From Myxococcota bacterium (GTDB lineage: Bacteria > Myxococcota_A > Polyangia > Polyangiales > Polyangiaceae), in contig JAKLDZ010000010.1 of NCBI GenBank assembly GCA_022703255.1, forward strand, positions 1-34,746: a stretch of 34,746 bases of DNA. The letters are read 5' to 3'. Below the pieces are notes generated by a model that saw only the letters and a program-made list of their open reading frames with translations, did not search any database and was not told where the DNA came from. This document shows, piece after piece, positions 1 to 34,746 of this stretch (position 1 is its first letter; every line of letters begins with the position of its first letter). The translations under genes were made by a program, and so were the position numbers.

Positions 1-507
1 GTTATTCCCGAGACCCCGACGATCAAGACGATACGTTTCAAGCCGGATGAGCGGATCTCATTCCGGACGGGACAATTTGTCGAGATCACTATCCCCGGCG
101 TGGGCGAGGCGCCGTTCACGCCTTCCTCGAAACGACGCGCAGTGATCGCCGCGATCGTCGTGTGCGCCATCGGTGCAGTGGCCGGCTTCGCACTGCTCGG
201 ACGTCATGAGCCTGCCACCGGTTCGTCTCCCCTCCCGTCGGCCCCATCGTCCGCAGAGCTCGCGAGCGCCCAGCCGTCCTCGGTTGCCTCTGTCGAGTCC
301 GCCGCCCCAGCGATCGCCTCTGCGGAGTCCGCACCCTCGGCGAGCGCTGCAGCGTCGGTTGCCTCTGCGACTCCGGTTGCCTCGACCGTTCCGGTCTCGA
401 CCGGGGCTCGTCCCGCCAAGGGCAAGGCCCCGGTCGCGAGTGCAACGGTGACGGCGTCGCCGCAGACGAGCCCCGATTCCGGGCGCTCTCGCTACTCGCG
501 CGAGTGA
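1..507 (+). CDS. Partial, apparently chimeric ORF: flavoprotein-reductase-like start joined to a TM/Ala-Ser-rich tail
   Basis: The frame is open from base 1 and stops at 505-507 (168 codons), so the 5' end is missing. Residues 1 to about 43 read like the start of the FAD-binding domain of hydrogenase-gamma or sulfite-reductase-B type oxidoreductases (F-x-x-GQFV, then GVGEAPFTPSS). The family would continue into a flavin/NAD(P) domain of over 200 residues. Instead, from about residue 44 there is a basic KRR, one hydrophobic transmembrane segment and a roughly 100-residue Ala/Ser/Pro/Val-rich tail, like the C-terminal end of a myxobacterial Ser/Thr kinase or other single-pass membrane protein. 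The first about 130 bases use more A/T-ending codons than the rest. I infer a join of two unrelated pieces, either a rearrangement or an assembly chimera at a contig edge. A functional product is doubtful. Confidence 0.45.
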   Translation, partial: VIPETPTIKTIRFKPDERISFRTGQFVEITIPGVGEAPFTPSSKRRAVIAAIVVCAIGAVAGFALLGRHEPATGSSPLPSAPSSAELASAQPSSVASVESAAPAIASAESAPSASAAASVASATPVASTVPVSTGARPAKGKAPVASATVTASPQTSPDSGRSRYSRE

Positions 508-559
508 CCCGCGGGTTGGCTCTTCCTCTCCGGGGGCCGAAGGAACTATAGGAGCGCGC

Positions 560-1729
560 ATGAGACGCTATCTCCTTGCACTGCTCGGGATGCTCGCGGC
601 GTGCTCCGCGGGCGCGCGGGTCACGACCGTCCCCCCTGGTTCCTCCTCGACGCCGGGGCCGGACGCGTCGTTGCTGCTGGTCCCGGAGGCCGGTGCGTTC
701 GAAGACGCGGCCTTGGACGCGCTGATGGAGGCGGAGGGGGACGGGGCGGCAGATGGCGCGGTGGATGGCGCGACGGCGGCCGCGGACGCGGGGCCTGCGG
801 CGTGTCCGGAGGGGATGATCCTGATCGACGGCGACTACTGCACCGATGTGGAAGTGAAGTGCCTGAAGAGCTGGTTCGACAAGGTGAACAAGAAGACGGT
901 GTGCGAGGAGTTCGAGCCGCCTGCTCGTTGCATCGGCCAGAAGGTGCACAAGCGGTTCTGCATCGACCGCTATTCGTGGCCGAACGTGGCCGGCGTGCGC
1001 GCCGAGGTGATGAACAACTTCTACCAGGCGCAGGTGAAGTGCGCCTCGGTGGGCAAGCGCATGTGCACCGAATCGGAGTGGACGCTGGCGTGCGAGGGGC
1101 CGGAGATGAAGCCGTACCCGTACGGATATGTTCGTGACCCGACCAAGTGCAACGGGGACCACGGCTGGGACGGCCCGGACATGAAGAAGGTTGCCAAGCG
1201 CGACGCGAAGGAGCTGGCGCGGCTGTGGCGGGGGGTGCCCAACGGGGCGCAGCCCGAGTGCGTCAGCGATTACGGGGTGCCGGACCTGCCGGGGAACACC
1301 GACGACGTGGTTGCGAGCGAGACCTTCGGCGACGGCTGGAAGGGCAAGTACGACAGCGTTCACACCGGTGGGCCCTGGTACAAGGGCACCCGCAACCAGT
1401 GTCGTCCGAAGATCTACACGCACGACGAGGGCTTCTATTACTACTTCCTGAGCTTCCGCTGCTGTGGCGAAGCGGACTTCAAGGCGACCGATCCGCGCAC
1501 TCCCAAGCAGGTCAAGGGCAGCTGGAACTTCCGTCGCGTGGAGAGCCTCGCGCGCTTCAGCGTGGAGCAGATGAAGCACAAGCTCGAGCTCAAGACGCGC
1601 GGCGAGTGCAAGTGCAAAGACGAGGACAAGCTGTGCCGGACGATGTGCGGCACGCTGCTCGGTCCCAACGCCCGGGACATCGATCTCAAGGCGCCCCGGG
1701 GCGAGGGCGAGGCCGCGCCCCCTCCCTGA
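560..1729 (+). CDS. Lipoprotein with degenerate formylglycine-generating-enzyme (SUMF1)-like domain
   Basis: 389 aa. The start has a good Shine-Dalgarno (AGGAG about 7 bases upstream). Residues 1-14 are a signal peptide with lipobox L12-A-A-C15, so the protein is predicted to be an exported lipoprotein. A Gly/Asp/Ala-rich linker follows to about residue 80. Residues 82-303 carry FGE-sulfatase landmarks: R-M-C-T-E-S-E-W (167-174), PYPYG (185-189), GVPDLPGN (239-246, the family's G-x-x-D-M-x-GN), GGPW (270-273) and SFRCC (298-302). Many extra cysteines are present and the family Arg-rich stretch before the last motif is weak, so it may be a non-catalytic structural member, as is common among myxobacterial lipoproteins. 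The C-terminal about 85 residues are charged and Cys-containing with no recognised domain. The fold call is moderately sure; formylglycine-forming activity is doubtful. Confidence 0.75.
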   Translation: MRRYLLALLGMLAACSAGARVTTVPPGSSSTPGPDASLLLVPEAGAFEDAALDALMEAEGDGAADGAVDGATAAADAGPAACPEGMILIDGDYCTDVEVKCLKSWFDKVNKKTVCEEFEPPARCIGQKVHKRFCIDRYSWPNVAGVRAEVMNNFYQAQVKCASVGKRMCTESEWTLACEGPEMKPYPYGYVRDPTKCNGDHGWDGPDMKKVAKRDAKELARLWRGVPNGAQPECVSDYGVPDLPGNTDDVVASETFGDGWKGKYDSVHTGGPWYKGTRNQCRPKIYTHDEGFYYYFLSFRCCGEADFKATDPRTPKQVKGSWNFRRVESLARFSVEQMKHKLELKTRGECKCKDEDKLCRTMCGTLLGPNARDIDLKAPRGEGEAAPPP

Positions 1730-1853
1730 GCCGATCGGACCCGTCGGCTCGCAGCTCTTCCGAACACCCAACGCTCCTCCCTATGGCGCCGTCGTCGCGA
1801 GTGCGGCAAGATCCTGCCTCGACCTTGGCTTCGAGCCTGCGGGAGGACGATTG

Positions 1854-2876
1854 ATGAACATCGGGTTTTCTAAGGCGACGTGGTGTGCGGTAGCGACGAT
1901 CCTGGTGGTCGCTTGCAGTGGCTCGACGGAGGAGGGAGGTAGCGCAGGCACCGGGTCCGGAGGCGGAGCCGGCGCGGTGTCGTCGGGGCCGATCGCGCAG
2001 GACCAGTTTGCCCAGGCGTACACCGACGCGATCTGCAACAACGCGGCACCGTGTTGCCAGAAGTACGGGATGCCGTTCAACGGGGCGAAGTGCTCCGCGG
2101 CATTCCGGGCCGAGTTCGACAAGGACTTCGGCAAGATCGCGGCCACTCCTGGCGTCTCGTACGACGCGGCCAAGGCCGGGGAGTGCATCGCATGGGTCGA
2201 GAAGATCACGAAGCTGTGCGCGGTGACCGAGGCCGACGCTGTAGCGATGCAGAGCGCCTGCGGGGCCGTGTGGCGGGGAAGCAAGGGGGAGGGAGAGGCG
2301 TGCTCATCAAACTACGAGTGTTCCGGCGCGGATACGGGGGCTGCGGAGTGCGACAGTACCATCGTGAATGGCGAGTATCAGGGGACCTGCGCGAAGTCGG
2401 CCGGAGCGCCCGAACGCGGGGTCAAGGGCTCCGCGTGCAACGCCACGTGCATGTCCCAGGGAACCGGCTCCGAGTGTTCCGGCGGTGGCGGTGCAGGCGG
2501 ATCCACGGGCACCCCGGGAACGGCCGAGTGTTGGATCGACGACGGGCTGCAGTGCGAATACCCGTCGTTCAAGTGCGTCGAGCTGGTCCCCGAGGGGCAG
2601 CCCTGCAGCTTCAGCAACCTCTGTGTGGCCTCGGCATGGTGCAAGGACGGCACGTGCGTGGCGAAGTCGCCCGCCGGAGGAGACTGCGACCTCTCGTCCA
2701 TGGGCTGGGAGTGCGTGGACGGCACCTACTGCGATAAGACCATGCTGAAGTGCAACGCCAAGGCGGCGGAGGGCGCGTCGTGCACGGACTCCGAGCAGTG
2801 CGCGACCGGGCGGTGTGAGGAAGGCAAGTGCATCCCGCGCAATGCGTTCGTGGACGACGACATCTGCTCCGAATGA
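1854..2876 (+). CDS. Cys-rich lipoprotein, Dickkopf-like repeat type
   Basis: 340 aa from the ATG at 1854. A TTG at 1851 is also in frame, but GGGAGGA at 1841-1847 sits better for the ATG. Residues 1-20 are a signal peptide with lipobox V-V-A-C21, followed by a Gly/Ser/Ala linker. Residues about 45-135 form a helical region with paired cysteines. The C-terminal half (about 145-340) has a repeated G-x-x-C-x(4,6)-C spacing (for example S-N-Y-E-C and D-S-E-Q-C-A-T-G-R-C), the pattern of the small Cys-rich repeats common in Sorangium and Polyangium surface lipoproteins. The role is unknown; a disulfide-stabilised outer-surface protein is the simplest inference. The next upstream gene is also a lipoprotein, 124 bases away. 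Confidence 0.8.
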   Translation: MNIGFSKATWCAVATILVVACSGSTEEGGSAGTGSGGGAGAVSSGPIAQDQFAQAYTDAICNNAAPCCQKYGMPFNGAKCSAAFRAEFDKDFGKIAATPGVSYDAAKAGECIAWVEKITKLCAVTEADAVAMQSACGAVWRGSKGEGEACSSNYECSGADTGAAECDSTIVNGEYQGTCAKSAGAPERGVKGSACNATCMSQGTGSECSGGGGAGGSTGTPGTAECWIDDGLQCEYPSFKCVELVPEGQPCSFSNLCVASAWCKDGTCVAKSPAGGDCDLSSMGWECVDGTYCDKTMLKCNAKAAEGASCTDSEQCATGRCEEGKCIPRNAFVDDDICSE

Positions 2877-3127
2877 AGGCCATCCCTCCAATCGACCGTC
2901 TGGAAGAACGACCTTCCGCGCGCTGGAATCAGTGCATGTCCGAGACCGCACGAAAGCTGCTCGAAGAGGCCCTGTGCTGTGAGATTAGCGGCTGAGACGA
3001 TGGAGGCGTGGAGATACTGTGCCAAACAGGTGGTCTCGGGAATCATGGAGCACATGCAGAGGAAGAACATCGGCACGCTGCGAGTGGACAACTGCAGTCC
3101 GCCTGGATGTTTGAAGGGAGGTTGGCG

Positions 3128-3976
3128 ATGTGGAGACGATCCTGGATGTGCGCGCCTGCATTCGCAGCGATCCTCCTTGGCTGCACCTCCACGGGGCACC
3201 AGGACGTTCCCGTGTCCGCGAGCGCAGGGCCCTGCGACGGAACGGGCGGTATCCGGATGGCGATAGCCGTGAGTGGACAGGTCGGCCGGGCATTGAGCTA
3301 CAGCGCTGTACAGTTGGAGCTGGGCTACCAGTACATCTACGTTGATGGCACATGCAGGTACTGGGTATCGCCGACCTGGAGTGGCGGTTCACTCGCGGTG
3401 TGGGGCGCCATTCACGAGGGCGTACTCACGAGTGAGGAAGCGTCCCAAATCGGGAACTCGATCCGATATGGAGACACCGGCGCATTCTCCACTCAATGCC
3501 CAAGCAGTACCAGCGTCCACGACTCGCCGCCCATTTACCTTTACAACGGGGAGCAAGTCGAAGTGTGCTGGCCGGACGCTGAACTGATTCAGTCTGCGCT
3601 CCTGCAGTGGAACAAGCTCTTTCCTTCGTTGTACTCTCGAGGAACGCCGGTTGATGGAGCGCTTCGGATAGAGGTCGGCATTTCTTCTGTGCTGCCGACC
3701 TGGGTCCCCACGTACTCATGGCCTATTGAATCGTCCATCGAGGACTTCGTTGTAGATCCGCAATTCGCGAATGCTGTCGGCGTGTCATTCAAGATCGAGG
3801 ATGCTGCCTCCGTGGCTGCCCTCTTGTCGCTACGGTCCCAGTTCATCAAGGATTGCGAATCGCTGAACACCGCGGGAAGGGGCATTCCACTCGCGGGGGG
3901 ATACTCGCTGTTCATGAGAGAGGAACTTCCGTTCACCGACGTGCATGGTTTGTTTGCGCCCGTCCAGCCACAGTGA
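3128..3976 (+). CDS. Orphan lipoprotein, unrecognised
   Basis: 282 aa. The reading frame extends further upstream, but the ATG at 3128 is chosen because GGGAGG lies just before it (3117-3122) and it yields a signal peptide with lipobox L16-L-G-C19. The mature part is soluble-looking, with Trp/Tyr/Ser-rich stretches and a few cysteines, and no family is recognised. Base composition looks lower in G+C and codon use looser than the flanking genes (many TAC, GTT, GAT and TCA codons), which suggests recent acquisition or weak selection. It is bounded by about 250 bases of empty DNA upstream and a hairpin-rich decayed region downstream. Confidence 0.65.
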   Translation: MWRRSWMCAPAFAAILLGCTSTGHQDVPVSASAGPCDGTGGIRMAIAVSGQVGRALSYSAVQLELGYQYIYVDGTCRYWVSPTWSGGSLAVWGAIHEGVLTSEEASQIGNSIRYGDTGAFSTQCPSSTSVHDSPPIYLYNGEQVEVCWPDAELIQSALLQWNKLFPSLYSRGTPVDGALRIEVGISSVLPTWVPTYSWPIESSIEDFVVDPQFANAVGVSFKIEDAASVAALLSLRSQFIKDCESLNTAGRGIPLAGGYSLFMREELPFTDVHGLFAPVQPQ

Positions 3977-4147
3977 GAAGGCGCTGTGAAATCCGGTGCC
4001 GTTACGATGCGGCGGCGTAACCGCCCGGTGTGGAGCATCCTGACCTTGCCGCCAGAAGGCCCATGGCCCCACCCGCTTGCCGAGCGCCGCTCCGCCAAGG
4101 GCGGCGGGTGGGAGAGCACCGAACACCTGACTCCACATCGAGCTCAG

Positions 4148-4166
4148 AGCCCGCCGCAGGCGGGCT
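4148..4166. terminator. Perfect 8-bp hairpin, possible terminator
   Basis: AGCCCGCC, a 3-base loop GCA, then GGCGGGCT: a perfect 8-bp GC-rich stem about 170 bases after the lipoprotein stop at 3976. No T-run follows on either strand, so intrinsic termination is uncertain. It may be a structural or REP-like element. Confidence 0.35.
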
Positions 4167-4232
4167 TGCTCGTGCCATCGAACCATGGATTCACTCTGGC
4201 CATTCCCAAGAATCTTCCGGTTGCCCCCAATG

Positions 4233-4252
4233 CCCCGCACCTCGGTGCGGGG
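4233..4252. repeat. Perfect 9-bp inverted repeat
   Basis: CCCCGCACC, TC, GGTGCGGGG: a perfect palindrome-like hairpin with a 2-base centre (in practice a larger loop). There is no T-tract. It may be a bidirectional terminator or a REP-like unit; its function is unknown. Confidence 0.4.
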
Positions 4253-4382
4253 TACTTCAAGGGAGTCCCTCTCAAGCCCCTCCTGCAGACAGACTCCCCA
4301 TGGGTGTGAGTTGCAGCCCCTGGATCGCAAGGTCTGGTGCCGAGCCCTCGCCTTCCCTCGCTGCAACCCCTGCCGCTCGCAA

Positions 4383-4419
4383 TTCGGCGCCACGCGTCGT
4401 CAGCCCATTTCGGCGCCAC
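4383..4419. repeat. Direct repeats of TTCGGCGCCAC, IS-end-like
   Basis: TTCGGCGCCAC occurs at 4383-4393 and 4409-4419, a 26-base period. Each copy contains the palindrome GGCGCC. Tandem sites of this kind are typical of transposon termini that bind several transposase units, for example IS21-type ends. The neighbouring truncated gene on the - strand loses protein-like sequence at about this point. Assignment to an IS end is inference; no transposase gene is present. Confidence 0.35.
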
Positions 4420-4429
4420 CGACACTGAA

Positions 4430-4758
4430 GGCGTCTGCGCCTCGAGCTGCTCGGCGAGCATTCCCATGCCGTACTCGAACGACGCGCCCAGCGCCTCGAT
4501 GCCTTCGCCGATGGCGTCCAGCTTCCGGCCCATCATGCCGAAGCCTTCCCGAAGCGTTCCATCGACACGATCGAACCCCTGGGCATAGGTCGCGGCCAGC
4601 GCCTCGTTGCTCGCGACCACCTGACGGGTCTGCTCGGAGATTGCGTGGCGAACCTCACGCCCCGACTTGCGGATGGTTCCCTTGACGTCCTGTACGAAAG
4701 CGTTGACGGTCAAGTAGTCTGTCCACGAGATCTGCGAGCCTGAGCGGTAATAGATCAC
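4430..4758 (-). pseudogene. N-terminal fragment of an unrecognised helical protein
   Basis: The likely start is a GTG at 4758 (reading MIYYRSGSQ), 6 bases after GGAGG at 4769-4765. About 110 residues look like real protein: a short beta-like start, then a long amphipathic helical segment with heptad-like spacing (ISEQTRQVVASNEAL; then KLDAIGEGIEAL). After LEAQ, at about 4430, the frame stays open to 4144 but becomes low-complexity and non-protein-like. This change coincides with the repeat pair at 4383-4419. I infer a gene cut by an insertion that later decayed. The family is not recognised. Confidence 0.5.
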
Positions 4759-4955
4759 CACGAACCTCCAGCGGGAATGATCGCCCATCGCCCGTGCTCT
4801 CGCAACCATGGCGCGCTGCCCACCACGGGGGCCCAAGACGCGTTCATCTGCGGGGCGCCCATGTCGCCTTGACTCGCAAGAGCCGTTCGGTATATCCAGA
4901 ATTCGCCCCGGTACGTGCGTCTGTCGCGAAGCACCCCGTTTCTTCGAGGCCCACC

Positions 4956-6977
4956 ATGAGCAACCGATATTTCCTTGGCTTCAGTGCTCTGGCCGCGCTC
5001 CTCCTGGCTCCGGCGGCGCACGCCGCGGATTCCGAGCTGTTCTTCGCCGTACCCGGGCAGAACGCCAGCTCCCAAATGCACGTCAGCTGGCACGCGGCGG
5101 CCTCCGGAACCCGACTCGCCTACACCCGGAAGAGCGACGTCGGCGTCGTCGATCCCAGCTATGTCAACTGCGGCGCTTCCGCCTTGGACAAGACCTTCTC
5201 CAACGGGAGCTTCTATCGGTGCGCGGCCGCGCTCGACGGCTTGGATTCGGACACGGAGTACGTTCTGCGGGTCGACGGGAGTTCGCCGACACCGGAGCGG
5301 GTGTTGAAGACCGCTGCGGGCCATGGCTCCTTCACGTTTCTGTGGATGAGCGACATCCACGCGTACCCGTCCATCCCCGGCCGCGTGAACAAGGCCGACG
5401 CCCTGGCCGCGCGTGGGGCGCAAATCGCGGGCAAGCTGGACTTCGTGCTTCTGACCGGGGATCTCACGGCCCACGGCGCCAATTACACGCACTGGCAGGA
5501 GTTGGATCGGAGCGCATTCGCCAACGCCTATTGGCTGGCACCGACTCCCGGAAACCACGACTACTACGACAGCTCCGCCAACACGATCGACGATCGCTTC
5601 TACAATGCCGTGTTCTCCAACCCGGCCAACGGCGCCTCGGAGGTGCCCAATAGCACCTGGTGGTTCCGCTACAACAACGCGCTGTTCATCTCCATGAACA
5701 CGGAGGCCCGCACCGCCGAGGCGGTCGCCGCCCAGAAAGCCTGGTTGAAGCAGGTCGTCACCGACAACCCCGCTCAGTACATCATCGTCTATCTGCACCG
5801 GACCTTCTTCCTGGGGAGCGAGTCGAGCTCCAACAACGTGGCTCGAAAGAGCTCCACCTATACGACCTACGGCGCCCTGCTCGAGGAGCTCGGGGTCGAT
5901 CTCGCCCTGGGCGGAGATGACCACGCCTACGTCAGAACGAAGGAGATCAGCAACGGCGCGGTCGTCACGACCGGCCACGGCACCACCTACCTCAGCGCCA
6001 CCCAGATCGGGGACCGCGGAGTGCCCGTCGCTTCGGGCACTGGCGCCTACGCCGAAAAGGTCTACGGCGGCAAGGACGTGAGCAGTGCGTCGGTGATCAC
6101 CATCAGCGACACCTCAATCGACGGGGTGCTGTTCGAGGCCGACGGCACGGTGCGCGACAGCTACTCGATTGCCGCGCACCGGCCGGCCCCGGTGGACTCC
6201 TTCGACAAGAACGCCTACGCCAATGCCTTCACGGCCCACGTCAACCCGCCCGATCTGACCAAGGGGTTCCTCGGCTTCAGCGACAAGGGCTACGACCGCG
6301 TGAAGACCATCGAGGTGACCGATGCGGTGGCCCCGGCGACCTCCTACGCGAAGTTCGCGCCCCAGGCGTCGATGACCCAGGCGACGCTCAGCCCCCTTGT
6401 CCCGGGCACCACCTATCAGATGAATGTTCATATCCTGTTCAAGGACGGTGATGAGCGGGATACTCCCGTGGGACTGGTCAACAAGCTCTCGCCCGGCACC
6501 TACGCGAACCTGCGTCTCGAGAACGCGCAAGGCGCGGTGTACCTCCGGTGGAAGAACGACCTTGTCCCCGACGAAATCAGCCGCATCGTCGTATCGGCCA
6601 ACGGCGCCTGGCAGAAGGAGCTGACCGCCGATGCCACAGAGGTCGACGTGACTCCGGGGCTGCACCAGGGCGCCAATACCGTCGGCTTCTCGGTCATCGA
6701 CCGCTACAAGGACCAGATCTTCAACGAGTCGTTGACCTACGACTACGCGCTGGGGGCTGCGGGGGATGCGGGGACTGCGGTGGGCGATGGCGGCGCGCAG
6801 CAGGAGGGGGTCTGGGGCAACGACGCTCCGGAGGGGTGCGCGTGCGGCGTGACATCCGATGCGTCCCACGGATGGTCGCGCGGCTATCCCCTGCTCCTGG
6901 CTGCTCTTCTCCTGTCCGGTCGACGGCTCCGCCGCAGGGCGCAGCGCCAGGGCGTTGATCTGCTTCTGCGCCACTGA
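4956..6977 (+). CDS. Secreted calcineurin-like metallophosphoesterase with MYXO-CTERM-like tail
   Basis: 673 aa from the ATG at 4956, which opens a clean signal peptide (about 1-23, A-H-A cleavage). Residues about 28-120 resemble the fibronectin-like N-terminal domain of purple acid phosphatases. The catalytic domain shows D133-x-H135 (SDIH), GD169, G-N200-H201-D202 and H281. The last metal motif reads G-D-D-H323-A-Y instead of the usual G-H-x-H, so the first His is replaced by Asp. A beta-rich region with fibronectin-like character fills about 420-620. The last about 45 residues have G-C-A-C, a hydrophobic stretch and an Arg cluster (GRRLRRRA), matching the MYXO-CTERM sorting pattern, so outer-surface anchoring is inferred. 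The substrate is unknown (phosphomonoester or phosphodiester). Confidence 0.85.
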   Translation: MSNRYFLGFSALAALLLAPAAHAADSELFFAVPGQNASSQMHVSWHAAASGTRLAYTRKSDVGVVDPSYVNCGASALDKTFSNGSFYRCAAALDGLDSDTEYVLRVDGSSPTPERVLKTAAGHGSFTFLWMSDIHAYPSIPGRVNKADALAARGAQIAGKLDFVLLTGDLTAHGANYTHWQELDRSAFANAYWLAPTPGNHDYYDSSANTIDDRFYNAVFSNPANGASEVPNSTWWFRYNNALFISMNTEARTAEAVAAQKAWLKQVVTDNPAQYIIVYLHRTFFLGSESSSNNVARKSSTYTTYGALLEELGVDLALGGDDHAYVRTKEISNGAVVTTGHGTTYLSATQIGDRGVPVASGTGAYAEKVYGGKDVSSASVITISDTSIDGVLFEADGTVRDSYSIAAHRPAPVDSFDKNAYANAFTAHVNPPDLTKGFLGFSDKGYDRVKTIEVTDAVAPATSYAKFAPQASMTQATLSPLVPGTTYQMNVHILFKDGDERDTPVGLVNKLSPGTYANLRLENAQGAVYLRWKNDLVPDEISRIVVSANGAWQKELTADATEVDVTPGLHQGANTVGFSVIDRYKDQIFNESLTYDYALGAAGDAGTAVGDGGAQQEGVWGNDAPEGCACGVTSDASHGWSRGYPLLLAALLLSGRRLRRRAQRQGVDLLLRH

Positions 6978-7029
6978 CCCTGCCCATGCGCCGCAAGGTG
7001 CCGGGCCGGTAGGGTGACGGCTGGGCCGA

Positions 7030-7308
7030 TCAGGGCTGCGCCCCGTCCTCGTAGTGGTAGTGCTCCTGCGATGCCGAGGTGAAGGCTCCGATGAACTCGC
7101 TGGATCTCTCGCGTTCGTTCTTGGGCTCGAAGTCCCCACGTTCCACCGCACGGTCGTAGACCCCAACGTCGACGGGATATGCGGTGAGTATCCCGGTGAG
7201 CTTGTGCGTCTTGATCCACGCCTCGCCTTTCCGCCGCGTCGAGAACACGCCGCTCGTGAACCTGCCTGCGGCTCCGTGGAAGACCCAGACGACCTCGCTC
7301 GCACCCAT
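7030..7308 (-). CDS. Small DUF7710-like protein
   Basis: 92 aa. The ATG at 7308 has GGAGG directly upstream (CGAGGAGGCGTG), so longer in-frame starts are not needed. The sequence reads V-W-V-F-H-G, then G-x-F-x-S-G-V-F-S-T, then A-W-I-x-x-H-x-L-T-G and L-T-A-Y-P-V-D-x-G-V-Y-D, the conserved pattern I associate with DUF7710. Members are single-domain cytoplasmic proteins of unknown role, sometimes found in toxin-immunity neighbourhoods. It is convergent with the phosphoesterase gene (52 bases between stops) and is followed by a HipBA module on the other side. No function is claimed. Confidence 0.7.
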   Translation of the reverse strand: MGASEVVWVFHGAAGRFTSGVFSTRRKGEAWIKTHKLTGILTAYPVDVGVYDRAVERGDFEPKNERERSSEFIGAFTSASQEHYHYEDGAQP

Positions 7309-7681
7309 CACGCCTCCTCGTCGAAGAACTCGCACCCCCGATGATCGAACCTGTGCGCTCCCAATCTCGGACTTCGCGGGAGGATGCACAGTGTGCTCAT
7401 CGTTCGTTTCCCGTCACAGGTGGCGACACCGAAACGCTTCCAGTGGAGCAACGACTTCGCGATCGCCACGATGTCAGGATGCACGACGCGCTTTCCCGCT
7501 TCCAGAAGGAACTGCGGGCGACCTTCGCGGGCTGCCTGGAACTTGTCGGTGGCCCGGGCCGATCACGTGGTGGTGTGCCCATGTCTTCGATCGACGACAC
7601 CGGCAGTGATGTCGTCGTTCGTTTACACTTGCCGCATGTCGCCGTTCGTTTACACTGAGTGCAGGCCCTCGAGACCCCGCC
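7309..7681. other. Intergenic region carrying the hipBA control sites
   Basis: The interval separates the divergent DUF7710-like gene and hipB. Open frames across it give no protein-like sequence or ribosome-binding site. The only structured element seen is the direct-repeat pair at 7609-7656 just upstream of hipB. Confidence 0.5.
7609..7656 (+). promoter_or_regulatory. Direct-repeat operator upstream of hipBA
   Basis: Two 21-base copies at 7609-7629 and 7636-7656 differ at one base (ATGTCGTCGTTCGTTTACAC versus ATGTCGCCGTTCGTTTACAC, each followed by T). Their start-to-start spacing is 27 bases, and the second copy ends 25 bases before the hipB ATG. HipB-type antitoxins repress their own operon by binding repeated sites in this position, so these are the likely operators. 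Each copy contains TTTACA, which resembles a -35 element, so repressor and RNA polymerase sites may overlap. Confidence 0.6.
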
Positions 7682-7975
7682 ATGTACGTGCGCACCCCGT
7701 CCGATATCGGCTCCGCGATCCGCGAGCAGCGGCGTCGCCGGAGAGTCTCCCAACAGAAGCTCGCCGACGACGTCGGCGTCAGCAGGCAGTGGCTCGTGGA
7801 GGTCGAACAAGGCAAGCCTCGTGCGGAGCTCGGCCTGGTGCTCAAGACGCTCGCAGCCCTCGGACTTCGCGTAGCGCTCGATGACGGCAAGACGGCAGGA
7901 CAGGGCGACCAGGGGCTCACGCCGCCCCCCGACATCGACGCGATTGTCGCACGCGCGCGCAAGGTGCGGCCATGA
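7682..7975 (+). CDS. hipB: HipB-like antitoxin, XRE-family HTH (y4mF type)
   Basis: 97 aa. Residues about 6-60 form a Cro/C1-type helix-turn-helix (R-R-R-x-S-Q-Q-K-L-A-D-D-V-G-V-S-R-Q-W), with the y4mF-style hydrophobic segment LKTLAALGL after it. The C-terminal about 30 residues are Pro/Asp-rich and probably contact the partner. The stop overlaps the next start by 4 bases (ATGA at 7972-7975), which is typical translational coupling of antitoxin and toxin. It should bind the direct repeats at 7609-7656 and repress the pair, with HipA as co-repressor. No strong Shine-Dalgarno precedes the ATG. Confidence 0.9.
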   Translation: MYVRTPSDIGSAIREQRRRRRVSQQKLADDVGVSRQWLVEVEQGKPRAELGLVLKTLAALGLRVALDDGKTAGQGDQGLTPPPDIDAIVARARKVRP

Positions 7976-9267
7976 CCGACCAGCTCATCGTTCTGCTCGG
8001 CGACGCCAGGATCGGGCACCTCGAGCGCGATCGCCGCGGACAGCTTCGCTTCACCTACGAGGAGTCGTTCCGCAACGAGCGCAACGCCTGCCCGCTGTCC
8101 CTGTCGATGCCGCTTGCGCGCGCGGAGCACGGGCACGAAGCCGTGGAGCCGTTCCTGTGGAACCTCCTGCCCGACAATGAGCTCATTCTCGAGCGGTGGG
8201 CGCGGCGCTTCCAGGTGTCTGCGCGAAGCGCGTTCTCGCTCATCGCGGCGGTAGGTGAGGACTGCGCCGGGGCCGTGCGATTCGTTGCGCCCGATCGGGA
8301 AGGCGAAGTGCCCGCCGAGGGCGTCGGCAACGTCGACTGGATCTCCGCGCGCGAGATCGAAACCAGGCTCCGTGCGCTCCGCGAGGACGCTTCGGCCTGG
8401 CGCCGGGCCACCGACACCGGGCAGTTCAGTCTTGCAGGGGCGCAGCCAAAGACCGCATTGCTCCGCGAAGGCAAGCGTTGGGGCGTCCCCTCCGGTCGAA
8501 TGCCCACGACTCACATCCTCAAGCCTGGCGCCCTCGGACTCGACGGCCACGCCGAGAACGAACACCTGTGCCTCCTTCTGGCGCGCGACCTCGGCTTGCC
8601 CACTGCCACTTCGGAGCTCATGCACTTCGGCGACGAGGTCGCCATTGTCGTCGAGCGCTACGACCGCTTGCGGACCCAGTCGGGCGTCACCCGGGCCCAC
8701 CAGGAAGACACCTGCCAGGCGCTCGGCGTCCATCCGACGCGGAAGTACGAGAACGAAGGGGGTCCCGGCGTGACGAGCATCGCCAGGATACTCAGAGAGC
8801 ACTCGCGCGCGCCGGCAGAGGACATCGACACGTTCATCGACGCCCTCGCGTTCAACTGGATCGTTGCGGGGACGGACGCCCACGCGAAGAACTACTCGTT
8901 CCTCATCGGGATCGGGGGAACGATCCGGCTGGCGCCGCTCTATGACATCGCAAGCGCGCTGCCGTACGAGTCCATGCGTGAGCAGAAGATCAAGCTCGCG
9001 ATGAAGATCGGCGGCAAATACCGCGTCCGCGACATAGGCGCTCATGAGTGGCAGAAGTGCGCAGGGGAGCTCGAGTTGGATCCCGATCCGGTGCTGGCCC
9101 GCGTGGCGGGAATGGCGGCTTCCATTCCCGACCAGGTATCGGCGTTGCGAGAGAGAGAGCAGGAGAAGGGGCTCGCCCACCCGGTGGTCGAACGCCTTGT
9201 CGACGCGATCATCAAGCGGGCCCGGAGCTGCGCGCGAGTGATGCCGGGAGCCCCATCAACACGATAG
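7972..9267 (+). CDS. hipA: HipA-like serine/threonine kinase toxin
   Basis: 431 aa, close to the 440 of E. coli HipA. The N-terminal subdomain (1-105) is followed by the kinase core: F-S153-L-A-G-A-Q-P-K-T-A-L (the phosphate-binding and autophosphorylation loop; S153 aligns with E. coli S150), H-I-L-K184-P, VERYDR (227-232), QEDTCQALG (244-252), G-T-D302-A-H-A-K-N307 (catalytic loop) and A-P-L-Y-D325 (metal Asp). All key residues are present, so it should be active. E. coli HipA phosphorylates GltX and triggers (p)ppGpp-linked growth arrest; the target here is unknown. Its 3' end overlaps a helicase fragment on the other strand by 12 bases. Confidence 0.92.
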   Translation: MTDQLIVLLGDARIGHLERDRRGQLRFTYEESFRNERNACPLSLSMPLARAEHGHEAVEPFLWNLLPDNELILERWARRFQVSARSAFSLIAAVGEDCAGAVRFVAPDREGEVPAEGVGNVDWISAREIETRLRALREDASAWRRATDTGQFSLAGAQPKTALLREGKRWGVPSGRMPTTHILKPGALGLDGHAENEHLCLLLARDLGLPTATSELMHFGDEVAIVVERYDRLRTQSGVTRAHQEDTCQALGVHPTRKYENEGGPGVTSIARILREHSRAPAEDIDTFIDALAFNWIVAGTDAHAKNYSFLIGIGGTIRLAPLYDIASALPYESMREQKIKLAMKIGGKYRVRDIGAHEWQKCAGELELDPDPVLARVAGMAASIPDQVSALREREQEKGLAHPVVERLVDAIIKRARSCARVMPGAPSTR

Positions 9268-9768
9268 AGCCACCCCGCTGCGCCCATCGCCTTCTTCCAG
9301 CAGCACTTCTTGTACTAAGTCCCCACCGATCATCTCCACTTGCGAGCCGTCCACGACCGCCACCCACACGCGCGCCGGAGCGAGCAGCCCCAGCCGCATC
9401 GCCTCGTCGAGCTCGACCCTGTGCACCAGGTCGGGAAAGTAGCGTTCCAGCGCGCGTTGCTGGTCGTAGTCCGGCGTGGCGGTGAGCCCGATTCTCACCG
9501 ATGCCGGATCGAACGACTCCCTCAGGATCCGCGTTCGCGCCTCCGTCATCGCGTGGTGTGCTTCGTCCAGGAACACGAGCGGAGCGCTCCGGATTGCCTT
9601 GGGCAGCGCCCGCTCACGCGTCCGGGAGTGGAGCATCGAATACGTGGTCACGTTCACGCCCTTGCGAACGACGCGGACCTCGTCCCCGTCGAAACGCCCG
9701 ATGGCCAGGCCTGGAACGTGACGCCCGAGCTCCTGGCACGTCTGCCGCACGAGGGTGCGGCTGGACAA
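9256..9768 (-). pseudogene. Internal fragment of a DEAD/DEAH-box helicase
   Basis: The frame encodes about 170 residues: S-S-R-T-L-V-R-Q (the motif Ia region), then VFLDEAHH (motif II) and G-L-T-A-T-P (motif III), then Y-F-P-D-L-V-H-R-V-E-L-D-E-A-M-R-L-G-L-L, as in restriction-type or SF2 helicases. The P-loop (motif I) that should lie just upstream is missing, and so is the whole second RecA domain. The upstream break coincides with a 10-base C run (9774-9783). The downstream end runs into the 3' end of hipA. It looks like a remnant left by a deletion and is unlikely to be functional. Confidence 0.7.
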
Positions 9769-9773
9769 TGCGG

Positions 9774-9783
9774 CCCCCCCCCC
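9774..9783. repeat. 10-base poly-C run at a break point
   Basis: Ten consecutive C lie between the start of the helicase fragment and the end of the aminomutase gene. This could be a slippage site, a sequencing-length error or a join scar. It sits exactly where the helicase loses its N-terminal part. Confidence 0.5.
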
Positions 9784-9799
9784 GCTCCCGGACGTCCCG

Positions 9800-11599
9800 T
9801 CAGAAGTAGTACCAGATGCTCTCGTAGTCCTCGGGATTCTCCCCCGCCTCGGCCAGGCGAGTCAGATACTCGAAGATGGGCACGTCGGAGCCGACATACG
9901 GAGCCCTCTTCAGCACACGCTTCTCCCAAGGGTGGAACTCGTAGACGCGCGATCCATCGGGCAGGATGGACACCAGATCGCGGTGTTGAATCGCTCGCAG
10001 GTGATTCTTGCCCAGCCCTGGCACGTTGTAGACCGCCTCGTCCGTGCGACGCAGTCCGGGCAGCAGACGCGATTCCTCCTTCTGCTCCTGGAGCATTCGC
10101 GCCAGGGGCACCCGATACGGACGGGTCTCCTCCTTGCCCTTGGGGGCGAACGTGTAGTACGGGTCCACGCCGCAGCGCTTGAGGAGCATGCGCAGGCGTG
10201 CCGCCTCGAAGCGTCGGGAGACGAAGAACGTGTACACGAGCTGGTTGTAGACCGCGATGCCTTGACGACGCAGCCGGTCGATTGCCGCGACGAACTCGGG
10301 AGTCACCTCGTAGGGGTGTTCGACGTGCGTGACCACGCAGAGCTCGCGACGCCCCGGCTTGCGCAACGCCCCGAGCTTTTCGGCCAGTCGCTCCGTGATG
10401 CGCATCGGCACGGTCACCGGGATGCGGGTGCCGATACGAATCAGGTCCACGCTCTCGATGCGAGCGAGGCGGCCAAGGAGGTGGTCGAGGCGCGTGTCGC
10501 TCATCGTCAGAGGGTCTCCGCCGGTGACGAGCACCTCGCGAATCGCCGGGTGTTGCTCGATCCACGCGCAGGCCGCCTCCACCTTCTCTGCGGAGGCGAG
10601 AGCGCCGGGGCTCATCGCTTCGTCGATCTCCCAGTTCCGTTGGCAATACACGCAGATCTGCGGACACGTGTTGTACGGCTTCAGAATCGCGATCGCCGGG
10701 TAGCGCCGAGTCACCAGATCGATCGGGGAAGTGTCGTGTTCGAGCATGAAGTCGAAGGACTGCCCGCGCTCGCCATGGTGGGCTGCCATCTCCCGAACGT
10801 ACGTGTCCGGAGGGAGCACCTGCGCCCGCACGGCCCGGTCCCGTCCGGCTTCCGGATCCTCATCCATCAGCGACAGGTAGTAGGGTGTGACGCCGAAGGG
10901 CAACCGCGCCTCCACCGCGCTCCGCACGCTGGCAAGAGTGCGTGCATCGAGCGTCACCAGCTTCTCGAGAATGTCAGAGGTCTTGATGACGTGACGCACC
11001 TGCCAATGCCAGTCGGTCCAGTCGGACGCGTTGGCCCCGAAGTAGTCCAAGATGCGATCGCGGCGGGCTCGGCGGCGCTCGCGTGCTTCGTCGCTCAACC
11101 CGTCGGGATACCTGCTCATCCGGGCCTCGGCGCGACTCCACATCCTGTCGAGCACGCGTGAGCGCTGCAAGGCTGCCTCGCGCCCCTTGAGGCGCTCGTC
11201 GAAGTCGACGTCGGCCGGGGTCGTGTTGCGGGCTCTCCCGGCAACCCCTTCGGCGAGGTGGATGACCTCCGCGTAGAATCCGGGGCCCAGATCCGGTCGA
11301 GGCCGATCGTGTGCGATGTCCCACAGGGCGGCCATGACACTGAAGCCGCTTCGCTTGTCCGAGCTCTTGCGCAGGATTGAGCGCCAGGCGCGGGCGCAGT
11401 CCCGCACCACGATCTGGTCTTCGTGCCCCAGCGTGCAGCCCTCCAACGAGGAATCGAACTGGTACTTCGAAACGCGCCGGAAAATGGCTGCGCGGGCCGA
11501 CCGGACATCGGGGCATTGCCTGATCAGCTCGGTGAGCTCGAAAGCCCTGCGAAGGAACTCGTCGCGGGTGAAGCTCGCCGGGCCGTGCCAACGTGTCAT
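9800..11599 (-). CDS. KamA-family radical SAM aminomutase, probable glutamate 2,3-aminomutase
   Basis: 599 aa. Residues about 190-570 are the aminomutase core: WTDWHWQ (194-200), the cluster motif C312-x3-C316-x2-C319, a G-G-D-P segment (360-363) and the PLP lysine K531 in PGLGK. The family is SAM- and PLP-dependent and moves an alpha-amino group to the beta position. Lysine 2,3-aminomutase uses Asp293 and Asp330 (Clostridium numbering) to hold the lysine side chain. Here those positions are K487 (YYTFAPK) and N525 (VYNVPG). As I recall, Lys and Asn are what glutamate 2,3-aminomutase has, so glutamate to beta-glutamate is the preferred reaction; beta-glutamate is an osmolyte. About 150 extra N-terminal residues (helical, charged) have no recognised function. 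It stands alone on its strand. Confidence 0.85.
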   Translation of the reverse strand: MTRWHGPASFTRDEFLRRAFELTELIRQCPDVRSARAAIFRRVSKYQFDSSLEGCTLGHEDQIVVRDCARAWRSILRKSSDKRSGFSVMAALWDIAHDRPRPDLGPGFYAEVIHLAEGVAGRARNTTPADVDFDERLKGREAALQRSRVLDRMWSRAEARMSRYPDGLSDEARERRRARRDRILDYFGANASDWTDWHWQVRHVIKTSDILEKLVTLDARTLASVRSAVEARLPFGVTPYYLSLMDEDPEAGRDRAVRAQVLPPDTYVREMAAHHGERGQSFDFMLEHDTSPIDLVTRRYPAIAILKPYNTCPQICVYCQRNWEIDEAMSPGALASAEKVEAACAWIEQHPAIREVLVTGGDPLTMSDTRLDHLLGRLARIESVDLIRIGTRIPVTVPMRITERLAEKLGALRKPGRRELCVVTHVEHPYEVTPEFVAAIDRLRRQGIAVYNQLVYTFFVSRRFEAARLRMLLKRCGVDPYYTFAPKGKEETRPYRVPLARMLQEQKEESRLLPGLRRTDEAVYNVPGLGKNHLRAIQHRDLVSILPDGSRVYEFHPWEKRVLKRAPYVGSDVPIFEYLTRLAEAGENPEDYESIWYYF

Positions 11600-11891
11600 T
11601 CTCGATCCTTTCGCTCCTCTCGCTCGATTGGTGCGCGCCTGCAGCCTACACCAGTCCCCCCATCCGTGCTCGCTCCGTGTTGCCGTCGCTCGATCCCCAA
11701 GCCCTCACGATCGAGCGCATCGGACAGGTCCCCACTTCGATGCGGTTCCCGCTGACGCGCACGAACCGTAGCGGACGCAATCCTGCGCACGTGGGGCACG
11801 GCCAAGCGGTTCGTTCGTCCGAACGTCCGCGAATATCCTGGGGAAGATCCCCCGTTCCTCTCCGTAGCAGACCTGTGGCAAGAGGGACCTC
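11600..11891. other. Divergent intergenic region
   Basis: 292 bases between the aminomutase (-) and the large lipoprotein (+). A perfect palindrome (CGTTCG TC CGAACG, 11812-11825) could be an operator, and a small GGGGA/TCCCC hairpin (11840-11852) lies in the lipoprotein leader. No gene was seen. Confidence 0.35.
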
Positions 11892-14474
11892 ATGAAATAC
11901 GTCAACACGTGTACTGGCACTCTGATCACCATCCTCTCCACCGCATGCCTGGTTGTGGCCTGCGGTTCGGACTCCGACTCTCCCGGAGCCGCGGGCTCCG
12001 CGGGCTCTGACGGCGGCTGGGGCGGCTCCGCAGGCTCCGCCGGCAACCTCCCCGACGGCGGCTCGAGCACCTGGAATCCCACGCTCCCCGCCTTCACCCC
12101 GCCCGAAAAGGACGTCATCATCGGTCAGGTCGTCTCCAAGGCGGGCAAGCCCGTCGAGGGCGTCACCGTCAGCATCCCGGGCGGAAAGACCGCCACCACG
12201 AACTACGACGGCCTGTACTTCATCGCCGATGTCGCGGCGTCCGAACGGATCGTCGTCACCTTCGCCCATCCAGGGTTCGTCACCACCACCCGCAGCGCCA
12301 CCATGTTCGACGACGGACGCGTGATGGCCAATGCGGTGCTGCTCGCGCGCGGCGGCTCGGTCGCTCTCGATTCCGGCGCGGCGACCTTCGGACACGGACG
12401 CGTGCAGTTCGCCTCCGGCGCCGTCGTCGACGACAAGGGCAACCCCGCCTCGAGCGTGCGCGTGCAGATGACCCCCTATGACGTCAAGGGAAACGGCGTG
12501 CGCAGCGCCCCCGGCGACTTCAGCGCCACCAACGCCTCGAACCAGACCGTGCTGCTCGAGACCTTCGGCATGGCCGACTTCAAGCTGACCGACGACGACG
12601 GCAACCCGCTCAAGATCAAGGACGGCGAGAAGGCCACGATCGAGATGCTCCTGCCAGAGGACACCAAGCTGGTCGAGGGCGACACCGTCCCCGCCTGGCA
12701 CTTCGACGAGCAGACCGGTCGGTGGATCGAGCAGGGGACCGGGACTGTCGCGAAGTACTCACAGGACCCCGCCCGTCTCGCCTGGGTCGCCGACGTTCCG
12801 CACTTCTCTTCGTGGAACTGTGACAAGGAGATGGAGACCACCTGCGTGACGGGGGTGGTCAAGAAGTGCGATGGGACTCCGGCTTCCGGCGCAGACCTGA
12901 TGGGCCAGGGAATCGACTACGACGGCGCCTCGAGCGCGTATGGCGACGCCCAGGGCTCCTTCTGCCTCAACGTCCGCAAGAACTCCCAGGTCCGTCTGTA
13001 TGCAGCTGCGGACTACGGCGGAAATCGTCTGGTCGGCTACACCGACGTGACCACTCCGGACACCGTCTCCTCGTGCCCCGCGGGGCCCTGCGTGCAGGCG
13101 GACATCACGCTTCCCTGCACTCCCGCGGAGTCGACGCTCGACTGCGACGACACGTACTTCGCCGGGTGCAAGTCGTGCGTCACGGGACGCGTCGTCGACA
13201 AGAACGGCACGCCCGTGAAAGCCATCGTGAAGGTGGGTACGGGGTTGACCTCCTTCTCGGTGATCACCGACGCCAACGGCTCGTATTGCGCGCCTGCAGG
13301 TCTCGACTCCATGACCACGATCAGCGCCACCGGCCCCGGCAACACGACCGGGCAGGTGACATTCTCCGCGACCAAGGCGGGTGCGTGCCCGTCGTGCGAC
13401 CAGGCCTCGGATCTCGTGCTCGACGTCTCCAGCTCTTCTACCGAGGAATACGACTTCTCGGAGTGCCCCACGGTCGTGGGCGGCGTCACCCTCGAGTCCG
13501 TGGTCATCGACGGTGCGAGTCCGTCGTTTGCCACGCTCGACAAGGCCTGGGTCTCGATCGCGCCCACGCAGCAGACCAACGAGCAGGGGCAGCCCGTGTG
13601 GGCGATGTACCTGCACCTCGTGAGCGCGGAGAGCAAGAACATCAGCGGACAGCCGATGATCGGCGTGTCGCTGCACCTGGACACTCCCCCCGCGGGTCCT
13701 GCGGTGTACGACGTCGAGGCGCCGGACGAAGGGGTCGTGTTCCGGGCCGACGCGTACTCCACCGCTGGAGGCGTGATCGGTCTCGGCACCACGACCTACG
13801 GCCTCGGAGATTCCGGCAGCTCGACGTTGGGCAAGGGAACGGTCAAGTTCGACCAGGGCTTCGGCAAGACGGGTGACCCGATCACCGGGCGCTTCGATCT
13901 GGAGCTGGGACCGGAGTGCGCGCCGAAGTCCTCCAGGGTAATCCTGCACGGCACCTTCAATACCAAGGCTGGCGAGCAGCTCGCGCTGTTCCCCAGCGGC
14001 GTGACCGATCCGAACTCGCCCGAGTTCAAGGCCTGGTATTGCTCGCTCTACGATCTGGCCGCGATGGCGCCGCTGATGACCACCCCGAAGGGCGCGGTGC
14101 AGGCGAGTGTCGACGGCACGCCCGTCATGGTCGACCCCGACGCGGCTTTCATGAACACGGCGTCGTACTCGTGGGAGAACGACCGGCTCACGATGGCGCT
14201 CTATGGTCAGACGCAGACGCTGAACTTCACGGTCGAGACGCCGATGGTGGGCGCCAATCCGATCGCGTATGCGACGTTCATCGAGGATGGATCGGACTGC
14301 CTGTACGAGGTGAGCCAGGGCACGCTGACGCTCGATCCGTTCACTGCGCCCGATGCGGTGGAGTGGCTCACGGGCGCCTTCAGCTTCACGGTGACCAAGT
14401 CGCAGTACTCGTCCGAGACCAACTGCCCCGACCACGCGATTACCGGCCAGCTCGGCGCTGCCGTCTGCCGCTGA
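11892..14474 (+). CDS. Large lipoprotein with carboxypeptidase-regulatory-like repeats
   Basis: 860 aa. A GAGGGA ribosome site precedes the ATG. The signal peptide ends in V-V-A-C24, followed by a Gly/Ser/Ala linker to about residue 60. Three beta-sandwich segments resemble CarboxypepD-regulatory or transthyretin-like domains: about 74-140 (IIGQVVSKAGKPVEGVTVSI), about 313-375 (starting C-V-T-G-V-V-K-K-C-D-G-T) and about 426-490 (C-V-T-G-R-V-V-D-K-N-G-T-P). The C-terminal half (about 500-860) is beta-rich with scattered cysteines and no recognised family. Such proteins are frequent surface lipoproteins in Polyangia; a carbohydrate-binding or adhesive role is possible but not shown. No operon partner is seen. 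Confidence 0.82.
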   Translation: MKYVNTCTGTLITILSTACLVVACGSDSDSPGAAGSAGSDGGWGGSAGSAGNLPDGGSSTWNPTLPAFTPPEKDVIIGQVVSKAGKPVEGVTVSIPGGKTATTNYDGLYFIADVAASERIVVTFAHPGFVTTTRSATMFDDGRVMANAVLLARGGSVALDSGAATFGHGRVQFASGAVVDDKGNPASSVRVQMTPYDVKGNGVRSAPGDFSATNASNQTVLLETFGMADFKLTDDDGNPLKIKDGEKATIEMLLPEDTKLVEGDTVPAWHFDEQTGRWIEQGTGTVAKYSQDPARLAWVADVPHFSSWNCDKEMETTCVTGVVKKCDGTPASGADLMGQGIDYDGASSAYGDAQGSFCLNVRKNSQVRLYAAADYGGNRLVGYTDVTTPDTVSSCPAGPCVQADITLPCTPAESTLDCDDTYFAGCKSCVTGRVVDKNGTPVKAIVKVGTGLTSFSVITDANGSYCAPAGLDSMTTISATGPGNTTGQVTFSATKAGACPSCDQASDLVLDVSSSSTEEYDFSECPTVVGGVTLESVVIDGASPSFATLDKAWVSIAPTQQTNEQGQPVWAMYLHLVSAESKNISGQPMIGVSLHLDTPPAGPAVYDVEAPDEGVVFRADAYSTAGGVIGLGTTTYGLGDSGSSTLGKGTVKFDQGFGKTGDPITGRFDLELGPECAPKSSRVILHGTFNTKAGEQLALFPSGVTDPNSPEFKAWYCSLYDLAAMAPLMTTPKGAVQASVDGTPVMVDPDAAFMNTASYSWENDRLTMALYGQTQTLNFTVETPMVGANPIAYATFIEDGSDCLYEVSQGTLTLDPFTAPDAVEWLTGAFSFTVTKSQYSSETNCPDHAITGQLGAAVCR

Positions 14475-14741
14475 CTCCCCGCCTGCCTGTCCCGCCCGCA
14501 TTTCCCATGGTCACCGTCTCGGCGACGGTCTCGGCTCTCTGCCGACGGCCCACGTCGTCGGTCGACCTCGACCGCGCCATCCCGTAGGCGCAGACAATCC
14601 GGCATCGACTCGCGGCACGGGCAACGGACCGTTCCTCACACCCGCGGGACGCCAGATTCTGCTCTCGCGATGGATCGGCGAAGCCTGTGCGTATCCGAAG
14701 TCGGCGAAGACGCGTCGTGCGTTCTGGGCTACGCTTGCGCC

Positions 14742-16121
14742 ATGGTCACGTTCGTCCGGATCCCTTCCTGGTGGAATCGTCGTTCCGCCCATCCGGAGAA
14801 CGTCATGAGCCCGCTCGACATCGGCTACGCGATCGCCCTGCTCGAGCGCCGCGGTGTGCAGGCCCACCTCCTCGACATCGAGGCAACGAACGCTTCTCCC
14901 GATGCCGTACGCCGGGCACTGCTCGATCGGTCGCCAGAGACCGTCGTGCTGCACGCGATCACCCCCGCCATTCCCGACGCCCTTTCTCTGGCGCGCTTCG
15001 TCAAGGAGCGTATCCCTTCGACCCGCAAGGTCGTTCTCGTGGGCCAACACGCCTCCGTGCTCCCCGCGTCGGTCCTCGGTCCCGCTTCCCCCATCGACCT
15101 GTGCATTCGAGGTGAGTTCGAGAGGAAGATCGTCGAGGTCGCCACCGCGCCCACCTTCGACGCGACCGGCACGGCCACGGCGCAGCAGGTCAGCGAGACC
15201 GTGCTGGAGCTCGACGATCTCGACGAGCTCCCCTTCCCTTCGCACGAGCTGTTTCGCAGTCCGCGATATCGAGTCTTTCATCCGACGGGGGTTCGTCGCC
15301 GCTGGAGGTGGGGATTCATCCTCTCGAGTCGGGGGTGCCCACACTCGTGCGTGTACTGCTCGCCGACCCTGCGCAACTCCTTCGGATCCCGCTATCGCAC
15401 GCGCTCCTGCGGGAATGTCGTCGCCGAGCTGCGACACCTGCAGGACCTCGGATTCACGCTCGCGCACTTCAAGGACGACCTGTTCACCCTGCACAAGGAG
15501 CGGATTCACGAGCTCTGCGACGCGATCCTCTCCGCGGGCCTGCGGCTCCCGTGGACGGCGCAGACCCGTCCGGATGCGGTGGACGAGCCGCTTCTCCGGG
15601 CGATGAAGCGCGCGGGATGCCACACGCTCGGCATGGGTGTCGAGACCGGGAGCGCGCGCATGGTCCAACAACTGCGCAAGGGCAACCGGATCGACGACGT
15701 GCGCAATGCCTTCCGTTGGGCGAGGGCGGCCGGCCTGCGCACGGTGGCGTTCTTCATCCTCGGCAGCCCGGGAGAGACGGAGGCCGATGTCTCCGAGACG
15801 TGGCAGATCATGCGGGAGATCGAGCCCAGCATGATCCAGGTGGCGTTCTTCACGCCCTACCCGGGATCGGCCGCGTGGGACGCGAGCCTGTCGGCTTCCC
15901 ACGATCCGACCTCCTTCTCGCACTACAACGCAGTCGTCAACCTCTCCGCGATTCCCACCGATCGGTTGCAGCGGCTGCAGCGCAGATTCTACCTCGACTT
16001 CCTGACGAGGACCGGGTTCGTGCGGGAGTACGCGCGCTCCGAGTGGTTGCCCGCGCTGATCAACGCCGACAAGTTCCTGCCGTTCCTGAAGCTCAGCGCA
16101 TCGTTCCTGATGCGTCGGTGA
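14742..16121 (+). CDS. Cobalamin-binding-type radical SAM protein (copy A)
   Basis: 459 aa from the ATG at 14742; an earlier in-frame ATG at 14670 adds 24 non-family-like residues. Residues about 20-135 form a Rossmann-like B12-binding domain without the classical D-x-H-x-x-G motif, as is usual in this class. The radical SAM core starts with SSRG, then C199-P-H-S-C203-V-Y-C206. SAM-binding segments follow (G-M-G-V-E-T-G-S and F-F-I-L-G-S-P-G-E-T), and the C-terminal about 90 residues are the usual helical extension. Known members methylate unreactive carbons, contract or cyclise rings, or act like BchE. There is no clear Shine-Dalgarno, and a TACGCT six bases before the ATG allows a leaderless transcript. 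It is the outermost gene of the redox block and ends 4 bases from the convergent copy B. Confidence 0.85.
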   Translation: MVTFVRIPSWWNRRSAHPENVMSPLDIGYAIALLERRGVQAHLLDIEATNASPDAVRRALLDRSPETVVLHAITPAIPDALSLARFVKERIPSTRKVVLVGQHASVLPASVLGPASPIDLCIRGEFERKIVEVATAPTFDATGTATAQQVSETVLELDDLDELPFPSHELFRSPRYRVFHPTGVRRRWRWGFILSSRGCPHSCVYCSPTLRNSFGSRYRTRSCGNVVAELRHLQDLGFTLAHFKDDLFTLHKERIHELCDAILSAGLRLPWTAQTRPDAVDEPLLRAMKRAGCHTLGMGVETGSARMVQQLRKGNRIDDVRNAFRWARAAGLRTVAFFILGSPGETEADVSETWQIMREIEPSMIQVAFFTPYPGSAAWDASLSASHDPTSFSHYNAVVNLSAIPTDRLQRLQRRFYLDFLTRTGFVREYARSEWLPALINADKFLPFLKLSASFLMRR

Positions 16122-16125
16122 CCCG

Positions 16126-17412
16126 TCACCAACGCAGCCATTGCGCCGCTCGACGGGCGATGGTGGCCATTCCCGGCAGGCCGCCTCCGGCACGGTCTAC
16201 CAGCGCTCCGAGGCGCGCGGGCTCTCCGTAGTATTGGAGGTAGAACCCCGCGCGGAATGCGCGGAGTGCGGTCCACGCCATGGGTCGATGCGCCTGCTGG
16301 AGGGGCTGTCCGGGCAATCGACGGTAGACGGAGACATGGGCCAGGTCGAGGGGCAGACGGCGAATTGCCGCGGCCTGGGACAGCAGGCCAAGAGGCGTGT
16401 CGTGGGGGAGACCGATCAGGAAGTAGCCGGTGGTGGAGATTCCTCGCCGCCGAGCGTGCCGCGCCACCCGCTCGAGGTGGTCGAGATCGAAGGTCCTGTC
16501 GATGGCCCGCTGATTGTCCCCGCAGAGGCTCTCGAGACCGAAGGCGAGGGACCGCACGCCGGCGCCGGCCATCGCATCCAGCAGGTCTTCGTCCAGCAGG
16601 TCCGGATTCACCCCGTTGGGGAGATCGATCGTGGTGCCCGGCGCCCGCAGCGCGATTCTCTCGAACAGGCCCTTCGCCCAGCTCGGATCGATCACCAGGG
16701 CGTCGTCCTCGAAGACGACGCCTCGCACGCCGTGCTCTGCGCGGAGCCGCCGGATCTCCTCGACCACGGCGTCGGGCTCACGCTTGCGGAAGTCCCCGCG
16801 GCACAGGGCATGGGCCGAGCAGTAGCCGCACCGCTTCACGCACCCGCGGGTGGCGATCATCGCCGTCCTGGCGATTCCGCCGTAGCTCCCCTGCCGGTAA
16901 TACCGATGCATCGGAAACGTCGTCCGATCCGGGAAGTCGAGCGCACCCAGATCGTCGTGCACATACACTTCTGCGCTCCTGCCGTCTCTTCGCACCACCC
17001 CGGGCGGCGCCGCGTCGCCGCTCCACAGCTTCGCGATCGGCAGCTCGCCGTCCCCGCGAACCGCCGCGTCGGCACCGACACGCGCCAACACTTCGTGGGG
17101 TGCGAGGGTGGCGTGCGGGCCTCCCGCCACGATCAGCGCACGCGGTTGCAGGCGCCGCACCAGCGCTGCAATCGACGCCGCCCGCCGGACCTCGGTCGAC
17201 ATGACCCGAATGCCTGCGATCGCGAAGGGCTGCGTCTTCAGGAGTCGCTCCAGGGCCGCATCGGACTCGATTCGCAGATCGATGCCGTGCACCGTCGCGC
17301 CAGCTCGTCGCAGATGTCCAGCGAGATACGCGAGCCCCAGCGGGTAGGTCAGGTCGCGGCTCTTGCCGGGCTCGATGAGCAGCACACTTGGATTGTCTCT
17401 CGTCGAATCCAT
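16126..17412 (-). CDS. Cobalamin-binding-type radical SAM protein (copy B)
   Basis: 428 aa from the ATG at 17412, which puts the B12-like domain (SVLLIEPG, then YPLGLAYLAGHLR) at the N-terminus as in the family. The motif A-G-G-P-H-A-T (96-102) is typical of these Rossmann domains. The cluster motif is C191-V-K-R-C195-G-Y-C198. A SAM-binding G-L-E-S and a G-Y-F-L-I-G-L-P segment follow. It starts 8 bases after the stop of copy C, so the two are co-transcribed. Compared with copies A, C and D, the core and C-terminal tail are short. The substrate is unknown. Confidence 0.87.
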   Translation of the reverse strand: MDSTRDNPSVLLIEPGKSRDLTYPLGLAYLAGHLRRAGATVHGIDLRIESDAALERLLKTQPFAIAGIRVMSTEVRRAASIAALVRRLQPRALIVAGGPHATLAPHEVLARVGADAAVRGDGELPIAKLWSGDAAPPGVVRRDGRSAEVYVHDDLGALDFPDRTTFPMHRYYRQGSYGGIARTAMIATRGCVKRCGYCSAHALCRGDFRKREPDAVVEEIRRLRAEHGVRGVVFEDDALVIDPSWAKGLFERIALRAPGTTIDLPNGVNPDLLDEDLLDAMAGAGVRSLAFGLESLCGDNQRAIDRTFDLDHLERVARHARRRGISTTGYFLIGLPHDTPLGLLSQAAAIRRLPLDLAHVSVYRRLPGQPLQQAHRPMAWTALRAFRAGFYLQYYGEPARLGALVDRAGGGLPGMATIARRAAQWLRW

Positions 17413-17420
17413 GGCCGGGC

Positions 17421-18848
17421 TCAATCGAAGTAGAGCGACTTGAGCAGCATCCGGGCGGCGGTTCGCGCGGAACGCGTGAGCTCGTCGCCGCTGCGCACCC
17501 GTCCGATCGCTCGCGTGAGGTAGCCGGGCCGGTAGTAGAACATGAAGTACGCCAGCTTGGTCAGCAGCTCGATCTGCGCTTCGGACAGCTCTGTCCAGGG
17601 ACTGGGCATCCGCCGCTCGGGCGCCGCTCCGCTCACCCAATCGCGCCAGTAGTCCTCACCGGACACCGCCACGATCCGGTCGTGGAGCGGAGTGTTCGGT
17701 TTGGCGATCGTGCGCGAGAACTGGGCGTAGTCGAGCCCCAGGCTCATCGCGAACAGGATGGTGCGCAGGGCCGTCGTGAGCGTCTCCCCCGGGCTCCCGA
17801 TCATGAAGAACCCGAGCGCGCGTATCCCTTCTCGTCGGAGCAGATCGACCGCAGTCCGGGCGCTGGAGGGCTTCACCCTTTTGCGCAGCAGCTCGAGGAT
17901 CGCTGGGTCCGACGATTCGATGCCGAGGTAGACCTGGCGCACGCGGGCGCGGCGGAGTGCGGAGGCGACGTGAGCATCGATGTTGTCGACGCGGGCGCGG
18001 CAGGAGAACTCCATATCGTCGGGGGCGGCAGCCAGCCCCTCGAGGAGCTGCCCGGTTCTGGCCCCGGGGGTCAGGAAGTTGGCGTCGAAGAAGTCGACCT
18101 CCCTGATCTGGAATCGCTCGCGCGCTTCACGCACCTCGGCGATCACGTTGTCGGGCGATCGGGCGCCTCGCGGGAGCGGAGCGATCGCGCAGAAGTTGCA
18201 GTCGTAGGAGCAGCCCAGGGTGGTGAGCGCGATGGTGAAGTTTCTTCGTTGCGAGATGAAGGAGTAATACAGGTCGTTCTGCAGCAGGTGACGGGCCGGC
18301 CAGGGGAACGCATCGAAGTCCACGCGCGACTCGGCGGAGGGCGGATTCACCACGAGCTCGCCGCCGACCTTGCTCCCCACTCCGGGGATCTTCTCGATCG
18401 GCCCGCCGCCGTCGAGGGCGGCGAGCAGACGCGGGAGGGACTCGGTGGCGTGGCCCGCGACGATGTAGTCGATCTCCGGGTGCGCGAGGGTCTCGCGCGG
18501 ATACAGGAGACAGTTGATCCCCCCCGCGATCACCGGACAACCGAGGATCACCTTGAGCGACCGCGCCCACCTCAGCGTGTCGCGAAACATGTACGTCGAG
18601 AAGTACAGCCCGACAGCGTCGGGCGCGAACTCCCCTATCTCGCGCAGGATCGCGGCTTCGCTCGCCCGCCCCAGACGCGTCAGGGCGTTGGCGTCGAATA
18701 TCCGCACCGTGTGCCCCGCGCGCTCCGCAATCGCCGCTGCGTACGCCACGTTGATCGGCGGGAAGACACCGAAGTCCTCGTCGACGACGAAGATGTTCTC
18801 CTCGAACCTCTTGTGGCTGTAGGGGGCGAATACGAGGGCGAGCTTCAT
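17421..18848 (-). CDS. Cobalamin-binding-type radical SAM protein (copy C)
   Basis: 475 aa from the ATG at 18848 (MKLALVFAPYS, a normal family start). The B12-binding-like domain spans about 1-145 (F-P-P-I-N-V-A-Y-A-A-A-I-A-E-R-A-G; A-G-G-I-N at 108-112). The radical SAM motif is C213-S-Y-D-C217-N-F-C220, with later G-I-E-S-S-D and F-M-I-G-S-P-G-E-T segments. The tail includes a P-W-x-E-L-S-E-A-Q-I helix, as in many B12-radical SAM proteins. It lies 110 bases downstream of the SPASM-type gene on the same strand and 8 bases upstream of copy B, so the five genes from 21012 down to 16126 are probably one operon. Confidence 0.88.
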   Translation of the reverse strand: MKLALVFAPYSHKRFEENIFVVDEDFGVFPPINVAYAAAIAERAGHTVRIFDANALTRLGRASEAAILREIGEFAPDAVGLYFSTYMFRDTLRWARSLKVILGCPVIAGGINCLLYPRETLAHPEIDYIVAGHATESLPRLLAALDGGGPIEKIPGVGSKVGGELVVNPPSAESRVDFDAFPWPARHLLQNDLYYSFISQRRNFTIALTTLGCSYDCNFCAIAPLPRGARSPDNVIAEVREARERFQIREVDFFDANFLTPGARTGQLLEGLAAAPDDMEFSCRARVDNIDAHVASALRRARVRQVYLGIESSDPAILELLRKRVKPSSARTAVDLLRREGIRALGFFMIGSPGETLTTALRTILFAMSLGLDYAQFSRTIAKPNTPLHDRIVAVSGEDYWRDWVSGAAPERRMPSPWTELSEAQIELLTKLAYFMFYYRPGYLTRAIGRVRSGDELTRSARTAARMLLKSLYFD

Positions 18849-18958
18849 CTGCGCAACGAGAGCTCGGGAAAGGCGCTTCGGGACATCCGGGTCCCCGGAG
18901 TATAGGAGCACCCCCCGCGCCGGCGCAATCGCGGTGGAGCGTTGCCCGTGTCGCCCGC

Positions 18959-19942
18959 TCACCCGAGGAGCTGATCGATCCACGCGCGGGGATCGAGCTG
19001 GAATACCCGGGAGATCCTCAGCTTCCCCGCACAGGTGCACCCTTCGCACTCCGGAAGCGTCAGCCGTGAAAACGCCTTCGCGAACCCCAGCGATCGCGCG
19101 TCCTCCACCGCGCCGCCGCGACCGCTTCCGCAGAAGATCAGCCCTCCGTCGGGCAGCATCGTCGCCGTCACCAGCGCGCAGTGGCACCCGCGAAGCTCGC
19201 CCCGGCTGACCTGCAGATAGTAGAGCAGCTCGGCTCGCGACGTCCCCAGCCAACGCGCCATCGGACTGCGGGATCGCTTCAACGCCAACAGCCTTCGCAG
19301 CGCCGCAGAGAGCTCGATGGGATCGGGCGCCGACGGCTCGCCGCCCGCGGGCCGCGGATCGGCGGCGAGCGGTTGAACGTGGATGCGCACGCCGAGGCTC
19401 GCGGCGTGCTCGAGGACCTCATCGAGCCCTCGCACGTTGTCGCGCGTGATGCAGGTGACCAGCTTCACGGCAATGCCCGCTTCGCGAGCCGCCCGCACCG
19501 CCCGCGCGGCCCGCTCCGCGCTGCCGGCGCCGCGGAGACGATCCTGCAGCGCAGGGGGACCGTCGAGGCTGATCTGCAGCAGATCGAGCTGTCGCAGCGC
19601 ATCGATGCGAGCAGGCACCAGGGCGCCGTTGCTGTTGAGCTTGCAGGCCATTCCGCCGCGCTTCACCGCTTCGACGAGACGACCGATGTCCTCGCGCAGC
19701 AGCGGCTCTCCCCCCGTGAACGACACCAGGCGCACGCGCGCTTCGCGCATCTGCGCGATCATGTCGAGCGCCGCTTCGGTGTCGAGCTCTGGGCAACTGC
19801 GCAGGTCCTTCCAACGGCAGTAAGCACAGTCGGAAGTGCACCGCCCGGTCACGAGCCATGCGACGGCAACCGGGACCGGCTTGTGGTCGAGCTGATAGCG
19901 CATCACGCTGCGCGCCACGGCCAGCTTGCTCTGCAGCTTCAC
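18959..19942 (-). CDS. Radical SAM protein with SPASM-like C-terminal cysteines
   Basis: 327 aa. The GTG at 19942 is chosen because GGGAGG lies just upstream and it overlaps the preceding stop by 4 bases (GTGA). The core motif is C35-T-S-D-C39-A-Y-C42, followed by SFTGGEPLLRED and LDG segments typical of the MoaA/PqqE/NirJ branch. The C-terminal region has C-H-C, then FCGSG, then P-E-C-x-x-C-x-C, a Cys set suited to one or two auxiliary [4Fe-4S] clusters. SPASM proteins often act on peptides or on heme-like and sugar substrates; which applies here is open. It is translationally coupled to the membrane protein upstream. Confidence 0.85.
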   Translation of the reverse strand: MKLQSKLAVARSVMRYQLDHKPVPVAVAWLVTGRCTSDCAYCRWKDLRSCPELDTEAALDMIAQMREARVRLVSFTGGEPLLREDIGRLVEAVKRGGMACKLNSNGALVPARIDALRQLDLLQISLDGPPALQDRLRGAGSAERAARAVRAAREAGIAVKLVTCITRDNVRGLDEVLEHAASLGVRIHVQPLAADPRPAGGEPSAPDPIELSAALRRLLALKRSRSPMARWLGTSRAELLYYLQVSRGELRGCHCALVTATMLPDGGLIFCGSGRGGAVEDARSLGFAKAFSRLTLPECEGCTCAGKLRISRVFQLDPRAWIDQLLG

Positions 19943-21012
19943 GGCGCCTCCCGCGTCGCGTCGTCGGTCGCGATCACTCGGCGTCGGTTGATCATCCGAA
20001 TCGACCAGGGGACTCCGACGATCGCGGGCACGACGTGGATCGACAGCGTCATGAGGGCGCCCACGAAGAACCCTGCCTCCGGCGACACGCCTGCGGGGCG
20101 CAACAGCTCGAGGAGAACTGCCTCGCGAGGACCGGAGCCGGCCAGGAATCCGGGGGCGTAGCCCGCGCACACCGCAGCCGCGCTCGCCGCCATCACGGCC
20201 CGGAATCCGGGATACACGTTCAACGCGGCCAGCAGCGCGTAGCAGACGACCAGCGGCCGCGCCTGGAAGACCACGCCATAACCGAGCAGAGTCAGCTTCC
20301 CCCGCGCCTCGATCCGTCGATAGGGCTCCAGCAGGCTCGCGATCCAACCGCCGAGCTTCGGGTGGAGTCCCGTGCCCCATCGCACCGCGAGCCCGTGTGC
20401 CGGTGTCGCGAAAACCGCGCCGATCCCCACCAGCAGCGCAATCACCAACACTCCGGTGAGCAGTGGCATCAGCCGGGAAATCGCCTCCGGAGCAGCATCG
20501 CCGCGCAGAACGAATCCCGCACCGATGACGAGCCAGAACAACGCTCCCAGGAAGTTGACGCCCTTGTCGAACACGACGGCGCCCGAAGCCCGGACCAGGG
20601 GCAATCCTGCGACGGTCCGAAAGCAGAGCACCTGCATCAGCTCGCCCGAAGCGAACGGCAGCAGGACCCGGGCGGGAGCGGAGGCGAGGCGTACCTGCAG
20701 AGTCTCGCGGTAGCGAATCGGCACGCCCATGGCACGCAGCACGAGGTGGAGCTTGTGGGCTCCGACGATCAGCCCGAAGGTCGCGGAAAGGACGAATACG
20801 AGCGCAACGGTTGCGACATTGGCCTCACGGGCTCCGTGTCGGAAGACCGTGAGATCGATACCGTGCCTGTGCCACACCCAGGCGATGAGCGCGCCGGTCA
20901 GCGCGACACCGGCCACGACGCCCAAACCGTTGCGCGCGACGGACTTTCCTTCCGCGCTGCTCCCTGCGCCCGGATCGGGCGCGCCTGTCTTGTGGAGCGA
21001 GTCCGCGCTCAT
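19939..21012 (-). CDS. UPF0104 / LPG-synthase-like integral membrane protein
   Basis: 357 aa from the ATG at 21012. About seven to eight hydrophobic segments are visible. The family landmarks of the lysylphosphatidylglycerol-synthase transmembrane domain (PF03706/UPF0104) are present: L-P-F-A-S-G-E (the first conserved Glu), VVFDKGVNFLG, and A-P-G-F-L-A-G-S-G-P-R-E-A-V (equivalent to P-G-G-L-G-x-R-E-A). Relatives include HpnL of hopanoid clusters and AglD-type proteins, often linked to lipid or polyprenyl-linked product handling. No cytoplasmic aminoacyl-transfer domain is attached. First gene of the - operon, it suggests the pathway product is lipidic or crosses a membrane. Confidence 0.82.
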   Translation of the reverse strand: MSADSLHKTGAPDPGAGSSAEGKSVARNGLGVVAGVALTGALIAWVWHRHGIDLTVFRHGAREANVATVALVFVLSATFGLIVGAHKLHLVLRAMGVPIRYRETLQVRLASAPARVLLPFASGELMQVLCFRTVAGLPLVRASGAVVFDKGVNFLGALFWLVIGAGFVLRGDAAPEAISRLMPLLTGVLVIALLVGIGAVFATPAHGLAVRWGTGLHPKLGGWIASLLEPYRRIEARGKLTLLGYGVVFQARPLVVCYALLAALNVYPGFRAVMAASAAAVCAGYAPGFLAGSGPREAVLLELLRPAGVSPEAGFFVGALMTLSIHVVPAIVGVPWSIRMINRRRVIATDDATREAP

Positions 21013-21233
21013 GGTCCCGCGGCGCGCGAGCGCGGAGCGGCTCGCGTGAAGGCGGCGGTGGGGAGCGGGGTTCTCGACATCCCCTCCTGAATACCACCGC
21101 CGCACGCCGCTTCTCAATGCGCGATCGGGTGACGCGCACGCGGTGGCGCCCGTTGCGCGGACGCAGGTGCCGTGTTACGCGGATCGGCGTGGATGGGCAG
21201 TGCGCGAGGCAGCAGCGAGCGAAGACCTCCTCG
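21013..21233. promoter_or_regulatory. Divergent control region between the two main operons
   Basis: About 220 bases lie between the start of the - operon (membrane protein) and the probable start of the + operon (DUF362 protein). Both operons must be driven from here. I could not pick confident -35/-10 boxes. The length depends on the uncertain DUF362 start; an ATG at 21117 would shorten it. Confidence 0.35.
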
Positions 21234-22391
21234 GTGTCCGTGCACGATTGCTCGTCGTACGAAGCGTGCGAGGAGCCCCTCGCCTTGGCCCTGCGCACCA
21301 GCGGGCTGCTCGATCATCTCGCGCGCAAGAGGGTGCTGCTCAAGCCCAACATGATGAAGGCCTCGCCGGCGGAGCGGGCCGAGTCCACCCACCCCCGCTT
21401 CGTTGCCGCGCTCACCGCCCTGCTGGTCAACCTCGACTGCGAGGTCCTCGTCGGCGACTCGTCCGGACTGCTCGGCTTCACCCAGGAGGTCCTCGACTCC
21501 ACGGGCATGACCGATGCCGTGCTCCGCGCCGGCGGCAAGGCCGTCAACCTCGATGCCGGCCCGTTCGTGCAGCTAACCGTGGGGGGCAGCGTCCGACGCG
21601 CGCTCTGGGTGCCCAGACTGCTGTTCGAGGTCGATCGCGTGGTGCAGGTCCCCAAGCTCAAGACGCACTCGCTCACGGTGATGTCGGCTGCAGTCAAGAA
21701 CCTGATGGGGCTGTTGCCCGGCGCCACCAAGTGCGATCTGCACGTGCGATTGCCGGGAGCCGCGCCGCTCTGCGGCGGGATCATCGACCTGTGTTGCGCT
21801 CTCGACGACGCCGGGGTGGACCTCGGAGCGGTGGTGGTCGATGGGCTCTGGGGACTCGCGCGCAAGGGGTCTCCCCGTGGGGAGTTGCTGCGCAAGCCCG
21901 AAGTGGTGATCGCATCGCGAAGCCTGTTCGCCGCAGACGTCGTGTGCGCGGAGGTCATGGGCCTGCGTCCGGAAGAGGTGCCCACGATCCGGATTGCGTC
22001 ACAGCGCGGCATCGGCCCCGCGAGCCTCGACGAGGTGGAGGTGGTGGGCAATCGCTGCGCCCTCGGCAAGACCCGATTCGAGCCGGCCTGGCGCGGTCTC
22101 AAGGACCGCGTCGAGACCGCTCACCGATTGCACTACTGGATCCGCGGCAGAACCGTGGAGGTCGTCCACGACCCTTCCCGCTGTCGCTCCGATCACGCGT
22201 GCATCGAGATCTGCCCGGTGCGCTGCATCGACCTTCGCGACGGTCGCGTCCGCATCGGCCCATCGTGCATCCGGTGCTTCGCGTGTCACGCGGCCTGCCC
22301 TCATGGCGCCATCCGCCTGCGGGTTCCGCGGCCGCTGCGTGGCACCTTCGACCGGCGCGCCGCGGGCGTGTCGACGGACAAGCTCGCATGA
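21234..22391 (+). CDS. DUF362 protein with C-terminal two-cluster ferredoxin domain
   Basis: 385 aa from the GTG at 21234, where DUF362 similarity begins (VSVHDCSSYEACEEPLALAL). An in-frame ATG at 21117 would add 39 Arg-rich residues and is less likely; neither start has a strong ribosome site. Residues about 35-290 are DUF362 (LLKPNMM, VPKLKTH, KNLMGLLPG). Residues about 313-360 are a bacterial-type ferredoxin. The second motif is a perfect C345-x2-C348-x2-C351-x3-C355-P. The first reads C317-x2-D320-x2-C323-x3-C327-P with C331 nearby, so an Asp replaces the second Cys. It is a plausible electron carrier for the NifH-like proteins or for the radical SAM enzymes. Its stop overlaps the next start (ATGA). 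Confidence 0.85.
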   Translation: MSVHDCSSYEACEEPLALALRTSGLLDHLARKRVLLKPNMMKASPAERAESTHPRFVAALTALLVNLDCEVLVGDSSGLLGFTQEVLDSTGMTDAVLRAGGKAVNLDAGPFVQLTVGGSVRRALWVPRLLFEVDRVVQVPKLKTHSLTVMSAAVKNLMGLLPGATKCDLHVRLPGAAPLCGGIIDLCCALDDAGVDLGAVVVDGLWGLARKGSPRGELLRKPEVVIASRSLFAADVVCAEVMGLRPEEVPTIRIASQRGIGPASLDEVEVVGNRCALGKTRFEPAWRGLKDRVETAHRLHYWIRGRTVEVVHDPSRCRSDHACIEICPVRCIDLRDGRVRIGPSCIRCFACHAACPHGAIRLRVPRPLRGTFDRRAAGVSTDKLA

Positions 22392-23860
22392 CGCGCGATC
22401 TCGAGACATCGTGGGAGGGTGGGGCATCGCGCGAAGCAGCGCGAGCGGTGTTGATCAACCCCAAGGCCACGTACGCACACGAGATCGCCCAGAAGTGCTT
22501 TCCTCCGCTCGGCCTGCTGTATCTCGCCGCGGCGTTGGATGCTTCCGGCATTCGGGCGCAGGTCATCGATGCGAACGCGCTTCGTCTCGACGTGGCCGCG
22601 ACGGTCGAGCGCGTGCGCCGGGCGTGCCCCGATCTTGTGGGTATGCCGATCCACGCCGAGACGCTGCGTGGGTGTGCGATCCTGTTCCGCGCCCTCCGCG
22701 CGGCGCTTCCGAACGTCGCTCTCGTCGCAGGAGGTCCCCAGGCTTCGGCCGTGCCGGAGTGGGTGCTCCAGCAGATTCCCGAGCTCGACTACGTGATCGC
22801 GGGGGAAGGGGAGACCAGCCTCGTGCGGCTCGTCGGGTGCGTGAAGTCCGGCGCACCCTTGACGGGCATCGACGGGCTGGCCACGCGCGCGGCCCCTGTG
22901 CCTTCGGGAGGTCTTGCGCGGCTCCCCGACCTCGACATGTTTCCGTATCCCGCGCGCTGGGCGGTTCGTGAGGCCTACGATCAGCGGCGCTACTACGCGC
23001 TCATGGTGCCACACCGTCGTATCGAATGCATCGTGACCAGCCGCGGATGCCCCTTTCGATGCGGCTTCTGCTTCAATGCCTCGCGCAAGGTCCGATTCCG
23101 ATCCATCGACCGCTGCTTCGACGAGCTCGAGCGGCTCCGGAGCGATGGGGTGCGCAGCGTGGAGGTGCTCGACGACAACTTCACCGCGAACACCGATCGG
23201 GCGATGGAGTTCTTCGAGCGTCTCGCACGGGAGCGGTGGGGGTTGGCGTTGCGGATCAAGGCGCGCGCGGACTCGATCACGCCGGGGCTGGTGGATGCAG
23301 CGCGGCGCGCGGGAGTCTACCAGGTGAGCCTCGGGGCGGAGTCGGGCGCACCCGAGCTGCTCGCGGCGATGGACAAGCGCATCACGGTGTCGCAGCTCCG
23401 TGACGCTGCGCGCCTGGTGATGGATCGCGGCATCGACTGCCACACGAGCTGGATCATCGGCTATCCGGGAGAGACGCCCGAAACGCTCCTCGCGACGCTG
23501 GCGCTGGTGCGGCAGATGCGTCCCACGACCGCGGGATTCTCGATCCTGGCCCCCTATCCGGGCACGCCGGTGTACGAAGCCGCGTTGCGCGACGGGACCT
23601 TGATGGGCGAGTGGTCCGCGCGCACGGGCGCGGTCCCGTGGATTCGGTTGAGCTGGACGCGCTCGTACGAGGACCTGGTGGCCGCGCGACGCGCGATGAT
23701 GCGCAAGGTGTATCTGCGGCCTCACTATGCGATCGAGTTCTCCCGACGCATCGTGGGCAGCGCGAACCTCATGCTCGCCCGGTATGCCGCGCAGGAGCTG
23801 CGTCGCACGCTCACGCCGCGCAGGCGCGGTCGTGACGCGGACGGCGACCGCACGCCTTGA
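22388..23860 (+). CDS. Cobalamin-binding-type radical SAM protein (copy D)
   Basis: 490 aa. The ATG at 22388 overlaps the DUF362 stop by 4 bases; the same frame is open far upstream, but that part is not protein-like. The B12-like domain occupies about 18-150 (VLINPK, then FPPLGLLYLAAAL; AGGPQAS at 114-120). The radical SAM motif is C221-P-F-R-C225-G-F-C228, followed by V-L-D-D-N-F, a G-A-E-S-G motif, and W-I-I-G-Y-P-G-E-T. It is most like the hopanoid HpnJ/BchE style of class in general architecture, but no substrate can be assigned. It is second in the + operon and is followed 33 bases later by the D-like subunit. Confidence 0.88.
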   Translation: MTRDLETSWEGGASREAARAVLINPKATYAHEIAQKCFPPLGLLYLAAALDASGIRAQVIDANALRLDVAATVERVRRACPDLVGMPIHAETLRGCAILFRALRAALPNVALVAGGPQASAVPEWVLQQIPELDYVIAGEGETSLVRLVGCVKSGAPLTGIDGLATRAAPVPSGGLARLPDLDMFPYPARWAVREAYDQRRYYALMVPHRRIECIVTSRGCPFRCGFCFNASRKVRFRSIDRCFDELERLRSDGVRSVEVLDDNFTANTDRAMEFFERLARERWGLALRIKARADSITPGLVDAARRAGVYQVSLGAESGAPELLAAMDKRITVSQLRDAARLVMDRGIDCHTSWIIGYPGETPETLLATLALVRQMRPTTAGFSILAPYPGTPVYEAALRDGTLMGEWSARTGAVPWIRLSWTRSYEDLVAARRAMMRKVYLRPHYAIEFSRRIVGSANLMLARYAAQELRRTLTPRRRGRDADGDRTP

Positions 23861-23893
23861 CAGCTTCCGCGCCCCGCGAGACAGGAAGGGTCG

Positions 23894-25765
23894 ATGCGCC
23901 AAGAACCCGCCCCGGCCAGTCGCTCGCCAGACCCGGGCGAAAGCCTGCGGGGGCGGACCCTCACCTGCGGACCCGCCACGCATCGACGCCTCGCGCGCCT
24001 GCTCGGCTTGGATCGCGGCCCGGAGTCCTACGAGATCGCCTCCGCGCTCTGGGTCTCCGATCACCTCGAGATCGAGCTCGTCGCGATCGCCGATCCAAGC
24101 CGGATTTCCCTGGTTCTCGAGGAGACCCGGCCAGAAGGCGCGTTCGTCGCTGGACCCGAGGTTTGCCTCTGGGTTCGTGACTCGAGCGTTCCCCCGCAGC
24201 TCGCTCGCAGGCTGCAAGCCGTGACCCGCCCCTTGCTCGAGCGCCTCGCGCTGTCGGACCTCGAGCGCATGGTCGTCTTGGATCCCGATGCCGCGCCGTC
24301 GGTTCCCGCACGACCCGGGCGCGACGACCCGTCCCCGCAGCCTCCGCTCGAAGGGATATCGATCCCCACGACCGCCGTTCGGGCGCACACCGCACCCGAG
24401 CTGTACGGCGACTTCTTCGCCGCCTCGGAGATTCGTCGCGCCGGCTGCGATCTCATCGACGTGCACAGCGCGCACACGCTCGTGACCCACGGCGACGTCG
24501 AGTGCTCCTACTGCGCGGTCTGCGTCCCGAGCCCCCGCGTCGGCCTCGTGCGCCTGCCCGTCTACGAGACCGTCCGCAACCTCGGCAAGCCGCCCGCGCA
24601 ACACGGAGCGTTCGACGAATCCGAAGACCCTTCGAGCGCGTTCTGCTCGGACATGACCGAGGAGGACGTGATCAAGGGGAGCCCCTCCAGGATGGGCGAG
24701 GTCCTGCGTCACGCCGATCTGCACCGATCCCGGGACAGCCTGCTGGTGGTCGGGCTGTGCCTTCCCGACGTCATCGGAGAAGATCAGGAGTCCGCTGTGC
24801 GTGAGTTCACGCAGACCACGACCACGCCGGTGTTCTCGGTGCCGGCCGCGCCGCGCTCGTGGGCCTGGCTCGCGAAGGATCTCCTGCGGACCCGCAGGCA
24901 GGCGCTACCGCAGCCGGATGCTGCGCAACAACGCGAACCGTCCGTGAACCTGATCGGATTCGCACGCAACGCGGGGAGCGACGAGCTCGTCGAGCTGTTG
25001 GCCACTGCGGGCATCTCGGTCTCGACCTTCCTGCTCCCGGAGCTTGCGATGGACGCGGTCGCCCGGATTTCGCGTGCGGCCGTGAATGTCTATCTCCCCA
25101 ATGTCCACTGGGAGAAGACGTACTCCCATCTGCAGGACGATCCCGGGCGGCGGCATCGGGTGCTCGACGGACCCTTCGGGATGCAGGGAACGCGTCGATG
25201 GATCGAGGAGGTCTGCGCGGAGCTGGCGGTGGAGTGCGACGTGTCCGGGATTCTCTCGGAGCGGGTCGCGGGGCTCGCTCAGCGTTGGGAGGCGTTGCGC
25301 GCCCAGGCCGCGGAGTGCCGGCTCGGGCTCGTGGTGCCCGGCCACGAGGTCGAGACGCTCCTCGACGCCCGTCATTCGTGGGGAATTCCCCTGACGCGCG
25401 TGCTGCGGGAGATGGGGTTCGGGCTGGACCTGATCGTGGGGAGTGAGGCCGGGGCCCGGCTGTTCCGTACTCGCACGACGCTCTCGGAAGCCGACTACAC
25501 GCTAAGCACGTTCAACAGCCTCCCGGATTTGCTGGAGACGTTGCAGGGCAGCCCCTGCCAGGCCGTCTTCTCGAACTACGTCTTCGATTGGCGTCTCGTC
25601 TGCGCAGGCAAGGCCCCGTTCTCCACCCTCGAGTTCGAATACGGCCTTCAGGGTGCCATTGCCACCCTCGAACGCCTCCTCGCGGTGTGCCGTCTCCCGC
25701 TCTTCCGCGCGGGACGCAGGTTCATCGCTCCGGACGTCGGACGGGAAGGTGCCAATGCCGTCTGA
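23894..25765 (+). CDS. Nitrogenase-like catalytic subunit, D-like (set 1)
   Basis: 623 aa; AGGAAGG precedes the ATG. Residues about 160-615 show the nitrogenase component-1 fold signature: T-H-G-D-V-E-C204 (equivalent to the HGP-x-GC cysteine, NifD C88), S-D-M-T-E-E-D-V-I-K-G (equivalent to S-D-F-Q-E-x-D-I-V-F-G-G), V-G-L-C289-L-P-D-V-I-G-E-D (equivalent to the ECP-x-GLIGDD cysteine, C154), and LIGFARNAGSDELVELL opening the second Rossmann domain. No counterpart of the first P-cluster Cys (C62) or of the FeMo-cofactor ligands C275 and H442 was found. Residues 1 to about 155 are an extra domain I do not recognise, ending in a Pro-rich linker. It overlaps the K-like gene by 11 bases. Inferred to be the substrate- and [4Fe-4S]-binding half of an ATP-dependent reductase. 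Confidence 0.85.
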   Translation: MRQEPAPASRSPDPGESLRGRTLTCGPATHRRLARLLGLDRGPESYEIASALWVSDHLEIELVAIADPSRISLVLEETRPEGAFVAGPEVCLWVRDSSVPPQLARRLQAVTRPLLERLALSDLERMVVLDPDAAPSVPARPGRDDPSPQPPLEGISIPTTAVRAHTAPELYGDFFAASEIRRAGCDLIDVHSAHTLVTHGDVECSYCAVCVPSPRVGLVRLPVYETVRNLGKPPAQHGAFDESEDPSSAFCSDMTEEDVIKGSPSRMGEVLRHADLHRSRDSLLVVGLCLPDVIGEDQESAVREFTQTTTTPVFSVPAAPRSWAWLAKDLLRTRRQALPQPDAAQQREPSVNLIGFARNAGSDELVELLATAGISVSTFLLPELAMDAVARISRAAVNVYLPNVHWEKTYSHLQDDPGRRHRVLDGPFGMQGTRRWIEEVCAELAVECDVSGILSERVAGLAQRWEALRAQAAECRLGLVVPGHEVETLLDARHSWGIPLTRVLREMGFGLDLIVGSEAGARLFRTRTTLSEADYTLSTFNSLPDLLETLQGSPCQAVFSNYVFDWRLVCAGKAPFSTLEFEYGLQGAIATLERLLAVCRLPLFRAGRRFIAPDVGREGANAV

Positions 25766-27161
25766 GCCCCTGAGCTGCAACGACGAGGATCTCTCGCTGC
25801 GCGCGACCCTGCCTCGATCCACGGGGTTGTCGTTGGCGGTCAACGCGATCCCCGATGCCTACCTCCTGATCGACGCGCCCCACTGCGCATATCGCCGTCT
25901 CGCGTACGTTCAAGGCAACCACGATCTCGAATCGACACTCGCGCTCGTGCCGGGAGTCCCGAGGGTGACCAACACGGAGCTGTCTCCGCTGAAGGTCATT
26001 CGGAATCGGGATGCGGAGCTGAAGGAGGCGCTGACCGCTCTGGCATCCCACCCTGGCGCCGGCGTGGTGCTCGTGGACGCCGTCGCGATGGCGCTCATCA
26101 CGGCCTCCGACTATGGACGCATCTGCGCCTCGGTATCCGAGGAGACCGCTCGGCCGGTGCTTCCGGTGCCTCACCGCTCGCTCACGGGCGACTGCCTGCA
26201 TGCGTATGCGGAGGTGATGGAGGCGCTGGCCGCCGGCCTCCCCATCGAGAAGCGCTCCGGCGCCGGCCACAAAATCGCGATCGTCGGCCTGCTCTGGGAT
26301 CGGAACGAGGGAGATCTTCGCGGCAATCTCTCGGAGCTGCAGCGCATCGCCGCCGCGCTCGGCCTGGAGCTCGTCGCGACCTGGTTCTCCGGACACCCCA
26401 CGACCGACCTGCTCCGGGTCCAGGAGGCGGACCTCGTGGTGTCGCTTCCCCATGGGCGTCGCGCCGCACGCGAGCTCTCACGCCGTCTCGGTATCCCATC
26501 CATCGCCGCAGAGCTTCCGTTCGGTGTGTCGAGCACGATCCGTTTCGTGCTGTCGATCGGGGCGGCCACGGGACGCTTCGAGGCTGCGCTCGCGTTCGTG
26601 GAGCGGGAGCTTGCGGAGGTGCTGCCCCGGCTCAAGTGGGTGGTCCCCTTCGCGCTGCTGCACCGTCGCCTCGGGTACGTGGGAGACCCCCACCTGTTCC
26701 GCGGAATGCAGGAGATTGCTGCGCTGCTCGGGTGCACTCTCCCCTTCGCCGCGTTCACCAACGTGCCGGCACACGAGCGAGCATCCCGCGAGGTGACCGC
26801 AGGACTCCCCGACGGAATCCCCATTCCCGAGGATGTCTGCGCGTTGGCGATGCTGGAGCCGGCAAAGGCCCCGGACACGCGGCTCGTGTACCCCCACGCG
26901 CGCGAGCTCAACGACACGCTGCAAGGCCTTGCTCGCGCACGCGCCCTGGATCTGCTCGTGACCAACAGCTTCGGGTTCCTCACCGACGGCATCGCGACCG
27001 TGGAGCTCGGATTCCCCTCGTACCACACGCACGCGCTCACCGATCGTCCCTTCCTCGGCATGCGCGGCTTCTTGGGGCTTGCGGAGAGAATGGTCAACGC
27101 GTTGCGGGCCTTCGAGGTCCGCAGTGCGCAAGAGCGAAGCAGGCCTCGAGGTCCCGCATGA
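25755..27161 (+). CDS. Nitrogenase-like catalytic subunit, K-like (set 1)
   Basis: 468 aa from the ATG at 25755 (11-base overlap with the D-like gene, same operon). Family landmarks are: the N-terminal segment LAVNAIPDAYLLIDAPHC44AY (C44 at the HGP-x-GC position), Q-G-N-H-D-L-E-S-T-L, a second Rossmann domain starting KIAIVGLLWDRNEGD, L-V-V-S-L-P, a P-F-G segment (equivalent to I-P-x-G), and a C-terminal T-D-R-P-F-L-G-M-R-G-F-L-G-L-A-E-R-M. The second Cys motif of NifK (TTC-x-EVIGDD) is replaced by a Cys-free stretch (ALITASDYGR). So the pair would offer two Cys from D and one from K, enough for a BchNB-type cluster but not a P-cluster. It has 28 more residues than the set-2 partner. Confidence 0.83.
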   Translation: MPSEPLSCNDEDLSLRATLPRSTGLSLAVNAIPDAYLLIDAPHCAYRRLAYVQGNHDLESTLALVPGVPRVTNTELSPLKVIRNRDAELKEALTALASHPGAGVVLVDAVAMALITASDYGRICASVSEETARPVLPVPHRSLTGDCLHAYAEVMEALAAGLPIEKRSGAGHKIAIVGLLWDRNEGDLRGNLSELQRIAAALGLELVATWFSGHPTTDLLRVQEADLVVSLPHGRRAARELSRRLGIPSIAAELPFGVSSTIRFVLSIGAATGRFEAALAFVERELAEVLPRLKWVVPFALLHRRLGYVGDPHLFRGMQEIAALLGCTLPFAAFTNVPAHERASREVTAGLPDGIPIPEDVCALAMLEPAKAPDTRLVYPHARELNDTLQGLARARALDLLVTNSFGFLTDGIATVELGFPSYHTHALTDRPFLGMRGFLGLAERMVNALRAFEVRSAQERSRPRGPA

Positions 27162-28276
27162 GCCCCCTCGATCCCTGGCTCCTGCAGTCCTCCGTCTGGC
27201 GATGTGTCGAGCACCTGGCCGCCGGCGAGCCCGTGCCGCACCCCATCGCCGTCGAGCTGCACCTCGGCACCACGTGCAATCTCGCGTGCCCCGAGTGCGT
27301 CAGCCGCCCCACCCTCGACACCGCGACCTTCGAGCCCGATCGCGCCCTCGGCGTCGCCCGGGAGCTGGCATCCACCGGTGTCCGGTGCGTGGTCCTCTCC
27401 GGCGGAGGCGAGCCGCTGCTGCACCCGTCCGCCGCGGGTGTCATGGAATCGCTGCACGATGCAGGCGTTTCCCTGGGTCTCGTGACCAATGGCACGCTGC
27501 TGCACCTCCACCTGCAGACCGTCGCCTCCTGCGCCGCACGCATCCGCGTGTCGGTGGATGCCGCGACGGCGGCCACCTACGACCGATTCCGGCCACAACG
27601 GGGAGGCGGGAGCTCGTTCCAGCGGGTGCTCCGCAATCTCGAGCGGATAGCGCCTCTCGCGCACGATCGATTGACGTACTCCTTCGTGCTGCTCACGCGA
27701 CAGGCTGGTGTCGGGGCTCCGGTGGACTCCAATGCAGCGGATCTCGCCGAGGCTGCGGGGCTGGCGAAATCCCTGGGGTGCGCAGCCTTCGAGGTGGGTA
27801 TCGGGCTCGACGCGCGCCTCCAACCCGCCCCATCGCACGCCCACGTTTCCTCCTTGCTGTCCGATCAGCTTCACGCGGCCCTGCAGTGCGCCGACAACGA
27901 CTTCCGCGTGTTCGTCGATCCCATGGTCGCCGATCTTGCTGCAGGTCGCGGCCTGAGGGAGTTCCCTGCGAGAGGCTACGCGCGATGTCCCGCGGCACAG
28001 ATTCGCGCGCTGGTCGGCCCGCGCGGCGTGTCACTCTGCCCGCGACACCAGTGCCTTCCCCGCGCGATCTACGGCGATCCGTGCGTGACGCCGCTGCGCG
28101 AGATCTGGGGCGGCACCGCCTTCCAGGCCGCGATCGCGAGGGTGGATCCGCGCAGCGACTGCACGGGCGCGTGCATGTCCATGCAGCTCAACGACCAGCT
28201 CCTCTGCGCCGTCGATTGGCTGCGCACGCACGGTGCCGCGCCGCCGTTGACCGACGATCACGATCTGTTCATGTAG
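27158..28276 (+). CDS. Radical SAM/SPASM-type protein at the end of the set-1 operon
   Basis: 372 aa; the ATG at 27158 overlaps the K-like stop (ATGA). The core motif is C40-N-L-A-C44-P-E-C47, preceded by V-E-L-H-L-G-T-T. SGGGEPLLHP is the G-G-E motif and LVTNGTLL follows it. The C-terminal domain has C-P, LCPRHQC, G-D-P-C, then L-R-E-I-W, and finally S-D-C-T-G-A-C, a SPASM-like set for auxiliary clusters. It is not NifB: length and core motifs do not fit. Its tight coupling to the D/K pair suggests it acts on the same substrate before or after reduction. Confidence 0.85.
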   Translation: MSPLDPWLLQSSVWRCVEHLAAGEPVPHPIAVELHLGTTCNLACPECVSRPTLDTATFEPDRALGVARELASTGVRCVVLSGGGEPLLHPSAAGVMESLHDAGVSLGLVTNGTLLHLHLQTVASCAARIRVSVDAATAATYDRFRPQRGGGSSFQRVLRNLERIAPLAHDRLTYSFVLLTRQAGVGAPVDSNAADLAEAAGLAKSLGCAAFEVGIGLDARLQPAPSHAHVSSLLSDQLHAALQCADNDFRVFVDPMVADLAAGRGLREFPARGYARCPAAQIRALVGPRGVSLCPRHQCLPRAIYGDPCVTPLREIWGGTAFQAAIARVDPRSDCTGACMSMQLNDQLLCAVDWLRTHGAAPPLTDDHDLFM

Positions 28277-28291
28277 CGGCCCGGCGGCCGC
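28276..28291. terminator. Hairpin between convergent operons
   Basis: GCGGCC, CGGC, GGCCGC: a perfect 6-bp stem starting at the last base of the stop codon of the SPASM gene and facing the convergent nifH-like gene. No T-run follows, so bidirectional termination is only a suggestion. Confidence 0.3.
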
Positions 28292-28343
28292 GTTGCTGCG
28301 CCGTCCTCGATGGCCGCGGATCGTGCGCGCCCGCCCCGTGGGC

Positions 28344-29156
28344 TCAGCGGCGCATGAAGTCGAAGAACGCTTCCTGCTCGAGCGGGGTCGGGCTCGCCAA
28401 CGCCTCCGGATCCAGCGCGAGGACGTCATCCGCGAGTGCTCGGAACGTTCGGGCAACATCCGATTCCGGGGCCATTTCCACCGCGGTCTTCAGCTCCAGC
28501 TCGGCGTCGGAGATCAGCGCAGAGCGCTCGAGCGTCGCCACGACTCGCGTTCCCAAGGCTCGCGCGAAGTCGTCGACCCGTGCGCGACGCGTTGCGTCCG
28601 CGGAGCGGAGGTTGGCCACCAGGCCGGCGAGCACCACGCCGTTGGAGGCGTTGGCGATCACGGCGCGCGCGATGTTGTTGGCCGCAAACAAGGCCATCGA
28701 CTCTTCGGAGACCACGATCAGGACCTTGCGGGCGAACCCCTTGCGCAGCGGCGCGGCGAATCCTCCGCAGACCACGTCGCCGAGCACGTCGAACACCGCG
28801 GCGTCATAGCGTCCGGAATCGAGCAACTGCAGCTCGCCGATGAGCTCCACGGCGCGCGCGACACCGCGCCCTCCGCATCCGGCCCCGGGCTCCGGCCCCC
28901 CGGCTTCGATGCAGTCGATGCCGTTGCGCCCCGGGGTGATGAGCTCGGAGACGTCGAGCTCGTCGGGATCGCGGGAGATCTGCGCGAGGACGGTACGCAC
29001 GACGTGGCGGCCCGTGAGCCTGCAGGAGGAATCGGCCTTGGGGTCGCACCCCACGTGCAATACCCTCATGCCGCGTCGGGCCAGCTCGGCGCTGAGATGC
29101 GTGGCGACCACGCTCTTGCCGATTCCCCCTTTGCCGTAGATGGCGATCTTGTGCAT
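28344..29156 (-). CDS. NifH-like ATPase iron protein (copy 1)
   Basis: 270 aa from the ATG at 29156 with GGAG just upstream. Residues 8-15 are the Walker A G-K-G-G-I-G-K-S, and 36-40 are GCDPK. The two subunit-bridging [4Fe-4S] cysteines are C94 (G-P-E-P-G-A-G-C-G-G-R-G) and C130 (D-V-L-G-D-V-V-C-G-G-F-A). These match true NifH (EPGVGCAGRG; DVVCGGFA) better than BchL or BchX. The last about 30 residues differ from NifH. It is the only gene of its transcript. By position it could serve the set-1 D/K pair, which otherwise has no iron protein in its own operon, although it is on the opposite strand. Role: ATP-driven electron delivery to the catalytic pair. Confidence 0.88.
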   Translation of the reverse strand: MHKIAIYGKGGIGKSVVATHLSAELARRGMRVLHVGCDPKADSSCRLTGRHVVRTVLAQISRDPDELDVSELITPGRNGIDCIEAGGPEPGAGCGGRGVARAVELIGELQLLDSGRYDAAVFDVLGDVVCGGFAAPLRKGFARKVLIVVSEESMALFAANNIARAVIANASNGVVLAGLVANLRSADATRRARVDDFARALGTRVVATLERSALISDAELELKTAVEMAPESDVARTFRALADDVLALDPEALASPTPLEQEAFFDFMRR

Positions 29157-29299
29157 GGCTCCGGGGACCTTCGACGCGATTGCCGGCTCAGGCGCAGACG
29201 CTACCATCGCGAGATCCGGCGTGTCAAGGCGACCGCCGCCCGCATTCCCCGTTTGCGCTTGCGTGGGCTGAGCGCGTCGGGAATACTCCAACCCTCCAC
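29157..29299. promoter_or_regulatory. Shared divergent promoter region of the two nifH-like genes
   Basis: 143 bases separate the two head-to-head nifH-like starts. On the + strand TTGCGT (29259-29264), a 17-base spacer and AATACT (29282-29287) make a weak sigma70-like promoter whose transcript would begin about 6 bases before the ATG at 29300. That start has no Shine-Dalgarno, so a near-leaderless mRNA is plausible. This is inference from spacing only. Confidence 0.3.
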
Positions 29300-30175
29300 A
29301 TGCGCGCCCAACGAATAGCCATCTACGGAAAGGGGGGTATTGGCAAGTCCACCGTGGCTACCAGCCTTTCCGTGCTGTTCGCCATGGCCGGTGACAAAGT
29401 CCTTCATGTGGGCTGCGATCCGAAACGCGACTCCTCCCTCCGGCTGATCGACGGTGCCCCGCGCCCCTCGGTCCTGGAGGCTCTCGAAGCCTGCGGAGAC
29501 CAGATCTCCCCTGACCAGATCGTCTCCGTAGGTCGTCACGGAGTCGAGCTCGTCGAGGCCGGCGGCCCCGAACCCGGAGTCGGCTGCGCCGGCCGCGGCG
29601 TCAGCCTCATGCTCGAACGCCTCGATCAGCTCGGACTCGTCGAGCAGCGCGCCTACGACAGGGTCGTCTACGATGTCCTGGGCGATGTCGTGTGCGGGGG
29701 ATTCGCGGCGCCTCTTCGCAGGGGAATCGGCCAGCGTGTCTACATCGTGACGTCGGAAGAGCCCATGAGCCTCTACGCCGCCAACAATATCGCAAAGGCC
29801 GTGGTCAAGGCCTCCCGAAACGGCGTCTCCCTCGGCGGCCTCATCGTCAACTTGCGCGAACAGGGCGACTTCCGCGCCCCCCTCGAGGCCTTCGCCTCAT
29901 CCCTCGGCACCCGGATCATCGGCACCATCCATCGCGATCCCCTCGTCCGAAAGGCCGAATACCGGTTCGAAACCGTCGTCGAATACGCCCCCAAGGCTCC
30001 CAGCTCCGTGGAGCTCCGCCGTCTCGCCGACGCCATCCGCAATACTCCCCCGCACGCGACATTCCCTCTCCCCACGCCGCTCGACCAGGACGCGTTCGTG
30101 CGGTTCGTGCGCGCCCACCTCGGCGATCGCGACGCGGCCGAGCCCCTCGCCGGGGAGAACGCCGGTGAGCGATAG
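29300..30175 (+). CDS. NifH-like ATPase iron protein (copy 2)
   Basis: 291 aa from the ATG at 29300; upstream in-frame codons are not NifH-like. It has Walker A G-K-G-G-I-G-K-S (10-17), GCDPK (38-42), C96 in VEAGGPEPGVGCAGRG (identical in form to nitrogenase NifH), C132 in YDVLGDVVCGGFA, and Y-A-A-N-N-I-A-K (switch/docking segment). Its C-terminal extension ends in an acidic and Ala-rich tail. The stop overlaps the GTG start of the D-like gene by 11 bases, so it is co-translated with set 2 and is its evident iron protein. It uses strongly C-ending codons, more than neighbouring set 1. Confidence 0.9.
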   Translation: MRAQRIAIYGKGGIGKSTVATSLSVLFAMAGDKVLHVGCDPKRDSSLRLIDGAPRPSVLEALEACGDQISPDQIVSVGRHGVELVEAGGPEPGVGCAGRGVSLMLERLDQLGLVEQRAYDRVVYDVLGDVVCGGFAAPLRRGIGQRVYIVTSEEPMSLYAANNIAKAVVKASRNGVSLGGLIVNLREQGDFRAPLEAFASSLGTRIIGTIHRDPLVRKAEYRFETVVEYAPKAPSSVELRRLADAIRNTPPHATFPLPTPLDQDAFVRFVRAHLGDRDAAEPLAGENAGER

Positions 30176-32048
30176 GGCCGAATCGGTTGCGAGCATCGGG
30201 CCGCTCGACGTCGTCGTGGCGGGCCCCGCCGCGATCCACGCCTTCCACCACATTCTCGGCATCCCTCCAGCGTTGCGCGACACCGGCGCCTGCCGGATCA
30301 CCAGCGTCGTGTGGAAGCGCGGCGCGCTCCAAATCGACCTCGAGGGGCGCGACTTCCGCAGAGCCGTGCTGCGCCTCGAGCAGCACTCCGACGCCCCCGG
30401 GACCGGTCCGCCCCTGATCGTCTCCACCGACGTCCCCCCGGAATCCTTGCACCCCGCGGTCAACCGGATCCTCGGAAGCGTCCGCGCCCGTCTCGCCCGC
30501 ACCCCTATGGCCGGACTCCTCGACCTGATTCGCCGCGATCCAGCGAGCACGCTCCAGACCCCGCCCTCGGAGTCCGACGGCGCTCCAGCGGTGCGAGAAG
30601 GGGTCAATCGGGTCCCCAAACCCTACGCCCATGAGTGGACCGGCAAGCCCGACGAGCTTGGTCCGTGGGGACTCTTCTTCGATGATCTCGTGTTCGTCTA
30701 CACCGCCTTCACCCGCGTCAATTTCGTTCTCCCCACCACCCTCGTCATGCACGGCACCCACGAGTGCCTCTGTGTCACCCCCAAGCTCCGAACCCGCTCC
30801 GCGTGGATCTTCAACCATCCGCGACGCGCCACCTCCCCCACCGCCGAGAAGGTGCGCCGTCGCCTGGGCCTCGGACCGCAACACCTCGACAAGCCCTTTC
30901 GACGTCTGTCGACCGACATGACCGAGCTCGACACGGTTCTGGGCGCAGAGGACAAGCTCGCACGCGCCCTGCGAAGCGCCCTCGCCGGCAACGGCGAGCG
31001 GCTCGTGGGGTTGCACACCACCTGTCTGCCCAAGGTCATGGGCGAAGACGTCGAACGGCCGCTGGAGCTCGTACGCAACGCGCCCCAGGTCCATTGCCTC
31101 TCGAGTTGCATGGGATTCACCCACGACACGAGCCTGTATGCCGAAGAGCTCGAGTTCGGCGACGAGGAATCCGGGGTGATTGCCGCGATGCTCCTACCTC
31201 CCGGGTCTCGCGGTGAGGCCGATCGCGACACCCCCCAGCGCAAACGATTCGACCTGGTGGGCTTTCCCGACGGCGCCGACACGCTCGAGCTGGCGTCCTT
31301 GCTCGAACAGAGCGGGGCCGATCTCGACATGCTGCTGCTGCCCGACATCGACCTCCCTGTCTTCCGACGCACACCCCGTCCTCCAGTCCAGGTGCGATTC
31401 CCCAATCGCTATTACGACCGGATGTACGAGCAGGTATTCGACCGTCTCGCGGATCGCGTGGCGTGTCCCCCGGCGCCCTTCGGCCTCGCCGCCTCCGATG
31501 CCTGGGTGCGCACCGCCGCCTCTGCCCTCGACCTCGACGCTGCCGCCGTGGAGGAAACCCTGCAACGTGCGCGAGAGGCGATTCGCCCACGATGGGAGCC
31601 CCTCGCCGCGATGGCCCGCAACCTGCGGCTCGGCTTCGTCGTCGATCCCCGCGTCCTCCCGCGTCTCGTGGACCCCTCTCGCTCTTTCGGACTCTCGATG
31701 CCCGACATGCTCTCCGAGATGGGCTTCGGCATCGACCTGCTTTGCTATGCTCCCGAAGGCGATGCGTCCTATGCCGAGAGCGCGCTGCGATCCGACCGCA
31801 TCGCGCTGCGCCCCTTCCGCAACCCGGGCGAGCTGCGATCGCTCCTGCGCGACGTTCGCCTCGGCGCGGTGTACAGCGATCGGTGCTTCGAGCGACGCCT
31901 CACCTCCGCCGGAAAGGCCCAGTTCGGATTCGGTGACTTCGAGCTCGGATTCCAGGGCGCCTTGCGTTCCCTCGAGCGCCTGGTCCGAGCGTGCACGCTG
32001 CCCTTCTACGCCCGCTATGCCCGATTCCTCGGGCGAGGTGCTTCATGA
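30165..32048 (+). CDS. Nitrogenase-like catalytic subunit, D-like (set 2)
   Basis: 627 aa. The GTG at 30165 follows GGGGAG and overlaps nifH copy 2 by 11 bases. The core shows M-H-G-T-H-E-C201-L-C203, S-T-D-M-T-E-L-D-T-V-L-G-A-E-D-K-L (very close to the nitrogenase E-x-D-I-V-F-G-G-x-x-K-L motif), H-T-T-C287-L-P-K-V-M-G-E-D-V, and a second Rossmann half starting FDLVGFPDGADTLELASLL. Cofactor ligands of nitrogenase (C275, H442) have no counterpart. Residues 1 to about 150 are an extra domain (about 12-130, then a Pro-rich linker), loosely similar in position and style to that of the set-1 D-like protein but diverged. Predicted large subunit of the second reductase. Confidence 0.86.
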   Translation: MSDRAESVASIGPLDVVVAGPAAIHAFHHILGIPPALRDTGACRITSVVWKRGALQIDLEGRDFRRAVLRLEQHSDAPGTGPPLIVSTDVPPESLHPAVNRILGSVRARLARTPMAGLLDLIRRDPASTLQTPPSESDGAPAVREGVNRVPKPYAHEWTGKPDELGPWGLFFDDLVFVYTAFTRVNFVLPTTLVMHGTHECLCVTPKLRTRSAWIFNHPRRATSPTAEKVRRRLGLGPQHLDKPFRRLSTDMTELDTVLGAEDKLARALRSALAGNGERLVGLHTTCLPKVMGEDVERPLELVRNAPQVHCLSSCMGFTHDTSLYAEELEFGDEESGVIAAMLLPPGSRGEADRDTPQRKRFDLVGFPDGADTLELASLLEQSGADLDMLLLPDIDLPVFRRTPRPPVQVRFPNRYYDRMYEQVFDRLADRVACPPAPFGLAASDAWVRTAASALDLDAAAVEETLQRAREAIRPRWEPLAAMARNLRLGFVVDPRVLPRLVDPSRSFGLSMPDMLSEMGFGIDLLCYAPEGDASYAESALRSDRIALRPFRNPGELRSLLRDVRLGAVYSDRCFERRLTSAGKAQFGFGDFELGFQGALRSLERLVRACTLPFYARYARFLGRGAS

Positions 32049-33367
32049 GCGAAGACCTCTCGCCGCGCCTGGTCCTGTCCCACGCCCTGGGCGCCTATCT
32101 CGCGGTCAATGCCCTGCCCGATTCCCTGATCGTGATGGACGGCAAGGACTGCGTCGTCCAGAAAGCCTCCCAGCTCCAGGGCAATCACGACTGGCAGTCC
32201 ACCCTGGTTTCCAGCGATGGCGCGCACCGCGTCCTCACCACCCACGCCATGCCGGAGGAGGTCTGGAAAGGACGCGAGGACGACGTCGAGCGTGTGCTCG
32301 ACTACGCGATCGCGAGACCCGACGTGCGGGTGATCTTCCTCGGCGCCTCGCGCATGGCCTCCATCACCGAGCCCGCCTACGACATGATCGTGGAGCGTTG
32401 CGCGGAGCGGTCTGGCACCCGCAAGCCCCTCATCGTGCTGCCCACGCGCTCGCTGCTCAACGACTGGCTGCAGGGCTACGCCGATGCGCTCGCCGGCCTC
32501 GCTCGCGCCCTCCCGCTGGAGCAGCGCGATCCCACGGCCGGGCGGCGCGTGGGGATCGTCGGCTACCTGATGGACCGCAACGAGGAGGATCACTTCTCGA
32601 ACCTGCGGGAGCTCGCACGCTTGCTCGAAGGGATCGGCGCGGAGCTCCTGTGCACCTGGCTCGACGGTGGCGATTCCGCTCACCTCTCGTCCATCGGCAG
32701 GGCCGATCTGATCGTCTCCCTGCCCCATGCCCGCGAGGCCGCGAAGGTGATCGCCCAGCGCACGGGCGCGAAGCTGCTGGAGACCGGGCTGCCCATGGGC
32801 CTCGAGGCGACTTCGTTCTGGCTGCACTCCATCGCCGCTGCCCTCGGAACCTCGGAGCGCGCCGAAACCTTCGTCGATCGGGAGCTGGCAAACGCCGTCC
32901 CCAAGCTCGAATGGGTCGTCCAAATGCTGAGCACCGGCGCTGGCATGGCGTTCGTCGGCGACCCGCACCTGCTGCGGGGATTCCTGCGGCTCGCCCGGGA
33001 GCTCGGAATCCGGGTCCCCTTCCGCGGGATTCTCGCCGAGGCGCGGGAAGACCAGCGTGACCTGGTTCGCGACGGCCTCGACGAGCCGACGGTGTTCGTG
33101 GATCCTCGAGTGGGGCAGATGCGCGCTGCGTTCAAGCGCGCAGTGGCGGAACGAGATATCGACCTCTTGATCGCGAGCAGCTACGCCCTCGACGATCTCC
33201 TTCCCGACGTCGCAGCGTTCGAGCTCGGGTTCCCGTCGTTCCACTCGCACGCGCTCACCGATCAGCCCTTTCTCGGCTACCAGGGCTGCCTGTCCCTGGT
33301 GGCGCGCCTGGCGGAGCGCCGCTCGATGCATCAGCTTCTTCGCGCGCCTCGCGCGAGCGACGGCTGA
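32045..33367 (+). CDS. Nitrogenase-like catalytic subunit, K-like (set 2)
   Basis: 440 aa from the ATG at 32045 (ATGA overlap with the D-like stop). It parallels the set-1 K-like protein: AVNALPDSLIVMDGKDC36 (one Cys at the first cluster position), Q-G-N-H-D-W-Q-S-T-L, V-G-I-V-G-Y-L-M-D-R-N-E-E-D opening the second half, L-I-V-S-L-P-H-A, G-L-P-M-G-L-E-A-T, and D-Q-P-F-L-G-Y-Q-G-C-L-S-L near the end. The second NifK Cys motif is again lost (G-A-S-R-M-A-S-I-T-E-P). The shared Q-G-N-H-D motif in both K-like proteins is not one I know from NifK, BchB or BchZ. It is followed 15 bases later by the carbamoyltransferase. Confidence 0.85.
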   Translation: MSEDLSPRLVLSHALGAYLAVNALPDSLIVMDGKDCVVQKASQLQGNHDWQSTLVSSDGAHRVLTTHAMPEEVWKGREDDVERVLDYAIARPDVRVIFLGASRMASITEPAYDMIVERCAERSGTRKPLIVLPTRSLLNDWLQGYADALAGLARALPLEQRDPTAGRRVGIVGYLMDRNEEDHFSNLRELARLLEGIGAELLCTWLDGGDSAHLSSIGRADLIVSLPHAREAAKVIAQRTGAKLLETGLPMGLEATSFWLHSIAAALGTSERAETFVDRELANAVPKLEWVVQMLSTGAGMAFVGDPHLLRGFLRLARELGIRVPFRGILAEAREDQRDLVRDGLDEPTVFVDPRVGQMRAAFKRAVAERDIDLLIASSYALDDLLPDVAAFELGFPSFHSHALTDQPFLGYQGCLSLVARLAERRSMHQLLRAPRASDG

Positions 33368-33382
33368 CGGGACGATCGCGCC

Positions 33383-34746
33383 ATGACGTCTATTCTTGGG
33401 ATATCCGCCTTCTACCACGACTCGGCCGCGGCGCTGGTCGTGGACGGGCGCATTGTGGCGGCAGCGCAGGAGGAGCGCTTCTCGCGCAGGAAGCACGACT
33501 CCGGATTCCCGAAGAAAGCAATCGAGTTCTGCCTCTCCCAGGCGGGGCTGACCGCGTCGGACCTGGACTGCGTCGGATTCTACGAGAAACCCCTCAGGAG
33601 GTTCGAGCGCCTCCTCGACACCTGGCTCTCCGAGGCCCCCCGCGGCTTCACCCAGTTCCTCCAAGCCGCTCCGATCTGGCTGCGGGAGCGCATGTATCCC
33701 GCGCGCCAGCTTCGATCGGGCCTCGGTCCCGGCTACCGGAAACGCTTCGCCTACGTCGAGCACCACGAGTCCCACGCGGCCAGCGCGTTCTTCCCCTCGC
33801 CGTTCGACGAGGCCGCGATTCTCACCCTCGACGGCGTGGGAGAGAGCGCGACTGGAACTCTCGGCTCCGGGCGCGGTCATCGCATCGAGCTGACCCACGA
33901 GCAGCGCTTTCCCCACTCCCTTGGGCTGCTGTATTCGGCGTTCACCTACTACACGGGCTTCCGCGTGAACTCCGGGGAATACAAGCTCATGGGGCTCGCC
34001 CCCTACGGGGTTCCCCGCTACGCAGACCGGATCCTGGAGCGCCTGGTCGACGTGAAACCCGACGGGTCGCTGCGGCTCGATCTTTCCTACTTCAACTATT
34101 GCCGCGGATTGACCATGACCTCTGCGCGGTTCCACAGCCTCTTCGACGGGCCCCCGAGGAAGCCGGAGTCGCCGATCACCCAGCGGGAAAAGGATCTCGC
34201 CGCGTCGATTCAGGCGGTGACCGAGCAGATCGTCCTCCGGAGCGCACGGCACCTGCGTGAGTTGACAGGGCTCGACCGGCTCTGTCTCGCAGGGGGAGTC
34301 GCGCTCAATTGCGTGGCCAACGGCAAGCTGCTTCGGGAGGGAACGTTCCGCGACATCTGGGTTCAGCCCGCGGCGGGCGACGCCGGCGGAGCCCTGGGAA
34401 CCGCGCTGTTCCTCTGGCACCAGCTGATGGGCCGGGAGCGACGGCCCGATCCTTTGGATTCCATGAGCGGCGCGCTGCTCGGTCCGGGCTACGAGGACGC
34501 CGCGATCCGACGCGCTCTCGAGGCGATCGGACTGCGGTATCGGACATTCGAGGACGACACGTCGCTCTGCGCGTTCGCCGCGGAGCTCATCGCGAGCCAG
34601 AAGGTGATTGGGTGGTTCCAGGGACGCATGGAGTTCGGTCCGCGTGCCCTCGGTGGCCGTTCGATCATCGGTTGTCCGAGCGTGCCGGGCGTGGCTGACC
34701 GCATCAATGCGCAGATCAAGTTCCGCGAGCGCTGGAGACCCTTCTG
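33383..34746 (+). CDS. NodU/CmcH-family carbamoyltransferase (3' end beyond window)
   Basis: The ATG at 33383 lies 15 bases after the K-like stop; 454 codons are visible and the frame is still open at the edge. N-terminal landmarks are G-I-S-A-F-Y-H-D-S-A-A-A, QEERFSRRKHDSGFP (29-43), HHESHAASAFF (127-137) and ILTLDGVGE (146-154). Later come G-E-Y-K-L-M-G-L-A-P-Y-G, CLAGGVALNC, and GWFQGRMEFGPRALGGRSI of the C-terminal domain. The family makes carbamoyl-adenylate from carbamoyl phosphate and ATP and moves the carbamoyl group to a hydroxyl of a sugar or natural product. Its place in the set-2 operon suggests the product carries an O-carbamoyl group, or that carbamoylation activates an intermediate. 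Confidence 0.9.
   Translation, partial: MTSILGISAFYHDSAAALVVDGRIVAAAQEERFSRRKHDSGFPKKAIEFCLSQAGLTASDLDCVGFYEKPLRRFERLLDTWLSEAPRGFTQFLQAAPIWLRERMYPARQLRSGLGPGYRKRFAYVEHHESHAASAFFPSPFDEAAILTLDGVGESATGTLGSGRGHRIELTHEQRFPHSLGLLYSAFTYYTGFRVNSGEYKLMGLAPYGVPRYADRILERLVDVKPDGSLRLDLSYFNYCRGLTMTSARFHSLFDGPPRKPESPITQREKDLAASIQAVTEQIVLRSARHLRELTGLDRLCLAGGVALNCVANGKLLREGTFRDIWVQPAAGDAGGALGTALFLWHQLMGRERRPDPLDSMSGALLGPGYEDAAIRRALEAIGLRYRTFEDDTSLCAFAAELIASQKVIGWFQGRMEFGPRALGGRSIIGCPSVPGVADRINAQIKFRERWRPF

What the first reader, a model, noticed from the sequence alone, without database searches (positions are those of the whole stretch)
14742..23860. Four distinct B12-type radical SAM proteins in 9 kb
Copies A-D each have a Rossmann-like N-terminal domain and a C-x3-C-x2-C motif but differ in length (459, 428, 475, 490 aa) and core motifs, so they are unlikely to be recent tandem duplicates. 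Several sequential radical steps (methylation at sp3 carbon, cyclisation or ring contraction) are implied.
Basis: partly seen in the sequence, partly recalled or inferred. Interest (0 to 1): 0.6.

Follow-up and report, generated by a model that had tools for sequence, protein, structure and literature searches.

The report
Double nitrogenase-like radical-SAM biosynthesis cluster
Four vitamin-B12-type radical enzymes in an uncultured bacterium turn out to be part of a larger set of about fifteen genes, including two nitrogenase-like reductases, that probably builds an unknown small molecule without oxygen.

Summary
Four intact B12-binding/radical-SAM genes (A-D) lie at 14742-23860 with the stated lengths (B and C if they start at their inner ATG). 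They are 25-30% identical, form four separate lineages, and are not recent duplicates. The frame is wider. The interval also holds a fifth radical SAM (E), a flippase-like gene and a DUF362-ferredoxin gene, and it runs into two complete nitrogenase-like H-D-K systems, a sixth radical SAM (F) and a carbamoyltransferase cut by the contig end. Matches to all 15 genes occur in one other genome of another genus, over four contigs. At high identity, five of five tested genes are restricted to these two genomes among 183 of the order, with fragments of three in a third. D and K lack nitrogenase's cofactor Cys and most P-cluster Cys, so N2 fixation is very unlikely. The kind is known: uncharacterised 'group VI' nitrogenase paralogues beside radical-SAM suites. 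What I add is the 15-gene set, the carbamoyltransferase link with its Elusimicrobia fusions, and the Cys pattern. The product is unknown; a tetrapyrrole-like compound is my first guess.

The parts
14742..16121 (+). A: B12-binding/radical SAM protein, 459 aa
   Evidence: PF02310 8.7e-10, PF04055 2.4e-21; orthologue 59% in G016 contig C21; nearest solved structure AprD4 6fd2, E 3.8e-34
16126..17412 (-). B: B12-binding/radical SAM protein, 428 aa
   Evidence: PF02310 1.5e-19, PF04055 2e-18; orthologue 45% in G016 C21
17421..18848 (-). C: B12-binding/radical SAM protein, 475 aa
   Evidence: PF02310 1.8e-17, PF04055 4.1e-17; orthologue 71% in G016 C21
18959..19942 (-). E: radical SAM protein without B12 domain (start uncertain, 19942 or 19960)
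   Evidence: PF04055 2.9e-22; orthologue 53% in G016 C4
19939..21105 (-). flippase-like membrane protein (LPG_synthase_TM), start uncertain
   Evidence: PF03706 1.4e-20; homologue 39% next to E in G016 C4
21177..22391 (+). DUF362 + two [4Fe-4S] ferredoxin-type protein (start uncertain, 21117-21234)
   Evidence: PF04015 5e-38 and Fer4 matches; 51% orthologue only in G016 of 183 genomes at E 1e-40
22388..23860 (+). D: B12-binding/radical SAM protein, 490 aa; overlaps the DUF362 gene by 4 bases
   Evidence: PF02310 1.7e-19, PF04055 1.5e-22; orthologue 56% in G016 C4, next to DUF362
23894..25765 (+). NifD1: nitrogenase-like D subunit with an N-terminal extension, 623 aa
   Evidence: PF00148 3.5e-27; alignments A2, A4
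25755..27161 (+). NifK1: nitrogenase-like K subunit (start uncertain)
   Evidence: PF00148 2.4e-32; 59% orthologue in G016 C35
27158..28276 (+). F: radical SAM protein, 372 aa
   Evidence: radical-SAM family models, best W_rSAM_matur 54 of 380 bits; PF04055 match on the contig at 27266-27667; 45% orthologue after NifK1 in G016 C35
28344..29159 (-). NifH1: Fe-protein-like ATPase (start uncertain)
   Evidence: PF00142 6.1e-79; P-loop and the two Cys of the NifH cluster motifs
29300..30175 (+). NifH2: Fe-protein-like ATPase (start uncertain)
   Evidence: PF00142 2.3e-79; P-loop and both Cys motifs
30165..32048 (+). NifD2: nitrogenase-like D subunit, 627 aa; residues from about 145 have the component-1 fold, 1-135 an extra domain
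   Evidence: PF00148 4.6e-18; model pLDDT 80.3, 9d9u_A Z 19.5, rmsd 4.0 over 364 residues
32045..33367 (+). NifK2: nitrogenase-like K subunit, 440 aa
   Evidence: PF00148 5.5e-41; 61% orthologue in G016 C69, all other matches in other genomes 41% or less
33383..34746 (+). carbamoyltransferase (NodU-related family), cut off by the end of the contig
   Evidence: PF02543 1.8e-97, PF16861 1.1e-21; 62% orthologue in G016 C21

Best explanation
A-D are four of the six radical-SAM enzymes of one anaerobic biosynthetic pathway encoded by about 15 genes at 14742-34746. Two nitrogenase-like systems (H1-D1-K1 and H2-D2-K2) of the group VI kind act as ATP-driven, very low-potential reductases: H passes electrons to a [4Fe-4S]-type cluster held by conserved Cys of D and K, and DK reduces the substrate directly, without FeMo-cofactor. 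The DUF362-ferredoxin protein is a likely electron donor. A-D and E-F make radical C-C, C-methyl or ring-forming changes; the carbamoyltransferase decorates the product; the flippase-like protein moves it or an intermediate across a membrane. The substrate is a hydrophobic conjugated compound, most likely a tetrapyrrole, by analogy with bacteriochlorophyll synthesis, which also pairs two nitrogenase-like reductases with B12-radical-SAM enzymes. Shown: gene content, co-occurrence, loss of nitrogenase ligands. Inferred: electron path, every reaction, the substrate.
For: Matches to all 15 genes in G016, in blocks on four contigs. Among 183 genomes of the order, A, C, D and K2 at high identity and DUF362-Fd at E 1e-40 only in G000 and G016, with A, C, D fragments in G017; the same-genus genome G001 lacks them. 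Overlapping genes DUF362/D, D1/K1, K1/F, H2/D2, D2/K2. Carbamoyltransferase near D-K in 4 Elusimicrobia loci of 3 genomes among 58 loci compared; in two it is fused to a ferredoxin and an E-like radical SAM. 32 of 76 scanned conserved neighbours of related loci are radical SAM. D: only two Cys, C201 and C287, invariant in 38 rows; K: only one, C36, in 40 rows; the NifD Cys275 position is Pro and the NifK Cys153 position Arg in D2/K2. Later authors describe group VI as putative tetrapyrrole cofactor biosynthesis or modification (PMC9391474, PMC11257099, passages).
Against: No tetrapyrrole-specific gene was found in the window genes scanned. The TP_methylase matches in related loci are RsmI-like and sub-cutoff in the two I checked. 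D/K profiles match the methylthio-alkane reductase and nitrogenases better than the protochlorophyllide reductase. A C-E-flippase module occurs in other genomes without nitrogenase-like genes in the stretches read, so part of the set has a life of its own. A need not belong: it is convergent with B and not co-transcribed with the rest. The set is complete in only two genomes, both fragmented assemblies.
Confidence: 0.5

Rival explanations
1. The pathway remodels a membrane lipid or isoprenoid rather than a tetrapyrrole: B12-radical-SAM enzymes cyclise, methylate or join hydrocarbon parts, nitrogenase-like reductases reduce double bonds, and the flippase moves the lipid.
For: flip-E-C-B are consecutive on one strand here and C-E-LPG_synthase_TM is a conserved module in other genomes of the order. 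Best weak NCBIfam relatives of A, B, C are hopanoid and lipid B12-radical-SAM models (HpnJ, rSAM_ladder_B12).
Against: All those matches are far below cut-off. No acyl, prenyl or polyketide enzyme was matched in the cluster. No nitrogenase-like enzyme with a lipid substrate is known to me (recalled).
Confidence: 0.25
2. Peptide (RiPP) or protein maturation: the radical-SAM proteins modify a peptide and the nitrogenase-like pair reduces it.
For: E and F give their best weak matches to peptide or enzyme maturases such as mycofactocin and tungsten-enzyme maturases.
Against: Gaps between the genes are short, with no evident precursor gene; no SPASM match in E. Small ORFs under 80 aa were not searched.
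Confidence: 0.1
3. Two unrelated neighbours: a B12-radical-SAM/flippase pathway (A, B, C, E, flip) and a separate nitrogenase-like pathway (DUF362, D, H-D-K x2, F, Carb) that happen to abut.
For: The C-E-flip module exists without nitrogenase genes; A, B, C lie on another contig than H-D-K in G016.
Against: In G016 the carbamoyltransferase sits near A, B, C and not near H-D-K, and flip-E sits next to D-DUF362, so the two proposed halves are mixed. High-identity A, C, D and K2 share the same rare pattern.
Confidence: 0.15

Closest known systems
Group VI nitrogenase paralogue loci of groundwater Elusimicrobia and Myxococcales (Meheust et al. 2020, ISME J; paper not held, known from recall and from passages of PMC9391474 and PMC11257099)
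   Same: H-D-K homologues beside many radical-SAM genes; the K alignment reaches 25 Elusimicrobia loci and 23 titled Deltaproteobacteria, Myxococcales, Myxococcota or Anaeromyxobacter, of 52
   Different: two H-D-K sets with four B12-radical-SAM genes, DUF362-ferredoxin, flippase and carbamoyltransferase in one locus; whether that paper shows such a set I could not check; no tree with its sequences was built
Bacteriochlorophyll synthesis (BchLNB, BchXYZ, BchE)
   Same: two nitrogenase-like reductases without FeMo-cofactor ligands plus B12-radical-SAM enzymes (pathway recalled)
   Different: no chelatase or other pigment gene matched; NCBIfam scores far below cut-offs (D1 to BchN 48 of 420 bits, D to BchE 161 of 481)
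Methylthio-alkane reductase MarHDK and isethionate reductase IsrBHDK
   Same: Mar is the best solved match of the D profile and the top row of the second-look fold list (9d9u); Isr is also paired with a radical SAM (PMC11423573, passages)
   Different: the family keeps two invariant Cys in D and one in K; N-terminal extra domain; several radical-SAM genes rather than one
AprD4 radical-SAM diol dehydratase
   Same: best solved relative of A, B, C and D by sequence
   Different: matches centre on the radical-SAM half; NF033070 scores are far below cut-off

Membership tests
B12-dependent radical SAM enzymes | CxxxCxxC and radical-SAM domain | tested here: met
   all four
B12-dependent radical SAM enzymes | B12-binding domain PF02310 above cut-off | tested here: met
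   all four; A weakest, 38.9 bits against a cut-off of 32.1
B12-dependent radical SAM enzymes | cobalamin actually bound | not testable with these tools
   no DxHxxG in any, not required in this class (PMC8992657 passages)
BchE / HpnJ equivalogs | NCBIfam cut-off | tested here: not met
   D-BchE 161 of 481, A-HpnJ 156 of 578 bits
Group VI nitrogenase-like | H, D, K homologues with radical-SAM suite in Myxococcota and Elusimicrobia | tested here: met
Group VI nitrogenase-like | position inside the published group VI clade of a NifH tree | not tested
   reference sequences not at hand; membership inferred from hosts and neighbours
Nitrogenase (N2-fixing) | FeMo-cofactor ligand Cys275 of NifD (number recalled) | tested here: not met
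   aligned to Pro413 of D2; no further invariant Cys in 38 D rows
Nitrogenase (N2-fixing) | FeMo-cofactor ligand His442 of NifD (number recalled) | not tested
   outside the local alignment
Nitrogenase (N2-fixing) | six P-cluster Cys | tested here: not met
   only C201, C287 in D and C36 in K are invariant
Protochlorophyllide reductase DPOR | NCBIfam BchN/BchB cut-offs | tested here: not met
   48 of 420 and 45 of 490 bits for D1
Protochlorophyllide reductase DPOR | cluster held by three Cys of N and one Asp of B (recalled) | tested here: not met
   invariant Cys are two in D and one in K; K H48 and D49 also invariant
O-carbamoyltransferase | PF02543 and PF16861 | tested here: met
   C-terminal part cut by the contig end

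The most novel reading that the evidence does not exclude
A chlorophyll-like, oxygen-free pathway in Myxococcota makes an unknown, doubly reduced, C-alkylated and carbamoylated cofactor or pigment, using a new type of nitrogenase-like catalyst whose three-Cys [4Fe-4S] cluster at the D-K interface has one iron site free or held by His/Asp and may itself bind the substrate. In Elusimicrobia the ferredoxin, carbamoyltransferase and radical-SAM steps are fused in one polypeptide.
Probability: 0.2. Interest if true: 0.85.

Novelty: new variant of a known kind. Interest (0 to 1): 0.6.

Why it matters
Group VI nitrogenase-like enzymes have no known reaction that I am aware of (recalled, and none in the searches). 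A defined gene set that is split into four blocks in a second genome gives a testable pathway list and a candidate set for expression. The ligand pattern points to a reductase without FeMo-cofactor, and the carbamoyltransferase fusions give a clue to the chemistry of the product. If the product is a tetrapyrrole, it would be a new branch of cofactor or pigment biosynthesis; if not, nitrogenase-like chemistry would reach a new substrate class.

Tried and rejected
Recent tandem duplication of A-D: rejected. N2 fixation: rejected on ligands. Tetrapyrrole support from TP_methylase neighbours (4 of 76): weakened, the two I looked at are RsmI-like below cut-off; the other two were not looked at. KamA-like gene at 9800-11599 as a member: set aside, no match in the G016 stretches fetched; G016 was not searched whole for it. 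N-terminal domain of D2 (1-140, pLDDT 88.2): Foldseek best E 0.22, VIA-align best Z 5.8, rmsd 7.0, 105 residues; no relative named, which is no proof of a new fold. Enrichment check: 90 radical-SAM-type ORFs in 820 kb of 52 related loci (11.0 per 100 kb; 41 of 52 loci) against 4 in 120 kb of 8 control stretches (3.3 per 100 kb); biased both ways, as the profiles were trained partly on those loci and at least two control stretches were picked for radical-SAM hits. My searches tested the DUF362 gene in a wrong frame and found nothing; one search has the right frame.

D-K Cys mapping: an early reading took C201 for the NifD Cys62 position; the profile alignment puts it at the Cys88 position. The K C36 to NifK Cys95 match is by eye from the motif, as the local alignment starts later; for the same reason the loss of Cys62 and Cys70 rests on the lack of any further invariant Cys.

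Paper not held: Meheust 2020 by DOI. Searches in which I saw no paper on this gene set: (PMC open-licence papers only, listings; one search returned none).
Full report
What was claimed and what is there. They are present, intact and of the stated lengths (428 and 475 aa need the inner ATG starts of B and C). Pfam finds both domains above cut-off in all four, and each has CxxxCxxC. In the draft genome (6.29 Mb, 932 contigs, 73.5% complete) 19 such domain pairs can be formed; four within about 8 kb is rare under random placement (3.5e-5). A tree of 44 rows separates A, B, C and D, each with its own orthologue in another genus at 100/99-100 support.

The setting. The window is the whole contig C2. 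From 14742 to its end I read: A (+); flip-E-C-B (-); DUF362-ferredoxin, D, NifD1, NifK1, F (+); NifH1 (-); NifH2, NifD2, NifK2, carbamoyltransferase (+), the last cut off. Several neighbours overlap by a few bases, which suggests co-transcription. So the locus has six radical-SAM genes and two complete nitrogenase-like H-D-K systems. The genome holds four more component-1 matches on contigs C18 and C102 and further NifH-like genes.

Do the genes belong together? Order-wide searches of 183 genomes were made for five genes: A, C, D, DUF362-ferredoxin and K2. Matches above 50% identity were found in G000 and G016 only, plus fragments of A, C and D in G017. Less similar relatives occur in other genomes at the cut-offs used: 9 genomes for A (30-33%), 7 for C (36-38%), 1 for D (34%), none for DUF362-ferredoxin; for K2 five genomes besides G000 and G016, all at 41% or less. 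G001, of the same genus as the window, lacks the high-identity set. B, E, F, flip, H1, H2, D1, K1, D2 and the carbamoyltransferase were not searched order-wide with their own sequences. A rare shared pattern with mixed blocks supports one pathway. Against it, C-like, E-like and flippase-like genes also form a module without nitrogenase-like genes in the stretches read of G103, G031, G014 and G179, with C and E alone seen on the short contig of G018 (Pfam shows the flippase family in the two I scanned, G103 and G179).

What kind of nitrogenase-like system. One scan of named prokaryote genomes with the K alignment returned 52 loci: by record title 25 Elusimicrobia, 15 Deltaproteobacteria, 7 Myxococcales or Myxococcota, and one each of Anaeromyxobacter, Oligoflexales, Bradymonadales, Spirochaetes and an unnamed bacterium. 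This is the host range recalled for the group VI paralogues of Meheust et al. 2020. That paper is not held; two later papers, of which I read passages, describe group VI as putative tetrapyrrole cofactor biosynthesis or tetrapyrrole modification (PMC9391474, PMC11257099). I built no tree with published group VI sequences, so the filing rests on hosts and neighbours.

Ligands and fold. In 38 D proteins only two Cys are invariant (C201, C287 of D2); in 40 K proteins only one (C36), with H48 and D49. Aligned to a true NifD and NifK of the relative G010, C201 and C287 fall on the Cys88 and Cys154 positions, the cofactor Cys275 position is Pro, and the NifK Cys153 position is Arg (residue numbers of nitrogenase recalled). 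K aligns to NifK (97.9% probability) far better than to NifD (21%). The His442 position was not tested. So a FeMo-type cofactor and a full P-cluster are very unlikely; a single [4Fe-4S] cluster at the D-K interface with three Cys and one other or no ligand is my inference. The D2 model (pLDDT 80.3) has the component-1 fold from about residue 145; best second-look match 9d9u_A, Z 19.5, rmsd 4.0 over 364 residues; DPOR 2xdq_B Z 16.0, rmsd 4.6 over 382. H1 and H2 keep the P-loop and both cluster Cys motifs.

Neighbours in related loci. I compared 59 sources (window, 6 own-family stretches, 52 named loci). With profiles grown from the window, radical-SAM-type ORFs were found in 34 of 59 and B12-radical-SAM ORFs in 23 of 59, many loci being short contigs. 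Of 294 predicted neighbours within 5 kb, 211 had no assignment; I scanned the 76 with the strongest cross-locus similarity and 32 are radical SAM. Carbamoyltransferases lie near D-K in four Elusimicrobia loci (L054, L073, L077, L081; L077 and L081 are one contig); 33-35% identity to the window's was measured in three. L054 carries ferredoxin, carbamoyltransferase and a weak radical-SAM match in one ORF by Pfam, and L077 the same by BLAST; L073 carries ferredoxin and carbamoyltransferase. The ferredoxin likeness to the window's DUF362 protein is only 32-40% over 52-59 residues and could be generic.

How it may work. Electrons go from a ferredoxin (perhaps the DUF362 protein) to NifH, then with ATP to the D-K cluster and the substrate; the six radical-SAM enzymes alkylate, cyclise or rearrange; carbamoylation and transport follow. 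All steps are inferred from families. For the substrate, a tetrapyrrole is favoured because the known nitrogenase-like enzymes without FeMo-type cofactor act on tetrapyrroles (recalled), because of the earlier assignment, and because bacteriochlorophyll synthesis uses the same toolkit. It is disfavoured by the lack of tetrapyrrole genes, by better D-K profile matches to Mar and nitrogenase, and by the flip-E-C module, which fits a lipid as well.

Verdict. Observation confirmed; interpretation too narrow. Known kind, a new and richer variant as far as I could check; product unknown. Interest 0.6.

Noticed in passing
L024 (G000 contig C18) 2627-7188: One 1085-aa ORF reads NifH-NifH-NifD (three Fer4_NifH stretches, then Oxidored_nitro), followed by a K-like gene, a TonB receptor, a periplasmic binding protein and FecCD permease: a fused nitrogenase-like system beside a metal-chelate or corrinoid-type uptake operon.
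   Followed up: partly
L025 (G000 contig C102) 3358-10531: A third D-K pair of the same family with two B12-radical-SAM genes upstream in the same genome.
   Followed up: partly
L119 12092-17654 (G103), also L121, L123, L125: Conserved module of a C-like B12-radical SAM, E-like radical SAM genes and a flippase-like protein, without nitrogenase-like genes in the stretches read.
   Followed up: partly
L054 16895-20398; L077 5108-8677: Fusion of an unknown N-terminus of about 200 aa, two-cluster ferredoxin, carbamoyltransferase and radical SAM in Elusimicrobia loci.
   Followed up: partly
L054 3703-6348 and other Elusimicrobia loci: NifH-NifD fusions look common: several D-type genes also match the H profile with about 380-400 bits.
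   Followed up: no
L041 267-15909: A Myxococcales contig made almost only of H-D-K and radical-SAM or B12-binding genes, one of 981 aa with two radical-SAM stretches.
   Followed up: no
window 30165-30584 and 23894-24340: N-terminal domain of NifD2 (modelled, pLDDT 88.2; NifD1 has the aligned counterpart) without a clear match among solved structures.
   Followed up: partly
window 9800-11599 (-): KamA-family radical SAM of 599 aa (TIGR00238, 315 bits against a cut-off of 199), about 180 aa longer at the N-terminus than the family match.
   Followed up: no
window 7972-9267 (+): HipA-type toxin gene with N-terminal HipA domain; no family was matched in the one upstream ORF tested for a partner.
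   Followed up: no
window 9259-9768 (-): Short reading frame with ResIII/SNF2 helicase similarity, perhaps a remnant.
   Followed up: no
G001:C77:389978-392552: Two adjacent B12-radical-SAM genes, each 34% identical to D, in the same-genus genome that lacks the high-identity set.
   Followed up: no

Follow-up and report, generated by a model that had tools for sequence, protein, structure and literature searches.

Two pairs of NifD- and NifK-like proteins, encoded by an uncultured member of the Myxococcota, are best explained as parts of ATP-driven reductases with one [4Fe-4S] cluster and an organic intermediate as substrate. We consider this account probable. The genes lie in a window of 34,746 nucleotides, which is the whole stretch of DNA analysed. 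It forms contig C2 of a metagenome-assembled genome (MAG) of 6.29 Mb, which is fragmented and 74% complete.

Briefly, there would be two paralogous ATP-dependent nitrogenase-like reductases, H1 presumably working with D1K1 and H2 with D2K2. ATP hydrolysis by a NifH-like dimer would drive electrons to a (DK)2 heterotetramer. One [4Fe-4S] cluster is predicted at every D/K interface, at the site of the alpha half of the P-cluster. Two D cysteines (NifD C88 and C154 sites) and one K cysteine (NifK C95 site) would be its ligands. With no FeMo-type cofactor present, the cluster would hand its electrons directly to an organic substrate in the cavity, which is also how protochlorophyllide reductase works. 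Gene order suggests that the substrate is probably a product of the adjoining radical SAM enzymes. The two pairs may carry out two reductions, like DPOR and COR of bacteriochlorophyll synthesis.

Gene organisation and radical SAM neighbours

All four D and K proteins exceed the Pfam gathering cut-off for PF00148 (28.6 bits). Hence, D1, K1, D2 and K2 belong to the nitrogenase component 1 superfamily (Table 1). H1 and H2 both contain the P-loop GKGGIGKS and the cluster cysteine motifs G.GC.GRG and GDVVCGGF. The P-loop and two cluster cysteines identify them as members of the NifH/BchL/CfbC Fe protein family. H2 opens an H2-D2-K2 operon, and gene order is the same at locus L064. The NodU-type gene begins 15 bases past K2 and leaves the contig end. 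The start of a radical SAM gene overlaps the K1 stop. Further upstream, the DUF362-ferredoxin protein is a possible electron donor.

Table 1. Positions of genes and ligand codons in the window.
Feature	Position	Strand	Remarks
HipA-like kinase	7972-9267	+	Likely no relation to cluster
KamA-family radical SAM aminomutase	9800-11599	-	TIGR00238 above cut-off; candidate cluster member
B12-binding radical SAM gene	14670-16121	+	PF04055/PF02310
B12-binding radical SAM gene	within 16126-17640	-	PF04055/PF02310
B12-binding radical SAM gene	within 17421-19253	-	PF04055/PF02310
SPASM-type radical SAM gene	about 18959-19946	-	PF04055
Lysylphosphatidylglycerol synthase-type membrane protein	19939-21117	-	Between radical SAM genes and DUF362 gene
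DUF362 protein with C-terminal ferredoxin domain	21117-22391	+	PF04015 131.6 bits; Fer4
B12-binding radical SAM protein	22388-23860	+	Lies before D1; top NCBIfam model BchE at 161 bits against cut-off of 481
D1, NifD-like subunit, 623 aa	23894-25765	+	PF00148 95.7 bits; AF2 pLDDT 77.7
D1 E179 codon, candidate fourth ligand	24428-24430	+	Carboxylate near NifD C62 site; placement approximate, pLDDT <50
D1 C204 codon	24503-24505	+	
D1 C289 codon	24758-24760	+	
K1, NifK-like subunit, 468 aa	25755-27161	+	PF00148 113.1 bits; AF2 pLDDT 86.5
K1 C44 codon	25884-25886	+	Sole cluster Cys of K1
Radical SAM protein	27158-28276	+	SPASM-type resemblance; PF04055 44.7 bits
H1, NifH-like Fe protein	28344-29156	-	TIGR01287 265.6 bits, below equivalog cut-off
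H2, NifH-like Fe protein	29300-30175	+	TIGR01287 275.3 bits, below equivalog cut-off
D2, NifD-like subunit, 627 aa	30165-32048	+	PF00148 65.7 bits; L064 ortholog 726 bits
D2 C201 codon	30765-30767	+	
D2 C287 codon	31023-31025	+	
K2, NifK-like subunit, 440 aa	32045-33367	+	PF00148 141.4 bits
K2 C36 codon	32150-32152	+	Sole cluster Cys of K2
NodU-type O-carbamoyltransferase	33383-34746	+	PF02543 327 bits

Seven of the 72 radical SAM hits in the genome fall within the window, against 0.40 expected by length. At related loci, 42 of 114 neighbouring proteins match Radical_SAM. A frame with a radical SAM-type motif directly follows the K stop in 14 of 29 testable cases (one of them weak).

Cluster ligands kept and lost

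An earlier sequence-only reading claimed that D keeps two cluster cysteines (C204/C289 in D1; C201/C287 in D2) and K one (C44 in K1; C36 in K2). We confirmed that the codons are present and assessed conservation by aligning relatives within each family, 48 for D and 55 for K. The residues equivalent to D C204 and D C289 are each invariant (48/48), as is K C44 (55/55). No further universal cysteine occurs in either set. The invariance of this pattern marks it as a family trait rather than chance. If these were degenerate, non-functional nitrogenase gene copies, that could explain why half of the P-cluster ligands are gone, together with the cofactor ligands. However, the frames are intact, the residues are invariant across divergent genomes and the operons are conserved, with up to five paralogs per genome. 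We find degeneration scarcely credible.

Profile references for NifDK, NifEN, BchNB and BchYZ were drawn from annotated plasmids. In nearly all profile alignments, D1 C204 and C289 fall at the NifD C88 and C154 sites and on their BchN and BchY counterparts. One exception was a global alignment with NifD and NifE, which put NifD C62 on D1 C204. This was ruled out; the local version and all other alignments give C88. The other exception was a failed global BchY alignment. Additional D cysteines were considered as ligands and rejected. Residues C185, C207 and C210 of D1, near C204, lack conservation. C599 is present in 43/48 D proteins but is C-terminal, away from known ligand sites.

K C44 occupies the position of NifK C95, BchB D36 and BchZ C35. 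Profile alignments with BchZ, NifD and BchN put C44 at the C95 site, and alignment with NifK+NifN does so within one residue. Structures were predicted for D1 and K1 as single chains. The best match to the K1 AlphaFold model is BchB (Z 34.5, rmsd 3.3, 408 residues), and this comparison (model 11-463 on chain 1-419) also puts C44 at the C95 site. Intermediates of the L101/L102 type, reading 'DAPVGC...NHD' and 'HASVGCKVKT...HD' (HD being a family motif), tie C44 to C95. Conversely, the NifK-only profile alignment placed C44 on NifK C70, and the BchB profile alignment placed BchB D36 on K N55 or Q53; the BchB+BchZ profile was likewise off. We rejected the NifK-alone and BchB registers as mis-registered, since they conflict with the intermediates, with the K1 model and with the alignments to NifK+NifN, BchZ, NifD and BchN. 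Hence, the kept cysteines are three of the six P-cluster ligands, equal to the alpha-half set minus C62.

The D1 model has a confident N-terminal part (residues ~20-130) and then a poorly predicted linker. Residues 1-160 make up an N-terminal region, and the nitrogenase-type domain spans about 163-611. This domain matches MarD and NifD (Z 17-21), and NifE is a further match for D1.

Counterparts of NifD C62, C275 and H442, and of NifK C70 and C153, had been sought by eye and not found. Alignment bears this out. NifD C275 corresponds to D1 P402, a conserved proline, and NifD H442 to D1 Y583, placed by a GxxG motif. NifK C70 corresponds to K1 P20 and NifK C153 to K1 A111, where 45/55 relatives have proline. 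Neither of the two results that would have overturned the earlier claim was obtained. Neither Cys nor His occupies the C275 and H442 cofactor sites, and the pairs keep three of the six P-cluster cysteines of Mo, V and Fe nitrogenases. In addition, no nifB was found above cut-off in the genome and no NifEN among its eight PF00148 hits, with the MAG 74% complete. Taken with the missing FeMo-cofactor ligands and half set of P-cluster cysteines, this makes N2 fixation by these pairs unlikely.

Spacing and structure both put the NifD C62 site at D1 residues 178-180, where there is no cysteine. Profile placements of C62 span D1 162-176; none is on a cysteine except the mis-registered NifD+NifE one. 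We place C62 near E179 because D1 178 meets NifD 58-60 in several structure alignments (local confidence <50). The E179 column is Glu in 38/48 D proteins. D2 has Val there and Asp at neighbouring positions 176 and 177. Across D positions 176-179, Asp or Glu is found in 46/48 proteins and Cys in one of the remaining two, so 47/48 have Asp, Glu, Cys or His. No single residue is invariant at the C62 site among the 48 D proteins. Acidic residues are at least as frequent in about 20 further four-residue windows of D; hence, the carboxylate is a candidate only. Conservation points to further candidates in D E203 (46/48, Asp otherwise) and K D57 (55/55). Most likely, the fourth position is taken by a carboxylate on this turn of the helix or else by a non-protein ligand. 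An open-iron cluster without a carboxylate would be equally compatible with these data. Structure alignment to BchB and NifD, of the kind proposed earlier for finding the fourth ligand, puts K C44 at the C95 site and C62 near E179; the ligand itself is a candidate.

Comparison with known nitrogenase-like systems

The cluster had been likened to that of BchNB, with three cysteines plus Asp. Three cysteines do fit a single [4Fe-4S] cluster; the layout differs. BchLNB (DPOR) resembles the present systems in its H-D-K type, its fold, its one cluster at the alpha-half site and its lack of FeMo-cofactor. However, all three BchNB cysteines are in BchN (29, 54 and 115 in the Roseobacter copy), and BchB supplies D36 at the C95 site. 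Here, D has two cysteines and K one, the C62 site is not Cys, the clade is separate and D has an extra N-terminal region. Scores are below the DPOR equivalog cut-offs TIGR01279 (D1, 48 of 420 bits) and TIGR01278 (K1, 29 of 490). Both the family and the radical SAM context make the earlier proposal of an organic-substrate reductase reasonable as an inference.

BchXYZ (COR) offers two likenesses: K C44 aligns with BchZ C35, and two systems acting in sequence would be a parallel. Conversely, BchY keeps all three cysteines and its clade is separate. The COR set of four cysteines, three in Y and one in Z, was not found in these pairs, which also fall below the COR equivalog cut-offs. For CfbCD, scores against TIGR03282 were 21-22 bits, with a cut-off of 268; CfbCD has no K subunit, and these pairs include a K gene.

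In NifEN, a single cluster occupies the alpha-half site. Among the reference profiles, D scores highest with the scaffold protein NifE (95.6 bits), ahead of NifD (63 bits) and BchN (38 bits). Hence, a NifEN-like scaffold or maturase is the main mechanistic rival. DK and H would then build an Fe-S cofactor, or pass one to radical SAM enzymes, and reduce no metabolite. The adjoining radical SAM genes and the presence of NifE among the top PDB hits agree with such a role. However, NifEN has a cysteine at the C62 site, leaving the NifE-type set short by one here. There is no C275-site cysteine but a conserved proline, no nif genes were found in the 74% complete genome (no nifB above cut-off), and K is structurally closest to BchB. 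We judge a scaffold function unlikely and prefer the reductase.

The isethionate reductase IsrHDK, from group IV of the nitrogenase-like enzymes, keeps part of the P-cluster cysteines, lacks C275 and H442, and works with a radical SAM partner (PMC11423573). It is the nearest precedent for a partial ligand set combined with a radical SAM partner. The distribution differs: IsrHDK has one cysteine in D and three in K, whereas two are in D and one in K here. The methylthio-alkane reductase MarHDK carries nitrogenase metalloclusters (PMC12552129). Its fold is similar, and the D1 model matches MarD. However, Mar has the full P-cluster ligand set, of which three of six remain here.

Group VI of the Elusimicrobiota, like our pairs, comprises uncharacterised nitrogenase-like systems in a radical SAM context. 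Meheust in 2020 is reported to have located group VI among radical SAM genes. Later papers describe group VI as putatively concerned with tetrapyrrole cofactor biosynthesis (PMC9391474, PMC11257099), and the presence of an active-site cluster is debated (PMC12176620). The pairs could be these published paralogs, acting in tetrapyrrole modification, and no new clade; a reductase would be compatible with that assignment. However, no recognisable tetrapyrrole synthesis family is among the 25 commonest neighbour families per list. Group VI membership is possible but seems doubtful to us.

Family, sister clade and distribution

When D and K sequences were placed in joint trees, the family's D proteins formed one group (support 100) and its K proteins another (99-100), distinct from NifD/E, NifK/N, BchN/Y and BchB/Z. 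These trees, made by a quick method and with the root not fixed, took in Nif and Bch references but no CfbD, Mar, Isr or group VI proteins. A sister clade, joined to the family with support 99 for D and 99 for K, occurs in other genomes of the phylum and has a short D of ~450 residues. Sister D proteins have a cysteine exactly 26 residues before the C88 site in 7/7 cases, which is the NifD spacing of C62. Sister loci L102-L109 have four candidate cluster cysteines, three in D and one in K. Two sister proteins that were scanned fell below every NCBIfam equivalog cut-off. Since NifD, BchN, BchY and the sister clade all keep the C62 cysteine, its loss is the simplest reading. The window's D family probably lost this cysteine and gained ~160 N-terminal residues.

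Loss of C62 could also mean that a site-differentiated, three-cysteine [4Fe-4S] cluster binds substrate at an open iron, as catalyst rather than electron relay. The cysteine is missing only in the window's family, and no invariant residue replaces it. However, a carboxylate or cysteine lies on the same helix turn in 47/48 D proteins, and BchNB is a precedent for Asp as fourth ligand. We regard catalysis at an open iron as quite improbable, and retain the cluster as electron relay.

The long D protein occurs in 23 of 284 genomes of the window's phylum. Related loci are in MAGs labelled Myxococcales, Bradymonadales, Deltaproteobacteria and similar, and H-D-K operons recur across named Myxococcota MAGs. 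A Bradymonadales MAG (L041) has orthologs of D1K1 together with the radical SAM gene, and ADurb.Bin207 (L064) has those of H2D2K2. Long-D/K proteins are absent from 20 other listed genomes of the window's own family. Such patchy spread, with none in the taxonomic family and up to five copies in distant families, suggests transfer or loss; mis-binning is less likely.

Other nitrogenase-like genes are present in the same genome. A third pair of long D and K lies on contig C102 (L010, 3358-8454), with radical SAM genes adjoining. On contig C463, a NifH-like gene stands alone, accompanied by two radical SAM hits. On contig C18 (L009, 2465-5881, +), a 1139-codon frame encodes two NifH domains and then a NifD-like domain. 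It is followed by a K-like frame, a TonB receptor, a periplasmic binding protein, a FecCD permease and an ABC ATPase. L009 is apparently a different nitrogenase-like system with H-H-D fused.

We conclude that the D/K pairs are an unclassified family in uncultured Myxococcota, set apart from NifDK, NifEN, BchNB and BchYZ. Group VI membership is the main threat to the family's novelty. Tentatively, the pairs may represent an unnamed superfamily branch in which D has an added N-terminal domain and has lost C62. Its members would be reductases with a three-cysteine, site-differentiated [4Fe-4S] cluster, working in tandem with radical SAM enzymes on a natural product. Substrates are known for just a handful of nitrogenase-like enzymes. 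The cysteine layout found here, in several uncultured Myxococcota lineages, is unlike any described type that we checked. The sister clade, keeping the C62 cysteine, provides a natural before-and-after comparison of a change at the cluster site, and the presence of radical SAM neighbours indicates a pathway that could be reconstituted.
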